From Candidatus Colwellia aromaticivorans (GTDB taxonomy: Bacteria; Pseudomonadota; Gammaproteobacteria; Enterobacterales; Alteromonadaceae), in NCBI RefSeq assembly GCF_003333305.1, contig NZ_QOLD01000070.1, positions 62,001 through 126,000 of the forward strand: a DNA stretch of 64,000 nt, written 5' to 3'. The notes under the pieces were generated by a model, which was not told the DNA's origin, did not search any database, and worked only from the letters and a program-made list of their open reading frames with translations. Numbering within the stretch: position 1 is the first letter of the stretch; each line of letters begins with the position of its first letter. Below are positions 1-64,000 of the stretch, one piece after another. Both the position numbers and the translations under genes were made by a program.

Positions 1-109
1 TTCATTGTAGCGTCAAAGAAATAGGGAATGACCATGATTTAATTGACGCGCCTCAAACTAGATTTGCTCAAGCACTCTGAATCGAGCATTTTGAATGATT
101 ACGGGTATA
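1..109. repeat. Right-hand end of a TATACCC terminal-inverted-repeat element, cut by the window edge
   Basis: The segment ends with TTGAATGATTACGGGTATA, the right terminus shared by the elements at 257-521, 9365-9629 and 44489-44774. Its last 70 bases resemble the stretch at about 44707-44774 (shared ACTCTGAATCGAGCATTTTG). It therefore belongs to the same non-coding element family; the left end lies outside the window. Confidence 0.7.
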
Positions 110-256
110 TATGTGATAATTCGAGCCTTGATCCTTGCATTGGTTTCCTGCTTTAAAGATAATGCTTTACCATAAAACTTGGTTATTTTTAGTGACGTTA
201 CTTATCTGGCAAAACTTGCCTAGCACCTAGCGGCCAAAACGACTGAATGATGCAAC

Positions 257-521
257 TATACCCGTTACCATTCAAAATGCAGGTTTCAGAGTGCTTGAGC
301 GATTTCAATTCAAGGCGCTGTGATGTAATAATGGTTACTCCCTTATAAATCACAGCAACGATGAAGTGATATTGCTCAAGCCCTTCTTCGATGGGTTTAA
401 AAGTAATTTATGCTGCGTTATTAAATTAAAGAATGGAACAACCATTCTATAAATTTAATGCCTTGCTTAAATGGCTTTTAATTCCCACTGAAATCACGCA
501 CTTTGAATGATTACGGGTATA
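257..521. repeat. 265-bp MITE-like element, copy 1
   Basis: It starts TATACCCGTTACCATTCAA and ends TTGAATGATTACGGGTATA, which are imperfect inverted repeats of each other. The same 265-bp sequence recurs at 9365-9629 with about four substitutions by eye. No open reading frame of note lies inside, so it looks like a non-autonomous element mobilised in trans or a structured intergenic repeat. Between it and the next gene (522-695) I see only AT-rich leader sequence. Confidence 0.85.
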
Positions 522-695
522 AATACATTTTAAATCGCGCGATAGTTCCCTTTAATATCATGCGTAAATAGCGAAAGCAGGCATAAAATTATTAGTGTAA
601 AAATCAAATGATACATTAGCTTTTATTTGATTCGCGTTTTATACATTTTCTAATTTAACTTTATTTAAGAAATATTTAACCAATACGAATTATTT

Positions 696-2990
696 ATGAA
701 TAAAAAACTAAAAACATCTTCATTTTTCATGGTTTGTGCCTTATTTATCTCACAGCAAATACTTGCCGGAGAACTAGTTAACGAAACCAACGTTCAAGTA
801 AATGAACAACTTTCCATAGAACGTATATTTAGCTCACCTTCACTCAATGGCCAGACACCAAAATCATTAAAACTTTCTCCTGATGGATCTCGTGTTACTT
901 ATTTACAAGGAAAAAGTGACGACTTAAATCAATATGATTTATGGGAATACAATCTAAAGAGTAATGAAAATAAATTACTCGTTGGCTCACAAGTGCTTTT
1001 TAGTGGCATGGAAGTGCTTTCTAATGAAGAAAAAGCGCGTCGAGAGCGTCAACGCATGTATGGCTTTGGCATTATGGAATATAAATTCTCTAAAGACGGC
1101 AGTGCTTTATTATTTCCACTTAATGGGAATATTTATTATTACCATTTAGAATCTAAAAAAGCCAAACGCTTAACCGAAACAAGCGCCTTTGAAACCGATG
1201 TTAGATTTTCACCAAAAGGCAATTATGTTTCTTTTATTCGTGGCGAAAATATTTTCGTATTGAATATTGAAAACGGTAAAGAGATAAAGCTGACTAAAGA
1301 CGGTGGTAGCAACAACATTAAAAATGGCATGAGTGAATTTGTTGCCCAAGAAGAAATGGATAGAATGACCGGTTATTGGTGGTCACCTGATGAAAAGCAC
1401 ATTGCCTTTTTACGTGTTGATGAATCACCGGTAAAAGTAGTTATTCGTAATGAAATTTATGCCGAAAAAATAGAATTAATTGAACAGCGTTATCCTGCTA
1501 CGGGCACAAACAATGTCAATATTCAGTTAGCAGTCACTGATATTAAAGGTAAAAAAACGCGTTTTATTGCCCTTGATGAAGCTCAAGGTGTTACGTCAAA
1601 AAATAATAAAAATGATTTTTACATCCCAAGAGTAAAGTGGCTACCCGATAGTAAAGAAGTATCTTATCAATGGCAAAGCCGTGATCAAAAAACGTTAACG
1701 TTAAAAACCTATAATCTTAAAAAACGAAAACAAAAAACCTTGCTAACTGAGCAATCAGATCATTGGTTAAATTTACATCACGACTTAGTTTTCTTAAGTG
1801 ATAATAAATCGTTTATTTGGGCTTCAGAACGCGATGGTTATAAACATTTATACCATTTTACCAATAATGGCAGGTTGATAAATCAGTTAACTAAAGGAAA
1901 CTGGGTTGTTGATTCAATCAAACATGTCGATGAAAAAAATGGCTTAATCTATTTTACTGGTCGCGCTGACACGCCACTGGAACGTCATTTGTATCGAGTA
2001 CCGCTCAATGGTAAATCACCTGAACATGTCGATAGAATTAGCAAACGTAACGGTTTTCATAGCATAATTTTTAGTAAAGATAGTAAAAGCTATATTGATA
2101 GCTTCTCTAATATTTCAACGCCAAAACAAGTTAGCTTACACCAAGCTAATGGCGAGCATGTAACTTGGCTAGAAGAAAATAAAGTAACCAAAGATCATCC
2201 AATTTCGCCTTATTATAATAATTTAATACAACCAAAATTTGGCGCACTATCCGCAAGTGATGGTGAAACAAGTCTTTATTACAAACTATACAAACCTGAA
2301 AATATGGCGCCGGGTAAAAAATATCCCGTTATTGTTCGCGTATATGGCGGCCCACACGCTCAGCTAGTGAAAAACAGTTGGCAAGGTGCAGATGTCACTC
2401 AGTACATGGTGAAGCAGGGTTATATTGTATTTCAACTGGACAACCGTGGTTCAAATTATCGTGGCACCGCATTTGAATTTCCCATACATGAAAAATTAGG
2501 AGAAGTGGAAGTTGCCGATCAAATTAAGGGCGTTGAATACCTACGTTCATTAGAGTTTGTTGATAAAGATCGTATCGGTGTTTTTGGTCATTCTTATGGT
2601 GGTTATATGGCGTTAATGACCATGTTCAAAGCAGGTAATTACTTCAAAGCCGGTGTTAGTGGTGCGCCAGTAACTGACTGGTTACTTTACGATACGCATT
2701 ACACAGAACGTTATTTAAATCATCCTGAGGTTAATGCTGACGGTTATAAAAAATCTAGCGTGCTTCCTTATGTTGCAGGTTTAGAAGGTCCATTGATGAT
2801 TTATCATGGAATGGCTGACGATAATGTACTGTTTAGCAACACCACCAAACTCATTAAAACACTGCAAGATGAAGGGAAAATATTTGAGTTAATGACTTAT
2901 CCCGGCAGCAAGCACAGCATGCGCGGAAAAAAAGTAAAAGTGCATTTGAATAAAACTATTATGAATTTTTTTGATAGGCACTTTAAGTAA
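696..2990 (+). CDS. Secreted S9-family prolyl peptidase (dipeptidyl peptidase IV type)
   Basis: A 764-residue exported serine peptidase of the S9B/DPP-IV type, expected to remove X-Pro dipeptides from peptides in the periplasm or outside the cell. Residues 1-25 form a signal peptide (basic start, hydrophobic core, cleavage near LAG). The middle (about 40-500) is the repetitive beta-propeller. The C-terminal alpha/beta hydrolase domain carries the nucleophile motif GHSYGGY (Ser633), a likely acid at Asp708 in HGMADDNV, and His740 in PGSKHSM. Length and triad order match intact family members. It stands alone between repeat-filled spacers. Exact substrate preference cannot be read from the sequence. 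Confidence 0.93.
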   Translation: MNKKLKTSSFFMVCALFISQQILAGELVNETNVQVNEQLSIERIFSSPSLNGQTPKSLKLSPDGSRVTYLQGKSDDLNQYDLWEYNLKSNENKLLVGSQVLFSGMEVLSNEEKARRERQRMYGFGIMEYKFSKDGSALLFPLNGNIYYYHLESKKAKRLTETSAFETDVRFSPKGNYVSFIRGENIFVLNIENGKEIKLTKDGGSNNIKNGMSEFVAQEEMDRMTGYWWSPDEKHIAFLRVDESPVKVVIRNEIYAEKIELIEQRYPATGTNNVNIQLAVTDIKGKKTRFIALDEAQGVTSKNNKNDFYIPRVKWLPDSKEVSYQWQSRDQKTLTLKTYNLKKRKQKTLLTEQSDHWLNLHHDLVFLSDNKSFIWASERDGYKHLYHFTNNGRLINQLTKGNWVVDSIKHVDEKNGLIYFTGRADTPLERHLYRVPLNGKSPEHVDRISKRNGFHSIIFSKDSKSYIDSFSNISTPKQVSLHQANGEHVTWLEENKVTKDHPISPYYNNLIQPKFGALSASDGETSLYYKLYKPENMAPGKKYPVIVRVYGGPHAQLVKNSWQGADVTQYMVKQGYIVFQLDNRGSNYRGTAFEFPIHEKLGEVEVADQIKGVEYLRSLEFVDKDRIGVFGHSYGGYMALMTMFKAGNYFKAGVSGAPVTDWLLYDTHYTERYLNHPEVNADGYKKSSVLPYVAGLEGPLMIYHGMADDNVLFSNTTKLIKTLQDEGKIFELMTYPGSKHSMRGKKVKVHLNKTIMNFFDRHFK

Positions 2991-2993
2991 TCT

Positions 2994-3425
2994 ATTAGCA
3001 AAACAGCGGCTACGCCCCAACCATCTACTAGTAACATTGCTATAAGCATACACCAAAAATTTACGTCGTCATCCTCGTGGTGTTTTTGCCTACAGGACGT
3101 AGGTACTTAGCTTTGGTCTGGAACCACAAAGCTGAATCGAGGATCCAGTTTTTAAACACTATGGATTTCCGATAAGATACTTCGGAAATGAAGGTGTTCC
3201 AGTTTTATGTTTACTTAAAAATAAACCTCTTAACTTTATGTTACTTAGAAGCACCTCAACGGCTGCGCCTTAATCATCTACGAGTAACATTTTACCACCG
3301 AGACGCTGCGCTGCACAGAGGGCACTTCGAGCCTGCACAGAGTTTTTGCTTTTCTCAGTGTAGTGCGTAGCACCTCGGTGTCCTCTGTGGTTACCTAATT
3401 TATCAATTACTTAATTCATGTTACT
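2994..3425. repeat. Composite of dispersed intergenic repeats, partly inverted relative to 44160-44340
   Basis: The gene-free stretch 2991-3740 is mostly repeat. Bases 2994-3037 and about 3283-3425 are the reverse complement of 44160-44338 (shared stretches include GCGGCTACGCCCCAACCATC and ACCACCGAGACGCTGCGCTG). The part in between (about 3058-3150) is the reverse complement of the repeat around 44590-44712 (GGATCC, AAAGCTGAAT and CCAGACCAAAGC stretches). One repeat thus appears to be inserted in another. The short reading frame here is a repeat artefact. Confidence 0.75.
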
Positions 3426-3504
3426 TAGAAGCTTATAACTTTCTATTTAAAATTAAAAAATGAGTTAGCGTTAACTACTAGGCATTAGTCATCAATAACA
3501 ATAC

Positions 3505-3538
3505 AAACGGCAAGTAACTAAGTTACTTGCCGTTTTTT
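3505..3538 (+). terminator. Rho-independent terminator-like hairpin
   Basis: A perfect 15-bp inverted repeat (AAACGGCAAGTAACT and its complement) separated by one base is followed by a run of T. It lies 500 bp after the S9 peptidase gene and 200 bp before hpf. It could serve either strand because the stem begins with AAA. Confidence 0.75.
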
Positions 3539-3740
3539 CTTTTGTCGCTTTTGGTCTGATCAGTTGTAGCCTTATTTCTTTACTCATTAGTTTTTTATTA
3601 GCATTTTTCATGCCCAAAATAGGCCAAAGATTTGGTTACATTTAATTGCATTTATCTACCATTTTTTTATTGCATTTTTATGACTGATGGAGGATTATGA
3701 AATTGAAGATAAAGTCAAAGATAACAAAAGAGGTAAGACT

Positions 3741-4076
3741 ATGAAGATTAAAATTTCTGGACACCACGTTGAAATAACTGAGGGTATCAAGCAGTCAATC
3801 GAGAATAAGTTTGCGAAAATCTCTAAACATTATCCGTCAATTATGACGCTAGAATCAACTATCACCGTTGAACCGCATCTACAAAAACTTGAAGTAACCA
3901 CACTGTATGAAGGTGAACAAGTAACCGTAAATGCTTCTGACAAACAACTTTATGTTGCCATTGCAAAAGTAGCAAAAAAACTACAATCAGCACTAGCACA
4001 TCGTAAAGGAGTATTATCAGCCAAATTAAATAATAAGTTTGAAGTACCACAAACAGACTTATATCAATCCGCATAA
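3741..4076 (+). CDS. hpf: Ribosome hibernation promoting factor (HPF/YfiA family)
   Basis: A 111-residue short-form HPF. The family binds the decoding region of the 30S subunit in stationary phase or cold and promotes inactive 70S or 100S ribosomes. The N-terminal pattern MKIKISGHHVEITEGIK and the middle stretch with YVAIAKVAKKLQSAL match the conserved beta-alpha-beta core; the C-terminal dimerisation domain of long-form HPF is absent. I chose the ATG at 3741 because AGAGG lies just upstream and the protein then starts exactly where family members do; an upstream in-frame ATG at 3687 would add 18 unsupported residues. It is monocistronic. Confidence 0.9.
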   Translation: MKIKISGHHVEITEGIKQSIENKFAKISKHYPSIMTLESTITVEPHLQKLEVTTLYEGEQVTVNASDKQLYVAIAKVAKKLQSALAHRKGVLSAKLNNKFEVPQTDLYQSA

Positions 4077-4078
4077 CT

Positions 4079-4243
4079 TATACCAGTTTCATTAATTAAG
4101 TGATCTATTTTATACGTAGGAAAAACGGTCAAATACAAGGCACTTTTTTCAATAACTAGTTGTTCTAGCTATTAAATAAATAACGAAGTAGTAGGTCGTT
4201 TTAACAAGTAGAAATGATCACATAGTTAGTGATATTGGTATTA
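4079..4243. repeat. 165-bp terminal-inverted-repeat element of a second family
   Basis: The left end TATACCAGTTTCATTAATTA...GTGATC and the right end (reverse complement TAATACCAATATCACTAACT...GTGATC) are imperfect inverted repeats of about 26 bases. The element follows the hpf stop codon directly. The inside is AT-rich and non-coding. It differs in ends and interior from the TATACCCGT family. Confidence 0.7.
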
Positions 4244-4304
4244 TACCAAGACTAGTGAAATGCTTGTAATAGCGTAAAGCGTTACAAGCAAAACACCTCA
4301 ATAA

Positions 4305-4338
4305 AAAAGGCTGTACTATTTAAATGGTACAGCCTTTT
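4305..4338. terminator. Bidirectional terminator between hpf and metH
   Basis: The hairpin has arms AAAAGGCTGTACTATTT and AAATGGTACAGCCTTTT, flanked by A-rich and T-rich tracts on the two sides. It can end the metH transcript (minus strand) and transcripts from hpf. A second, smaller hairpin (GCTTGTAA/TTACAAGC) sits at 4262-4289. Confidence 0.8.
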
Positions 4339-4386
4339 ACTTATCTGACTTATTCAGCTCTCAGGTTCATATTACTCTAGTTCATA

Positions 4387-7300
4387 TTACTCTGGCTCAT
4401 AGTCCAAGTTTGCTGATAACCAACGTTCAGCCTGTTCTATAGTCATGCCCTTACGCGCAGCGTAATCAAGCACCTGATCTTTTGCCAACTTTGCTACAGC
4501 AAAGTACTTTGATTCAGGGTGAGAGAAGTACCAACCACTTACTGCAGCACCTGGCCACATGGCATAACTTGAGGTGAGGTCCATATCAATGTTTTCTTTA
4601 ACATTAAGCAGCTCCCACAATAAACCTTTTTCAGTATGTTCAGGACACGCAGGATAACCTGGCGCAGGACGAATACCTTGGTAACTTTCGCGGATTAACG
4701 CGTCATTGTTCAAGTCTTCGTCTGGTGCAAAACCCCAATATTCTTTACGGATTTTTTCATGTAAATATTCAGCGCTCGCTTCGGCTAGTCTGTCAGCCAC
4801 CGCTTTAAGTAGTATGGAGTTATAAGCATCATGATCCGCATCAAAAACTTTAACCAACTCTTCAACACCAAAACCTGCTGATACCGCAAAGGCACCAATA
4901 TAGTCTTCAATACCTGAATCAACGGGAGCAACATAATCAGCTAAACAGCGGTTAAACTGCCCTGCTGGTTTTTTACTTTGTTGACGTAATTGATGAAGCC
5001 TCATTAATTTCTCACTGCGACTTTCATCGGTGTACAGCTGAATATCATCTTGATTACTGTTGGCAGGAAATAAACCCAAAACCGCCCTAGCAGAAATCTT
5101 TTTATTATTGATAACATCATCAAGCATGGCATTAGCATCATTAAATAAGTTCGTTGCTTCAACGCCAATCACTTCATGTTTTAAAATAAGAGGAAACTTG
5201 CCTGACATCTGCCATGTCATGAAAAATGGCGTCCAATCGATATATTTTCTCACTTCGTTCAAGTCGATATTATCAAGTACCGTCACACCCAATTTGTTAG
5301 GTTTTTTCGGCGTATAACCTTCAAAATTAATTTTAGTCGCATTAGCACGTGCCGCTTCAAGACTAATTAAACTTGAACGTGGGCCTTTTTTATAGTGACG
5401 AACTCGTACACGTTCATACTCTTCTTTGGTGCTCATAAAAAAACCGGCTTTATGTTCACTTGATAATAAATTACTCACCACAGATACTGCGCGTGAAGCA
5501 TTTGATACATAAACCACTGGTTCATCATATTGCGGCTCAATTTTAACAGCAGTATGTGCTTTTGACGTTGTCGCTCCACCAATTAATAACGGCAATTTCA
5601 AACCTGTTCGTTTCATTTCTTTGGCTACATATACCATTTCATCAAGGGATGGAGTGATCAAGCCTGATAAACCAATAATATCAACATTCTCTTCTTTAGC
5701 TACGCGTAAAATATCATCACAAGAAACCATCACGCCAAGGTCAATAATTTCATAGTTATTACATTGCAGCACAACGCCAACAATGTTTTTACCTATATCG
5801 TGTACATCGCCTTTTACGGTTGCGAGTAACACTTTACCATTGGTGCTTATTTCAGTTTTTCCTTCCTCAATGAAAGGATTTAAATAGGCTACGGCTTGTT
5901 TCATTACTCTTGCTGATTTTACTACTTGCGGTAAGAACATTTCACCCGCGCCGAATAAATCACCAACAGTATTCATGCCATCCATCAATGGCCCTTCAAT
6001 AACATTTAAAGGACGGTCTGCCGCTAAACGTGCTTCTTCAGTATCTTCGATGATAAATTCATTAATGCCTTTAACGAGCGCATGAGATAAGCGAGCATTG
6101 ATAGGTAATTCACGCCAAGTTAAATCCGCTTTTGAAGCCTGCCCGCCTGCTTTACCATGGAATTCTTGGGCAATATCAAGTAAACGCTCAGTCGCGTCAT
6201 CATCACTATTGTTAATAACGTCTTCTACCGCTTGCTTTAAGTTTTTAGGCAAGTCTGAGTAAATAGCTAGCTGACCCGCATTAACAATGCCCATGTCCAT
6301 ACCATTTTTAATGGCATAGTATAAAAATACTGCGTGAATCGCTTCACGTACTGGGTTGTTGCCCCTGAATGAGAAAGAGACATTGGATACACCACCAGAG
6401 ATCATCGCATGTGGTAGGTTTTTCTTAATATCATCAACCGCTTCGATAAAATCGACCGCGTAGTTATTGTGTTCTTCGATACCGGTGGCAACAGCAAAAA
6501 TATTAGGATCAAAAATAATATCTTCCGCTGGGTAGCCAATTTCATCAACCAGCATATGATACGCACGGTGACAAATTTCATATTTACGTTTACGCGTATC
6601 GGCTTGTCCTTCTTCATCAAACGCCATCACGATAACAGCGGCGCCATAACGTCGTAATAACTCAGCTTGTTTACGGAAGTTTTCTTCGCCTTCTTTTAGG
6701 CTGATAGAATTAACAATGCCTTTACCTTGAATACATTTAAGACCCGCTTCAATGATGTCCCATTTAGAGGAGTCAATCATGATTGGCACTTTCGCAATAT
6801 CGGGCTCACCAGCAATAAGGTTCAAAAAGCGCACCATGGCGGTTTTTGAGTCCAACATACCTTCGTCCATGTTGATGTCGATAATCTGCGCGCCATTTTC
6901 TACTTGCTGTAATGCGACAGAGATAGCTTTATCGTAATCTTCTTCAACAATTAAGCGTTTAAACATAGCCGAACCCGTTACGTTAGTACGCTCACCAACG
7001 TTAACAAATAAGCTATCTTTGTTAATGGTTAATGCTTCTAAACCCGATAAGCGACAGGCAATTTCACGTTTTTCAATTTTACGCGGCTTTATTCCTTGTG
7101 CATGAAGAGAAGCAACCGTGTCAGCCATGCCTCTAATGTGCTCAGGCGTAGTACCACAACAACCACCAATAATATTTAAAAAGCCTGAGCTCGCCCACTC
7201 TTCTACATGGGTATTCATGTCTTCCACGGTAAAATCATACTCACCGAAGGCATTTGGTAAACCGGCATTAGGGTGAGCAGAAACAGCGGTATCACAAATA

Positions 7301-8094
7301 CGACTTAATTCTTGTACATATTGACGTAACTCAACTGGGCCTAATGCACAGTTAAGACCAAAGGAAACTGGCTTTGCATGACGTAATGAATTGTAAAAAG
7401 CTTCGGTAGTTTGCCCTGATAATGTACGCCCTGAAGCATCAGTAATAGTACCTGAAATCATTACAGGTAAACGTTCACCTAACTGGTCAAATACAGTTTC
7501 TACCGCAAATACTGCCGCCTTAGCATTCAAGGTATCAAAGATTGTTTCGATTAGAATAATATCGCTACCCCCTTCAATTAGGGCTAGAGTAGATTCAATA
7601 TAAGCATCTTTCAGCTCATCAAAGGTAACGTTACGATAGGCAGGATCATTAACGTCAGGTGAAATTGAACAAGTTCGGTTTGTTGGTCCTAAAACACCGG
7701 CAACAAAACGTGGGCGGTCAGGATTTTTTTTAGTGTATTCATCCGCAGCTTCTCGCGCTATTTGCGCGGCAACACGGTTAATTTCAGCGCTATACTCTTC
7801 CATGTCATAATCAGCCATGGCAATAGTAGTGGCGTTAAACGTATTGGTTTCAAGAATATCAGCGCCAGCTTCAAGATACTCAAGATGAATCGCTTTAATT
7901 ATTTCAGGCTGAGTAAGCACTAACATATCGTTATTGCCTTTAACATCCGTATGCCAATCAGCAAAGCGTTCTGCTCTGAAATCTTGCTCTTCAAATTTAT
8001 ATGCTTGGATCATGGTGCCCATAGCACCATCAAGAATTAAAATATTTTTAGCTAATTGTTGCTCAAATAAAGCAAATGATGATGATTTTTTCAT
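4387..8094 (-). CDS. metH: Cobalamin-dependent methionine synthase
   Basis: A 1235-residue enzyme transferring a methyl group from 5-methyltetrahydrofolate to homocysteine through methylcobalamin in the cytoplasm. The four modules occur in order: homocysteine-binding (about 1-340, zinc Cys in GLNCALG and [11 protein letters not shown]), pterin-binding (about 355-620, [10 protein letters not shown]), cobalamin-binding (about 650-900, the His ligand motif KGDVHDIG) and the C-terminal S-adenosylmethionine reactivation domain (about 930-1235, with [12 protein letters not shown]). The length is as in E. coli (1227). metA lies 96 bp upstream on the same strand, so methionine synthesis genes are clustered. 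No cobalamin riboswitch is visible. Confidence 0.97.
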
Positions 8095-8190
8095 GTTCTT
8101 TTTTCCGCAATTTTGAATGGTATTAAATTACTGGCTAGGATAAATAATAGTGACTAGCTAAATAATCTTAGCTGATATTTCAGTAAATAA

Positions 8191-9138
8191 TCAAATAACA
8201 GTATCTGGATGGATAGCTCTCATATTTGAAGCATCTAATTGGTATGGTGTCATTTGATAAACATAGTAGTTTAGCCAATTAGTATAAAGCAAACTGCCAT
8301 GACTGCGCCATGAGCCAACTGGTGACTTGCTAGCATCATCATCTTGATAATAATTTTTTGGTAAAGCTGTGTTCGAATTTTTACTACTATCTCGTAAATA
8401 CTCTTCATGCAGCGTACTTGTGTCGTATTCAGGGTGCCCTGTTAAATACACTTGCTGTTTGTTTTTACTTGCAGCCAAATATACACCTGCATCCGCAGAT
8501 TCAGCTAATATTTGTATTTCCGAAATACTTTCATAATCTGATTTATCAATGTAACCATAACGAGAATGTGGCACATTAAAGTTTTCATCAAAGCCTCTAG
8601 TTAGCGGCTCTTTATCATCAAGTGGCTTATGTTTAAACACACCTGAAAGTTTTTCTTTGCGCAAATGACGATTGAGACCATAATGGTGATATAAAGCGGC
8701 ATGTGCAGCCCAACAAGAAAACATAGTTGAAGTGACATTTTTTTCAGCCCAATCGAATACTTCACATATTTTATCCCAAAATTTCACTTGCGAATAATCA
8801 AGCAAGGCTAATGGAGCACCGGTTATAATTAAGCCATCATATTGTTTGTGCTTTATATCATCAAACAAATGGTAAAAATTCTGTAAATGCTCTTCTGGCG
8901 TATTTTTAGACACGTTTTTATGTATACGAATAAATTCAATATTTATCTGTAACGGTGTATTAGACAACATCCGCAATATTTGCACTTCAGTTTCAATTTT
9001 ATTCGGCATTAAGTTGAGAATAGCAACTTGCATTGGTCTAATTTCTTGAGATGCTGCTCTGTTCTCAGACATAACAAAAATATTTTCATTATCTAAAATT
9101 GATAACGCTGGTAATTGGTCGGGGATTTTAATGGGCAT
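8191..9138 (-). CDS. metA: Homoserine O-succinyltransferase
   Basis: A 315-residue MetA-family enzyme that acylates L-homoserine, the first committed step of methionine synthesis. The nucleophile Cys142 is in MFSCWAAHAALYHHYG, at the same number as in E. coli, and LTGHPEYD carries the catalytic His and Glu region. I start it at the ATG at 9138 (protein MPIKIPDQLPA), preceded by AATAGGTG; an in-frame codon at 9177 would add a non-homologous hydrophobic stretch. Succinyl versus acetyl donor cannot be decided by eye. A MetJ-type operator array lies upstream. Confidence 0.95.
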   Translation of the reverse strand: MPIKIPDQLPALSILDNENIFVMSENRAASQEIRPMQVAILNLMPNKIETEVQILRMLSNTPLQINIEFIRIHKNVSKNTPEEHLQNFYHLFDDIKHKQYDGLIITGAPLALLDYSQVKFWDKICEVFDWAEKNVTSTMFSCWAAHAALYHHYGLNRHLRKEKLSGVFKHKPLDDKEPLTRGFDENFNVPHSRYGYIDKSDYESISEIQILAESADAGVYLAASKNKQQVYLTGHPEYDTSTLHEEYLRDSSKNSNTALPKNYYQDDDASKSPVGSWRSHGSLLYTNWLNYYVYQMTPYQLDASNMRAIHPDTVI

Positions 9139-9193
9139 AAGACACCTATTACGAAAAAATAATATACAAAATAGCAATAAGCCAATCTTACTT

Positions 9194-9233
9194 AGATTGC
9201 TAGATATGTCAACTTCTAAACGTATAGATGGCT
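9194..9233 (-). promoter_or_regulatory. Five tandem met boxes (MetJ operator) over the metA promoter
   Basis: Read on the minus strand, five adjacent 8-mers run without gaps: AGCCATCT, ATACGTTT, AGAAGTTG, ACATATCT, AGCAATCT. Each matches the met-box consensus AGACGTCT at 5 or 6 of 8 positions. The TTGACA at 9212-9207, a plausible -35 element, lies inside the array, so MetJ with S-adenosylmethionine would block RNA polymerase. The array begins 56 bp upstream of the metA start codon. Confidence 0.75.
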
Positions 9234-9364
9234 AAATGGTTTATTATAAAAATATGCATTATTAAATTTACGCGTTTGACAAAGTATACATAACCCCATG
9301 GTTAATAAATAATTTAAACTCGGATTTATTCAGCAGTTTGCGTGCCCTGTTACAAGCAAAAAGG

Positions 9365-9629
9365 TATACCCGTTACCATTCAATATGCAGGTTTCAGAGT
9401 GCTTGAGCGATTTCAATTCAAGGCGCTGTGATGTAATAATGGTTACTTCCTTATAAATCACAGCAACGATGAAGTGATATTGCTCAAGCCCTTCTTCGAT
9501 GGGTTTAAAAGTAATTTATGCAGCGTTATTAAATTAAAGAATGGAACAACCATTCTATAAATTTAATGCCTTACTTAAATGGCTTTTAATTCCCACTGAA
9601 ATCACGCACTTTGAATGATTACGGGTATA
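9365..9629. repeat. 265-bp MITE-like element, copy 2
   Basis: Same ends and same 265-bp length as 257-521, with about four base differences. It fills most of the metA-recA spacer and ends next to the recA terminator. The remaining spacer (9234-9364) holds nothing else that I recognise. Confidence 0.88.
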
Positions 9630-9633
9630 GCTA

Positions 9634-9669
9634 ATAATAAAATAGCCTTTATGTAAAAATAAAGGCTAT
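9634..9669 (-). terminator. recA terminator
   Basis: On the minus strand the stem ATAGCCTTTAT / ATAAAGGCTAT (loop TTTTAC) is followed by TTTTATTATT. It lies 32 bp past the recA stop codon. Confidence 0.8.
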
Positions 9670-9700
9670 CAAGTGATTAAGAGTTTCCTAGCAATTGAAA

Positions 9701-10729
9701 TTACTCAACAACTTCAACCGCTTCTTTCTTAACTGTATCTGGTTTACTTAAAAACAGATCACGTAATTTAGCATCAACATCTTTTGCCATATCCGGATGC
9801 TCTGCTAAATATTTAGCCGCATTTGCCTTGCCTTGGCCAATACGTTCACCATTACAGCTATACCATGCACCTGCTTTTTCTACAAACTCATGCTTTACGC
9901 CTAAATCAATTAACTCACCTAAGTTGTTAATACCTTGGCCATAAAGAATTTGAAATTCAGCTTGTTTAAATGGTGGTGCAATTTTGTTTTTAACTACTTT
10001 AACGCGAGTTTCATTACCAACAATTTCATCACCATTTTTTACTGCGCCAATACGGCGAATATCTAAACGAACTGATGCGTAGAATTTAAGCGCATTACCA
10101 CCGGTAGTTGTTTCAGGGCTGCCAAACATAACACCGATTTTCATACGTATTTGGTTGATAAAAATAAGCATGGTATTTGATTTTTTCAAGTTACCCGTTA
10201 ATTTACGCATAGCTTGAGAAAGCATACGCGCTTGAAGCCCCATGTGTGAATCACCCATATCGCCTTCAATTTCAGCTTTTGGTGTCAGTGCAGCAACCGA
10301 GTCAACCACAATAACATCGATAGCCCCAGAGCGAGTTAACATGTCAACAATTTCGAGTGCTTGTTCACCGGTATCTGGTTGCGAAATTAATAACTCGTTA
10401 ATGTTAACACCTAGCTTTTCAGCGTAAACTGGGTCAAGCGCATGTTCAGCATCAATAAAAGCACAAACTTTATTATTACGTTGTGCTTCAGCAATTACTT
10501 CTAAGGTAAGTGTTGTTTTACCACTTGATTCAGGACCATAAATTTCTACAACTCTGCCCATAGGTAAACCACCAGCACCTAAGGCGATATCTAATCCCAA
10601 TGAACCGGTAGAAATAGTTTCTACATCCATTGTATTATTATCACCTAACTTCATGATTGAACCTTTACCAAATTGACGTTCAATCTGACTTAATGCTGCA
10701 GATAGTGCTTTTTCTTTATCGTCTTTCAT
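9701..10729 (-). CDS. recA: Recombinase RecA
   Basis: A 342-residue RecA: ATP-dependent strand exchange, LexA cleavage co-protease and SOS inducer. Walker A is [10 protein letters not shown], Walker B is [10 protein letters not shown], and the L2 loop region [17 protein letters not shown] is intact. I use the ATG at 10729, which has GGAG six bases upstream, over the in-frame GTG at 10741. A LexA box lies 50 bp upstream. No recX or alaS follows; downstream is a terminator, a MITE-like element and metA. Confidence 0.98.
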
Positions 10730-10778
10730 GTGTTGCTCCACGGGTGATTTCTGGAATTTCGTTTTGATGAAACAAGTA

Positions 10779-10798
10779 TACTGTATAGTCGTACAGTA
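10779..10798 (-). promoter_or_regulatory. LexA (SOS) box upstream of recA
   Basis: TACTGTATAGTCGTACAGTA is a near-perfect palindrome with the gammaproteobacterial CTGT-N8-ACAG pattern, 50 bp upstream of the recA start codon. It implies standard DNA-damage induction. Confidence 0.93.
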
Positions 10799-11425
10799 TC
10801 AAGTTTTTTATTTATTTTTTTATTTATTGACGACAAACCTACAAACCTATACTTTTAAGTTATTGATATAAACTCAATTTACACATAGTTATAACTTTCA
10901 ATATTCTTTTACAAAAAAGTTACTTAACACTTTTGAATTTGTATTTACGATCTTTCTTCTACTTAGTTAATACATTATTACAGCTCACCTCCGCTTTCTT
11001 TTTCATCATGAAAATAATAATAGAAAGTAAGGTTTGAATATTAAGCTTATTACATTATTCGTTCAGAAAACAAATCAACAGAATAACAATAGCTTTAGTA
11101 TTTATCACGCCGCCATAGTAAAAACAGATGGCGAAATACTGATTCAATTTTTCATATTTAGAATGAGAAAGTAAGCTTTTAAACCGCTTATAGAAAGGGT
11201 TAATTTTGATAAATATAATTGATTTAGTTCATTTACAGTTTTATCCATTTATACCCGTTTACTAAATGAACTTAATATATCCAAAGACTTAAACATGAGC
11301 AGCCAAATTAAATAGGCATCATTCGATTTTCGTTTGTCCACATTGGTGACTATACTGATATTAATCCGATAGTATTCCGATAGTATTTTTGAGTAATAAT
11401 ATGGACTTAGCTCATGGGGATAAAA
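10799..11425. other. Gene-free spacer between recA and the KAP NTPase gene
   Basis: This AT-rich spacer holds no convincing gene or RNA. A solitary TATACCCGTTTACTAAATGA at 11250 resembles one terminus of the TATACCCGT family, and CCGATAGTATT is directly repeated at about 11366-11390 before the KAP gene. It marks the change from conserved genes to accessory ones. Confidence 0.5.
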
Positions 11426-14350
11426 ATGTCGCAACCAACAACAAAAGTGAATTCTCCATCTTCAAAAACTGAACGCAAAGTAAGCGAAGGCGTTTCTGAT
11501 AATGAATCAGTAAACATAAAATCAAACTTTCCCAAGAAAAAATTGATCATCGCTTCAGGCATTATGCTGATAGGCATTTTTCTGGCTTATTTTACTTCTT
11601 ACATTGCACAACCTAATCCAACCCCCTTTGATAGAAAATTTGAATTGTTTAGCCTGAAAAGTTGGGTGCAGCCCATAGAAGAAAACGGAATTTATAGAGT
11701 AACCATTGTTAATACCACATCGCCTATTACTGAATATGCAGTAGTGGGTGAGCAATTAGCACTAACATTTGAAAGTGGTCAAGCACAAAGCATTATGCCT
11801 CAAGGTAATCTTAGCGTCATAAAACAAGAAAATAATGAGCAGTTAAGTGCACAACTAAATATCAACTTTGGTGACAATAACAATGATCAGATGACAAATT
11901 CGATAGAAAATTCAATTGATCAGTTTTTTAAATCCATTCCCGCAGAAAGCAAAAGACTAAAGATTAATCTAAGTGGGTACGTAGGTAGAACTACTTACGT
12001 AGAGCAAACACAACCAATAAAAAAGAATAACGAAAAGCAACAATTTCAGCAACAAGCCTATAGCCCACCGCCAACGGAATTAGATTCATTCACGCCCGAG
12101 TATGCGCTTGTTATAGGCGACCGATTTGTGAGAGTGGTTAAAACTTATATCCAAGGTAATTTTAACCTTAATAATATTGAGGGAACTTCTTATGGGGCTG
12201 AAAGACATTACACTAATGAATGGAAAGACGGTGTGGGTGCCAAAAACGGCGTATTGATTGAAATAAATTACGAAGTAGAATCAATTAATTGGCAACGTTT
12301 GGATGCTAGCAAAACTGTAATAACAATCCAAAATGACTCAAACGGTAAAGCAAGATGGGAAGTCGTAGACGGGAATATCTTCAACTATATCGATGGAGAA
12401 GGCAACAAAAGTACGGTTGCTGCTTTAGCCACTGCCTATTTTTCCATACATCCTGAAATATGGAAAATTAATCCAAATAAGCCAGCATTGCAAATTGATA
12501 CCGTGTTGCCATCACCACAGCTTTATCCTTCAGTTTTATCCTTATTAATTCTGGTAGTATTTAGCTTTTTATCACTACGCACACTTCGTGTTACCAATGA
12601 AGATAAAGACCTTAGCGTGGTTACAGAACAGCAAATAATTGACAACTTTATTTCAGACGCCCCAGCGAACGATACAAGTCAGGACCAGTTGGGATTTGTA
12701 GAAATTTCAAAGGCGCTTTCTAGCTTCTTGCGCAACACTGGAACAAAAGCGCCCTTAACATTAGTAATTTCAGGAGTATGGGGCTGTGGTAAATCCTCCT
12801 TGATGTATTTTTTAAAACAGAATTTAGAATCTTATCGATTACGACCTGTTTGGATAAACGCTTGGCATCATCAAAATGAAGAACAATTTTTAGCTGGATT
12901 ATTAAACTCTGTGCAGTCTAACGCTATACCTCAAGTTTGGACATCTGCAGGGCTCTTGTACCGTTGGAATTTATTTAAAATGCGCTGGTCAGAATCACCA
13001 CTAATGTATGTAGTTGCCTCTTTATTTTTCTTTGGTTCATTAAGCTACTGGCTAACCCTACAGGATTTTAATTTTGAGGTGAGTAAAAATCTGACATTTA
13101 CAGACAACTGGCAAAACATCACCGCCTTTATAACGACATTAATTGGTGGTATTCCGTTGTTACTGGCGAGCATGGACAAAATATCGACTATGGTGAGATC
13201 AAGCAACCCAATTAGATTATTGATTGGATCCCCCGGTCGTAATTTAGATTTACGTTCTAACGTGGGCTTAAGAGAAAAGTTTGCCAAAGAGTTTAATATG
13301 CTGTGTAAAGCCTTAGGCGACACTACTCTTACTATTTTTATTGATGACTTAGACAGGTGTAAAGAATCACGCATAATGGACGTCATGGAAACCCTTAACT
13401 ACTTAGTATCCAGTGGCGATTGCTACATTGTGCTAGGCATGGAACGTGAGCCTGTTGAAAAAGCTATCATTAATTATTACCGCAATACGCACGAAGATTT
13501 ATCGCCCGAAGAATTACAGCTTAAGGCGACACGTTATTTAGAAAAAATTATTAATATCGAAATTCCGGTTCCAGTCGCAACCCCATCACAAGTAAGTTCT
13601 TTAACAGCAAGTGTAAAATCACCTAAGAATAACGCTTCTGCAAAATGGAACTGGTCATCACCCCTTTTATTTTTTTTAGCTTTATCAGCCAGTATTATTT
13701 TGGGCACCTATTTAGCAGGTGTTGTATCTATTGATATTAGCGAGACTGAGCAAACCTCCGCTATAACCTCATCCATGACTGAGCCTGCACAACCTAGCAT
13801 AGAAAAAGAAGAGAATAATAATAGCGAGAAAGCTCCTATAGGAGAACTTTCTGAAACTAAATTTTTATGGTCATTTGAAAAACCAAAACAACAACGAAAC
13901 TATATTAATTTTATATTACCTTTCTTGATTGTCGGTATTGTCGCCCTTATTATTAGATTAGAGCGATATCGACAACGTAAGCAGGTTGTTGAAAAAGACT
14001 CCGTTCCTTTCTTAAAAGCAATTGCAGTATGGGCGCAGGCCTTAGGTACTTCAAGCCATACACCAAGAAGCATTAAACGTTATGTTAATCGTGCTCGTTA
14101 TTTAGCCATGCGAAATATTGCCTCAAGCGCAGGAATAAAAGAAGAAAACTTAGTGACGTTAGCCGCTTTGCTAGAGTTTGCGGATCAGAATAACTTTCAA
14201 GATTTTGATAGTCTGAAAAGCTATGTTCCTCACTTTGAAAATGAAGGCTTTGAACAAGACATCAAAGTTTTACTAGCTAAATCAGAAAACATTACTGAAG
14301 AAAAAAAAAGGCTATTTTTACATTGGGTTAAAGGCATTCAGGTTAACTAA
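11426..14350 (+). CDS. Large membrane protein with a KAP-family P-loop NTPase domain
   Basis: A 974-residue protein. A first membrane segment at about 40-61 is followed by about 300 polar residues (to about 365) and a second segment at about 365-387, so the polar part probably faces the periplasm. The KAP NTPase follows: Walker A GVWGCGKSS (about 450-457), two membrane segments inserted in the domain (about 523-545 and 564-585), Walker B TIFIDDLDR (about 635-643), then two more segments (about 744-766 and 826-846) and a polar C-terminus. Such insertions between Walker motifs are typical of KAP ATPases, some of which act in phage exclusion (PifA); a defence role here is inference. GGGGAT precedes the ATG at 11426; an ATG at 11414 is possible. 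No partner gene is adjacent. Confidence 0.85.
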   Translation: MSQPTTKVNSPSSKTERKVSEGVSDNESVNIKSNFPKKKLIIASGIMLIGIFLAYFTSYIAQPNPTPFDRKFELFSLKSWVQPIEENGIYRVTIVNTTSPITEYAVVGEQLALTFESGQAQSIMPQGNLSVIKQENNEQLSAQLNINFGDNNNDQMTNSIENSIDQFFKSIPAESKRLKINLSGYVGRTTYVEQTQPIKKNNEKQQFQQQAYSPPPTELDSFTPEYALVIGDRFVRVVKTYIQGNFNLNNIEGTSYGAERHYTNEWKDGVGAKNGVLIEINYEVESINWQRLDASKTVITIQNDSNGKARWEVVDGNIFNYIDGEGNKSTVAALATAYFSIHPEIWKINPNKPALQIDTVLPSPQLYPSVLSLLILVVFSFLSLRTLRVTNEDKDLSVVTEQQIIDNFISDAPANDTSQDQLGFVEISKALSSFLRNTGTKAPLTLVISGVWGCGKSSLMYFLKQNLESYRLRPVWINAWHHQNEEQFLAGLLNSVQSNAIPQVWTSAGLLYRWNLFKMRWSESPLMYVVASLFFFGSLSYWLTLQDFNFEVSKNLTFTDNWQNITAFITTLIGGIPLLLASMDKISTMVRSSNPIRLLIGSPGRNLDLRSNVGLREKFAKEFNMLCKALGDTTLTIFIDDLDRCKESRIMDVMETLNYLVSSGDCYIVLGMEREPVEKAIINYYRNTHEDLSPEELQLKATRYLEKIINIEIPVPVATPSQVSSLTASVKSPKNNASAKWNWSSPLLFFLALSASIILGTYLAGVVSIDISETEQTSAITSSMTEPAQPSIEKEENNNSEKAPIGELSETKFLWSFEKPKQQRNYINFILPFLIVGIVALIIRLERYRQRKQVVEKDSVPFLKAIAVWAQALGTSSHTPRSIKRYVNRARYLAMRNIASSAGIKEENLVTLAALLEFADQNNFQDFDSLKSYVPHFENEGFEQDIKVLLAKSENITEEKKRLFLHWVKGIQVN

Positions 14351-14432
14351 CTTATTGGCTATGTTCCCGTAAATTGTTACCATACTGTATATAACATCAG
14401 TATTCGCGTGTCTTATTATGATATCAGCATAA

Positions 14433-14912
14433 TTTAAAAAACTATTAGTCGCGTTAGAACACCTAACAGATAAGCAAGTTAGAGATGTAGAGAAGCTTTT
14501 AAAAGGCGATAGTTTAATTCAGCCAATCATTACAGAGCTTTAACTACGCATGATTGATGAACCTAAGTGTCCCCATTGCCATAGTTGTTTGATCAATCGA
14601 CACGGTAAAGCTGAAGCTATGCAAAGGTATCGTTGTAAAAACTGCACAAAAACCTTTAACGCTGTGACTAATACACCATTAGCTAGGTTACAGCATAAAG
14701 AAAAATGGCTAGATTATTTCCAATGTATGATCAGTGGCAAAGTGCTAAGAGAGTCAGCAAGCGATTGTGGCATTAACTTAAAAACATCGTTTAGGTGGCG
14801 ACACCGCTTTCTTCAACTGCCTTCAACAATGAAGGTTACACTACTAGAAGGGATAGTTGAAGCGTCACTTTCCACATTTGTTTACACAGTTCTGACTACC
14901 AGCCCACCCTAG
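14433..14912 (+). pseudogene. Inactivated, truncated IS1595-family transposase
   Basis: One reading frame runs through the region but is broken by an in-frame TAA at 14541-14543. Upstream of the stop lies a transposase N-terminus (LLVALEHLTDKQVRDVEKLL). Downstream lies the N-terminal zinc ribbon (CPHCHSC and YRCKNCTKTF) and helix-turn-helix region (LRESASDCGINLKTSFRWRH) of IS1595-type transposases. The protein then leaves the family after EGIVEA, just where the DDE catalytic domain should begin. The CAGTTCTGACTACCAGCCCA at about 14888 may be the right IS end, implying an internal deletion. It cannot transpose on its own. Confidence 0.8.
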
Positions 14913-15260
14913 TTAATTGTTTATTATATATATTATTAATAACTTCCTATATTTTAAGTCTGTTTACTATGTAAAGAATAAATTCCAAATGTTTTTAAGT
15001 ATATTCCTTATAATTTTGACTATAGATAACAAAAAGTACTAAATTTAGCGCAAATTAGTACATAAGTTAAATAACAAAAATAACACTTAGTTTTGAACAA
15101 TACTTATCTGCAAGCATTGTTGAGGGCATGGTGATTTCGACTTTCTGTTTTTGGCGAAATAATTAATCGAGATTACTTTTTTAGATAAAATATAGTCACA
15201 AAAAACCAGCAGACCCTAAACATTAGAAAACAGATCTAGTGTTAACGAAGGAATAATAAA
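14913..15260. other. AT-rich spacer before the TPP enzyme gene
   Basis: I see no gene, RNA or clear repeat here. The only recognisable signal is AAGGA at 15248-15252, the ribosome binding site of the next gene. Confidence 0.45.
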
Positions 15261-16895
15261 ATGCAAAATATCACCTGTTCAGACGCTATTATCCAAACCC
15301 TGATTAAAAACGGTGTGGATACTATTTTCGGTATTCCCGGCGCACAAACCTATACTTTTTTCGATGCGTTACACAAACATCAAGATAAGATAAAAACCTA
15401 TGTCAGTCGCCATGAGCAAGGCTCTGCTTATGCTGCCTATGGATATGCAAAATCAACAGGTAAAGTCGCCGCATATTGTGTAGTGCCAGGTCCTGGTGTA
15501 CTAAATACAACAGCGGCACTTTGTACAGCCCATAATGCTCCCGTACTCTGCATTACCGGACAAGTACCCAGTGAGTTCTTGGGCGTTGGTCATGGCATGC
15601 TTCACGAACTTCCAGATCAGCTTAACACCCTACGTACACTGACTAAGTGGGCTGCCCGTATAAACCATACCGCTGAAGCTCCCGCAATAGTAGAAGAAGC
15701 ATTTAAGAACCTAACTAGCGGTCGTATACAACCCGTAGCGCTCGAAGTGCCAATGGATGTTCTCGGTCACAAAGCCATGGTGGATATGAATTTCCCTCAC
15801 ATCCCAGGCGCCATTATCGAACCCCGTGCTGATAAAATCAGCCAAGCAGCTGATATGATCCGTAAAGCCAAAAACCCTATGATTTATGTAGGCAGCGGAG
15901 CTATAGAGGCTAAGGATGAGATCGCGCGACTAGCCAAACTAATTCAGGCGCCCGTGGCCGCTTTTCGTGGTGGACGAGGCATTGTTGGGGATGATACTCC
16001 TTATGGTTTTAACTGCGCACAAGGTTACAAATACTACCCTAAAGTAGACTTAATGATAGGTATTGGTACCCGACTAGAGCTTCCCGCTTTCAGGTGGCAA
16101 GAAGGTAACGCCAACCATAATATGATTCGAATCGACATTGACCCAATACAGTCTGTACGCTTGCGTGGTGACGTAGGCATTGTTTCTGATTCCAAGCTTG
16201 GGGTGAGTGCATTACTTAAAGATCTTGCAACTAACTATGAAACTCCCCTTTCAAAAGAACAAGAATTCACTGATCTCAAAGCCGATGTGTGGGCACAAAT
16301 CAACAAAAAAATTCAACCGCAAATGACTTACTTGGGAATAATGCGAGACGTTTTACCACGTGATGCCTTTGTCGTTGAAGAAATCTCCCAAGTAGGATTC
16401 GCTTCATATTATGGCTTCCCCGTCTATGAACCGCGTAAATTAGTCACCTGTGGCTATCAAGGTAATCTGGGACATGGATTTCAAACCGGTATAGGTGTCA
16501 AAATAGCCAACCCTGATACCCCAGTCGTTTCAATAGCGGGTGATGGTGGGTTCATGTTCGGCGTACAGGAGCTAGCCACAGCAGTGCAATATAAAGTAGG
16601 TCTTATCACCCTCATATTTAACAATAACGCCTATGGCAATGTTAGACGAGATCAGATCAATTTCTTTGAAGGACGCGCCTTCGGCTCAGAGCTGCAAAAC
16701 CCAGATTTCGTAAAATTAGCTGAAAGCTTTGGTGCCAAAGCCTATCGTGCAAACTCTCCGGCGGAGCTCAAAACTTATTTGCAACAAGCCCTAATTGATT
16801 CTGAAGATGGTCCTGTCATTATTGAGATACCTTGTGAACGAGGCAGTGAAGCATCCCCTTTTGAATTTCTGTTACCAACAAACTACGGGCGATGA
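15261..16895 (+). CDS. Thiamine-diphosphate-dependent enzyme, acetolactate-synthase-like
   Basis: A 544-residue protein with the full three-domain plan of the TPP decarboxylase/carboligase family: an N-terminal pyrimidine-binding domain with the activating Glu in RHEQGSAYAAYGYA (about residue 50), a central domain, and a C-terminal diphosphate-binding domain with GDGG...NNNAYG (about 425-455). The best family label is acetolactate-synthase-like, but there is no regulatory small subunit, no other branched-chain gene nearby, and benzoylformate decarboxylase, sulfoacetaldehyde acetyltransferase or another keto-acid enzyme cannot be excluded. It stands alone, between an IS relic and a tRNA-fragment junction, which suggests acquired DNA. 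Confidence 0.8.
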   Translation: MQNITCSDAIIQTLIKNGVDTIFGIPGAQTYTFFDALHKHQDKIKTYVSRHEQGSAYAAYGYAKSTGKVAAYCVVPGPGVLNTTAALCTAHNAPVLCITGQVPSEFLGVGHGMLHELPDQLNTLRTLTKWAARINHTAEAPAIVEEAFKNLTSGRIQPVALEVPMDVLGHKAMVDMNFPHIPGAIIEPRADKISQAADMIRKAKNPMIYVGSGAIEAKDEIARLAKLIQAPVAAFRGGRGIVGDDTPYGFNCAQGYKYYPKVDLMIGIGTRLELPAFRWQEGNANHNMIRIDIDPIQSVRLRGDVGIVSDSKLGVSALLKDLATNYETPLSKEQEFTDLKADVWAQINKKIQPQMTYLGIMRDVLPRDAFVVEEISQVGFASYYGFPVYEPRKLVTCGYQGNLGHGFQTGIGVKIANPDTPVVSIAGDGGFMFGVQELATAVQYKVGLITLIFNNNAYGNVRRDQINFFEGRAFGSELQNPDFVKLAESFGAKAYRANSPAELKTYLQQALIDSEDGPVIIEIPCERGSEASPFEFLLPTNYGR

Positions 16896-17041
16896 TCAAT
16901 AAGAGAGAATAGTGTCGTTAAATCACCGTTATTTATTGATTATGGTAAACGGTTAGGCAAAGGTTGGTAAGTCAAGAAGCTATAGAAAACATATGGCAAA
17001 AAGTTTGAATCTAATGTCTCCAAACACACAACGTAGACATA

Positions 17042-17136
17042 AAAAAAGCCCCGACTCTTTCGAGTCAGGGCTTTCTATAGATGGTACCGCAAGACGGACT
17101 TGAACCGTCACTTCTTTCGAAACCGGATTTTGAATT
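17042..17136 (-). repeat. Terminator plus 3' fragment of tRNA-Leu (attachment-site-like duplication)
   Basis: Bases 17082-17136 repeat about the last 55 nt of the tRNA-Leu gene at 21722-21806, nearly without change, and then diverge inside the anticodon arm. The tRNA terminator hairpin (17045-17074, arms AAAGCCCCGACTC and GAGTCAGGGCTTT) is copied as well. Integration at the 3' end of a tRNA gene leaves this pattern: one whole tRNA and one 3' fragment in direct orientation. Confidence 0.85.
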
Positions 17137-17644
17137 CTTTGCAAAGCCTTTAAGAACTACAGTTATCAATATATAACAATAAGTATCAAAGATAGTTTTT
17201 AAACAATATCCTTTAAAATCGATTCATATCGTTAAGTTTAGTCCATCACTAAACACACACATTATGATTTAATGTACCACTGCTACAATAGTATTTAATG
17301 GGTGATTAAATTTAAAGTACTCGTGGCCATCTATACTCAGAGTAGTGTTAATAGTTTTAATTTTTTTCAACGTACCAAAAATCAACACTACAGTTGATTG
17401 TATTGGCAAAAATAAAATACACTACCCCCTTGTAAACACCACTCTAAAAGCGCCACTATTTGCCGAACAGTAGATTTTTTACTTATATCTACAGATTTTT
17501 AATATCTTTGAATTATTAAAAATTTGAGCTATAAACCATTTCTATGGCGATAACATATTGTCGATATCTATTAAAACCAATCAAAAAAACTGCTCTTTTA
17601 TTAGCTAAGTCAGTTTGAAATAAGCTGAGAATGAAACTTCGTTA
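17137..17644. other. AT-rich gene-free stretch inside the tRNA-bounded segment
   Basis: No reading frame of useful length, RNA or recognised repeat is visible. This is where an integrase gene might be expected, and none is found. Confidence 0.45.
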
Positions 17645-18673
17645 TTAAAGGATTCTATCTTTTGCAATTTGGGCAAGTTTCTCACAATAGTTAATTATAA
17701 AATGATCCTTTGCAACATTACCAAATGTACTCACAATTTGCTTCCAAAAGTCTTCTAGTACAATAAAAATATTAGGACTGTGTTTTACCGTAACGGAACA
17801 AGGCTTTGCTGTTGTTTTTAGTTCACCTTGTATATAAACAAGGTTTCCATAATGAGTATAACCTGCAAGTTTTTTACGAAGCCATTCACTGAGTCGCTTG
17901 CTTCCATTAATTGGTATTAATCTAAGTAAGTTTAATGAAAATCTCATGCCATACCCAAACGGCAGTCGCGTCACTATATCCGCACGATGAACCACGCGAT
18001 AAACAGGGCTTCGTACATTTTCATAAAATTCATCATCAGCTGCACGAGGACATCCAAAAGTATACGTAGCCCCTATATTAAACTCCTGCAGATACTTTGT
18101 TGCTAACATGGCCCAAGCTCCACCAAGAGAATGTCCAGTAATGTATAATGGTTTTGTATTACCCTGTTCAGATAGACTATTACGCACATCATCAAGAATT
18201 AAATGAATGCCATCATGAAACCCTTTATGGGCCAAGCCACCACCGATTGCGGGTTGTAACATTAATTTTGCATCAGTAAAAGCATCTTTAGCTGAGGAAG
18301 TTCCGCGAAAAGATAAAACCAGAAATGATTCTTCACCATTACATATTTCTGCCAATAAAGCTTCAGTTTCACCTTTAACAAAAGAATCCACAAGTCGAAT
18401 CTTATTTGTTTCTAGGATGGCTTCAACATTGCTTTTATTACGCCCTGAACGCTCAATTAAGTCTTTTACTAAACCATCAAACTCAGTATCAACCTTACCA
18501 GTATCAACAAGATTTTTGATATCTGATATCAGTGTTCCTACATTCTTTTCCTGAGGCAGCTCTTCATATACTAATCGTGAGAATTCAGCAAGCAGCCATG
18601 ATGTTCTGTCAGAATATGCTGCTCGTTTAATAGGGTGAGTTTTGAACACGCTTCTTTCTAAAAAGTATTCCAT
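17645..18673 (-). CDS. Class 3 lipase-like alpha/beta hydrolase
   Basis: A 342-residue protein with the lipase class 3 fold. The segment VLSFRGTSSAKDAFTDAK (about 120-140) is the conserved oxyanion-side strand, and ITGHSLGGAWAML (about 180) holds the nucleophile Ser within GHSLGG. FGCPRAADDEF and VVHRADIVTRLPFG follow, with the Asp of the triad. The final His is probably in the YTHYGNLVY stretch. There is no clear signal peptide, so it may be cytoplasmic or exported by a Sec-independent route. In the neighbourhood is a phasin, so an intracellular lipid or polyester substrate is possible but unproven. Confidence 0.85.
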   Translation of the reverse strand: MEYFLERSVFKTHPIKRAAYSDRTSWLLAEFSRLVYEELPQEKNVGTLISDIKNLVDTGKVDTEFDGLVKDLIERSGRNKSNVEAILETNKIRLVDSFVKGETEALLAEICNGEESFLVLSFRGTSSAKDAFTDAKLMLQPAIGGGLAHKGFHDGIHLILDDVRNSLSEQGNTKPLYITGHSLGGAWAMLATKYLQEFNIGATYTFGCPRAADDEFYENVRSPVYRVVHRADIVTRLPFGYGMRFSLNLLRLIPINGSKRLSEWLRKKLAGYTHYGNLVYIQGELKTTAKPCSVTVKHSPNIFIVLEDFWKQIVSTFGNVAKDHFIINYCEKLAQIAKDRIL

Positions 18674-19132
18674 AATATTTCCTCAAGGTGAGCGATTATA
18701 TTTTTCTAAGTATGAGACCAGATCCTAACAGCTTATTAGTTTTACATATAAAATTTAACGCCTTTAATCAATTAGTTAAACCTACCGCTTTGTATTATGT
18801 AGTCTTGTTGAGTTCTAAATAGCTTATCTTTTTTAATGATAAAAATGTTGTTTTTAAAACAGTACCACAAGAAAAAGTTAAATATTTAGCTAAATGTAAA
18901 TCTCACACCTTTTTACAACTATCAGTTGTTTACCTTGTTAAATCTAAGTGTCGACTGCTCTCTGTGAGTATTGTCTTGTTAGCATATAATCAACAATGCT
19001 ATTTAAAAAAGGTGGCTTTATGTTGCAGGGCAGCAATAAAGTTGTTGACGCCTATCTTTTAACCAATTATACTAGCTTCAAATCAAGTTGCTGCACCGCA
19101 GTATAAGACAAAACTAAATAGGAATATTAATT
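18674..19132. other. Divergent spacer between lipase and phasin genes
   Basis: The spacer contains the promoters of two divergent genes but no gene of its own. The phasin start is preceded by AATAGGAATATTAATT, with AGGA as a modest ribosome binding site. No RNA structure stands out. Confidence 0.45.
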
Positions 19133-19504
19133 ATGTTTACACAATTAACAGAACAATTCACTACTGCAATGAATTCATTAAACAATGCAGACCAGTTCTC
19201 TACAGCGATGAAGCCATTTAACAGCCTTGTAGAAATTAATACTAAAACGGTTGAGACATTAATCAATCAACAAGCAGCATTAATTACTACCATCATGAAC
19301 GATAGCGTAGCGCAATCTAAAGCGTTATCAGAGCAAACAGATTTAGCCACAGCAATTGAAGCACAAAAAGTTTTCACTGAAGCGCTTCAAGCTAAAGTTT
19401 CTGCCTCAGCTAAAGAAGCTTATGATGTTGTAGCTAAAACGTCTGAAGAAGTATCTACACTAGTTAAAGATTCTATAGCTGAAGCATCTACGCTTGCTAA
19501 ATAA
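19133..19504 (+). CDS. Phasin-family protein
   Basis: A 123-residue, almost wholly alpha-helical protein rich in Ala, Thr, Ser and Glu, with no Cys or Trp. The pattern (FNSLVEINTKTVETLINQQ near residues 28-46, then a long amphipathic coiled stretch ending in VSTLVKDSIAEASTLAK) is that of phasin_2 proteins, which coat polyhydroxyalkanoate granules. No PHA synthase or depolymerase gene is in the window, so its target granule would be specified elsewhere or its role may differ. It has its own terminator. Confidence 0.8.
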   Translation: MFTQLTEQFTTAMNSLNNADQFSTAMKPFNSLVEINTKTVETLINQQAALITTIMNDSVAQSKALSEQTDLATAIEAQKVFTEALQAKVSASAKEAYDVVAKTSEEVSTLVKDSIAEASTLAK

Positions 19505-19543
19505 TTGATGACTAAACAATAAGCCCACTTTGCGCTTATTATT

Positions 19544-19576
19544 GAAAAAACCAGTATCAAGATACTGGTTTTTTTA
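19544..19576 (+). terminator. Phasin gene terminator
   Basis: The hairpin AAAAAACCAGTATC / GATACTGGTTTTTT with a two-base loop, followed by T residues, lies 40 bp past the phasin stop codon. From here to 19842 no other gene is visible. Confidence 0.88.
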
Positions 19577-19842
19577 TGCCTGAAATATGATTGATACCAA
19601 TTGAAGTAATGAATTAATCATTCAGCGAGACTTTATTCAGTATTCGTAAATTTAGATGGCACCATAGTAAGTCCTACCATAACAGCAAAGTTTTAAATAA
19701 ATATCATATCGCGTACGGTTTTACAGGATAGCTACAGGAGTTTTACAATATTTTAGAAATAAGAAATCGTTGCAACGATAACCACAGTGATAGAAGCAGT
19801 CCTTGCAGGTGAACTTGACTCCTTATTAGATAAAGTAATCTC

Positions 19843-19968
19843 TCATCCAAGCAAAAAGAAACAATCCCACCGCACTACATCAAAATGCCCCGGCTCAATT
19901 AAATCCACCATATCCTGTGCCCACAAATCCATATGGGTGATACGCCACTTACCAACGAATTCATTCAT
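19843..19968 (-). pseudogene. Truncated remnant of a small conserved protein
   Basis: The minus strand encodes about 41 residues beginning MNEFVGKWRITHMDLWAQDM and continuing VDLIEPGHFDVVR before it runs into a stop. This N-terminus resembles a widespread uncharacterised bacterial small protein that continues for another 60 or more residues, so I take it as a 5' remnant. The call rests on memory of the MNEFVGKWRI...MDLW start. Confidence 0.45.
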
Positions 19969-20039
19969 AACTATGCCCCTCACTTGTACGCTAGCCAAAT
20001 ATTTAAGGTAGATATACTTGTTTGGTTAGTATTGTACTA

Positions 20040-21167
20040 CTAAATAGTTTGCGCCCTTAACCTTAGGTTAGTCCAATGGTTAAATTGTCTTTGTAGCCCC
20101 TTGATTGGCAGACCTATAATATTCTCAACTTGTTTTATGCCAGTAACATCACATAGGTTTTGTTGCTCATACTTAATAACCTTCGCCAGCATGCCTTTCC
20201 TTTGTTGATTATCCATCATGAAATAAATAAATGCCCAACTAGTCGCATACAGCCTACTTCTTAGTTCTGAATTCCAATCACCATTGGTGGCAGTCAGCAA
20301 TTTGTTCAAAGGTAATAGCTGTTTAGACATATGGTTGTTGTTAGTCCAATTTTTGTTGGGATATACCCTACCGTTCTGACCATCCACTTCGATATATTCA
20401 CTGTATTCTGCCAACCCTTCATTTAACCATTTAGGGCTATAGCCAATAATACCTCGGTTAATAGCATGAGTTGCTTCGTGGGTTGCTATTCGCATGGTTG
20501 CAGCATGATTAGTGAGTAATAGGTGTGCTTGATTAGTTGCATGACTATAAAAGCCCGGCGTATTGTCGCTAACAGGCATATTGTTTTTGGCTTTGATTTG
20601 GTTGAAAGTTATTTTAGATGCGTAAATACGAAGGTTGATATCTACCTTCTTTAGCGATGACCTATCAAGTAGTTGACCATATATCTCAAACAGTTTGTTA
20701 AGCTTCAGAGTTAGCTTTTGGTTAAAATCATAGGGAAGGCTTTCAGCGTTTAGGTCTAAGGAGAAATAATCAAATACCTTTTCACCTGCATAGTTTAGTA
20801 CCCTGAATTCACCATTCTTAGGTTGTGTACTACTAAAATTTGCTATTCCCCTTTCATCAACCCAAGTATAAACCTCACCGACCTTTTTATATTTAACCTC
20901 GCCCAATGATGTATCTTTGCAGGCTCTAGCATTACCCACTTCTACATGTTGGTATTGTTTTTTAGGTTTGGCCTTGGCAACAGCTTGTCTTGTATTAGCT
21001 GGAGGCTTTTTTAATTCAGGGACATCAGCAAATAGCGACTCTACCCAATGGATGGTTTTATTAAGTTGTGCATGCAAACTAATACCGTGGTCGCTGAAAT
21101 AGCTGGCAAGTAAGAAGCTACCAACGAACGCCAGCAAGGTAAATATTCCTATGAGCCTTTTTTTCAA
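20040..21167 (-). CDS. Membrane-anchored gluzincin-type metallopeptidase
   Basis: A 375-residue protein with an N-terminal membrane segment (KKRLIGIFTLLAFVGSFLLA), then a DUF4124-like module (EVYTWVDERGIANFSSTQP), and a C-terminal peptidase MA-like domain carrying ATHEATH, an HExxH zinc site, followed by WLNEGLAEYSEY, whose Glu is the likely third zinc ligand. The catalytic part should lie outside the inner membrane. I chose the TTG at 21167, which has AAGGAAG six bases upstream and leads directly into the positively charged signal anchor; a TTG at 21215 would add 16 residues without a good ribosome site. No close functional assignment is possible. Confidence 0.75.
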   Translation of the reverse strand: MKKRLIGIFTLLAFVGSFLLASYFSDHGISLHAQLNKTIHWVESLFADVPELKKPPANTRQAVAKAKPKKQYQHVEVGNARACKDTSLGEVKYKKVGEVYTWVDERGIANFSSTQPKNGEFRVLNYAGEKVFDYFSLDLNAESLPYDFNQKLTLKLNKLFEIYGQLLDRSSLKKVDINLRIYASKITFNQIKAKNNMPVSDNTPGFYSHATNQAHLLLTNHAATMRIATHEATHAINRGIIGYSPKWLNEGLAEYSEYIEVDGQNGRVYPNKNWTNNNHMSKQLLPLNKLLTATNGDWNSELRSRLYATSWAFIYFMMDNQQRKGMLAKVIKYEQQNLCDVTGIKQVENIIGLPIKGLQRQFNHWTNLRLRAQTI

Positions 21168-21244
21168 GCCACTTCCTTGAACAAATAAAGTTAATGCTAA
21201 GCTATAAGGTATCAAGTAGTTGGCTACACCACAAATTTCAGGTA

Positions 21245-21337
21245 CAAAAAAAGCCCCACTCCGTTAAGAGCAAGGCTTCATAAATTGTAATACCCGCGGT
21301 CGGACTTGAACCCCATATCTTTCGACAGGAGTTTAAA
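21245..21337 (-). repeat. Degenerate second copy of terminator plus tRNA 3' fragment
   Basis: AAAAAAAGCCCCACTC...CAAGGCTTC resembles the tRNA-Leu terminator. It is followed at 21289-21337 by a sequence whose minus strand reads TCGAAAGATATGGGGTTCAA then GTCC, close to the tRNA-Leu variable and T arms, ending GCGGGTATTA without CCA. The copy is more diverged than 17042-17136. It splits the island into a 4.1-kb part and a 0.4-kb part holding only ppiC. Confidence 0.6.
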
Positions 21338-21370
21338 AAAGAACGTGCATTAAAAACCACTAGTTGTAAA

Positions 21371-21649
21371 TTAAGTCCGGTAAAGCACTTTAATGACATG
21401 CCAACCAAATTTAGTTTTAACTAGGTGTGGCTCTAATATTGCTCCGTTAAATGCTATTTTATCAAACTGAGGTACCATTTGACCTCGTTTAAACTCGCCT
21501 AAATCACCGCCCTTTTTACCAGACGGACATGACGAATGTTTTTTAGCTAACGTTTGAAACTTAGCGCCTTTACCTAACTGCTTAATAATGTCTTCTGCAA
21601 TTGCTTTGTGCTTAACCAATATGTGAAGTGCGTACGCTGTAGCTGCCAT
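21371..21649 (-). CDS. ppiC: Parvulin-type peptidyl-prolyl cis-trans isomerase
   Basis: A 92-residue stand-alone parvulin, the size of E. coli PpiC (93). It should speed proline isomerisation in cytoplasmic proteins. Family landmarks are ALHILVKHK at the start, [18 protein letters not shown] in the middle and [12 protein letters not shown] at the end. The start ATG at 21649 has AAAAAGG upstream; the reading frame continues upstream only because it runs into the tRNA-Leu terminator and tRNA, which are not coding. It sits immediately downstream of tRNA-Leu. Confidence 0.92.
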
Positions 21650-21684
21650 ATAAAACCTTTTTAACATTATCTTTTGGACATAAA

Positions 21685-21714
21685 AAAGCCCCGACTCTTT
21701 CGAATCAGGGCTTT
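21685..21714 (-). terminator. tRNA-Leu terminator
   Basis: On the minus strand the stem AAAGCCCTGATTC / GAGTCGGGGCTTT (loop GAAA) is followed by TTTT and lies 7 bases past the tRNA 3' end. A near-identical hairpin is at 17045-17074. Confidence 0.88.
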
Positions 21715-21721
21715 CTTTATA

Positions 21722-21806
21722 TGGTACCGCAAGACGGACTTGAACCGTCACTTCTTTCGAAACCGGATTTTGAATCCGGCGTGTCTACCAATTCCACCAC
21801 TGCGGC
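21722..21806 (-). tRNA. tRNA-Leu (anticodon CAA)
   Basis: The 85-nt minus-strand sequence starts GCCGCAGTGGTGGAATTGG and ends GCGGTACCA with encoded CCA. The anticodon stem CCGGA/TCCGG encloses the loop TTCAAAA, giving CAA (codon UUG). A long variable arm, as expected for class II tRNA-Leu, and the T-loop GGTTCAAGTCC are present. The acceptor has G-U pairs but is complete. It is likely the integration target of the neighbouring segment. Confidence 0.95.
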
Positions 21807-21952
21807 TTAAGCTTTTTCTGTTAACAGTTACTACGTGGTTATCACGTCAACTTTTAACTTAAATTTCTTTTCTCTCACTTTATGCAAAACTTACAGTGAT
21901 TTGCATACTCACTGTCTTTCGACATGAGTTCTAGCGAAAACGAAGTGGGGGC

Positions 21953-21980
21953 ATTATACGAGAAATCCCTTAGTTGACAA
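21953..21980 (-). promoter_or_regulatory. Strong sigma-70 promoter for tRNA-Leu
   Basis: On the minus strand TTGTCA (21980-21975) and TATAAT (21958-21953) are 16 bp apart and are followed by GCCCCC, a GC-rich discriminator typical of stringently controlled stable-RNA genes. The transcript would start near 21946, about 140 nt before the tRNA; no second tRNA lies in that leader. Confidence 0.8.
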
Positions 21981-22216
21981 GTGTTTTTATCGTATGCTTG
22001 CTTATATGTTGCTTATTTATACAAGTGGTTAGTTATCCATTTCAACTCACTTAATAGCTTGTTTAGTTATTTAGTATTGACGACAAGACAAAATAAAAGC
22101 TACCTCTAAAACAATTAACCAAAACATACCAATATCTGGCACACATGCTTTTAGTCATTTATGATTTGACTGAAAATTACTAAAAACAAAATTATTTACT
22201 TTGTTATGCGCGTAAC

Positions 22217-22329
22217 TATTCACCTATCGTCACTCCCGAGGTCTTTAAATCTGGAGTCTAGAATTTAAAACACTGAGACTCCAGCTTAAGACACAACTGG
22301 AATGACGGGAATACTAGGTATGGTGAATA
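22217..22329. repeat. 113-bp imperfect palindromic intergenic repeat
   Basis: The ends TATTCACCTATCGTCACTCC and (complement of the right end) TATTCACCATACCTAGTATT are related inverted repeats. The left part recurs at 51718 (CTCACCTATCGTCACTCCCG). It lies in the gene-free stretch 21981-22401, which otherwise holds only the RDD gene leader. Confidence 0.65.
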
Positions 22330-22401
22330 GATACTTATGCCCTTACTTTTGTTAGACTAGCAAAAAAATTTTACTGTGTTTTACAATATTAAGAGAACTT
22401 T

Positions 22402-22902
22402 ATGAGCGATAGCCAACTAGAACATTTTCCCCGAGCAGGCTTTCGCCGTCGATTTGGCTCATGGGTATATGATGTTCTCATTGCTTTTGCTGTTTATATG
22501 GTGGCAGGGGCAGTATCATTTTTGTTGATATATCTAGGTTATTATATAGGTTTGTATGGCATGCAAGGCTATGAACATTTTTCAGATACTATTTCAAATA
22601 CCTATTGGTTAAAGTGGCCAAATGAATTTTGGAAGCTTGCTTGGGTGAGTTTTTTCTTTGTTTATTTCTGGGAAAAAAGCGGCCAAACGTTAGGAATGAA
22701 GGCTTGGCGATTACGTCTACAAAATCAAGATGGTACACGCATCACTATAACGACAGGCTTGAAACGTTTAATCCCTACTTTGCTTGGTTTGGGTAATTTA
22801 ACTGTTATTTTTGATCGAAAAAACAAACTCAGCTTACAAGACAGGTTAACTAACACTGAAGTTGTTGTTTTATCTTTAGCCGCAAATAAAGGTAGACTGT
22901 AG
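22402..22902 (+). CDS. RDD-family membrane protein
   Basis: A 166-residue integral membrane protein. The N-terminal RAGFRRRFGSWVYDVLI holds the Arg and paired Asp pattern for which the family is named, followed by membrane segments at about 25-50 and 75-95 and the conserved KSGQTLGMKAWRLRL stretch. Some RDD proteins have been linked to ion exchange; no specific function can be given. It lies upstream of and convergent with lptG. A short TTTCGAG repeat run sits just after its stop codon (22932-22953). Confidence 0.85.
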   Translation: MSDSQLEHFPRAGFRRRFGSWVYDVLIAFAVYMVAGAVSFLLIYLGYYIGLYGMQGYEHFSDTISNTYWLKWPNEFWKLAWVSFFFVYFWEKSGQTLGMKAWRLRLQNQDGTRITITTGLKRLIPTLLGLGNLTVIFDRKNKLSLQDRLTNTEVVVLSLAANKGRL

Positions 22903-23017
22903 ACGTTTCGAATTAATAGTTACGAGTTAATCGTTTCGAGTTTCGAGTTTCGAAGAAAAATAGCTCATTGTATGGCACTTCGCTACTAGTCACTTTTCGT
23001 GCTAACAACTTTTGCCG

Positions 23018-24085
23018 TTATGTCGCCTTCTTACTGATAAAATACCACGCGACACTAACGAACAATATACTAGGTGAAATGGCTCCGATAAGTGGAGGGA
23101 ATTGATACACTAAACTTAACGAGCCTAGCACTTCGTTACAAACAAAGAATAATATTCCTGTCACTACGCCCATCATAATTCTCGCACCCATTGATACTGA
23201 ACGTAATGGGCCAAAAATAAAGGACAGCGCTACCAACAACATAACGGCAACAGTAATGGGTTGCATTAGTTTTCGCCAAAAAGCGAGTTGATAACGACTA
23301 GGATCTTGCTCATTGGCTTCAAGATAATCTAAATAGTCAATTAAGCCCCTCACCGACAATGATTCAGGAGTAACCGTTACAACGCCTAATTTTTCAGGCG
23401 TTAATGATGATTCCCATATTTGTTGTTCAATATTGGTAGTGGTAATTTTTTCTTTGCTTAACTGAGTATTAATCACTGTAGTCAATAACCAAACATTCTC
23501 TTGATATATAGCACTATCAGCACTAAGCCAACTTTCTAATTTTAGTTGCTCATCAAAACGATAAATTTGAATTTTTTTCAACTGACCTTGCTCTAAAACT
23601 TCGCCAATATTAACAAAATAATCACCGTCTTTTGCCCATACGCCATTTTTAGACGATATTAAGCTACCGCCTGATATAGCCTGAGCACGAATTTCTCTTG
23701 CCGTCGCCTCACCTATTGGCGCAAGCCATTCGCCTACCGCCATACTAATAAAAATTAACAATGTGGCGGTTTTCATCACTGACTTAATAATATCTAACCG
23801 CGATAAACCTGCCGCTTGCATCACGACTAATTCACTATTACTTGCTAGCATGCCAATGCCAATGAGCCCACCAATGAGAGCAGACATAGGGAAAAACACT
23901 TCAATATCTCTTGGCACAGCATAAAGCACATAAAGAGCGGCGTGAGATAAATCATAATTACCTCGTCCAACCGCGCGCATTTGTTCAACAAATTTAATAA
24001 TGCCACTAACACTCACAAAAACCGCTAGCGTTAAAAAAGTAGTTGAAGCGATAATACGACCAATATATCCATCTAAAATTCGCAT
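23018..24085 (-). CDS. lptG: LPS export permease LptG
   Basis: A 355-residue inner-membrane permease of the LptB2FG ABC transporter, which extracts lipopolysaccharide from the inner membrane and feeds it to LptC/LptA. The start MRILDGYIGRIIASTTF, the coupling region MLASNSELVVMQAAGLSRLDI, three N-terminal and three C-terminal membrane segments and a periplasmic beta-jellyroll between them (about 125-265) match the family. Its ATG overlaps the stop codon of lptF by translational coupling. It should be essential. Confidence 0.95.
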   Translation of the reverse strand: MRILDGYIGRIIASTTFLTLAVFVSVSGIIKFVEQMRAVGRGNYDLSHAALYVLYAVPRDIEVFFPMSALIGGLIGIGMLASNSELVVMQAAGLSRLDIIKSVMKTATLLIFISMAVGEWLAPIGEATAREIRAQAISGGSLISSKNGVWAKDGDYFVNIGEVLEQGQLKKIQIYRFDEQLKLESWLSADSAIYQENVWLLTTVINTQLSKEKITTTNIEQQIWESSLTPEKLGVVTVTPESLSVRGLIDYLDYLEANEQDPSRYQLAFWRKLMQPITVAVMLLVALSFIFGPLRSVSMGARIMMGVVTGILFFVCNEVLGSLSLVYQFPPLIGAISPSILFVSVAWYFISKKAT

Positions 24086-25275
24086 TATGATTGTCCTTTA
24101 CTTTGGCTTTTTTCACCCTGTTTATCAACGCGCCTATCGACATTGCTTCGTTTAAAACGTGGTAGTTTCGCTTTGAGTTTTTTGCCGCTACGTCGTTCTT
24201 TCATCAGTAAAATCATACCTAAAATTAAAGCACTGATATGTATAGGCCAAAGCCCTAAAATCACAGGTAAAGCTTGTCTTTCTATGCCTGAACGCATTGC
24301 TGTTAATAATAAAAAGTAGCCTAAAAATAACATTAGCGCTGGTAGCATTTTAGCAAACTTACCTTGCCTAGGATTTACTACACTTAACGGCACAGCAATA
24401 AAAATCAAGATAATACAAGCCAAAGGAAAGGCAATACGCCACTGAATAGTAGCGCCATATTCGGCCACTAATTTATCTTCAGTTGGCGAAAATAAGGCTT
24501 GGGTAGGTAACGCGCTGAGTTTGCGATGCTTTTGCTCTACTTCTTGATCTTGAATTTGAATATAATACCGATCAAAAGCAACCGATTGAAATTCACCATT
24601 GATAGCATCACTGTGATAACGAGTACCATCAGATAAAACTAAACGTTGAGAGCCTGACTCTTCTTCAATCACTTGCCCTTGTTTCGCATAAACTAAACTG
24701 GAGTTAATGATACTTTCTTCACTATGATTTTCATCCGGCAATTGAGCAACAAACACTTTATCAAAGCTATTGTCATCACGGTTTTTATCATGAATAAAAA
24801 TTACCGCTTTTTTATTACCTGTTTTTTGAAAGCGTCCTGCAACTAATGAACTTAGCCCTGAATCAGCAGCTAATTGATCTTTTACCTGATATTGATATTC
24901 CGATGCCATCGGCGCTAAATACAAAGTAAAAATACCGGTAAAAATAGCGGTAATAAACGCTAAAACTAACGTCACTCGTACAACATACCACTCACTCACA
25001 CCACAGGCATGCAATACGGTCATTTCATTGTCGGCATATATTCGCCCGTAAGCTAATAACACCCCTAAAAACAAACTTAATGGCAACATCATACCCGCTA
25101 AATCGGGAATTTTTAGCGCGATGAAAATCATCACCATTTGACCTGGAATACTTCCTTCAGAAGCATCGCCAAGTACTCGAACAAACTTCTGACTGATAAA
25201 AATAGTCATTAACACAAAAAATACTGCAAGTTGTGTTTTAGCTACTTCTTTTAATAAATAACGAAAGATGATCAC
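24085..25275 (-). CDS. lptF: LPS export permease LptF
   Basis: A 396-residue partner of LptG. MIIFRYLLKEVAKTQLAVFF begins the first membrane helix, and YGRIYADNEMTVLHACGVSEW is the coupling-helix region that contacts LptB. The periplasmic jellyroll lies at about 125-260 and three further helices follow. The C-terminus carries a long basic cytoplasmic tail (RRSGKKLKAKLPRFKRSN) that is longer than in E. coli. lptF precedes lptG in one operon and is divergent from pepA, the usual gammaproteobacterial order. Confidence 0.95.
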   Translation of the reverse strand: MIIFRYLLKEVAKTQLAVFFVLMTIFISQKFVRVLGDASEGSIPGQMVMIFIALKIPDLAGMMLPLSLFLGVLLAYGRIYADNEMTVLHACGVSEWYVVRVTLVLAFITAIFTGIFTLYLAPMASEYQYQVKDQLAADSGLSSLVAGRFQKTGNKKAVIFIHDKNRDDNSFDKVFVAQLPDENHSEESIINSSLVYAKQGQVIEEESGSQRLVLSDGTRYHSDAINGEFQSVAFDRYYIQIQDQEVEQKHRKLSALPTQALFSPTEDKLVAEYGATIQWRIAFPLACIILIFIAVPLSVVNPRQGKFAKMLPALMLFLGYFLLLTAMRSGIERQALPVILGLWPIHISALILGMILLMKERRSGKKLKAKLPRFKRSNVDRRVDKQGEKSQSKGQS

Positions 25276-25526
25276 AAAAAGATCCTATAAAAACTTTCCA
25301 TAAAACATGGTTTTTTCTGACATTACAGCAAATATTCAGTAAACTTGCCGTTTTAGTAAGTAAACTATATAGTCAGTAAATAAGCTATATCGAGTAAAAC
25401 AGCTATAATTATAGCCCTTAGCGATATCAATTGAATAGACAAGAGTGCTATTTTTTACTGATTTTAGCACGTTATAGTAAAACAATAGCCAAAAAAAAAC
25501 CAAATTATTATGCAAAAGGAGAGCTC

Positions 25527-27035
25527 ATGGAGTTCAGTATAAAAAGCGGTAGCCCAGAAAAACAACGCAGTGCCTGTATTGTTGTTGGTGTGTTTGAACC
25601 ACGCCGCCTTAGTGCAACAGCAGAACAGCTTGATGAAATTAGTGAAGGCTATATCAGTAATCTTTTGCGTAAAGGTGATTTAGAAGGTAAATCAGGACAG
25701 ATGTTATTATTACATCATGTACCTAATATTCTTAGTGAGCGTGTTTTATTAGTTGGCTGTGGTAAAGAGCGTGAGCTAGACGAACGCCAATATCGCCAAA
25801 TTATCAATAAAACCATTAATACTCTTAATGAAACTGGCTCAATGGAAGCGGTATGCTTTTTATCAGAATTACATGTTAAAGGCCGTGATACCTATTGGAA
25901 AGTTCGCCAAGCAGTAGAAGCAACTCAAGATGGTTTGTATAGCTTTAATAGTTTAAAAACTCATAAAGAAGAGCCACGTAGACCGTTGCGTAAAATTGTA
26001 TTCAATGTACCAACACGCCGTGAGTTACCTATTGGTGAACGTGCAATTAATCACGCATTAGCCATTTCAGAAGGTATTACTACCTGTAAGAATGTCGCGA
26101 ATATGCCACCAAACATTTGTAACCCTGCATACTTAGCTGAACAAGCAAAAATTCTTGATAGTGAATATGAAAATGTCACAACCACCATAGTGGGTGAGCA
26201 AGAAATGGAAGCATTAGGCATGGGCGCTTATTTAGCGGTTGGCCGTGGCTCTGTTAACGAATCATTAATGAGTATCATGTCTTACAATGGCATTGATGAT
26301 GACTCTAAACCGCTTGTATTGGTTGGTAAAGGCCTTACTTTCGACAGTGGTGGTATTTCATTAAAACCCGGCGCTGGCATGGATGAAATGAAATACGACA
26401 TGGGCGGAGCTGCTGGCGTTTTAGGTGCTATGCATGCGTTGGCTGAATTAAACTTACCTATCAAAGTTATTGGTATTTTAGCTGGCTGTGAAAACATGCC
26501 AAGCAGCAATGCTTATCGCCCTGGTGACATTTTAACCACAATGTCAGGACAAACTGTAGAAGTGTTAAACACTGATGCCGAAGGTCGTTTGGTACTTTGT
26601 GACGCGTTAACCTATGTTGAACGTTTCGACCCTGAGTCTGTTATTGACGTTGCCACATTAACTGGCGCTTGTGTGGTTGCATTAGGCAAACATGCCACAG
26701 GTTTATTAAGCTCGCATAACCCGCTTGCTCATGAGTTACTTAATGCTTCAGAGCAAAGTGGTGACAGAGCATGGCGCTTACCGTTATGGGATGATTATCA
26801 AGAACAAATTGAAAGCCCATTTGCGGATATGAGTAATGTTGGCGGTAAAGGTGCTGGCACTATTACTGCGGCATGTTTCTTAGCACGCTTCACTAAAAAA
26901 TATAATTGGGCACATTTAGATATTGCTGGTACTGCATGGCGCAGTGGTGGTAAAGATAAAGGCTCAACGGGTCGTCCAGTTAGCATGTTAACGCAATTTT
27001 TGCTTAACAAAGCAGGGCAAGAGCAAGGCGAGTAA
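25527..27035 (+). CDS. pepA: Leucyl aminopeptidase PepA
   Basis: A 502-residue M17 aminopeptidase, the length of E. coli PepA (503). It releases N-terminal residues from peptides in the cytoplasm and in enterobacteria also binds DNA at Xer sites. The two-metal centre is seen in [16 protein letters not shown] (Lys and Asp ligands), YDMGGAAG and the signature NTDAEGRL. I start it at 25527, where AAAGGAGAG precedes ATG and the protein begins MEFSIKSGS; an in-frame codon at 25431 would add a non-homologous 32 residues. It is followed by a tandem repeat and holC. Confidence 0.96.
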
Positions 27036-27104
27036 CTCGAGTTTCGAGTTTCGAGTTTCGAGTTTCGAGTTTCGAGTTTCGAGTTTCGAGTTTCGAGTTT
27101 CGAG
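27035..27104. repeat. Tandem heptamer repeat TTTCGAG, nine perfect units
   Basis: Nine uninterrupted copies of TTTCGAG run from 27042 to 27104, preceded by ACTCGAG. The array starts at the last base of the pepA stop codon and ends 20 bp before the holC start codon. A few copies of the same heptamer occur at 22932-22953 after the RDD gene. Pure tandem heptamers are prone to slippage. Confidence 0.95.
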
Positions 27105-27124
27105 AAAATGATAAGAGCATATGC

Positions 27125-27586
27125 ATGCAAACTCAAGTAATGTTTTACATATTATCTGATGATAAACAAAGCGCTGATGCTAAAGATACAAGCTCAGCGT
27201 TTTATCATGCCTGTTTACAAGCAAGCTACTTTTATCGCCAAAATCAACGGGTATTTATTTATACTCAAGATCAAAAAAGCGCAGAACAAATAGATGAAAT
27301 GTTATGGGCATTTGACAGTGATAGTTTTGTACCCCATAACTTATCTGGTGAAGGCCCTAAACAAGGCGCAGCGGTTGAAATTAGCCACCAAGCTTCACGT
27401 AGCCGTCGCCCTGTTTTGATTAACTTATCTAGTACTGTGCCCGATTTTGCCAATCAATTTCAATTTATTGTTGATTTTGTCCCAAGTGACGAAACATTGA
27501 AACAACTTGCCCGAGAACGATTCAAAGCTTGTCGCCAACGAGGTTTTCAAGTTGATAACCAAGCAGCAGTAGCAGAAACACAATAA
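27125..27586 (+). CDS. holC: DNA polymerase III chi subunit
   Basis: A 153-residue HolC protein, the clamp-loader accessory subunit that links psi to single-stranded-DNA-binding protein. The start VMFYILSDD, the core YFYRQNQRVFIYTQDQKSAEQIDEMLW and the FVPHNLSGEGP and PVLIN segments match the family. Either of two ATGs (27121 or 27125) could be chosen; only 27125 is in frame. It sits between pepA and valS, the standard order. Confidence 0.93.
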   Translation: MQTQVMFYILSDDKQSADAKDTSSAFYHACLQASYFYRQNQRVFIYTQDQKSAEQIDEMLWAFDSDSFVPHNLSGEGPKQGAAVEISHQASRSRRPVLINLSSTVPDFANQFQFIVDFVPSDETLKQLARERFKACRQRGFQVDNQAAVAETQ

Positions 27587-27694
27587 TGTAGGACGTACTT
27601 TTTAGTGCGATATAAAGTAGTGCGACATTAAGTTTTGTCAGCGCATTTTTATGCTAAAAGCCGACCTACAATTTACAACTTTTATTTCGAGAAC

Positions 27695-30595
27695 ATGATG
27701 GAAAAAACATTCAACCCAACCGACATTGAACAATCTTTATATACTAGCTGGGAAGAGCAAGGTTACTTTAGCCCAACAGGCGAAGGAGATAGTTACAGCA
27801 TTGCAATTCCACCACCAAATGTCACCGGCTCTTTGCACATGGGACATGCTTTTCAACAAACCATCATGGATACGTTAATTCGCTACCAACGCATGCAGGG
27901 TAAAAATACCTTATGGCAAACGGGTTGTGACCATGCTGGTATTGCCACACAAATGGTGGTTGAGCGTAAAATTGCTGCTGAAGAAGATAAAACCCGTCAT
28001 GATTACGGACGCGAAGGTTTTATTGATAAAGTTTGGCAATGGAAAGAAGAGTCTGGCGGTACTATCAGCAAACAAATGCGTCGTTTAGGCAACTCTATTG
28101 ATTGGAGCCGTGAGCGCTTCACCATGGACGAGGGCATGTCAGAAGCCGTCCAAGAAGTTTTTGTTCGCTTATTTGAAGATGACTTAATTTATCGTGGTAA
28201 ACGCTTAGTTAACTGGGATCCTAAATTCCATACCGCTATTTCTGATTTAGAAGTTGAAAACAAAGATAAAAAAGGCCATATGTGGCACTTACGTTATCCA
28301 TTAGCTGATGGCGAAAAAACTGCCGAAGGTCTTGATTATTTGGTTGTAGCGACTACTCGACCTGAAACCATGTTAGGTGATACGGGCATTGCGGTTAATC
28401 CAGAAGATCCACGTTATAAAGATTTAATTGGCAAGCAAGTATTGTTACCACTGGTTAATCGTTTAATCCCTATTGTTGGTGATGATCATGCCGACATGGA
28501 AAAAGGCACTGGTTGTGTAAAAATAACGCCTGCCCATGATTTCAACGATAACGAAGTTGGCAAGCGTCACGCGCTACCACAAATAAATATTTTAGATAAA
28601 GACGCGGCAATTTTAGCCAGTGCTGAAGTTTACGATACCAAAGGCGAACTTTGTGATGCTTATAGTTCTGAATTACCAAGCGAATTCGCTGGGTTGGACA
28701 GATTTGTTGCCCGTAAAGCGATCGTTGCTAAATTTGATGAACTGGGTTTATTAGTTGAAGTTAAAGATCATGATTTAGTTGCCCCGTATGGTGATAGATC
28801 TGGCGTTATCATTGAACCTTTATTGACTGATCAATGGTATGTACGTGTTGAAAAACTTGCAGGCCCTGCCGTTGAAGCAGTTAAAGATGGCCAAATTGAA
28901 TTTGTGCCTAAGCAATACGAAAATTTATATTTCTCTTGGATGAACGATATTCAAGACTGGTGTATTTCACGTCAATTATGGTGGGGACACCGTATTCCTG
29001 CATGGTATGACGAAAATGGCAAAGTTTACGTTGGTCGCACCGAAGATGAAGTAAGAGCGAACAACGATATTGCCGCTGATGTCACACTAAAACAAGATAA
29101 CGATGTACTAGATACTTGGTTCTCTTCAGCCCTTTGGACTTTCTCAACTTTAGGTTGGCCAGAAGAAACTGAAGACTTAAAAACCTTTCATCCTACTGAT
29201 GTTTTAGTCACTGGTTTTGATATTATCTTCTTCTGGGTTGCCCGTATGATCATGATGACCATGCACTTTAACAAAGATGAAGAAGGTAAAGCGCAAATAC
29301 CTTTCAAAAAGATTTACATGACTGGTCTTATTCGTGATGAAAATGGCGATAAAATGAGTAAATCTAAAGGCAATGTTATTGATCCTTTAGACATGATTGA
29401 TGGTATTTCTTTAGAAGATTTATTAGCTAAACGTACTGGCAACATGATGCAGCCAAAACTTGCTAAGAAAATTGATAAGCTAACCAAAAAAGAATTTCCA
29501 AATGGCATTGAAGCCCATGGTACCGACGCGCTACGGTTTACCTTAACATCCGTTGCCACCACAGGTCGTGACATTAGTTGGGACATGAAACGTCTTGAAG
29601 GTTACCGTAACTTCACCAATAAGTTATGGAATGCTAGTCGTTATGTATTAATGAATACTGAAGAGTTTGATTGTGGCAACTCTTCACTTCAAGGAAAGAG
29701 CGGTGAAATGGAATTATCACTAGCCGATCGTTGGATTATAGGTCAATTTGAACAAACAGTGAAAACCGTACATGAAGCATTTGATACTTTCCGTTTTGAT
29801 CTTGCCTCACAAGCTTTGTATGAGTTCACTTGGAATCAATTCTGTGATTGGTACTTAGAGCTGACAAAGCCCGTGTTATTTCCTAGAGATCAAGAACAGG
29901 GAAATGAAGCCCAGCAACGTGGCACACGCCATACACTAGTGAATGTATTAGAAGGTTTATTACGCTTAATGCATCCTATTATGCCTTTTATCACTGAAAC
30001 TATTTGGCAACGTGTACAGCCATTAAGTGATTATCAGATCAAAAGCGGTAAAACTGACGACTCAATCATGGTTCAAGCATTTCCACAGTTTGATGCCAAT
30101 AAATGTGATCAACAAGCCATTGATGATTTAGAGTGGGTTAAACAGTTTATCGTTGCCATTCGTAATATTCGTGGTGAGATGGACATATCACCAAGCAAAT
30201 CATTACCAGTATTACTTAAAAACGTTAATGAACTTGACCAACGTCGCCTAGATGAAAATGAGCAGTTTTTAAGCTCTTTAGCGAAATTAGAAAGTATTTC
30301 TGTGCTAAATGATGATGAACAAGGGCCTGCTTGCGCTTCCGCTGTTGTCGGTGACTTATCGGTATTAATTCCTATGGCAGGACTTATAGATAAAGATGCA
30401 GAATTGGCTCGTTTAGACAGAGGAATTGATAAACTTGAAAAAGATGCAGCTAGAACACGTGGTAAGTTAAATAATGAGAACTTTGTTAGTAAAGCACCTG
30501 CGGCCGTTATTGATAAAGAAAAAGCTAAACTTAGCGAAGCTGAATCAGCCCTAGCGAAAATGTTAGAGCAAAAACAGCAAATAGCCGCATTATAA
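27695..30595 (+). CDS. valS: Valyl-tRNA synthetase
   Basis: A 966-residue class I synthetase that charges tRNA-Val and edits Thr. The HIGH-type motif is GSLHMGHAF (about residue 45), the KMSKS loop is KMSKSKGN (about 555), and the CP1 editing domain lies between with [15 protein letters not shown]. The C-terminal coiled-coil arm (about 890-966, ending [16 protein letters not shown]) is intact. I start it at the ATG at 27695 ([13 protein letters not shown]), the usual family start; a TTG at 27635 would add 20 unrelated residues. Confidence 0.97.
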
Positions 30596-30610
30596 GTAAA
30601 AAAACAACGT

Positions 30611-30641
30611 GCCTATGTACTTTACTCAGGAGTACATAGGC
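30611..30641. terminator. Hairpin after valS, a minimal form of a dispersed repeat
   Basis: GCCTATGTACT and AGTACATAGGC form a perfect 11-bp stem around TTACTCAGG. It is probably the valS terminator, or that of the channel gene on the other strand, where a T-rich run follows. The same left half (GCCTATGTACTTTACTCAGG) opens the longer repeats at 44047 and 50779, so this copy lacks their interior. Confidence 0.65.
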
Positions 30642-30683
30642 AAGTAACATTATTTATGCTACTTCACGTACCTTCTAGGAAAC

Positions 30684-31517
30684 TTACTTTGCATCTTGTT
30701 GCACTATATTTCTTCGATAAATAATGTGGTACACAATACCTACCAGCAAGCTGCCACCAACCAAATTACCTAAAATAACTGGCAGTAAATTACTAAAAAA
30801 ACCAGCCCAAGTAACGGTTTCTGCCGCTAGGTTTGTCGTGTTAAAAGCCTTTTCCAGCATAGCTAGAGGGATAATATACATATTAGCAATACAGTGCTCA
30901 AAACCTGCAGCAACAAAAGCAGAAATAGGAAAAACAATCGCAACCGCCTTATCAATGACGGTTCGTCCTGCAAAAGCCATCCATACAGCCATGCAAACTA
31001 ACACATTACATAGTACCCCTTTAAAAAAAGCACTCCAAAATGGCATAGCGGTTTTTACCATAGCTATCTTTATATATTGCTCAGCAATTGCGCCATTATT
31101 CATTTCAGTATGACCTGAAAGAAACACCAATACCGCCAACCCCGCCGCACCAATGAAGTTAGCCAAGCAAACTATAATCCAGTTTCTTAATAATTCTAAG
31201 CTAGATATTTTTCCCTCTGCCCACGCCATTGCTAACAAATTATTACCGGTAAATAATTCTGCTCCTGCAACAATCACTAAAATTAACCCTAAAGAAAATG
31301 CCAATCCGCCAACCACTTGACCAGTAGCAAAACCAATAGAGGCATCTGATTTAATCAACACAAAATAAAGAGCACCCAAACCGATAAATGCACCTGCAAG
31401 TACACCTAACATCAACAAAGATAGAAACGGCAAACGCACTTTAGCAACACCAACATTATTTACCCGTTGGGCTATTTCTTTGGGAGAGAAAGCATCAGAG
31501 CCAAATATTTCAGACAT
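30684..31517 (-). CDS. Formate/nitrite transporter family channel
   Basis: A 277-residue FNT protein. Six membrane helices are evident, with GAELFTGNNLLAMAWAEGKI, FIGAAGLAVLVFLSG, NVLVCMAVWMAF and GFEHCIANMYIIPLAML as family landmarks; the conserved His in GFEHCIANM is part of the pore gating triad region. FNT channels pass formate, nitrite or hydrosulfide as pentamers in the inner membrane. It is divergent from the formate dehydrogenase genes, so formate is the likely cargo, by inference. An FNR-type site lies between the two. Confidence 0.9.
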   Translation of the reverse strand: MSEIFGSDAFSPKEIAQRVNNVGVAKVRLPFLSLLMLGVLAGAFIGLGALYFVLIKSDASIGFATGQVVGGLAFSLGLILVIVAGAELFTGNNLLAMAWAEGKISSLELLRNWIIVCLANFIGAAGLAVLVFLSGHTEMNNGAIAEQYIKIAMVKTAMPFWSAFFKGVLCNVLVCMAVWMAFAGRTVIDKAVAIVFPISAFVAAGFEHCIANMYIIPLAMLEKAFNTTNLAAETVTWAGFFSNLLPVILGNLVGGSLLVGIVYHIIYRRNIVQQDAK

Positions 31518-31598
31518 AGTTATTTCCTTAAAAAAAGCACCTAAGTAGTATTACTTTAGTCTCATTAAAGGTAACTAACCTACAAAATTAAGCATAGT

Positions 31599-31612
31599 CT
31601 GATTTAGATCAT
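31599..31612. promoter_or_regulatory. FNR-type operator between the FNT channel and formate dehydrogenase genes
   Basis: CTGATTTAGATCAT has the perfect dyad halves TGAT and ATCA around a four-base spacer, as in the FNR/CRP-family site TTGAT-N4-ATCAA. A TATACT at 31646-31651 lies about 40 bp from its centre on the formate dehydrogenase side. The same core occurs in inverse orientation at 43607-43620. Regulation by oxygen is inferred. Confidence 0.65.
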
Positions 31613-31691
31613 AAAAGTAATGAGTAGCATAAAAAACAACCAATTTATACTGCTATACTTTAACGCAAATGGATTATAGAAAGGTGTTGTT

Positions 31692-33782
31692 ATGTGCGCG
31701 GATCTCGTTAAAACAATCTGCCCATTTTGTGGGGTTGGTTGTGGTATTTGCTTAAAAGTAGATGAACAAGGACAGTTACTGAGTGTTGAACCACAACAAA
31801 ACCATCCCATAAGTCAGGGGAAACTCTGTGATAAAGGTTGGAGTACCGCTTACGCCATCAACTCAGATCAGCGCTTAACCCAGCCATTAAAGCGCATCAA
31901 CAAAAGCTTTTATCCTATTAGCTGGCAAGAAGCATTAACCACTATAGCCGATGAGCTAACCGCAATTATTGATGAGTCAGGTAGCCAAGCAGTCGGTGTT
32001 ATCAGCAGCGCTAGAGCCAGTAATGAAGATAACTATGCCGCTCAAAAGTTTGCCCGTGCGGTATTAAAAACCAATAATATTGATCATTGTGCTCGTATTT
32101 GCCACAGTCCTACGGTCGCCGGTCTAAAACAATCTTTAGGCTCTGGTGCTATGACCAATAGCGCCAAGGATATTCTTGAGACAGACTTAATGCTAGTTTT
32201 TGGTGCCGATCCCACCGAAAACCACAGTATTTTAGGTGGTCATATTATGCAAGCACATGCTCAAGGCACTGAACTGATTGTGGTTGACCCCAGAGTAACC
32301 CGCCTTGCCAAGCTAACCCCTATGCATTTACAACTTAAACTCGGCAGTAATATTGCCTTAATCAATGCATTATTACATGTCATTATTAAAGAACAATGGT
32401 TTGATCAACGCTTTGTTGAATCACGCACTCAAGGCTTTGAGCAACTAGCAAAACATGTCAAAGATATAACACCAGAGTCCGTAGAGAGCACCACTGGAGT
32501 CAGTGCTGAATTAATTCGAACCACGGCTAGGGCTTATAGCCATGCAAAACGTGCAATGATTTTCTATGGTATGGGCATTACCCAATATGTTAGCGGCACT
32601 AACAATGTTATCTCGTTGGCTAATTTAGCATTGACCTGCGGCCATATAGGTAAAGCAGGTACAGGCGTTAACCCGCTGCGGGGACAAAACAATGTGCAAG
32701 GAGCATGTGATATGGGGTGCTTACCCAATGTTTATCCTGGTTATCAAGCGGTAGCAGAATTAGAAAACCAAGAAAAGTTTAGCAAGGCTTGGGGGACTAA
32801 AGTAACACAACAGGCTGGCTTAACCTCACTTGGCATGACTAAAGCAGCTCAATCAGGCGATTTTCGCGCCTTACTACTTTTTGGTGAAGATCCTGTGGTA
32901 ACCGACCCCGATCAAAACCATGTGCAATCGTCTTTAAAGAATCTAGACTTATTTGTGGTAGCCGAACTAACAATGACAGAAACCGCCAAATTAGCTGATA
33001 TTATTTTGCCCGCAGCCTCTTTTGCCGAAAAAGACGGTACCTTTACCAATTGCGAGCGACGAGTACAAAAAGTAAATCAAGCCATAGCACCACTGGGTGA
33101 AGCTAAAGGTGATTGGCAGTGGTTACAGGCATTAGCGAAAGAAATGGGTAGTAAGTTGTTAAACTGGCAAAGCAGCGAGGATGTATTTAATGAAATGGCT
33201 GCACTAACTCCCCCTTATCAGGCGATGACTTACCAAAAAATTACTGATAACTCAGGCTTACAATGGCCATGCACCAACGAAACACCTAATGGCACAACCA
33301 TTTTGCATCAGCAAAGTTTTCCTATTGGTAGAGCACGATTTATTTGCGTTAATCAAGTTGATATTGATGAATCAACCGATGACAACTATCCACTATTATT
33401 AACCACTAACCGCCTACATTTTCACTATGGTTGTGGCTCAATGACACGTAACTCTCCCCTATTAGAACGGGAAACACCACCGGGCGTGCTATTTATTAAC
33501 CCTATTGATGCGAAAGCGTTGAATATTAATCACCAAGCACCTGTCAGTATTAAATCTCGTCGCGGCTATGTTGAAACCCGCGCCATGTTTAGTGATGATG
33601 TACCTGTAGGCTTAGTGTCTATGCCTTATCATTTTAAAGAAGCACCCTCTAACCAACTCACTAATACCGCACAAGATCCTGTCACTAAAATGCCAGAGCT
33701 TAAAGCTTGCGCCGTTGTTGTAGCTGCTTTAGCCAAAGACCAAGTACCTAAAACGATACAACAATTACAGGAGGGTAAATAA
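31692..33782 (+). CDS. Molybdopterin formate dehydrogenase catalytic subunit (Cys type)
   Basis: A 696-residue molybdopterin oxidoreductase of the formate dehydrogenase clade. The N-terminal [4Fe-4S] site is formed by C10, C13, C17 and C46. The active-site stretch ARICHSPTVAGLKQSLGSGA corresponds to the Sec region of E. coli FdhF, and residue 137 is encoded by TGC, so this is a cysteine enzyme needing no selenium. The C-terminal MopB domain (about 575-690) with TTNRLHFHYGCGSMTRNSPL is intact. No extra ferredoxin domains are present. It starts a three-gene operon with one base to the next gene, and it would oxidise formate to CO2 in the cytoplasm. Confidence 0.88.
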   Translation: MCADLVKTICPFCGVGCGICLKVDEQGQLLSVEPQQNHPISQGKLCDKGWSTAYAINSDQRLTQPLKRINKSFYPISWQEALTTIADELTAIIDESGSQAVGVISSARASNEDNYAAQKFARAVLKTNNIDHCARICHSPTVAGLKQSLGSGAMTNSAKDILETDLMLVFGADPTENHSILGGHIMQAHAQGTELIVVDPRVTRLAKLTPMHLQLKLGSNIALINALLHVIIKEQWFDQRFVESRTQGFEQLAKHVKDITPESVESTTGVSAELIRTTARAYSHAKRAMIFYGMGITQYVSGTNNVISLANLALTCGHIGKAGTGVNPLRGQNNVQGACDMGCLPNVYPGYQAVAELENQEKFSKAWGTKVTQQAGLTSLGMTKAAQSGDFRALLLFGEDPVVTDPDQNHVQSSLKNLDLFVVAELTMTETAKLADIILPAASFAEKDGTFTNCERRVQKVNQAIAPLGEAKGDWQWLQALAKEMGSKLLNWQSSEDVFNEMAALTPPYQAMTYQKITDNSGLQWPCTNETPNGTTILHQQSFPIGRARFICVNQVDIDESTDDNYPLLLTTNRLHFHYGCGSMTRNSPLLERETPPGVLFINPIDAKALNINHQAPVSIKSRRGYVETRAMFSDDVPVGLVSMPYHFKEAPSNQLTNTAQDPVTKMPELKACAVVVAALAKDQVPKTIQQLQEGK

Positions 33783-33783
33783 T

Positions 33784-34803
33784 ATGGAAATTTATCATCT
33801 TGATGATTTGAGCTTACTACAGCAACATTTACTGGCTCAATATCAACTTTATCAAGTGGTCAAAAATGACGATAAACAATGCTCTTGGCAACAGCAAACT
33901 AAAGAAAGAAATGAACCGCTTATTGCTGAGCTACCCCAAAGCTCTGCGAAAGATTTTTTCTTTGCTGAGCATGAAAATTTACTGATCTTTAATGGTGAGT
34001 ATTTTCAAGAAACCTTACCCACACCTGCACCTTTCGTATTATTTGGCATATTAAGCTGCGACCTCACCGCTATTAGTTACCAAGATCAGTTTTTTAAAGA
34101 CGACCCTTATTATCAAGCTAGGCGTCAACAATGCTTGTTGGTAGGGTTAGATTGTATTAAGCCTTGTCAGCAAGGTTTTTGTCCCACGGTAGATGCAGGC
34201 CCCGGAGTTAGAGAACACACTGCAGATATTATTTTGCACCCGCTAGAAAATCATCAATGGTTATTGATCAGTACTAACGATAAAGGCACTGAAGCAATTA
34301 AAGGATTATCACTTAAAACATGTCACTGGCATTTTTTAACTCAACGAGATCTCACTTTACACCAATGTGAGCAAGAATTTACCGATGACAGCGATATAAC
34401 TCAAGCTATAGATAAACTGAATAATGGTGAAGTGAGTGATTCATTTTGGCAACAACTGGCGGTACAGTGCCTTGGTTGCTCTGGTTGCACCACCTTATGC
34501 CCTACTTGTTCATGTTACGGCACTCGTAGTATTACCGATGAATCAGAAGACAAGAAGGTGATAACACAGCAACGTTTTTGGGATTCTTGTCTTTATGAAG
34601 GATTTCAACGAGAAGCTAGTTTTCACAATCCATCCGCCGAAGCAGGTAAAAGAGTGCAGCGATTTTGGCAACATAAATTTGGCAACGAATTTTTTGCTGA
34701 ATTTAATCGTCATGGCTGTGTTGGTTGTGGTCGTTGTGAGCAAACTTGCCCAGGTGTTATTGGCGTACATAGTGTAATGAAAAGGATTAATAATAATGCT
34801 TAG
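33784..34803 (+). CDS. 4Fe-4S electron-transfer subunit, sulfhydrogenase-beta-like
   Basis: A 339-residue iron-sulfur protein of the HydB/anaerobic sulfite reductase A type. Two Cys-rich clusters stand out in the C-terminal half: LGCSGCTTLCPTCSCYG (about 235) and HGCVGCGRCEQTCPG (about 310), together two [4Fe-4S] sites, plus an N-terminal VLFGILSCDLTAI and CLLVGLDCIKPCQQGFCP segment. It would carry electrons between the formate dehydrogenase subunit and the flavoprotein encoded next. A strong ribosome site (CAGGAGGG) precedes it and it overlaps the next gene by eight bases. Confidence 0.85.
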   Translation: MEIYHLDDLSLLQQHLLAQYQLYQVVKNDDKQCSWQQQTKERNEPLIAELPQSSAKDFFFAEHENLLIFNGEYFQETLPTPAPFVLFGILSCDLTAISYQDQFFKDDPYYQARRQQCLLVGLDCIKPCQQGFCPTVDAGPGVREHTADIILHPLENHQWLLISTNDKGTEAIKGLSLKTCHWHFLTQRDLTLHQCEQEFTDDSDITQAIDKLNNGEVSDSFWQQLAVQCLGCSGCTTLCPTCSCYGTRSITDESEDKKVITQQRFWDSCLYEGFQREASFHNPSAEAGKRVQRFWQHKFGNEFFAEFNRHGCVGCGRCEQTCPGVIGVHSVMKRINNNA

Positions 34804-35650
34804 TCATATTCCTGATGCTATTGAATTAGTAGATTATATTGATGATGGTGAACAGGCTCGTCATTATCAATTTCGATTAGTAAACATAAACAAACCCAGT
34901 GAAAAAAACACTAATAACAACACCGCTAAGCACCATTGGCAAGATGCACAACCTGGACAGTTTTTCATGCTTAATGTGCCTAGTATTGGCGAAGCCGCCT
35001 TTACTTTTACTGAGCCTCCCAACGAGCAAGGAGAATTTCGCGCCTTAATTCGTCAAATGGGAAAACTGACCACTACCTTATTTACTCTGCCCAAAGGTGA
35101 CATTTTGGGCGCACGCGGACCTTTTGGTCGAGGTTGGCCACTAGAAAAAATTAATAAGAAAAATATTATCATTATTGCCGGTGGCTGTGGTTTAGCACCA
35201 CTTGTTAACTTAATTGATAGTCTCATTGATAACTTGACAGCTAGCCAACAATTAGTCTTAATTTATGGAGCCCAAAACAAGCAGGCACAACTATTAACGA
35301 CTGAACGTGAACGCTGGCAACAGCATATTAAGATTTATAACAGCTTAGATGAAATCAATGATCAATACACGTTAGTCGAAAATGAAAGCCAAGGTACACC
35401 ACTTGATATAGTAGACATCGCACTTGCTACTTTTATCAAACCAGCTACAACAGCACTATTGTGTGGTCCTGAAATAATGATGAACAGCGCGGCAAAAAAA
35501 TTAGTTGATAATGGCATTGCCAGTGATGATATTTTTCTCGCCATTGAAAGGCGCATGCACTGCGCTATTGGGCTATGCGGTCATTGTTATTTAAATGAAC
35601 GCTATGTTTGTAAAAATGGTCCTACTTTTAGTTGGCAAGAGTTACAGTAA
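34796..35650 (+). CDS. FAD/NAD(P)-binding oxidoreductase subunit, sulfhydrogenase-gamma-like
   Basis: A 284-residue ferredoxin-reductase-type flavoprotein with a C-terminal [2Fe-2S] site. The FAD-binding barrel covers about 1-105, and IIIAGGCGLAPLVNLIDSL (about 122-140) is the NAD(P)-binding start. LLCGPEIMM lies near 225, and the last 35 residues hold MHCAIGLCGHC and VCKNGP, the iron-sulfur ligands of HydG/PyrK-type proteins. With its two neighbours it forms a likely soluble NAD(P)-linked formate dehydrogenase. The three-gene set converges on the PEP synthase gene with a 14-bp gap. Confidence 0.87.
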   Translation: MLSHIPDAIELVDYIDDGEQARHYQFRLVNINKPSEKNTNNNTAKHHWQDAQPGQFFMLNVPSIGEAAFTFTEPPNEQGEFRALIRQMGKLTTTLFTLPKGDILGARGPFGRGWPLEKINKKNIIIIAGGCGLAPLVNLIDSLIDNLTASQQLVLIYGAQNKQAQLLTTERERWQQHIKIYNSLDEINDQYTLVENESQGTPLDIVDIALATFIKPATTALLCGPEIMMNSAAKKLVDNGIASDDIFLAIERRMHCAIGLCGHCYLNERYVCKNGPTFSWQELQ

Positions 35651-35664
35651 ATAACCCCGCTTAA

Positions 35665-38115
35665 TTACTGTAACTCTTGTTCAGCTTTGGCAATATGCAC
35701 ACTAGCTTTTGCGACAGAGTCTGGATTTAAGGAAATAGAGTCAATACCAGATTTTACCAAAAACTCTGCAAATTCAGGATGGTCTGACGGTGCTTGTCCA
35801 CAGATCCCCACTTTACAATGGTGCTGATGAGCCACTTTGATCACTTGCGCTATCATGCTTTTCACCGCCTCATCTCTCGCATCAAATAACGGCTTTAATT
35901 CGACTGAGTCTCGATCTATGCCCAGTACTAATTGGGTTAAATCATTACTGCCAATGGAAAATCCATCAAAACGCTGAGCAAATTTATCGGCTAAAATAAT
36001 GTTCGAGGGAATTTCACACATAACATAAACCTGCAAACCATTAACACCACGGGTTAGCCCAGCTTCTGCCATTACAGCCAGCACTTTGTCAGCCTCACTT
36101 GGCGTACGGCAAAAAGGGATCATAACAATAATATTATCAAAGCCCATCTCTTGGCGCGCCTTAATAATCGCTTGGCATTCAAGCTTAAAAGCAGCTCGAT
36201 AAAGCGGGTGATAATAACGTGAAGCGCCACGAAGCCCTAGCATGGGATTTTCTTCTTCAATTTCAAAAAACTCCCCGGCCAATAACCCGCGGTATTCATT
36301 TGATTTAAAATCTGACATACGCACTATCACAGGTTTCGGGTATTGTGAGGCCGCAATTTTACCGACACCTAAGGCGAGCTTATCAACAAAGTAATCAGGG
36401 GGATTTTGATAACCTTGGGTTAATTGAGCAATTTTGGCTCTGACTTTTTCGTCAGTCACTTTTTCAGGCTCTATCAAGGCCATAGGGTGTAAACAAATTT
36501 GGCTGGAAATAATAAATTCAATACGCGTTAAACCAATGCCGGCTACAGGCAATGACCACCACCTAAAAATACCATCAGGCATTGCAGCATTGATCATAAT
36601 ATCTGTTTTAGTTTTTGGTATATCCGCTAAATTAACCGCGCTTTCTTCAAAAGCTAACTTACCTTGATAAACCTTTCCTATCGATCCTTCCGCGCAGCTT
36701 AACGTCACAGCTTGATCATTGTGCAATAGTTGTGTGGCATTTTCACAACCCACTATAGCGGCTACTTTTAACTCTCGACTAACAATAGCCGCATGGCTAG
36801 TTGGTCCGCCACTGTCAGTGATTATACCCGCTGCTTTACGCATGATTGGCACCCAATCAGGATCAGTTCTTTGCGTCACTAAAACGGCCCCATCTGGAAA
36901 CTGTTCAATATCTTCTGGGCTATCTATTTTAAATACTTCACCACTAGCAATAGCGCTACCAACACTTGCCCCTTGCACCAATACAGTGGACTTTTCTTTT
37001 AGTTTATAATTTACTAGTACTGAGCCCACTTTTTGTGATTCCACCGTTTCAGGCCTAGCCTGAACGATATAAAGTTGCTGAGTATTAGTGTCTTTCGCCC
37101 ACTCCATATCCATAGCGCAGCCATAATGTTGCTCTATTTTTACTGCCCAGCGAGCAAGTGTTAATATTTCATCGTCACTCAGTACTAATGCTACCCTTTC
37201 CTTTTCGCTAGTATCACAGGTAGTGGTTGGATCTGGTGATGATGAGGAAAACAACATTTTGACTAGCTTGCTACCACGCTGCTTTTCAATGATAGGGATA
37301 AACTTTTCTTGAGAAAGTGAGGCTTGAGAAGCAGAGCTTTGACCAAGTAAGGGCTTATATACCATAAAGCTATCGGGTGTTACTGTGCCCTTAACAATCG
37401 TTTCACCCAAACCCCAAGCACCATTAATCACAACCACATCAGGAAAACCTGTTTCAGTATCAAGACTAAACATCACCCCAGCACACTGGGAATTAAGCAT
37501 TTGTTGTATGCCAACAGAAAGTGCCACTTGCTGATGACTAAAACCTTGCTCTTGCCGATAAACAATAGCTCTATCAGTATAAAGTGAGGCAAAACATTGA
37601 CGACAGGCTTCAAGTAGATCAATTTCACCCGTGATATTTAAATAACTTTCTTGCTGACCAGCAAAACTCGCCTCAGGTAAATCTTCTGCTGTCGCAGAGC
37701 TTCTTACCGCAACGCTGATATTCTCTTGCGCCTTTTCTTTAGACAGGTGCTTTGAAAGCTGTTGATAAGCTTTAACAATTTCTGCTTGCTGCGCCGCTGT
37801 AAACTCACCTTGGCTGATCAACTTTCTAATCGCACTTCCTGTTACCGCTAAGCTTTGAGCATCCGTAAAGTATTCTTGTAAGTGCTGCTTAATAGGTTCA
37901 TCAAGATTATTTTGCTTCAAAAAATCACGAAATAGTTGAGCACTAGTAGCGAAGCCTGTCGGCACAGCAATATCATCATGCGCCATAGCCGTGATCATTT
38001 CGCCTAGGCTAGCATTTTTACCCCCTACTTTAGCAACATCAGCAATGGTTAATTCATCAAACCAATAAATGTATGGGCTATTCTTATGATCAGAAATATC
38101 GGTGCTATCAACCAT
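35665..38115 (-). CDS. ppsA: Phosphoenolpyruvate synthase
   Basis: An 816-residue enzyme converting pyruvate, ATP and water to PEP, AMP and phosphate. The ATP-grasp domain occupies about 1-360, with VGGKNASLGEM and VAVRSSATAEDLPEASFAGQ. The swivelling phosphohistidine domain has GGPTSHAAIVSREL, and the C-terminal PEP/pyruvate barrel ends with VGICGQAPSDHPEFAEFLV, holding the catalytic Cys. It is slightly longer than E. coli PpsA (792). It follows the acyl carrier protein gene by 48 bp on the same strand, so it can be the last gene of that operon, though AAGGAA before its ATG allows independent translation. Confidence 0.95.
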   Translation of the reverse strand: MVDSTDISDHKNSPYIYWFDELTIADVAKVGGKNASLGEMITAMAHDDIAVPTGFATSAQLFRDFLKQNNLDEPIKQHLQEYFTDAQSLAVTGSAIRKLISQGEFTAAQQAEIVKAYQQLSKHLSKEKAQENISVAVRSSATAEDLPEASFAGQQESYLNITGEIDLLEACRQCFASLYTDRAIVYRQEQGFSHQQVALSVGIQQMLNSQCAGVMFSLDTETGFPDVVVINGAWGLGETIVKGTVTPDSFMVYKPLLGQSSASQASLSQEKFIPIIEKQRGSKLVKMLFSSSSPDPTTTCDTSEKERVALVLSDDEILTLARWAVKIEQHYGCAMDMEWAKDTNTQQLYIVQARPETVESQKVGSVLVNYKLKEKSTVLVQGASVGSAIASGEVFKIDSPEDIEQFPDGAVLVTQRTDPDWVPIMRKAAGIITDSGGPTSHAAIVSRELKVAAIVGCENATQLLHNDQAVTLSCAEGSIGKVYQGKLAFEESAVNLADIPKTKTDIMINAAMPDGIFRWWSLPVAGIGLTRIEFIISSQICLHPMALIEPEKVTDEKVRAKIAQLTQGYQNPPDYFVDKLALGVGKIAASQYPKPVIVRMSDFKSNEYRGLLAGEFFEIEEENPMLGLRGASRYYHPLYRAAFKLECQAIIKARQEMGFDNIIVMIPFCRTPSEADKVLAVMAEAGLTRGVNGLQVYVMCEIPSNIILADKFAQRFDGFSIGSNDLTQLVLGIDRDSVELKPLFDARDEAVKSMIAQVIKVAHQHHCKVGICGQAPSDHPEFAEFLVKSGIDSISLNPDSVAKASVHIAKAEQELQ

Positions 38116-38137
38116 GATACTGTTCCTTATTTTTAGT

Positions 38138-38160
38138 TATACCCGTTCCACTTAAAGATG
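38138..38160. repeat. Solitary terminus of the TATACCCGT element family
   Basis: TATACCCGTTCCACTTAAAG is almost the same as the left end of the element at 44489. No matching right end is near. It sits in the 48-bp gap between the ACP and PEP synthase genes, so it may be the scar of an excised or decayed element. Confidence 0.5.
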
Positions 38161-38163
38161 CTT

Positions 38164-38421
38164 TTACCTTAGCTTTTCAGATAGGTAATTCAGCATTTTG
38201 TTAAAGCTATTCACTTGGGTATAATCACCCTCAGCAATACTGACACCCGTAGATTTTTTTAAGGCAATAAGGTAATTAAGAAAATCCATGGAATCTAAAT
38301 CACATTCTTCACGAATATCTTCATCCATATCAATGTCGTCTTGTTCAATTTCCGGTGCAACTTCTTGAATAGCTTCTAGTATAATTTGCTGAATGTTTTG
38401 TTGAATATGTTTAGTGTTCAT
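38164..38421 (-). CDS. Acyl carrier protein-like protein
   Basis: An 85-residue acidic helical protein with the phosphopantetheine attachment motif DLDSMDFL (Ser44), the position and size of an acyl carrier protein. Acidic stretches EIEQDDIDMDEDIREE precede it. Its start codon overlaps the end of the E2 gene by four bases, so it is translated with the dehydrogenase subunits. It is not in a fatty acid synthesis cluster. What it carries is unknown; a role as acyl acceptor or donor for the adjacent E2 or ligase is an inference. Confidence 0.85.
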   Translation of the reverse strand: MNTKHIQQNIQQIILEAIQEVAPEIEQDDIDMDEDIREECDLDSMDFLNYLIALKKSTGVSIAEGDYTQVNSFNKMLNYLSEKLR

Positions 38422-39710
38422 AGACGTTCCGGTTTTTGTAATTGTTTGGATAAATGGTTCAGAAACTTAGCCGCTAACATGCCATCAATCACTCGATGAT
38501 CGGCACTTAAAGAAGCAGTTAACATCGCCCTTTCCTTAACTTCATCATTAACTAATTGCAGCACTTTCCTAACTTTGCCAAACCCCAAAATAGCAACCTG
38601 AGGTGGGTAAATAATGCCTAAAACACTGTCGGCACCGCGCTCGCCCATGTTAGTTACAGTGATAGTTGCATCAGTTAACTCTGAGCTGCGTAAATGTCCA
38701 TTTCGACTACGTGCGGTAATATCTCGCAAGCCTTGCATAAGCTCACTCACAGACAAGTTATCAACATCATGTATCGCAGGAACCACCAAACCACCTTGAC
38801 GTAAACTAATGACATTACCAATATTAATGGTGCTTGCTTGCTCGAAAGCATTACCTTGATAAAAACCGTTGAGCTTTGGATACTTAACCAAAGATATCGC
38901 CATGGCTTTTAACAATAACGCCAGCAATAGCACATATTGTTCTGGTGGCGCTGCTTTATTTTGTTGCTGTAACCAGTATTGTACGGCGCTAATATCAATC
39001 TCTAAACTTAAATAAAAATGGGGAATTTCTTGTTTGGATTTAGCCATTGCTGCTGCGATAGCACTGCGCATATTTTGTTCGTGATTATCAGCACTATCAT
39101 GATTACTGCTTTTTGTTTTTGGTTTTGACAAAGCACTTAAATCAGCTAACAAAATAGCGCCTTGAGGACCACTACCTTGAATGCCCGATAAGTCTAATTG
39201 CTGCTCTTGAGCCAACCGACGGACAATAGGGGAAGCGTTAATACCAATGACCTTAATTTGCTCATTAACGAGATAATTATCTTCATTTTGAACTGTTGTC
39301 TCATTTGCTGTTGCCACAATAGTTTCCGCTGGTGTAGCTATTTTTTTTGATGGTTCAGCTTTTGATGGTTCAGCTTTTGATGGTTCAGCTTTTGATGGTT
39401 CAGCTTTTGATGGTTCAGCTTTTGATGGTTCAGTTAAAGCAAGGCGTGCCAATACAGTGCCAACTTGTACTTTAGCCACAGGCGCTACTAAAATTTCTGC
39501 GATAGTGCCAGCTGAATACACTTCCATGTCTATCGCACCTTTTTGTGTTTCTAATACGGCAATAATGTCACCACTATTAACGTGATCTCCCTCTTTAACT
39601 AGCCACTGTGTCAAAGTACCTTCGGTCATATCAGCGCCCAGTGAAGGCATAGTAATATCTTCGAGCGCTAATGTGCTTGTTAGTCCTTTATCAATAGGTG
39701 TTTCAGCCAT
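38418..39710 (-). CDS. 2-oxoacid dehydrogenase E2 (dihydrolipoamide acyltransferase)
   Basis: A 430-residue E2. The lipoyl domain is at about 15-92 with the lipoylated Lys57 in ETQKGAIDM. A linker of six EPSK repeats follows (about 93-123), then a peripheral subunit-binding domain (ASPIVRRLAQEQQLDLSGIQ, about 158-195) and the catalytic core ending with ADHRVIDGMLAAKFL, which keeps the His and Asp of the HxxxDG motif. It is therefore complete, with one lipoyl domain. The gene overlaps E1beta by one base and the ACP gene by four. No E3 gene is in the operon. Confidence 0.92.
   Translation of the reverse strand: MAETPIDKGLTSTLALEDITMPSLGADMTEGTLTQWLVKEGDHVNSGDIIAVLETQKGAIDMEVYSAGTIAEILVAPVAKVQVGTVLARLALTEPSKAEPSKAEPSKAEPSKAEPSKAEPSKKIATPAETIVATANETTVQNEDNYLVNEQIKVIGINASPIVRRLAQEQQLDLSGIQGSGPQGAILLADLSALSKPKTKSSNHDSADNHEQNMRSAIAAAMAKSKQEIPHFYLSLEIDISAVQYWLQQQNKAAPPEQYVLLLALLLKAMAISLVKYPKLNGFYQGNAFEQASTINIGNVISLRQGGLVVPAIHDVDNLSVSELMQGLRDITARSRNGHLRSSELTDATITVTNMGERGADSVLGIIYPPQVAILGFGKVRKVLQLVNDEVKERAMLTASLSADHRVIDGMLAAKFLNHLSKQLQKPERL
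39346..39435. repeat. 15-bp in-frame tandem repeat in the E2 gene
   Basis: Six units of TTTGATGGTTCAGCT (the last with one change) encode the linker repeat AEPSK on the minus strand. Five of the six units are identical at DNA level, pointing to recent expansion by slippage. Linker length could vary between strains without shifting the frame. Confidence 0.93.
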
Positions 39711-40693
39711 TAGCGTGCCGCCATAATAGCTTGTGCTGCAGTTACAATTTGCTCTACTTGTGGCAGTGCAGCTTGCTCAAGATGACTAGGGTAAGGAATG
39801 GGAACTTCAGCCGTACAAAGTCGCTTAACAGGTGCATCTAAGTGCCAAAAAGCTTGCTCCATTATAATTGCGCTAATCTCCCCAGCTAAACTTCCCGTAA
39901 GCCAAGCTTCATCAATAATAATGGCTCTATGGGTTTTGGTAACACTGGCAATTATTGTTTTAGTATCTAACGGACGCAAACACCGTAAATCAACGACTTC
40001 TGCACTAATATTTAAATCTTTAAGCTGCTTAGCTGCTGCCAACGCCTTACCTAAGCTGCCACCATAAGTGATCAAACTGACATCGGTTCCTTGCTGGCGA
40101 ATTAAGGCTTTTTCCATGCTCGCTTCACTCTGCTCTAAGACCTCGCCACTAGTATTTAACAACATGACATGCTCAAAAATAATCACAGGATCGGGGTCAG
40201 CTAATGCCTGAATCAGCATGTGTCTTGCATCATTATGAGTTGCTGGGCTTAATACTTTTAAACCAGGAATATGAGCATAAAAATTTTCCCAGCTATGGGA
40301 ATGTTGCGCTGCAAGTTGTAAACCTGCGCCACAAGCCATACGAATAACCAAGGGCACATTTAGCTGCCCTCCTGACATATGGCGTAGTGTTGCTGCGCTA
40401 TTCACAATTTGATCCATCGCCAATAAACTAAAATTAACCGTCATCACCTCAATAATGGGGCGCATACCACCAAGCGCTGCGCCAACACCTACGCCAACAA
40501 ATCCCGATTCACACAAAGGCGTATCAATAATCCGCTTTGCGCCATAGCGTTCAAACAACCCTTTACTCACACCGTAACAGCCACCATAACGTCCAACGTC
40601 TTCTCCCATCAAAAATACTCGTTCATCATCAAGAAGTGCCTGTTCAATACCTGCCCGCAATGCTTCGCGATAAGTTAATACTTGCTCGCTCAT
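39710..40693 (-). CDS. 2-oxoacid (pyruvate) dehydrogenase E1 beta subunit
   Basis: A 327-residue E1beta. [17 protein letters not shown] (about 31-47), [21 protein letters not shown] and [20 protein letters not shown] are the conserved cofactor and E2-contact stretches; the C-terminal transketolase domain closes the active site. It pairs with the E1alpha encoded upstream, overlapping it by four bases. Pyruvate is the most likely substrate from overall similarity, but acetoin or a branched-chain acid cannot be excluded by eye. Confidence 0.92.
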
Positions 40694-41721
40694 AATTGCT
40701 CTCCTTGGCTTTTATTAGTTGCGTGACTTGTATTAGTAGATGACGCTGGCGGGCTATATACATCTTTTGCTAGATCCGATATTGGCTCCCACTGCCCTTG
40801 CTCAGCAAAATCGATGGCCGCTTGTATTTCAGCCTTGATCTCAGCTTCAATATTGCTAAGTTCTTCATCTTCTAAATGATTATTTTCTTTTAGCCAAGTA
40901 ATTAAGCGAATAACGGGGCCTTTTTCTTGCCATAATTTTACTTCAGCTTTGTCTCGATATAATTGACCATCAAAACTTGAATGTCCTCGAAAGCGATAAC
41001 TTTGGCACTCTAAAAAATACGGCTTATTGGTTTGTCTTATTTGCTCAACAGCTTTGATACTTGCCGCTTCAACATCGACAACATTCATACCATCAACCTG
41101 CTCTGCCGCCATGCCATAACTACTGGCTTTTTTAGCAATATTGGTTTCAGATTCTGACAGAGCAAGTGCTGTCCCCATAGCATAACGATTATTTTCACAA
41201 ACAAATAATACAGGCAACTTCCATAACACTGCCAGGTTCATCGCCTCATGAAACTCCCCTTCAGCAACCGCTCCCTCACCAAAAAAACACACTGTGAGTG
41301 CTTGTTTGTCTTGATTTTTATTTGCCATTGCCAAGCCAGCAGCTAAGGGTAATCCTCCTCCAACAATGGCATTACCACCATAAAAATTATGATTTTTATC
41401 GAAAAGGTGCATAGAGCCACCACGCCCTCGGCTACAACCATTAGTACGACCATACATTTCTGCCAAAATACTTTTCATTGATAAGCCACGCGCCAGAGCA
41501 TGACCATGCTCTCTATAAGTAGCAACGATGTTATCTTTAGCACTCAGCGCTGACATAACGCCAACCGCAATCGCTTCTTCACCAATATATAAATGTAAGA
41601 AACCACGAATTTTTTCTTGCCCATAAAGCTCTGCACATTTTTCTTCAAAGCGGCGAATACGTAACATTTGCTTAAGTTGAGCAAGTAAGTGCACTCTATC
41701 AAGATGTAATTTATGCTTCAT
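40690..41721 (-). CDS. 2-oxoacid (pyruvate) dehydrogenase E1 alpha subunit
   Basis: A 343-residue E1alpha carrying the TPP-binding motif that runs from [19 protein letters not shown] (Gly148-Gly150) to CENN (Asn177-Asn178). [20 protein letters not shown] (about 95-114) is typical of pyruvate and acetoin dehydrogenases, and [10 protein letters not shown] is the phosphorylation-loop region. It overlaps the upstream ligase gene and the downstream E1beta gene by four bases each, so five genes are translationally coupled. Confidence 0.92.
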
Positions 41722-43499
41722 TGTTCATCACTCTCTAAGGTTGATATATCGCCTTCAGGTAAACCGAGTTCTCGTGCTTTAAGTAAGCGCCGCATTATTT
41801 TTCCGCTACGGGTTTTAGGTAAGTTTTGTCGAAAGACTATTTCTTTGGGAGCAACAGCCGCACCTAATTTTTTACGGGCAAAGCCTTTAAGTTCTTTTTG
41901 TAATTGTTCACTCGGCTCCACGTCTGATTTTAACGTAACGTAAGCTTTAACAAGCTCTCCAGCAATATCATCCGGTATGCCTATAACGCCTACCTCAATC
42001 ACATCTTCATGTTCCATCAAGGCGCTTTCTACTTCAAAAGGACCAATTAAGTGACCCGATGATTTTATTAAGTCGTCTGCACGGCCAACAAACCAATAAT
42101 AACCTTGTTCATCTTTATAGGCTAAATCACCACTGAGATACCAACCTTGCTTAAAACAACGCTGGTATTTTTCATTTTGGTGTAGATAACCACGAAACAT
42201 CGATGGCCAGCCCTCCTTTAGCGCTAATTCACCGATCTCATTTGCGCGAGTTATCAGCTCTAATTTACCTTGCTTATCTTGTTGCTTATCTTGTTGCTTA
42301 TCTTGTAAAGAGTTTTCTTGCTTAGCACGTTTCACAATGCCTGCTTCAATGCCAGGTAAAGGCAAGCCCATAGAGCCGGGTTTAATTGGCATACTGGCAT
42401 AATTAGCGATCATTATTGCCCCCGTTTCGGTTTGCCACCAATTATCATGAAAAGGCAAGCCGAGAACTTGTTCGCTCCATATTACTGCTTCTGGGTTAAG
42501 TGGTTCACCAACACTGGCGATAAAGCGCAGGTTTGATAAATCATACTGTGCTCGTATGCCTTCTCCTGCTTTCATTAACAGTCGAATAGCGGTTGGCGCG
42601 CTATACCACACACTTACTTTTTGCTGCTCAAGTATGTGATACCAACGCTCTACTTCAAATTCTGCTTCATCAACGATCATGGTTGCGCCAAGGCATAAGG
42701 GTGCAATAATGCCGTAAGTAGTACCTGTGACCCAACCAGGATCAGCTGTACACCAGTAAATATCTGTCGCATGTAAATCAAGCGCATAATAAGCAGAGGA
42801 CTTATGTGCCAGTACGGCTTGGTGAACATGAACAACGCCTTTGGGTTTACCCGTGGTACCACTGGTGAAATGCAGTAAAGCCATATCCTCTGGCGATGTT
42901 TGCACACAAGCAAAACTTGCATCGGCGAGCGCCATTAATTCTGTTAGAGCATAACATCCGTCATCAAGTTCGCCTGAACCATCAATGAGTAAAACAGCTT
43001 TTAAATGAGGTAATTCTCGCCACCATTTCGCTACTTTTTTTCGATACAAACTCATAGTAGTTATAAGTACATTTGCCTCACCTATTTCCATGCGGGAACG
43101 AATAGGTTCAGGGCCAAAAGCGGAAAATAAAGGAGTAAATACTGAGCCCGCTTTTAACGTACCTAAAGCAGCAATGTATAACAAAGGTAAACGGCCTGCT
43201 AAGCTGAAAACACGATTCCCCTGTTCAAATCCAAGGGTATGTAACACACTAGCAAAACGACTGGTTTGCTTGGCTAAATCGAGATAAGTAAAATCAATAC
43301 TTTGGTTTTTCTTACCAAGCCAACGCAAGGCGACTTTATCTTCATTAGGGGTGTTTAAATGGCTATCGACAGCTTGATAAGCAATATTGGGCTGTTGTGT
43401 TTCATTCGGCCAATTAAAACCCTGATAGCATTCTTGATAATCAGTTAAATTTGTTACTTGGTTATTCTCGATAACTTTATTAATTATTTTTTTATTCAT
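41718..43499 (-). CDS. AMP-forming acyl-CoA synthetase, acetyl-CoA-synthetase-like
   Basis: A 593-residue ANL-superfamily ligase. The P-loop [18 protein letters not shown] (about 205), the [14 protein letters not shown] and [11 protein letters not shown] stretches and the C-terminal RSGKIMRRL with the acetylatable catalytic Lys resemble AcsA-type acetyl-CoA synthetases. It activates acetate or another short acid to its CoA ester, with AMP and pyrophosphate. Near residue 405 is an inserted QDK repeat. It is the first gene of the operon, has its own leader with an FNR-type site, and its function beside pyruvate dehydrogenase genes is unusual because both produce acetyl-CoA. Confidence 0.88.
42270..42305. 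repeat. 12-bp in-frame tandem repeat in the acyl-CoA synthetase gene
   Basis: Three perfect units of TTGCTTATCTTG encode QDKQ repeats on the minus strand, at a surface-loop position between two conserved synthetase motifs. Like the E2 linker repeat in the same operon, it preserves frame. Confidence 0.9.
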
Positions 43500-43606
43500 A
43501 CTTTATATTTATAATTGTTGCTAAAGAGTGGCTAAGAAAAACTACTCGAGCAGGTAAAGTGTAAAATAAAGTATAGTATTCATATAAATTTCTACTGTGT
43601 TTTTTA

Positions 43607-43620
43607 ATGATCTAAATCAA
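43607..43620. promoter_or_regulatory. FNR-type operator upstream of the synthetase-dehydrogenase operon
   Basis: ATGATCTAAATCAA has one mismatch to TTGAT-N4-ATCAA. Its reverse complement TTGATTTAGATCAT differs from the site at 31599-31612 by one base of 14. A TATACT on the minus strand at 43575-43570 lies about 39 bp from the site centre, a similar geometry to the formate dehydrogenase promoter. It is about 110 bp upstream of the first gene. Confidence 0.7.
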
Positions 43621-43701
43621 TGAGCCGTGAGAGAGTTGAACAATATTCCCCTCTAAATTTTATTGGCGCAGTGAAATGTGTCTAAGTGATGGGTTATTCG
43701 G

Positions 43702-43893
43702 CTAACATGATAACTCACTTAAGCCATCGTATTGCTTCTGCCTTTGTGTTGCTTGAGGTACAGTAATATCACCTTCAGTAATATTACTCATAACCTCATC
43801 TCTAATAGGTGCTAATTTAGCCAGTAGCGTCTCGTTAGCATTACCAGCAAGTTCGTGTAATGCTCCTGTCATCACGATCATGGCCCGCTTCAT
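43702..43893 (-). CDS. Possible small hypothetical protein
   Basis: A 63-residue frame, MKRAMIVMTGALHELAGNAN and onward, with a reasonable amino acid mix but no recognised family, no strong ribosome binding site and no operon partner. It may be a remnant of a larger gene or chance. I keep it only as a possibility. Confidence 0.25.
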   Translation of the reverse strand: MKRAMIVMTGALHELAGNANETLLAKLAPIRDEVMSNITEGDITVPQATQRQKQYDGLSELSC

Positions 43894-44046
43894 ATGAATA
43901 ACTCGCTAAAACAACTTGTATATTTACCCCTTTGCTTTCAATGTTGTAGGTACTCCACAGCTCACTAACGACATCTCAGGGCTTGCGACAAATTGCTCAT
44001 TATATTGCTTTCGAAGAGCTCAGCATTCTAACTGAATACAATTACG

Positions 44047-44427
44047 TGCCTATGTACTTTACTCAGGAGCTCATTGATAACGTCATCTTCGAAGTCTTTT
44101 GTCGAAGATCCATTGTCTTTTAGTTTGGATTCAGGACTATGTGCTCCTGCATTATCTAAGTAACATGAATTAAGTAATTGATAAATTAGGTAACCACAGA
44201 GGGCACCGAGGTGCTACGCACTACACTGAGAAAAGCAAAAACTCTGTGCAGGCTCGAAGTGCCCTCTGTGCAGCGCAGCGTCTCGGTGGTAAAATGTTAC
44301 TCGTAGATGGTTGGGGCGTAGCCGCTGTTTTGCTAATAAGTGGCATCCATGCCACGTCAGCCTAAAACACCACTGGAATGACGTTTTCGAACAATTTTGA
44401 ATTGTTCCTGATTGATCTACATAGGCA
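44047..44427. repeat. Nested intergenic repeat bounded by TGCCTATG / CATAGGCA
   Basis: The outer ends match the repeat at 50779-50905 (left GCCTATGTACTTTACTCAGG, right CCTGATTGATCTxCATAGGC). Inside it, 44160-44338 is an ACCACAGAGG-type repeat also found inverted at 2994-3425. The stretch GTCATCTTCGAAGTCTTT and TCGAAGATCCATTG is shared with 44537 and 50817. One repeat family therefore sits inside another. There is no coding content from 43894 to 45329. Confidence 0.7.
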
Positions 44428-44488
44428 TGTACAATTATGTTTCAGAGGTGTTTTATGGTTTCGCAAGTGACTGAGTTTAGCGCTCATA

Positions 44489-44774
44489 TATACCCGTTCC
44501 ACTTGAAGGTGCATGATGCTCAGGACGTCGTTGTAAACGCCATCTTCGAAGTCTCTGGTCGAAGATCCATTGCTTTTTAGAAACTGGATCCCCGATTCAG
44601 CTTTGTAGTTCCAGACCAAAGCTAGACCCTACATCAGGAGAATGTGCGTCCTGCATTCTCTAATAAGGTACTTCCTGTACCGTCATGTAGGCAAAGACAC
44701 CACGGGGATGACGCGCTTCAAACTGGCATTGCTTAAGTACTCTGAATCGAGCATTTTGAATGATTACGGGTATA
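44489..44774. repeat. 286-bp TATACCCGT-family element with a replaced interior
   Basis: The left end TATACCCGTTCCACTTGAAG and right end TTGAATGATTACGGGTATA are inverted repeats of the family, but the interior carries the CTTCGAAGTCT / GGATCCCCGATTCAGC type of repeat rather than the 265-bp core. Its last two bases are the first two of the next element. Confidence 0.7.
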
Positions 44775-45038
44775 TACCCATGATACTTCAAGATGTGCGT
44801 TTCAGGGCAGCTGAACGATTCATGATCAAGGCGCATCTTTTTATTAAGGGTCGTTCCCTTAAAAAGAGATGCAACGAAGAACATGATTTGATCAGGGCCC
44901 CTGTAAGGCTGGTTTAGAAACGCTTTATGCTACGTTATTGATTTCGACAATGGAACAACCATTATCTTCAATCAAAGCCTTGCCTAAAGACGTTTCTAAC
45001 TCCAGCTGAATCCGACATATTGAAGTAACATGGGTATA
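44773..45038. repeat. 266-bp diverged relative of the MITE-like family
   Basis: Starts TATACCCATGATACTTCAA and ends TTGAAGTAACATGGGTATA. Its length and layout match the 265-bp copies, including GGAACAACCATT at the same relative place and a central region ending with TTATGCTRCGTTATT, while most other positions differ. It abuts 44489-44774 head to tail. Confidence 0.8.
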
Positions 45039-45227
45039 TATCAATTAGTGGCTAGTGCTCTAGTGATAAAGTGTCAGCTTTTTTTACAAAACTAAAATAC
45101 ATGCCCATACATGCCAGCTGATCATTTTTTAACCGCATGATAAATCGTGTTAAAAAATAACAGGTATATAATATGCATACCTTTAGCTTGTGCCCAAAAG
45201 CTAAAATAAGTTTGGTGTATAAATATA

Positions 45228-45268
45228 CTTTTTAACTTTTTAACTTTTTAACTTTTTAACTTTTTAAC
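45228..45268. repeat. Tandem octamer CTTTTTAA, five units, before the PEP-CTERM gene
   Basis: Five perfect copies of CTTTTTAA lie about 60 bp upstream of the ATG at 45330, directly after TATAAATATA, a possible -10 region. A change in unit number would alter promoter or leader spacing, a known form of phase variation. The expression effect is inferred. Confidence 0.9.
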
Positions 45269-45329
45269 AATAACGTAAGGATAATCTCTTTTGAATTTAT
45301 ATATTGGGGTTGTTAATAAGGAATTTAAT

Positions 45330-45977
45330 ATGAAAATACTTACAAGATTTACTAGCATACTGTTTATTGCGCTTGCTGGCTTTTCCTATACAGCTCAAGC
45401 AACATTGATGTTAAGTCCTGGTGATTGTAATACTACTACTGATTGCTGGACTAGTAATACTACCTCTAACCTTGGTGCGGCAGGTATTTCCGAGCTAATT
45501 GGACAGACTGTCACTGATCTTTATAAATCGGACTTTGATGACGGAGCGGAGACGGGCTCGTTTGCACCTTCGTATGATACCGAGTTTACTAACTCAAATA
45601 CAGAGCCTAATGATGCATTATTGAGTTATATCGGCGACCCTTCAGACCCTTCAGAGACTTTACCTGTGATGAACTGCTCAGGTGCGCTTTCTTGTTTTCT
45701 TGAAGTAAAAGATGGCAAAAAAGAGCCAGCTGTCTATATTTTTGACATTTCAGGCTGGGATGGTTTGGAGATTGATATGGACGATTTCTGGCTAGTCGAG
45801 GATGGGAGTACTTCATCGGGTGCTATTTCACATGTAGCAATATGGGGATGTACTGATTGTGATGAAGGTCCTAACCCGCCGGGTGGCGGCCCTGTGCCTG
45901 AGCCGGCAACGCTGTTTCTATTTGCCAGTGCTTTGTTTGGCTTAGGTTGGCGCCAGCGTAAATCACTCATTAAATAG
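45330..45977 (+). CDS. PEP-CTERM sorted exported protein
   Basis: A 215-residue exported protein. The signal peptide is about 1-23 (KILTRFTSILFIALAGFSYTAQA). The mature part is acidic and holds paired cysteines (CNTTTDC, CSGALSC, CTDC). The C-terminus is a PEP-CTERM signal: VPEPATL, a hydrophobic helix and an RQRK tail, recognised by an exosortase that would move it to the surface or matrix. No exosortase gene is in the window. The start ATG at 45330 has AAGGA upstream; an in-frame TTG at 45291 adds nothing familiar. Precise function is unknown. Confidence 0.87.
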   Translation: MKILTRFTSILFIALAGFSYTAQATLMLSPGDCNTTTDCWTSNTTSNLGAAGISELIGQTVTDLYKSDFDDGAETGSFAPSYDTEFTNSNTEPNDALLSYIGDPSDPSETLPVMNCSGALSCFLEVKDGKKEPAVYIFDISGWDGLEIDMDDFWLVEDGSTSSGAISHVAIWGCTDCDEGPNPPGGGPVPEPATLFLFASALFGLGWRQRKSLIK

Positions 45978-45992
45978 AGCTGGGGTAAAGTA

Positions 45993-46024
45993 AAAAAGGC
46001 ACTGCTAGATAGCGGTGCCTTTTT
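45993..46024. terminator. Bidirectional terminator between the PEP-CTERM and protease genes
   Basis: AAAAAGGCACTGCT and AGCGGTGCCTTTTT form a stem with loop AGAT. Both genes converge here and the hairpin has A and T tracts on the two sides. Confidence 0.88.
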
Positions 46025-46037
46025 CGTTAAAAACAGG

Positions 46038-47864
46038 CTATTTTTTCCGGCGGCCCTTCTTGGTTGCGGCAACGTAAACCTCGACACTGCGCTGCGTCTG
46101 ATTACCAGCCGCATCATATGCCTTGGTCATAATGCTATGGTATCCATTAGCCACTTTGCGGGTATTCCAGCTATAAGACAGCACCGAGCCGCTAACCTGA
46201 GTTTTTAGCTGGCCATCGATATATAACGCAATATTAGTCACTGCGATATTATCTGTCGCAGTCGCGCCAATCGCGATGGTGCCGCTCATGGTGCTACCGT
46301 CAGCCGGGTTGGTAATTGCCATGCTAGGCGCTATGGTATCGGCAACATCGACGATATTATCGATAGCTAGCCAATGAGTTGCAGAGTTGCCCTGATTGCC
46401 AGTAGCATCATCGGCGGATGCCGTGAAGGCGACGTTACCATCGGCGACATTATTGCTGTTAAAGCTAAAGCTAAATGGCGCGACGCTATCGGTGCCGACC
46501 AAAACACCATCGGCATATAACTTAACCGAGCTAACAGCCATATTGTCTTGGGCATTAGCGGCAATAGTAAATATGCCTGCCTGAGTGCTATTTTCAGTCG
46601 GTGAGGTAATAGCAACTGTTGGCGCCTGCTGATCTATGGTTGGTGCCTGTTGCGCCATCGCCACGGCAGCCGCAGCATCGACTCGGCCATGGCCATAATA
46701 GGAACTAAACACACCGCCACTCTTGGTTTTATCGGCACTTGTCTCTAAAATGTTTTCGAGCTCATCGTTGCTAAGATTGGGATTAGCCGACTTTATCAGC
46801 GCCAGCGTCGCCGCGGTCGCCGGGCTGGCAAAGGAAGTACCATTGACCCTGCCATAACCATTATTCAAATAAGTTGTCCAAATTCCGACGCCCGGTGCCG
46901 CGACATCGAGGCAGTTACCGTAATTAGACCAACTGGCTTTGTTATCTGCGCTGTCGGTTGCGCTAACGGTGATAATGCTGGCATTGTCGGTACAATTTAA
47001 ATTAGCGCCTTCATTGCCGGCGGAAGCCACAACCAAGCCACCTTTATTACGCATATATTGTGCCGCGTTGGTTACGCTGGAGCTGGTAGTTACACTGTAA
47101 CTAATATTGGCAATGTCTGCGCCATGATCTGCCGCCCAGGTTAGGCCGTTGGCAACGTCACTCCAGTAGGCATAGCCATTACTTTGGTTGGTAATTCGAA
47201 TCGGCATAATTGATGAGTGCCAGGCGATAGAGGTAACACCGCTGCCGTTGTTACTCGTTGCGGCAACTACTCCGGCAACCCAGGTGCCGTGACCGTATAC
47301 GTCTGAGGTATCGCTATTATTGCTAACGCTATTCCAGCCTGCCACCATATTGGCCGATAAATCACTATGATTGCTGTCAACGCCAGTGTCTAAAACAGCA
47401 ACTACCACACCATTGCCTTTTGCTGATTCCCAAGCAGTAGGTAATTGCATTTTATTCAGGTGCCAAGCATTGCCGTAATAGGTGTCGTTGGCGATAATTT
47501 CGCTTGGTTTGACTAATAAATCTAATTCAGCAAATTCAATGTTTGGGTTATTAGATAATGCTTTAACAATTGCTTGTTCTGCGTTTGCCGGTACATTGAT
47601 AATGTGGGTGCGTAATTGATTAAGCTTACCTTTTGAACTGGCTTTGTGTTTGCCTAGGATTTTTTGGAAGTGTTGCTCTGACAAGCCCGGTTGTGGCTGT
47701 ACTAAAATTTGACCTTTAGCCCAAGCAGCCGAATGTTCAGCAGGTGCTGCTATAGCGACATTGCAGATGGTTAAGGGTAATAATAATGTGCCTAGTGTAA
47801 AACTTTTGCTGTTGCGTTTTATTAGCGAGCTGATTTCGATTTGCTTGTTACTTACATACTTCAT
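46038..47864 (-). CDS. Secreted subtilisin-like serine protease with two Ig-like domains
   Basis: A 608-residue S8 protease. A signal peptide (to about residue 40) and an inhibitor-type propeptide (about 48-110) precede the catalytic domain with Asp in VAVLDTGVDSNHSDL (about 158), His in YGHGTWVAGVVAA (about 190) and Ser in NGTSFASPATAATL (about 345). Two bacterial Ig-like domains follow (about 415-500 and 515-600), each opening with AP-x-x-AIT-x-P, and the protein ends in a basic KKGRRKK tail. A class I cyclic-di-GMP riboswitch-like leader lies upstream. The first 140 or so codons are AT-rich like the chromosome, while the rest is clearly GC-richer, suggesting a mosaic gene. Confidence 0.93.
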   Translation of the reverse strand: MKYVSNKQIEISSLIKRNSKSFTLGTLLLPLTICNVAIAAPAEHSAAWAKGQILVQPQPGLSEQHFQKILGKHKASSKGKLNQLRTHIINVPANAEQAIVKALSNNPNIEFAELDLLVKPSEIIANDTYYGNAWHLNKMQLPTAWESAKGNGVVVAVLDTGVDSNHSDLSANMVAGWNSVSNNSDTSDVYGHGTWVAGVVAATSNNGSGVTSIAWHSSIMPIRITNQSNGYAYWSDVANGLTWAADHGADIANISYSVTTSSSVTNAAQYMRNKGGLVVASAGNEGANLNCTDNASIITVSATDSADNKASWSNYGNCLDVAAPGVGIWTTYLNNGYGRVNGTSFASPATAATLALIKSANPNLSNDELENILETSADKTKSGGVFSSYYGHGRVDAAAAVAMAQQAPTIDQQAPTVAITSPTENSTQAGIFTIAANAQDNMAVSSVKLYADGVLVGTDSVAPFSFSFNSNNVADGNVAFTASADDATGNQGNSATHWLAIDNIVDVADTIAPSMAITNPADGSTMSGTIAIGATATDNIAVTNIALYIDGQLKTQVSGSVLSYSWNTRKVANGYHSIMTKAYDAAGNQTQRSVEVYVAATKKGRRKK

Positions 47865-47957
47865 TTTTTGACTCCACAGTGTGTGAAGTCTACAGAAAAC
47901 CTATTGCTTCTTAATGCCCGTCATTGCACATCATTATTGTCACACAATAATGCTGGT

Positions 47958-48056
47958 AGTTGGCAGTTCCGCTATCGTAGGATAGTTCCCGTAGACCGGT
48001 GACTTTGCGCCACTTTCTTTCGAAAGCTTTGCCCTTTTCAATTACAGATGCCAAGC
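47958..48056 (-). promoter_or_regulatory. Class I cyclic-di-GMP (GEMM) riboswitch-like leader of the protease gene
   Basis: Read on the minus strand the element holds the conserved landmarks in order: GGGCAAA (48034-48028), a hairpin CTTTC-GAAA-GAAAG with GNRA tetraloop (48026-48013), GGCGCAAAG then TCACCGGTCTA, and a second arm with TAGCGGAACTGCC. A closing helix TTGGCA/TGCCAA (48054-48049 with 47965-47960) frames it. This matches the pattern of Vibrio GEMM-I RNAs. A nine-pair hairpin (47932-47952) without a T-run follows, about 70 nt before the start codon, so translational control is plausible. Confidence 0.82.
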
Positions 48057-48536
48057 AATTTATACTATAAATTACTCAGCAGATGGACAGATTAAACTTG
48101 AGGTTAGTCTGTCCCTTATTGTGCTGTTCGAGGCGATTTTAATACATTTTTAAGAAGATAGTCAAACATAATCGATCAAAAAACAGACAGAAACTAGTCT
48201 ATTAATTATAAGCTATTAATTAACATAAAAATAAACTAAAAAAATATTTCAAGTTGAGATGTCAACAATGACAGTTGCAAAGACAACAAGTGTTTGGTGG
48301 ATTGAAATATTAATCGCCGTAATAAAAAATGTTGGAAAGGCCTACTAAATGCGGTAAATACCGCCTTTGAGTTTCTAAGGCATAACGCGAAAAGGTCACA
48401 CCCTAAACGAGACCGAAAAACAGGATATCTTCTTTGATTTAGAATAACTAAAACACAACAAATTTAGCACATTAACCAGACTCAACTACAATTACTATAA
48501 TAGATCAACTGTTCAAATAATGAACGAGGACTTGTT
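48057..48536. other. Divergent spacer between the riboswitch and the nfeD gene
   Basis: The spacer holds the promoters for the two divergent transcripts. It is AT-rich, and I see no gene or repeat. Confidence 0.4.
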
Positions 48537-49934
48537 ATGTATCGTTGGGCTAGTGTGTTTTTATTACTGAGTTGCGCGCTTTTGGCCGCAAACGCACAGC
48601 CGATCCAAAACATAAATCCAAAAGTTGCAAAGCAAGTGAGTTATAGACAAATCCCTTTGCTCACCATAAAAGGTGCCATAGGTCCTGCCGTAAGTGATTA
48701 TTTAGTTAGAGAAATATCTGCTGCTAATGCTAAGACCAATACGCCACTGATATTAATCACTTTAGACACTCCTGGTGGTTTAAGTGCCAGTTTACGAGAC
48801 ATTAATAAAAGCATACTCAGCTCAACTGTGCCAATAGCTTGCTTAGTTTACCCGCAAGGTGCTCGTGCTGCTAGTGCTGGAACTTATATTCTTTATGCCT
48901 GTCACGTTGCCGCAATGGCTTCAGCTACTACGCTCGGCGCAGCAACCCCAGTAAATATTGCTGCGCCCATGGCGCCACAATCAAAAGATAGCCCTGAAAA
49001 AAGTAATGCTTCGTCTATGGAGAAAAAGGTGCTAAATGATGCTATCGCGTATATTCGCTCCTTAGCTCAATTACGTAACCGTAATGCCGAATGGGCAGAA
49101 AAAGCCGTAGCTGAAGCTGCCACCTTAACCGCCGATGAAGCGTTAAAAGCCAAAGTGATTGATATCATCGCCGAAACGCCACAAGCACTAATTAGCCAAC
49201 TTGATGGTAAAGAGGTTTCAATAAATCAGCAAGTAACTCAACTACAGCTGGCTAATACTACCCTTGTCACAAAAGATCCTGATTGGCGCAGCCAATTTCT
49301 TGCCACCATTACCGATCCTAATATTGCCTACATTTTAATGTTAATAGGCATTTACGGTTTATTACTCGAATTTTATAGCCCTGGTGTGGGGGTTGCCGGT
49401 GTGACTGGCGGTATTTCACTACTTATCGCTATGTATGCCTTCCAATTACTGCCGGTAAATTTTGTCGGTGTAGGTTTAGTTATTTTAGGCATAACACTAT
49501 TGGTAGTTGAATCTTTAGTGCCCAGCTTTGGTGTTTTTGGCATAGGCGGTGTTGCCGCTTTTGTTATAGGCTCAATTTTTTTATTCAATACCGAACTAGA
49601 CCACTTCAAAGTGTCATTGCCGTTAATTGCTGCAATTGCATTTATCTCAACATTATTTATTGTTTTTGCTTTAGGCTTTATTTGGCGGACAAGGAAAAAT
49701 AAAATAGTTAGTGGGCAAGAAGAAATCATCAATGCTTGGGTGACAGTGAGTGATGATTTTACGGGTAACGGCTACGTCATGTTTAATGGTGAACGCTGGG
49801 CAGCTAATTCTATACAGCCAGTAAAAAAAGGTCAAAAAATCAAGGTAAAGTCTATCAAGGGGCTAACACTAAATTTAGCCTTACCAGCCACCTTAGTTAA
49901 TGATAAGGAACAAGCTAATGACAACCATATTTAA
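48537..49934 (+). CDS. NfeD-family membrane serine protease (ClpP-class)
   Basis: A 465-residue NfeD1b-type protein. It has a signal peptide (1-21), a ClpP-like protease domain (about 40-235) with the nucleophile Ser in [15 protein letters not shown], four to five membrane segments (about 265-400) and a C-terminal OB-fold (about 410-465). It works with a slipin/stomatin partner in membrane quality control; the pair is widely conserved. The slipin gene follows with a 17-bp overlap, which supports the pairing. Confidence 0.9.
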
Positions 49935-50709
49935 TAGCACTCAAATATTTTCGACTTCGATAATATTTTTACTCATAGCCCTACTTCTAAGCGCCTTTCG
50001 AATTTTACGAGAGTACGAACGCGGTGTCATTTTTTTACTTGGTCGTTTTTATAAAGTAAAAGGACCTGGCTTTATTATTCTTATTCCGTTAATTCAACAA
50101 ATGGTGAAAGTTGATTTACGTACTGTGGTTATGGATGTTCCCAGTCAAGATGTTATTAGTCGGGATAATGTTTCGGTGAAGGTCAATGCCGTTATTTATT
50201 TTCGAGTGATAGACCCACAAAAAGCCATCATTAATGTTGAGAACTTTTTGCAAGCAACCTCACAACTAGCTCAAACCACACTAAGATCCGTATTAGGACA
50301 ACACGAGCTCGATGAAATGCTTGCCAACAGAGACGTGTTAAATACTGATATTCAAACCATTTTAGATGATAGAACTGACGGATGGGGCATTAAAGTATCC
50401 AATGTTGAAATTAAACATGTCGATTTAAATGAAAGTATGATTCGCGCTATTGCCAGACAAGCCGAAGCAGAACGAACCCGTCGTGCAAAAGTTATTCATG
50501 CATCAGGAGAAATGGAAGCATCGGGCAAGCTAACTGAAGCTGCTAGTAAGCTTTCAGAACAACCAAATGCCATTATGTTGCGCTATTTACAAACCTTAAC
50601 TGAAATTGCTGGAGAGAAAAATTCAACCATTATTTTTCCGCTCCCGATGGAGTTAATCAATGGCTTATTAGAGAAAAATCAAAAAAACAAAAATACCGAA
50701 AATCATTAA
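49918..50709 (+). CDS. Slipin (SPFH/Band 7 stomatin-like protein)
   Basis: A 263-residue membrane protein with an N-terminal hydrophobic segment (about 8-27), then [20 protein letters not shown] and [20 protein letters not shown], the start of the SPFH domain, and a coiled-coil region ending near [18 protein letters not shown]. It forms oligomeric membrane scaffolds and is the partner of NfeD. The ATG at 49918 has AAGGA upstream; an ATG at 49900 in the same frame is possible. Confidence 0.92.
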
Positions 50710-50778
50710 CCTGGCGTACATTGAAATATCAATATGATGTTGATGTTTTGCGGGCAACGCATTAATTTTTAAGTTTCT

Positions 50779-50905
50779 TGCCTATGTACTTTACTCAGGA
50801 GTTCATTAATAACGTCATCTTCGAAGTCTTTTATCGAAGATCCATTGTCTTTTTGCTTGGATTCTTTTCTATTAGTAAACTTTTCCTGATTGATCTGCAT
50901 AGGCA
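50779..50905. repeat. TGCCTATG / CATAGGCA dispersed repeat, intermediate-length copy
   Basis: The left half matches 44047 and 30611 for over 20 bases. The interior carries AACGTCATCTTCGAAGTC and TCGAAGATCCATTG. The right end reads CCTGATTGATCTGCATAGGC. It lies in the gene-free stretch between slipin and the cold-shock leader. The length falls between the 31-bp form at 30611 and the 381-bp nested form at 44047. Confidence 0.75.
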
Positions 50906-51059
50906 TGTTAAGTTTTGATAAAAAAAGAAGAATATTACCTTCCTTAAGGCTTTTTTTAATTATTTCCCCCTGTTCAACATTAAAATAACTTTTATTGAAA
51001 TAAAATTGAACTATTTTAACTTTTCCTAAAGCATATTAAAAACATCTGTGTTATTATGC

Positions 51060-51346
51060 TGCCGCGTTGAGTTTTTGTGTTGCAGATGAAGGTTGATACT
51101 AACTTTTGTTTTAAATTTATCAGATAGCTATATTTGAATATTTTTAACAAACGGATTTAGGCAATGCAGACTAGTTGTTTGTTCCAAATACGCTTTGTTA
51201 CGAATATGGTTTGTTTCCTTCCTCTTCCTGTACTACTTGGTAGAGGGCATTTACTCGGGTAAAAACGGCGTTAATTCTTATGGATTTATCCTTTTAAGAA
51301 AACGCTACATTAATATTATTTTTAGAAAATACGGGAAAATGTAAAT
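51060..51346 (+). promoter_or_regulatory. Long leader of the cold-shock protein gene
   Basis: TATTAT at about 51053-51058 is a plausible -10 element, giving a transcript that starts near 51065 and has about 280 nt of untranslated leader before the ATG. CspA-family mRNAs in gammaproteobacteria carry such long structured leaders, which act as thermosensors. I cannot fold it here. No alternative coding frame fills the stretch. Confidence 0.5.
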
Positions 51347-51556
51347 ATGTCTGATTCAGTTAGCGGTAAAGTAAAATTCTTCAACGAAACTAAAGGTTTC
51401 GGTTTTATAGAACAAGAAAATGGTCCTGACGTGTTTGTTCACTTCAGCGCTATCACAGGAGACGGTTTCCGTACTCTTACTGACGGTCAAGCAGTATCGT
51501 TCAGTGTTAAACAAGGTCAAAAAGGCCCTGAAGCTGAGAACGTTGTAGCTCTTTAA
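51347..51556 (+). CDS. Cold-shock protein, CspA family
   Basis: A 69-residue cold-shock-domain protein, an RNA/DNA chaperone. RNP1 (KGFGFIEQ) and RNP2 (VFVHFSAI) are intact, and the length is that of E. coli CspA (70). The DNA is less AT-rich than its spacers, as in highly expressed genes. It is monocistronic with a clear terminator. Confidence 0.95.
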
Positions 51557-51640
51557 TTAGACCTAACTTTCTACTTTATTATATTCTTATCCTCTTATCC
51601 TCTTTTAGAGAAAGAAAAGAAAAGATAATAAAGAAAGCGA

Positions 51641-51682
51641 AAAAAAGCGAAGTATTAACAATAAGTTAATCTTCGCTTTTTT
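51641..51682 (+). terminator. Cold-shock gene terminator
   Basis: AAAAAAGCGAAG, an imperfect middle (TATTAAC / GTTAATC) and CTTCGCTTTTTT form a long stem with loop AATA, followed by T. It lies 85 bp past the stop codon. Confidence 0.9.
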
Positions 51683-51717
51683 ATTACCTAAAATTCAAGG
51701 TTAATAAAAAAGGAACT

Positions 51718-51958
51718 ACTCACCTATCGTCACTCCCGAGATATTTTAATCGGGAGTCTACTGTTTAAAACAGGCAGATTCCGGCTTCAGCTTTGTAGTT
51801 CCAGACCAAAGCTGAATCGGGGATCTGGTGTATTAAGCGCAATAGATCTTCGATCAGATACTTCGAAGATACGCTACATGGATGTAGTTTATTAGACAAT
51901 GCAGGAGCATATTGTCCTGACGTATACAGTTACATCCTGAGTTAACTGCATAGGCAAG
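51718..51958. repeat. Composite repeat between the cold-shock gene and cusA
   Basis: The left end CTCACCTATCGTCACTCCCG matches 22219. The middle, with CAGCTTTGTAGTTCCAGACC and AAAGCTGAATC, matches about 44600 and the inverse of 3100. The right end GCATAGGCAAGTTA resembles the TGCCTATG family. Pieces of at least three families are joined here. Confidence 0.65.
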
Positions 51959-54900
51959 TTAATCTATTTCATTGTTAAGCTTGGTTAATCCACTGGTTCG
52001 CCACAAATAAAACAGTGTAGGTAAAACTAATAAAGTTAATATTATTGCACTAAGCATGCCGCCAACCATAGGCGCGGCAATTCGGCTCATCACTTCACTG
52101 CCAGTACCTGTGCCATATAGAATAGGTAATAAACCAACAACAATAGCAGCAGCAGTCATCATAACAGGCCTAACGCGTTTACCCGCACCATCTATCACAA
52201 CAGCAAAGATAGATGACTTGTTAATGGGTATACCTTGCGCTTTATGCTCTGATAACATTGATTGATATGCCTGATTTAAGTAAACCAGCATGATCACACC
52301 AATCTCAACAGCCACGCCCGCTAGCGCAATAAAACCAACACCAACCGCAACCGAAAAGTTATAACCTTCAAGATACATCAACCAAATACTACCCACCATA
52401 GCCAAGGGTAATGTGCCCATAATCATGGCAACTTCAATCATATTTCTAAAATTTAAGTACAGTAATACAATAATGATGGCTAAGGTTAATGGCACAACAT
52501 ACGATAATTTTTCTTTTGCTCGTTGCATATATTCGTACTGCCCTGCCCAGGCAATTGAATAACCTGCAGGTAAAACTAGCTGCTCACGTAATATTTGTTG
52601 AGCATTATCAACATAATTGCCAATGTCAGTATCATTAGTAATATCAATAAAAGACCAACCATTTAAACGGGCATTTTCTGATTTTATACCCGGAGGTCCA
52701 TCTTCAATAAAAATATTGGCTACATCACCTAAAGGAATTCGTTGACCATTGGGCGTGACAATCGGTAATAAAGCAAGCTGCTCAGGCGAATTGCGATAAT
52801 CTTGCGGATAACGAATACTCACAGGATAACGCTCTAAACCTTCAACGGTTTGGGTAACATTCATGCCGCCAATAGCAGTAGCGACGACTTGTTGAATATC
52901 ACTAATATTTAAACCAAAACGTGCTGCTTTTGCGCGTTGAATATCAATTTTAATATAACGACCACCGGCAACTCGCTCAGAATACACAGAAGCAGTACCC
53001 GGAACATCCACTAAAATAGTTTCAATCTGTTGCCCTATTTGTTGAATTTTGGTTAAAGAGGGTCCTGAAATTTTAATCCCCACAGGGGTTTTAATTCCCG
53101 TTGCTAACATATCAATACGGGTTTTAATTGGCATTACCCAAGCATTAGTAACGCCGGGTAGCTTAACTAACGCATCTAGCTCTTGCTTCAAACTTTCAGG
53201 CGTTACACCTTCTCGCCATTGATCTTTCGGCTTGAACTGAATAAAGCTTTCAATCATGGTTAATGGCGCAGGATCGGTGGCAGTTTCCGCACGCCCTACT
53301 TTACCAAAGACTGTCTCTACTTCTGGCACTGTATAAATTAATTTATCAGTTTGTTGTAACAATTGTCTGGCTTGACCAATAGAAATACCCGGATACGTCG
53401 TCGGCATATACATTAAGTCACCTTCATCAAGCGCTGGTATAAACTCACTACCTATTTTATCTAACGGATAAAGGCCAACACCTATCATCATTAATGCGGC
53501 AAGCAGCGTACTTTTCGGGTAATGTAATGCTGTTTTTAACGCCGGTAAATAAATAGCACTAAGCAAGCGGTTAATGGGGTTTTTATGTTCAGGTAGAATT
53601 TTTCCACGAATAAAATAACCCATTAATACTGGCACTAAGGTAATCGCCAGTGCAGCTGATGCGGCCATCGCATAAGTTTTAGTAAACGCTAGTGGCGAGA
53701 ACATTCGCCCTTCTTGTGCTTCAAGCGTAAAAACAGGCACAAAACTAACGGTGATAATAAGCAAACTGAAAAATAAAGCCGGCCCTACTTCGGTCGCCGA
53801 ATCAATGACGACTTGCCATCGCTTTTCATTCGTTAAGGTATTCCCATTTTCTGTTAGTTTTTCTATATGTTTGTGCATATTTTCAATCATCACGATAGCA
53901 CCATCTATCATGGCGCCAATGGCGATGGCAATACCGCCTAGTGACATGATATTGGCATTCAACCCTTGAATATGCATCACGATAAAGGCCGTTAAAATTC
54001 CCACAGGTAAACTGATAATCGCGACTAAAGATGAACGAACATGAAATAAAAATAATACGCAAACTAGCGCAACAACACCAAATTCTTCCAGTAATTTAAA
54101 ACTGAGATTATCAACTGCTCGCTCTATTAATGCCGATCTATCATAAACAGTGACAATCTCTACTCCTTCAGGTAAACCTTGCTTTAACTGCTCAAGTTTT
54201 TCTTTTATTTTAACAATAACTTGCTGAGCATTTTCACCAAAGCGCATCACAACAATGCCACCTACTGTTTCACCCTCACCATTTAACTCAGCAATGCCAC
54301 GGCGCATTTGTGGGCCAATAACAATATCAGCAACATCTTTTAATAATAATGGTGTACCATTTTTATTAACCCCTAACGGAATATTTTCTAAATCATCGGC
54401 ATTTTTAATGTAACCCGTAGCGCGTACCATGTATTCTGCTTCGGCCATTTCAACAACAGACGCACCAATTTCTTGATTACCTTGTTTTATTGCTTTTTGA
54501 ATTAACGATAGCGGAATACCAAAAGCACGTAGCTTGTCGGGATTAACCTGCACTTGATACTGCTTTACCATACCGCCAAGCGCACTAACCTCACTAACGC
54601 CAGCAACAGTTTGCAATTCATATTTTAAAAACCAGTCTTGAATACTTCGTAATTGGCTAATATCATGCTTACCACTTCGGTCAACTAAGGCATATAAGTA
54701 AACCCAGCCAACGCCTGTAGCGTCAGGGCCTAATTGTGGTTTTGCTGAGCTAGGTAAATTTGGGGCAACTTGACTTAAATACTCTAACACACGCGATCTA
54801 GCCCAATAAAGATCAGTATCTTCATCGAAAATCACATACACATAAGAATCACCAAAAAATGAAAAACCACGCACTGTGGTCGCACCTGGTACCGATAGCA

Positions 54901-55117
54901 TAGCAGTGGTTAATGGATAAGTGACTTGATCTTCAACCACCTGTGGCGCTTGCCCTGGATAACTAGTTTTGATAATAACTTGTACATCAGATAAATCAGG
55001 CAAAGCATCTATAGGGGTATTTTTAATTGAATATAGCCCTATCCCTACTAGAATAAATGTTGCTAATAAAACAAAAAAACGGTTATGTACTGACCAACGA
55101 ATAATTGCTGAAATCAT
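51959..55117 (-). CDS. cusA: Heavy-metal efflux RND pump, CusA-like (Cu/Ag)
   Basis: A 1052-residue inner-membrane RND proton antiporter of the heavy-metal subgroup, close in length to CusA (1047). Twelve membrane helices in the usual 1+5 / 1+5 plan and large periplasmic loops are visible. The three methionines that relay Cu(I)/Ag(I) in CusA appear conserved by context: DLMYMPTTYPG, APLTMIESFIQF and RIDMLATGIKTP. That favours monovalent copper or silver over zinc or cobalt. It is the third gene of a CBA-order operon, four bases after the adaptor gene. Confidence 0.93.
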   Translation of the reverse strand: MISAIIRWSVHNRFFVLLATFILVGIGLYSIKNTPIDALPDLSDVQVIIKTSYPGQAPQVVEDQVTYPLTTAMLSVPGATTVRGFSFFGDSYVYVIFDEDTDLYWARSRVLEYLSQVAPNLPSSAKPQLGPDATGVGWVYLYALVDRSGKHDISQLRSIQDWFLKYELQTVAGVSEVSALGGMVKQYQVQVNPDKLRAFGIPLSLIQKAIKQGNQEIGASVVEMAEAEYMVRATGYIKNADDLENIPLGVNKNGTPLLLKDVADIVIGPQMRRGIAELNGEGETVGGIVVMRFGENAQQVIVKIKEKLEQLKQGLPEGVEIVTVYDRSALIERAVDNLSFKLLEEFGVVALVCVLFLFHVRSSLVAIISLPVGILTAFIVMHIQGLNANIMSLGGIAIAIGAMIDGAIVMIENMHKHIEKLTENGNTLTNEKRWQVVIDSATEVGPALFFSLLIITVSFVPVFTLEAQEGRMFSPLAFTKTYAMAASAALAITLVPVLMGYFIRGKILPEHKNPINRLLSAIYLPALKTALHYPKSTLLAALMMIGVGLYPLDKIGSEFIPALDEGDLMYMPTTYPGISIGQARQLLQQTDKLIYTVPEVETVFGKVGRAETATDPAPLTMIESFIQFKPKDQWREGVTPESLKQELDALVKLPGVTNAWVMPIKTRIDMLATGIKTPVGIKISGPSLTKIQQIGQQIETILVDVPGTASVYSERVAGGRYIKIDIQRAKAARFGLNISDIQQVVATAIGGMNVTQTVEGLERYPVSIRYPQDYRNSPEQLALLPIVTPNGQRIPLGDVANIFIEDGPPGIKSENARLNGWSFIDITNDTDIGNYVDNAQQILREQLVLPAGYSIAWAGQYEYMQRAKEKLSYVVPLTLAIIIVLLYLNFRNMIEVAMIMGTLPLAMVGSIWLMYLEGYNFSVAVGVGFIALAGVAVEIGVIMLVYLNQAYQSMLSEHKAQGIPINKSSIFAVVIDGAGKRVRPVMMTAAAIVVGLLPILYGTGTGSEVMSRIAAPMVGGMLSAIILTLLVLPTLFYLWRTSGLTKLNNEID

Positions 55118-55120
55118 GGC

Positions 55121-56662
55121 TTACTCCTGCAACTTTGGTTCAGGTACAGAAGGTTCAGTTATAACAAGCTCTTTTATATCAAAATGAGTAATAACAAAAT
55201 CATCACCACGAACTTCAAAAGTAAAATCAATGTCATTACCTTGGATAAAGTTTTCCATAGCTAGTGCATCATCAACTAAAAAATCTACCGTCGCAGCAGG
55301 TCGTTGCCATTTATCAATGGCTGCTCGTGAGATATTAACCATACGATGATCCATCATTACTGAGTTAATAGTTCCGCTAGTTGTTGCTGATATAACATCA
55401 CTTGGTTGAGACATATCCATCGCATCTTCATTCATATCTACAGAAGAATGATTCATACGCATAAAATCAGATGACTTACTCGATTCAGAATCTAATAAAA
55501 ACTGTGCCGAACTAACCACTTCTTCACCTTCGGATAAACCCGATAATATTTCTACTGAATCACTATCAAAACGGCCAACCGTTACCGCTATCGATTTAAA
55601 ACTCCCTCCCCCGAGCGCCAAAACCACTCTATTTTGATTGCCTGTACGAATTAATGCTTCTCTGGGAATAAGCAATCCCTGTGCGTTATTACTCGTATGA
55701 AAAGCGACTTCCGCAAACATATTCGGTTTAAATTCGCCTGATTTATTATCAATACGTATACGTACTTTTACTGTGCGAGTCTTAACGTCTAAGGTTGGGT
55801 AAATAAAGTCGACTTTACCGCCAAACTCTTTACCGGGTAAATAGTCTAAACGCATCGTTACCTTAGTACCAACATGTACTTGCGCTGCTTGACGCTCAAA
55901 TACTTCAGCCTCAAGCCAAACTTCAGATAAGTCACCAATAGACATTAGCGTAGCGCCGGGTTTAACAAAAAATCCAGTACGGATATTTAAGTTTTCTACC
56001 ACGCCATTTTGCGGTGCATAAAAGGTGATGTTTTGTTGTACTTTACGTGACTTTTTCAACTGTGCTATCACTCTTCTTGGTAACTGCAATGCGACTAATC
56101 GATTTTCTGCCGCTTTAATCAAACGTCCATTTTTCCGCTCTAACGCCAGCAACAACTCTTCTTGTGCATTCACTAACGCGGGCGAATAAATATCATAAAG
56201 CGGTTGGTCTTTTGTTACTACTGAGCCAACACTGGTTACATAAAGTTTTTCAACCCAACCATCAACACGTGGATGAATATGTACTAACTTATCCTCATCG
56301 TAAGTGACATACCCTACTGTATCTATTTGGTTATGCAGATTTTTATATTGAACACTAACAGTGCGTACGCCTAAATTATTAATAACATCAGGAGAAATAC
56401 GTATTGTACCTGGACCTTCATCTGCGCCCTCGCCAGAATCAGCATAAACAGGGATCAGATCCATTCCCATTGGAGATAGTCCCGGTGCATCTTTTTTGAA
56501 ATTTGCATCCATTGGTGCAACCCAATATAAAGGTATTTTTTCGGCTTTGTCTGCTACTTGTTCATTGTTCACTGATTTTTCAACTGTCAATAAATACCCA
56601 ATACCGCTCACAGCAAGACCAATAATAATACCTATAAAAAGGCTTTTGTTTTTTGAATTCAT
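55121..56662 (-). CDS. cusB: Efflux adaptor CusB-like with fused C-terminal CusF-like domain
   Basis: A 513-residue membrane-fusion protein. An N-terminal anchor (about 8-27) is followed by a heavy-metal-binding motif (YWVAPMDANFKKDAPGLSPMGM, split by an intervening stretch), a lipoyl/coiled-coil hairpin (about 120-240) and beta-barrel domains. Residues about 430-500 form an extra domain resembling CusF, the periplasmic copper chaperone. In it the Trp is kept (KWQRPA) but the Met and His ligands of CusF (WPEMTM) are not. It overlaps the cusC-like gene by one base and is the bridge between pump and channel. Confidence 0.9.
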   Translation of the reverse strand: MNSKNKSLFIGIIIGLAVSGIGYLLTVEKSVNNEQVADKAEKIPLYWVAPMDANFKKDAPGLSPMGMDLIPVYADSGEGADEGPGTIRISPDVINNLGVRTVSVQYKNLHNQIDTVGYVTYDEDKLVHIHPRVDGWVEKLYVTSVGSVVTKDQPLYDIYSPALVNAQEELLLALERKNGRLIKAAENRLVALQLPRRVIAQLKKSRKVQQNITFYAPQNGVVENLNIRTGFFVKPGATLMSIGDLSEVWLEAEVFERQAAQVHVGTKVTMRLDYLPGKEFGGKVDFIYPTLDVKTRTVKVRIRIDNKSGEFKPNMFAEVAFHTSNNAQGLLIPREALIRTGNQNRVVLALGGGSFKSIAVTVGRFDSDSVEILSGLSEGEEVVSSAQFLLDSESSKSSDFMRMNHSSVDMNEDAMDMSQPSDVISATTSGTINSVMMDHRMVNISRAAIDKWQRPAATVDFLVDDALAMENFIQGNDIDFTFEVRGDDFVITHFDIKELVITEPSVPEPKLQE

Positions 56663-58047
56663 TATTTCTCTCCAGTTTGCTGATTGACAACAGAACCAAC
56701 AAATAGGTAGTTAATTTCTAAGATAATTTTTTGTTTTTGTACATTAATCGCTAAAAAATCTATTTCAGCGTTAAGCTCAGCAATACGTGCTCTAACCACT
56801 TCAGCAAAGTCACCATCGTCATTGGTATAAGCAGTTAAAGAAGCTTCGGCTTGATCGTGAATTTGCGGTAATAACTTATCCTGATACAAGGTTTCTCGTT
56901 CGGTTAAACGTACTAATTGCCCCTTGGCACTAGCAAAAGCTGACATTAACTTTCTGAGCAATAACAATTTTTCTGTTTTAATGGCTTCTGTTTTTGAAAT
57001 GGCTGACTTAACCTCATTATCTTGACGATTTTCGGTAAATAAAGGTACATCAAATATCACACCCACTGAGAAGAAGTCTGCTCGACTATTGCCCATAGCA
57101 TCATCACCACGGTAACCATAACTAGCATTAACGCCCCACTGTGGTTGATATTTTTGCTCAGCTAGTTCAATGCCGGTTTTGGTTGCAGCAATTTTTTTAT
57201 CAATACTTTTAACTGAAGGGTGTAATGATAAAAAAGCGGCTAGTTTTTCTGCCGATAGCCATTGCTCGTTGTAAACACTGGCATGATTAATAAGGTCGAT
57301 TTGTGGCGGTTGCTTACTAACATTAAACGGTAAAGTGATAGTGGAAATTCTAAAGTCTGCTTGGTTGCTTTGAGGATTCAGCGAAAAAATTGTCAACCAT
57401 TGACCCAACATACCTTGGTAGCGATCATCTTGTTGCTGTAACTGGTTTAGTTTATCTTCTAACCGAGTCAATTCTAATTGCGCACGCACAATATCTTGTT
57501 GTCGCGTTTTACCTAAAGCACTGCCATAGCTGGCCTCTGCTACTTCAGCTAATTGTTCAAACAAACTACGGTTTTTCTCAATTAAGATAATACTTTGTTG
57601 AACACGATATAAATCAAGCCATAAACTACCCACGGTAACGGCTACTTTATTTATCCTGTCTTGGCGCTGCAATGGTTGCTGCTGCGACTGTAATTTAAGT
57701 TGCTGATTTTTAATATCCAAGCTATCACCACGGGCAAACATTTGCGAAACACCCACTTTAAATTGCGTCATATTTTCTTGAGAGAAATCAAAACCATTTG
57801 TGGGTAAATTAGCAAAAGCCACTGAAACTTTAGGATCTGGCAGCGTATTGGCTGCATGACTTAACAGCGCTAACGATTGCTGTCTGTGCCGACTCCCCTC
57901 AAGCCAAGGGTCATTTTGTTGCGCCACTTGAATTGCTTTTTTAAAGCTCAAAGGCTGTTGCGCTGCATAGTTATTACTAGCAATAAATGTAGCTAAAAAA
58001 GTGGTAAGCACAGCAAGGCTGTTAAATAAGGTAATAGGTTTTTTCAT
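56662..58047 (-). CDS. cusC: TolC-family outer-membrane channel, CusC-like
   Basis: A 461-residue outer membrane efflux protein. A signal peptide (about 1-28) precedes two long OEP repeats, seen as heptad-rich helices with short strands (for example QPQWGVNASYGYRGDDAMGN). It forms the trimeric exit duct. No lipobox Cys is evident, unlike E. coli CusC. It is the first efflux gene, 120 bp after the small metal-rich protein gene. Confidence 0.88.
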   Translation of the reverse strand: MKKPITLFNSLAVLTTFLATFIASNNYAAQQPLSFKKAIQVAQQNDPWLEGSRHRQQSLALLSHAANTLPDPKVSVAFANLPTNGFDFSQENMTQFKVGVSQMFARGDSLDIKNQQLKLQSQQQPLQRQDRINKVAVTVGSLWLDLYRVQQSIILIEKNRSLFEQLAEVAEASYGSALGKTRQQDIVRAQLELTRLEDKLNQLQQQDDRYQGMLGQWLTIFSLNPQSNQADFRISTITLPFNVSKQPPQIDLINHASVYNEQWLSAEKLAAFLSLHPSVKSIDKKIAATKTGIELAEQKYQPQWGVNASYGYRGDDAMGNSRADFFSVGVIFDVPLFTENRQDNEVKSAISKTEAIKTEKLLLLRKLMSAFASAKGQLVRLTERETLYQDKLLPQIHDQAEASLTAYTNDDGDFAEVVRARIAELNAEIDFLAINVQKQKIILEINYLFVGSVVNQQTGEK

Positions 58048-58169
58048 GCTTCTTTCTCTTTACATGTGTAAATACGGAGAATTATTCATTTTATGCAGAC
58101 TACAACGTAGCCGACACTCTTGTATAAAGGGTTTTATAAAGGAATTTTAGACACAAGTGTGCCTTGAAG

Positions 58170-58550
58170 TTACGAAATAGGGGGACGGTATAAAGAGGTA
58201 TTTATTTGTGATTGATGTATTAAAGGTAGCTGAGCTATTTTTTGCTCTGCAATTATTCCAGCGCTAAAACCTGTATCAAAGAGTAAAGAAATACTTATGC
58301 AGCCACTCATTGGACATTTGCATTGCTCTTGGCAGCAATCCATCACACCGCTTTCACTACTACCTTCATCTCTACTTTCTGACATCATGCTAGCATGGCT
58401 TGCAGTATCTGACATATTGTCATGATCCATCATAGACAGTTCCATCGTCATTTCATGAGTACAATACATAGTTGCACTAGCGAATGCTTGACCTAAAAAA
58501 GTCATTAACATCAGTACAATAATAGTTATGTTGGCTTTAGTATTTTTCAC
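58170..58550 (-). CDS. Small exported Met/Cys/His-rich protein of the copper efflux locus
   Basis: A 126-residue protein with a signal peptide (about 1-25, ending QAFASA), then a segment crowded with potential soft-metal ligands: CTHEMTMELSMMDHDNMS, SHASMM, and CCQEQCKCPMSGC. It ends LYRPPIS, as small proteins before Cus-type operons often do. I take it as a periplasmic metal-binding accessory protein. The start is GTG at 58550 with a weak ribosome site. Nothing else is visible from 58551 to 58777. Confidence 0.75.
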   Translation of the reverse strand: MKNTKANITIIVLMLMTFLGQAFASATMYCTHEMTMELSMMDHDNMSDTASHASMMSESRDEGSSESGVMDCCQEQCKCPMSGCISISLLFDTGFSAGIIAEQKIAQLPLIHQSQINTSLYRPPIS

Positions 58551-58777
58551 CTAATCTCACTCTGTGGAACTTGCGACAGTTTTAAGTTTTACAAAAAATT
58601 ATATTTTCAAAAAATAGACCAAATAATACTAGTATTAATTTCAAAAGATCTAGTTGTGTAAAGTTTCCTTTAAAATAATATAGCTTATTTTTTCAGCTTT
58701 ATCCGGAATATTCTATTGAAAAAGTGGAGAGCTAAAACAATACTATATCAGTAAAGCAGCACCATGCATATTGAACT

Positions 58778-58813
58778 CAAAAACAGTCTAAGAATGGCAT
58801 GTATCCTTAGACT
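58778..58813 (-). terminator. ribBA terminator
   Basis: On the minus strand CAGTCTAAG / CTTAGACTG flanks a 13-base loop and is followed by TTTTTGAG. It lies 9 bp past the ribBA stop codon. Confidence 0.8.
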
Positions 58814-58821
58814 GAATCATT

Positions 58822-59931
58822 TTAGTCCGCAATATACTCAACTACTTCTAAACCAAAACCAGACAGTGAATGGTATTTTGTTTGTGAGCTTAATAATCTC
58901 ATTTTACTAACACCTAAGTTAGACAAAATTTGCGAACCAACACCAACGTTACGTGAGCCAACGTGACGACTGACTTCTTTCACTGTTTCTCCCGCATCAA
59001 CTTTAGCGTATTTTTTCACGAGGTTAATCAATTCCATTGGAGATTCATGTTTACCTAATAAAACTAACACACCGCCTTCTTTAGCTATTTTTTCTAACGC
59101 ATTAGCCATTGGCCATTTAGCAACACTTTCACGTTGGCTAAACAACAAGTCTCTAAAGGTATTTTCTAAATGAACACGCACTAGCGTTGGTTCATCTGGC
59201 GTTATTTTGCCTTTAGTTAAGGCAAAGTGCGCTTGTCCATCAATGGTGTCTTTAAACACAGTTAAATCAAACTCACCAAACACTGTTGGTAATTTACATT
59301 GTGAAACACGTTGAATAGTTGTTTCTGTCGCATTTCTAAACTCGATTAAATCAGCAATAGTGCCCATTTTAATATCATGTTTTTTAGCGATTATCTCTAA
59401 ATCAGGGCGACGCGCCATCGTGCCATCTTCATTTAAAATTTCAACAATCACAGCCGCAGGTTCTAGACCTGCCATGCGTGCTAAATCAACACCTGCTTCA
59501 GTATGGCCAGCACGATTAAGTACGCCACCATCTTTAGCAATTAACGGAAAAATATGCCCAGGTTGCACAATATTTAAATGCGTAGCATCTTTTGCAACAG
59601 CAGCAAGCACAGTTGTTGCTCTATCGCCTGCTGAAATCCCTGTAGTTACGCCGGTTGCAGCTTCAATAGACACGGTGAAATTTGTGCTAAACTGCGCATC
59701 ATTTTTATCAACCATTAAAGGTAATTTTAAGGTTTCACAGCGCTCTTGAGTCATTGGCATACAAATCAAACCACGGCCATGAGTTGCCATGAAGTTAATC
59801 GCTTGCGGCGTTACCATTTCAGCCGCCATGATGAAATCACCTTCATTTTCTCGGTCTTCATCATCCATTAAAATAACCATTTTACCTAAAGCAATATCGT
59901 CAATTATTTCTTGTGGTGTATGTAAATTCAT
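58822..59931 (-). CDS. ribBA: 3,4-dihydroxy-2-butanone 4-phosphate synthase with a GTP cyclohydrolase II-like domain
   Basis: A 369-residue two-domain protein. The N-terminal DHBP synthase (about 1-200) keeps [11 protein letters not shown], the [12 protein letters not shown] segment and [13 protein letters not shown]. The C-terminal half is homologous to GTP cyclohydrolase II, but the zinc ligands (a CxxxC-type set) are missing: the region around [19 protein letters not shown] has no Cys. Such RibBX proteins supply only the synthase activity, and the cell needs a separate RibA. It follows ribE across a repeat-filled 280-bp gap. No FMN riboswitch is seen. Confidence 0.9.
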
Positions 59932-59988
59932 TAGATTCTCTTTGGTTATTCGTTAGTATTTAAGTCTATTTTTCAATTAATCTGTTCG

Positions 59989-60252
59989 CCCTGAGCTTGT
60001 CGCCCTTCGACTGCTTCGCGCTCAGGATGAACGGCGTGTTTTATCCGTTCGCCCTTTACGCTCCGTTTGTCCTTTACGCTCCGTTTGTCCTGAGCCTGTC
60101 GAAGGAAGCTTGTCTCGTTCCTCGCGCTCAGGATAATCGGGCTATAATTTCCCCGTTCGCCCTGAGCCTGTCGAAGGAAGCTTGTCTCGTTCCTCGCGCT
60201 CAGGATAATCGGGCTATAATTTCCCCGTTCGCCCTGAGCTTGTCGAAGGGTT
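59989..60252. repeat. Tandem palindromic repeats (CCTGAGCxTGTCGAAGG type), 72-bp period
   Basis: The motif CCTGAGCCTGTCGAAGG recurs at 60089, 60161 and 60233, 72 bp apart, with near-identical sequence between (AAGCTTGTCTCGTTCCTCGC and following). Shorter copies with CCTTTACGCTCCGTTTGT sit at 60050-60088. Each unit contains inverted parts (GCGCTCAGGATAA). The array extends into the 3' end of ribE. Confidence 0.93.
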
Positions 60253-60918
60253 AATAAAACCGGCTTTATGCAATAACGATTCCGTTACATTCGACTTAGG
60301 CTCATCTACCGCACTTTCTTTCGTGAGTAACCGCTCTAAATATCGAGCGATTAAGTCCACTTCCAAGTTTACTTTAGTGCCTACTTGGTAGTGGGCAAAA
60401 ATAGTTTCTTTTACTGTATGCGGCACAATAGTTAAACGGAACTTACCGTCACCCGAGTTTTCACTTAGTGCATTAACAGTCAAGCTAGTGCCATCAATAG
60501 TAACAGAGCCTTTTTCTGCAATGTAATGCGCAATATCACTAGGCATTGAGAGCCAATATTCTATACTGTTACCGTTGTTAGTAATAGACAGAATTTCAGA
60601 TACGCCATCAACATGCCCTGAAACCATATGGCCACCAAAACGTGTACTCGCTAACATCGCTTTTTCTAAATTAACTGCCATGCCAGCACCATAATTAGCA
60701 AAGCCGGTTCGCTTTAAGGTTTCATTAGAAACATCAGCACTGTAACTATGTTGATCGTAATCAACTACCGTTAAACAAATACCATTGGTAGCAATTGAGT
60801 CGCCAAGTTTAACATCACTCATATCAAGGTTATTGGTAGCAATAACTAAGCGTGCTCCTTGAGCATTTATATTGATTGCTTTAATTGTACCAACTGCTTC
60901 AATTATTCCGGTAAACAT
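60214..60918 (-). CDS. ribE: Riboflavin synthase (alpha type)
   Basis: A 234-residue enzyme making riboflavin from two lumazine molecules. The duplicated barrel is clear: MFTGIIEAVGTIK starts the first half, and MVSGHVDGV and NLEVDLIARYLERLL belong to the second. It is about 20 residues longer than E. coli RibE, because the final 12 residues (NPSTSSGRTGKL) are encoded by the palindromic repeat that has replaced the original stop. The upstream ribD gene lies 35 bp away, so both belong to one operon. Confidence 0.95.
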   Translation of the reverse strand: MFTGIIEAVGTIKAININAQGARLVIATNNLDMSDVKLGDSIATNGICLTVVDYDQHSYSADVSNETLKRTGFANYGAGMAVNLEKAMLASTRFGGHMVSGHVDGVSEILSITNNGNSIEYWLSMPSDIAHYIAEKGSVTIDGTSLTVNALSENSGDGKFRLTIVPHTVKETIFAHYQVGTKVNLEVDLIARYLERLLTKESAVDEPKSNVTESLLHKAGFINPSTSSGRTGKL

Positions 60919-60953
60919 ATTACTTCTCTATTAGATTTTTTATTAGTTACTGT

Positions 60954-62162
60954 TTATTTAGATGTTTTTGTTAGCGTAGCCGTAATACGAATATCACGAC
61001 CGACTAGCCGAACATCAGTAATGGCTAGCGTCTTAGCTTGCGATAAAGCCGTAATGTTAGGCATCTCAACCAAGTTTTTGCCATCGCCCCCCATCAATTT
61101 GGGTGCTTGATAAAGTATAAACTCATCAGCTAAATCTTGCTCAATAAACGCGCCTGCTAAGTGGGCTCCTGATTCAACCAACACCTCGTTTAATCCACGT
61201 TTCGCCAACATCATTAATAACTTAGTTAAGTCAATTTTACTCTCACCAATATTATTTTTAATGGTTGGTAATTGTACTTGTTCTACAAAATGAGGCCACT
61301 TAGGTGAGTTTTCAAGGGGTGGATCTGTTAAAGTGTTGATAATTAATATTGGCGAGTTCACCTTAAAAAAAGCCAACTCCGGTGTTAATCGATTTTGACT
61401 ATCAATAACCACACGCACAGGTTGGCGAATATTGTCTTCTTTATAGCTGTGCTGTAGTTCGCCTAATTCAGACCAACGTACTGTCATTTTGGCATTGTCT
61501 GTTAAAATAGAATCGGCACCTGAAATTATGGCGCAGCTTTCAGCCCTTAAACTTTGTACGTCTTTTCTAGCTTCTGGTGATGTGATCCATTTACTTTCAC
61601 CGCTTTTCATTGCCGTTTTGCCATCAAGGCTTGCCGCAAGTTTTATTCGAACATGAGGTAAAGCATGAGTCATTAACTTAATAAAACCCCGATTCAGTGC
61701 TTTTGCTTCATTTTCAAGTAAACCAAACTCAGCTTTAATGCCTGCTTGTTCTAGCATAGCTAAACCGCGACCAGAAACTTCTGGATTGGGATCAACCATG
61801 GCAGCTACTACACGTTTTACGCCAGCATTTATTAATGCTTGGGCGCAAGGTGGTGTTCGACCAAAATGACTACAAGGCTCTAACGTAACGTACGCTGTTG
61901 CGCCATTAATTAAATTTGGATGATTCAGCTTCGCATCCGCTAGCGCATTAACTTCTGCATGCCCTTGCCCTGCTTTTTGATGAAAGCCTGCCCCAATAAC
62001 TTGCGTTTTACCTGTGGTAATTACGATATTACTTTCGGTGTTGTCTTCGGTGTTAGCAACTAATACACAGCCGACCCTCGGATTGGGTGAAGTAGTGTAA
62101 TGGCCTTTTTTTGCTAACTTAATCGCTAACGCCATATATTGATGGTCTTGTTGGCTAAACAC
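60954..62162 (-). CDS. ribD: Bifunctional riboflavin deaminase/reductase RibD
   Basis: A 402-residue enzyme. The N-terminal deaminase (about 1-150) has the zinc motif HAEVNAL and PCSHFGRTPPC. The C-terminal reductase (about 160-402) includes RIKLAASLDGKTAMKSGESKWI and the NADPH-binding EVLVESGAHLAGAF. It carries out the second and third steps from GTP. It is one base downstream of nrdR. Confidence 0.95.
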   Translation of the reverse strand: MFSQQDHQYMALAIKLAKKGHYTTSPNPRVGCVLVANTEDNTESNIVITTGKTQVIGAGFHQKAGQGHAEVNALADAKLNHPNLINGATAYVTLEPCSHFGRTPPCAQALINAGVKRVVAAMVDPNPEVSGRGLAMLEQAGIKAEFGLLENEAKALNRGFIKLMTHALPHVRIKLAASLDGKTAMKSGESKWITSPEARKDVQSLRAESCAIISGADSILTDNAKMTVRWSELGELQHSYKEDNIRQPVRVVIDSQNRLTPELAFFKVNSPILIINTLTDPPLENSPKWPHFVEQVQLPTIKNNIGESKIDLTKLLMMLAKRGLNEVLVESGAHLAGAFIEQDLADEFILYQAPKLMGGDGKNLVEMPNITALSQAKTLAITDVRLVGRDIRITATLTKTSK

Positions 62163-62163
62163 G

Positions 62164-62676
62164 TTACTTCCTTTGTCTGGTATTTTTTATCGCTTTTTTA
62201 TCAGTGTTTTTTCCTCGATTAATACTCTCTTTGCCTAAGCGAGCTATTTCATCGGCAAACTCACTGATATCTTCAAACGATAAATACACTGAAGCGAAAC
62301 GTAAATAGGCTACTTTATCTAATTCTTTTAATTGTGCCATAGTCAAATTACCTAACATTTCACTGGTAATTTCTCGCTCACCTGTGGCACGTAATTGTGA
62401 TTTTAACTTATTTATTGATAATTCAACTTGCTCAATGCTCACCGGACGTTTCTCTAATGCACGGCTAAAGCCACTACGCATCTTATCCTCATTGAATGGT
62501 TCACGCGTACCGTCACGTTTGATAATACGCGGCATCACCAATTCTGCACTCTCAAAAGTGGTATAGCGCTCATGACAAGCGAGACATTCACGACGACGGC
62601 GAATTTGATGGCCATCTGAAACCAAACGTGAATCGATAACTTTGGTATCTGTTGCGCTACAAAAAGGACAATACAT
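62164..62676 (-). CDS. nrdR: Ribonucleotide reductase regulator NrdR
   Basis: A 170-residue repressor with an N-terminal zinc ribbon (CPFC at residues 3-6 and CLACH near 32) and an ATP-cone (about 50-140, [16 protein letters not shown]). It senses ATP/dATP and represses nrd operons. The basic tail ([17 protein letters not shown]) exceeds the E. coli protein by about 20 residues. glyA-nrdR-ribD order is standard for gammaproteobacteria. Confidence 0.96.
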
Positions 62677-62707
62677 TATTTACCTATGGAAATTAAAAGT
62701 TTAGTAA

Positions 62708-62999
62708 CAAGCTTCCTTCGACAAGCTTCCTTCGACAAGCTCAGGACCGACGGATTTATTGGCCGATTATCCTGAGCGCGTAGCAGTCGAAGGACAAGCT
62801 CAGGACCGACGGATTTATTGGCCGATTATCCTGAGCGCGTAGCAGTCGAAGGACATGCTCAGGACCGACGGATTTATTGGCCGATTATCCTGAGCGCGTA
62901 GCAGTCGAAGGACAAGCTTCCTTCGACAAGCTCAGGACCGACGGATAACAATAGCCGTTAATGCTGAGCGCGAGGAACGAGCAGTCGAAGGACATGCTA
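62708..62999. repeat. Tandem palindromic repeats with 59-bp period between nrdR and glyA
   Basis: The motif GCTCAGGACCGACGGATTTA with GGCCGATTATCCTGAGCGCG recurs with starts near 62740, 62799 and 62858, exactly 59 bp apart, and again near 62931 after a 14-bp insertion of CTTCCTTCGACAAG. The core TCCTTCGACAAGCTCAGGA is an inverted relative of the array at 59989-60252. It fills most of the 425-bp gap and has no coding potential. Confidence 0.93.
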
Positions 63000-63029
63000 T
63001 TAGCAAAAAAACACTTGCAATACAGATCA

Positions 63030-63056
63030 AAAATGGCCGCTAATTGCGACCATTTT
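63030..63056 (-). terminator. glyA terminator
   Basis: On the minus strand AAAATGGTCGC / GCGGCCATTTT (one G-T pair) with loop AATTA is followed by TTTGATC. It lies 45 bp past the glyA stop codon. Confidence 0.75.
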
Positions 63057-63101
63057 AATATAAATTCACTTACATTGGTGAATTAGTTTGTTATTCAGTC
63101 A

Positions 63102-64000
63102 CTATTTTTGATAAACAGGGAAGCGACCACAAAGCTCAGAAACTTGCCCTTGAACACGAGCAATAACATCTTCATTGCTAATGTCATCTAAAATGTCACA
63201 AATCCAGCCCGTTAGTGCGTTAGTTTCTTCAACACCAAAACCACGACGTGTGATTGCTGGTGTACCAAGACGTAAACCACTGGTAACAAACGGAGAGCGA
63301 GGATCATTCGGCACAGAGTTTTTGTTTACCGTAATGTGTGCTCTACCTAAAGCGGCATCAGCATCTTTACCAGTAATATTTTTATCGATTAAATCAAGTA
63401 ATAACAAGTGGTTGTCTGTACCATTTGAAACTACTTTATAACCACGTTCTTGTAATACAGTAACCATCGCTTTAGCATTATCTAAAACAGCTTGCTGATA
63501 TACTTTAAACTCTGGCGCTAGCGCTTCTTTAAATGCTACTGCTTTAGCGGCAATAATATGCATTAATGGGCCACCTTGGCCACCAGGGAATACTGCACTG
63601 TTTAGTTTTTTGTATACCGCTTCATCATCACAAGCAGAAACTATTAAACCACCACGAGGACCAGCTAATGTTTTATGTGTAGTTGTTGTTACTACGTGGG
63701 CATGTGGAACAGGGTTTGGATAAAGACCCGCAGCAACAAGGCCGGCAACGTGAGCCATATCAACGAAGAAATATGCACCAACGCTATCAGCGATTTTACG
63801 CATACGCGCCCAATCAACAATACCAGAAAAAGCAGAAAAACCACCGATGATCATTTCAGGCTTGTGTTCATTCGCTAAACGTTCAACTTCGTCATAATCA
63901 ATATCGCCTGTCTCTGGATGAAGACCATATTGAAAAGCTTCATATGATTTACCTGAGAAGTTCACATGAGAACCATGCGTTAAGTGACCACCGTGAGCTA
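63102..64000 (-). CDS. glyA: Serine hydroxymethyltransferase, C-terminal part (gene runs off the window)
   Basis: About 299 codons of GlyA are present; the N-terminus lies beyond position 64000. The enzyme interconverts serine and glycine with tetrahydrofolate. The PLP lysine is in [17 protein letters not shown], and [36 protein letters not shown] and LCGRFPVY at the end are typical. The in-frame ATG at 63965 is internal, as homologous sequence (GSHLTHGSH) continues upstream. Confidence 0.96.

Follow-up and report, generated by a model that had tools for sequence, protein, structure and literature searches.

Six genes lie close together on the minus strand of the window, the 64,000-nucleotide stretch of the Candidatus Colwellia aromaticivorans genome analyzed here. 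From upstream to downstream they are as follows, with each bit score followed by the curated cut-off of the model.

41718-43499, minus strand: ACS, a ligase of the AMP-forming acetate--CoA type, first gene of the unit (NF003313, 879.5 bits; cut-off, 729)
42048-42050, minus strand: codon of ACS Leu484, the A8-motif position, which corresponds by alignment to Arg526 of S. enterica Acs
40690-41721, minus strand: E1alpha, thiamine-dependent pyruvate dehydrogenase subunit (TIGR03182, 445 bits; cut-off, 394)
39710-40693, minus strand: E1beta (NF006667, 393 bits; cut-off, 321)
38418-39710, minus strand: E2 acyltransferase with a single lipoyl domain (Lys57), an E3-binding domain, and a catalytic domain (His405, Asp409)
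38164-38421, minus strand: dedicated acyl carrier protein, ACP (Ser44), overlapping E2 by 4 bases (PF00550, 26.6 bits; cut-off, 20.8)
35665-38115, minus strand: PEP synthase, a lineage-specific partner matching the pyruvate, water dikinase model (NF005057, 1082 bits; cut-off, 598)

Successive genes from ACS to ACP overlap by 4, 4, 1, and 4 bases, and a gap of 48 bases separates ACP from the PEP synthase gene. Coordinates and family models agreed in this respect with the original prediction, which had described six genes with overlaps of one to four bases and a sixth gene after 48 bp.

Among 81 loci chosen by E1alpha similarity, the full order ACS-E1alpha-E1beta-E2-ACP was found in 73 (72 by similarity matches and 1, with a divergent ACP, read by hand), showing that the synteny is not unique to this strain; the others were seven loci broken by contig ends and one without the ligase. 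In the Planobispora locus (L084), E1, E2, and ACP were present and the ligase was absent within 10 kb upstream. The five-gene order turned out to be carried by bacteria of several phyla, with a widespread but patchy distribution. The conserved unit, called the cassette below, is this set of first five genes. Of 91 cassette loci, only 19 had a PEP synthase match (a stub in one case), and this gene is a lineage-specific neighbor rather than a part of the unit. Conservation of the six genes in order, which had been proposed as a check, thus holds for the first five. The ACP gene was present in all the loci that extend beyond E2 (75/75), and the 4-base E2-ACP overlap recurred in 66 of 74. When the ACP profile alone was searched against 398 Pseudomonadota genomes, 14 matches scored between 84.8 and 116.8 bits and the next one 52.4; all 14 adjoined E2 or E1beta genes, while none of the next 16 fetched did. 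All seven ligases above the NF003313 cut-off in 200 Pseudomonadota genomes likewise adjoined E1 genes. Since the five-gene order occurs in several phyla and the 14 strong ACP matches all lie beside E2, the arrangement is not due to chance. The five genes almost certainly form a real co-functional unit, which is probably horizontally mobile. No description of it was found in the open-licence papers searched.

Both E1 subunits scored as pyruvate-type proteins, and E2 combines the lipoyl Lys, the E3-binding domain, and the HxxxD catalytic motif in the manner of pyruvate dehydrogenase. None of the NCBIfam E2 equivalogs reached its cut-off for this E2, the best being TIGR01349 (252 versus 445 bits), and the model of the AcoC-type E2 of acetoin dehydrogenase, NF011457, gave 67.6 bits against a cut-off of 307. 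All 73 aligned E2s of the cassette keep Lys57, His405, and Asp409, as expected from the earlier statement that the lipoyl Lys57 and the HxxxDG motif are intact. CoA may be the acetyl acceptor of this enzyme. The operon does lack an E3 gene, as had been noted, but this is no peculiarity, because lipoamide dehydrogenase is encoded elsewhere: a copy above the cut-off lies at C44:8542-9897, near a 645-residue E2 frame, and such genes were found in 28 of 29 cassette genomes, the present one included, with the 29th (G158) just below the cut-off.

The carrier protein has a predicted four-helix fold (pLDDT 90) with the phosphopantetheine Ser at the start of helix II. ACPs ranked first among its matches, none of which reached an E value of 0.001. 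Ser44, earlier described as intact, was invariant (76/76), and the protein may be phosphopantetheinylated. It is not of the fatty acid synthase AcpP type: the best NCBIfam ACP model gave 32.5 bits versus a cut-off of 65, and the acidic helix II is absent. The net charge of this helix was +0.7 (n = 76), compared with -3.8 for canonical AcpP (14 of 25 read), and Glu stood six positions past the first Asp of the DSxD motif in all 14 canonical ACPs read and in none of the 76 cassette ACPs. A separate canonical-type ACP was matched in all 25 cassette genomes searched (above the cut-off in 22). According to the part of PMC6335953 that we consulted, related sets of E1, E2, and ACP (QncL/N/M and SclQ1-4) load an ACP in antibiotic biosynthesis; a C2 unit is reportedly put on the ACP, with a ketose phosphate proposed as its source. 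Like these sets, as described in the text of that paper, the cassette keeps E1, E2, and ACP genes together. The proposal that E2 passes its acyl group to ACP was strengthened by this partly consulted precedent, by the 14 of 14 ACP matches beside E2, and by the 66 of 74 overlaps, while acetyl-ACP itself is something that we infer. From the sequence, we give even odds to the idea that ACP accepts acetyl from E2.

ACS carries an acetate pocket and the catalytic Lys, and across the cassette ligases the pocket motif WWQ[TS]ETG and Lys567 were kept in 78 of 78; we take the Trp of ACS to have a role in the acetate pocket. The A8-motif position was never Arg in the 86 cassette ligases aligned, being Leu in 70 and Met in 16. 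Two shorter readings outside this alignment had Leu in one case and Met in the other. The A8 Arg expected of Acs and AcsA was present in both Bacillota AcsA sequences and, among 23 sub-cut-off ligases that were fetched, in 22, with Asn in the remaining one; the replacement of this Arg in the cassette may have been a single event in one clade. In the consulted part of PMC10455477, the A8-motif Arg is required for the CoA half-reaction of M. thermautotrophicus Acs, in which a change to Ala made the enzyme unsaturable for CoA and changes to Lys or Gln lowered kcat 130- to 326-fold. The same part of that source reports that Macs has a dispensable Lys (Lys461) at the A8 position and uses CoA without an A8 Arg, so Leu or Met need not abolish CoA use. 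The equivalent of Arg584, which contacts the CoA 3'-phosphate, was kept in 86 of 86 cassette ligases (Lys in the two Bacillota AcsA), and for this reason the ligase may still bind CoA. The gap at Arg191 in ACS is common to B. subtilis AcsA. By its family assignment, the ligase may make acetyl-CoA. That it works with ACP is possible, at a little less than an even chance. A second, sub-cut-off Acs-type match was found in five of the seven genomes with an over-cut-off ligase (profile scores, with the second copies known by the match only), and acetate recovery is probably covered by such an ordinary-type Acs of the same genome.

The surroundings of the operon contain the following genes and boxes.

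43607-43620, minus strand: FNR/FixK-like box TTGATTTAGATCAT upstream of ACS
34796-35650, plus strand: HydG/AsrB-like NAD(P)-binding flavoprotein, a probable diaphorase subunit (all named models below cut-off)
33784-34803, plus strand: HydB/AsrA-like iron-sulfur subunit (named models below cut-off)
31692-33782, plus strand: FdhA, formate dehydrogenase catalytic subunit (TIGR01591, 792 bits; cut-off, 666)
31599-31612, strand not assigned: FNR-like box CTGATTTAGATCAT between focA and fdhA, with 2 mismatches
30684-31517, minus strand: FocA-type formate/nitrite channel (PF01226, 251 bits)

HydB-HydG-FdhA genes were near the unit in 13 of 91 cassette loci and HydB-HydG-[NiFe] genes in 6 of 91, the hydrogenases being group 3b-like; in most cassette loci neither formate nor hydrogenase genes were seen within the DNA examined around them. 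One genome has the order ACS-E1a-E1b-E2-ACP-FocA-FdhA-HydB-HydG, all on the same strand. PFL was not found in the present genome and was present in 9 of 25 cassette genomes, and AckA was present in 23 of 25, which means that another acetate/ATP route usually exists. The focA/fdhA box shares a 13-base core with that upstream of ACS; since the window has 107 matches of this quality against 60 expected, it is weak alone. Boxes of the FNR type with at most one mismatch occurred in 11 of 81 upstream regions versus 0.76 expected, while the Vibrionaceae copies listed have at least three mismatches. This enrichment suggests that the five-gene unit is very probably under low-oxygen control.

The reading that we prefer, with a probability of roughly 0.38, is an acetyl-ACP-linked module for the conversion of pyruvate to acetate under low oxygen, in which E2 and the ligase would exchange acetyl via ACP. 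Judging from the families, E1 and E2 would oxidize pyruvate and leave acetyl on the lipoyl arm of E2, which the shared lipoamide dehydrogenase would reoxidize with formation of NADH. The acetyl would be passed from E2 to the dedicated ACP, which would replace or bypass CoA between E2 and the ligase, and the AMP-forming ligase would take it from acetyl-ACP, mainly to give acetate and ATP. NAD(P)H could be disposed of by the adjoining HydB-HydG module, which here and in relatives would act with formate dehydrogenase and the formate channel to turn CO2 into exported formate, and in other lineages with a group 3b-like [NiFe] hydrogenase to turn protons into H2. A net direction toward acetate and ATP seems to us a coin toss on present sequence data. 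It is doubtful that the full path from pyruvate acetyl over the E2 lipoyl arm and ACP to acetate, with ATP made from AMP and PPi, is CoA independent and energy conserving. The formate and hydrogen partners and the low-oxygen boxes are compatible with the suggestion that the ligase runs in reverse. The idea of an anaerobic route linking pyruvate, acetate, and PEP gained support for low oxygen, pyruvate, acetate, and formate and lost its PEP branch, PEP synthase being lineage specific.

The canonical catalytic residues of E2, the acetate pocket, catalytic Lys, and Arg584 equivalent kept by the ligase, and the use of CoA by Macs without an A8 Arg (PMC10455477, consulted in part) would also suit an additional pyruvate dehydrogenase for low oxygen that forms acetyl-CoA in the usual way. 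Its ligase would recover acetate or convert acetyl-CoA, AMP, and PPi to acetate and ATP, and ACP would be a structural or regulatory E2 subunit outside the main flow of acetyl. A purely structural ACP would not need the invariant Ser44, however, all 14 strong ACP-only matches fall in the unit, and acetate recovery is probably provided for by the second Acs; we regard this alternative as rather unlikely. Also to be weighed is a direction opposite to the preferred one, with the ligase activating acetate, formate dehydrogenase or hydrogenase oxidizing formate or H2 as the electron donor, and PEP synthase, a recurrent partner, feeding gluconeogenesis. The sequence does not fix the direction of the ligase or of formate dehydrogenase, but such assimilation would not need a pyruvate dehydrogenase, whose reversal with NADH is strongly unfavorable, and a second Acs-type match lies elsewhere in the genome, making this the least likely of the alternatives.

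Two further roles of ACP, both improbable, were considered. It could be a dedicated octanoyl donor to the E2 lipoyl domain, allowing quick lipoylation under low oxygen. In Campylobacterota, an LplA/LipB-type transferase and lipoyl synthase adjoin the unit in 7 of 9 loci, 6 of which also have lipoamide dehydrogenase (models were run on L077, and for the transferase also on L038, the rest being assigned by similarity). Across all cassette loci, however, this pair was found in only 7 of 91, and with an ACP devoid of the acidic helix II and a ligase with an acetate pocket there is no obvious source of octanoyl from either the fatty acid enzymes or the ligase. Alternatively, acetyl-ACP formed by E2, the ligase, or both could prime a fatty acid, polyketide, or storage polymer, comparable to glycolyl-ACP in the Qnc/Scl antibiotic clusters. 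The loading of ACP by related sets in secondary metabolism (PMC6335953, consulted in part) speaks for this role, as do a protein of the carrier-adenylation-acyltransferase type encoded upstream of the unit in three loci of the Vibrio group (L016, L017, and L079, with the domains verified for L016 alone) and, in L132, a C-terminal domain of the ketosynthase III type some 8 kb from the unit. Against it, no single biosynthetic (peptide or polyketide) gene group recurred beside the unit across lineages in a grouping of open reading frames judged mostly by eye, and both the low-oxygen boxes and the formate/hydrogen partners are signs of energy metabolism.

Few enzyme complexes have been studied as well as pyruvate dehydrogenase, for which CoA is assumed to be the acceptor. 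If the preferred reading is true, an E2 that comes with its own ACP and with a changed acetate ligase, apparently controlled by low oxygen, would represent an unrecognized branch of fermentation; if the CoA-independent path is true, the cassette with a formate dehydrogenase or hydrogenase sink would ferment pyruvate in redox balance and under regulation by oxygen, as a module separated from the CoA pool that has spread across phyla. Two testable questions follow, namely, whether a 2-oxoacid dehydrogenase of primary metabolism can use an acyl carrier protein and whether an AMP-forming ligase can conserve energy from acetyl-ACP. The annotation "acetate--CoA ligase" in cassette loci may not mean the textbook reaction.

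Compared with the pyruvate dehydrogenase complex (alpha2beta2 E1 type, TIGR03182), the unit is alike in E1alpha, E1beta, and the three-domain E2 and differs in lacking an E3 gene in the operon and in its accompanying AMP-forming ligase and dedicated ACP. Its E2s also differ from the four other E2s of the same genome, which share Arg at position 247 and Asn at position 368: the former position was Leu, Cys, or Val in 73 of 73 cassette E2s, and Asn was kept at the latter in 2 of 73. The carrier shares with AcpP the four-helix fold and the Ser that starts helix II but has lost the acidic recognition helix II. ACS resembles AcsA acetate--CoA ligase (B. subtilis type, NF003313/PRK04319; solved as 9g79) in passing the cut-off and in its pocket Trp and catalytic Lys, whereas all 86 cassette ligases have Leu or Met for the A8 Arg; acsA in two Bacillota plasmid records adjoins the acetoin utilization gene acuC and a GNAT acetyltransferase gene, while ACS here adjoins pdh genes. 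The group 3b-like NAD(P) hydrogenases HydBGDA and the formate dehydrogenase-HydBG modules are optional neighbors outside the five-gene unit. The QncN/QncL/QncM and SclQ1-4 sets of quinocarcin and scleric acid share with the unit the E1 halves, a lipoyl/acyltransferase E2, and a free ACP, a likeness by description in the consulted part of PMC6335953 and not by sequence; those sets sit in antibiotic clusters, whereas the unit has an acetate-type ligase and an E3-binding domain.

We placed the six genes of the original prediction where it had put them, on the minus strand, running with overlaps of 4, 4, 1, and 4 bases followed by a 48-base gap. Family models assigned an acetate-CoA ligase (ACS), pyruvate-type E1alpha and E1beta, an acyl carrier protein (ACP), and PEP synthase, and identified lipoyl, E3-binding, and catalytic domains in E2. 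By its parts, the unit ACS-E1alpha-E1beta-E2-ACP is a pyruvate dehydrogenase plus an AcsA-type ligase plus an ACP. A formate dehydrogenase (FDH) module, FdhA-HydB-HydG, lies convergent with the PEP synthase gene, and a FocA-type formate channel farther out is divergent from fdhA. The host genome is a 3.75-Mb draft, with the window on contig C87.

41718-43499, minus strand: ACS, AMP-forming ligase, first gene of the unit
38164-38421, minus strand: ACP, last gene of the unit
35665-38115, minus strand: PEP synthase
34796-35650, plus strand: HydG
33784-34803, plus strand: HydB
31692-33782, plus strand: FdhA
30684-31517, minus strand: FocA

The stretch 31692-35650 combines FdhA with HydB/HydG-type subunits without a hydrogenase, and this FDH seems to use a sulfhydrogenase/AsrAB-type NAD(P) module. 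On inspection by eye, the position that we take to be the metal ligand of FdhA holds Cys rather than selenocysteine. Elsewhere in the window, identical pairs of 14-base motif matches at equal spacing (295-379 and 9403-9487) suggest a repeated DNA element, a minus-strand open reading frame amid two plus-strand genes (26798-27136) is a short intergenic tandem repeat encoding repeated NSKLETR, and a secreted-looking protein (45291-45977) carries a PEP-CTERM sorting motif (PF07589).

Relatives were collected through the window E1alpha, taking the best 80 of 314 plus one Photobacterium plasmid. The resulting 81 loci, chosen for closeness to that protein and many of them metagenome bins, span, going by record titles, Gamma-, Alpha-, and Betaproteobacteria, Campylobacterota, Acidobacteria, Bacteroidota, Actinomycetota, and others. 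The five-gene order was complete in 72 of the 81 by similarity matches, or in 73 with L085, where a hand-read frame with the ACP motif immediately after E2 encodes a divergent ACP. Contig ends truncate seven loci (L028, L041, L053, L057, L059, and L089 stop before the ACP gene, and L086 starts at E1alpha), and the sole uncut locus without the full order, L084, is missing the ligase. Wherever the DNA extends that far (75/75 loci), ACP directly follows E2, with the exact 4-base overlap in 66 of 74; junctions were counted for E2-ACP only, some E1alpha extractions being faulty and reading past the stop. The ACP gene is tied to E2 as closely as a subunit gene. In at least 16 of the 81 loci (L011, L014, L016-L021, L027, L031, L035, L046, L074, L078, L079, and L091), E1alpha and E1beta form a single frame of about 670 residues, and on plasmids L127 and L135 they are annotated as one 1,998-base gene. 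An E2-ACP fusion, which would be direct proof, was not confirmed in any locus, the apparent fusions in L071 and L073 being overlapping frames.

Since the 81 loci had been picked by similarity, we applied two less biased tests, to overlapping samples of the same phylum. An ACP profile built from 58 cassette ACPs gave some match in 222 of 398 Pseudomonadota genomes, among the matches listed; 14 places scored 84.8 to 116.8 bits and the next best 52.4. Among the best 30 places, E2 and E1beta adjoined the ACP in all 14 top ones and in none of the next 16. The ligase model NF003313 gave seven matches over the cut-off in 200 Pseudomonadota genomes, all seven adjoining E1 genes. From these unit-linked matches (14/398 and 7/200), about 3.5% of the two samples carry the unit. 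Its distribution is patchy, since a strong E2 match was found in only 4 of 147 relatives, the host genome included, and the 20 further genomes of its genus in that listing had none. Copies also sit on alphaproteobacterial, betaproteobacterial, and actinomycete plasmids, so the unit is probably mobile. Distances among ligase, E1beta, E2, and ACP correlate (r, 0.73 to 0.82; 68 loci plus the window), a value obtained without a control and partly reflecting shared species history.

The original prediction had joined PEP synthase to the other five genes and found the lack of an E3 gene odd. The five-gene core stood; PEP synthase did not, and we dropped the six-gene unit, since only 19 of the 91 cassette loci, spread over several separate lineages, have a match near the unit. 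Among these matches, that of L017 (13631-13777) is a 6% stub, and the gene is absent from L013; both loci, close relatives, retain all five genes of the unit together with the FDH module. A 20th match, in control locus L134, is probably ptsP. The lack of E3 ceased to be unusual once a lipoamide dehydrogenase over the cut-off was found in 28 of 29 cassette genomes.

HydB-HydG adjoins the unit in 19 of the 91 loci, 13 times with FdhA and 6 times with a HydD/HydA-like [NiFe] hydrogenase, called from hydrogenase models scoring under the cut-off. In a genome of another genus in the same family (G040), the run ACS-E1alpha-E1beta-E2-ACP-FocA-FdhA-HydB-HydG lies on a single strand and does not include PEP synthase. 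Seven of nine Campylobacterota loci (L038, L057, L062, L064, L068, L077, and L086) have an LplA/LipB-type transferase and lipoyl synthase next to the unit, and six of the seven also have lipoamide dehydrogenase, as if a lipoylation kit traveled with these copies. Universal stress proteins, Hsp20, and a Crp/Fnr regulator neighbor the unit on several plasmids; the first two were dropped as a general rule, each occurring in 9 of 91 loci, a count with no background rate and with queries taken from some of the same loci. In the Vibrio group, three loci (L016, L017, and L079) encode a protein of carrier-adenylation-acyltransferase type upstream of the unit, its domains being checked in L016 (3286-6111, 941 residues; carrier, AMP-binding, and acyltransferase domains). 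L016 also encodes another E2 (121-1275), and L132 has a ketosynthase III-type domain near the unit.

Structure prediction gave the window ACP, with high confidence (pLDDT 90), a helical carrier fold in which Ser44 opens helix II; solved ACPs ranked top among the structure matches of the model, although the best E-value was no lower than 0.0027, and the product looks like a working carrier. The mean net charge of helix II was +0.7 in 76 cassette ACPs, whereas it was -3.8 in 14 canonical AcpP proteins (of 25, 11 being lost to the motif filter). The cassette ACP has lost the acidic face of helix II and does not belong to the fatty-acid class. All 25 cassette genomes searched also gave a match to a separate, canonical-type ACP, in 22 of them over the cut-off.

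Lipoyl Lys57, His405, and Asp409 were present in all 73 cassette E2s. Position 247 was Leu, Cys, or Val in 73/73 (Leu in the window) and Arg in the four other E2s of the host genome, while position 368, Asn in those four, was mostly Tyr or Phe (Tyr in the window) and Asn in 2 of 73. A further E2 of the host genome lies beside a 717-residue E1-type frame (contig C44, 16423-18752), and that contig also carries a 645-residue E2 frame and a lipoamide dehydrogenase.

Because WWQ[TS]ETG, whose Trp we take to shape the acetate pocket, and the catalytic Lys were retained in 78/78 cassette ligases, their acyl substrate is probably acetate. The A8 position (Leu484 in the window), which aligns with Arg526 of Salmonella enterica Acs, was Leu in 70 and Met in 16 of the 86 cassette ligases aligned, with Leu and Met in two shorter readings outside the alignment, versus Arg in two Bacillota AcsA proteins; among 23 fetched ligases below the cut-off it was Arg in 22 and Asn in one. 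As described in excerpts of one study, changes of the A8 Arg in Methanothermobacter thermautotrophicus Acs harm the CoA half-reaction, and Lys461 of Macs, at the same position, is dispensable (PMC10455477). The latter, together with retention of the Arg584 equivalent, which contacts the CoA 3'-phosphate, in 86/86 cassette ligases, cautions against over-reading Leu or Met at A8. Loss of Arg191 was dropped as a cassette trait, since B. subtilis AcsA likewise lacks it.

Upstream of ACS, TTGATTTAGATCAT (43607-43620) has one mismatch to what we take to be the FNR/FixK consensus. Boxes with at most one mismatch occurred in 11 of 81 upstream regions and boxes with at most two in 29; dinucleotide shuffling gave 0.76 (no more than 3 in any of 100 shuffles) and 8.65 (no more than 15), respectively. 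The upstream regions include close relatives, are not independent, and rest on estimated start codons. The Vibrionaceae copies listed had at least three mismatches. The focA-fdhA gap has a similar box with two mismatches, weak matches of a kind common across the window.

The simplest reading is that E2 would acetylate its dedicated ACP and the ligase would exchange the acetyl group between ACP and AMP, with acetate and ATP as the final products closing the path. NADH derived from pyruvate would pass through FDH-HydBG to formate, exported by FocA, or alternatively to hydrogenase-HydBG; we infer the direction toward acetate and ATP from these partner genes. Since the host genome has acetate kinase and gave no match to pyruvate formate-lyase (PFL), pyruvate dehydrogenase plus FDH could replace PFL there. 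As a general PFL substitute the unit was dropped, PFL coexisting with it in 9 of 25 cassette genomes. Acetate uptake is probably covered by a second, Acs-type protein matched elsewhere in the genome.

Searches of openly licensed PubMed Central papers, on the gene set and on residues and precedents, yielded no account of the unit; since only such papers were covered, one may exist elsewhere. The E1/E2/ACP arrangement is related to that of QncL/N/M, whose thiamine, lipoyl, and acyltransferase domains, according to excerpts of one paper, load a C2 unit onto a free ACP, and to that of SclQ1-4, to which the same loading is ascribed by homology (PMC6335953).
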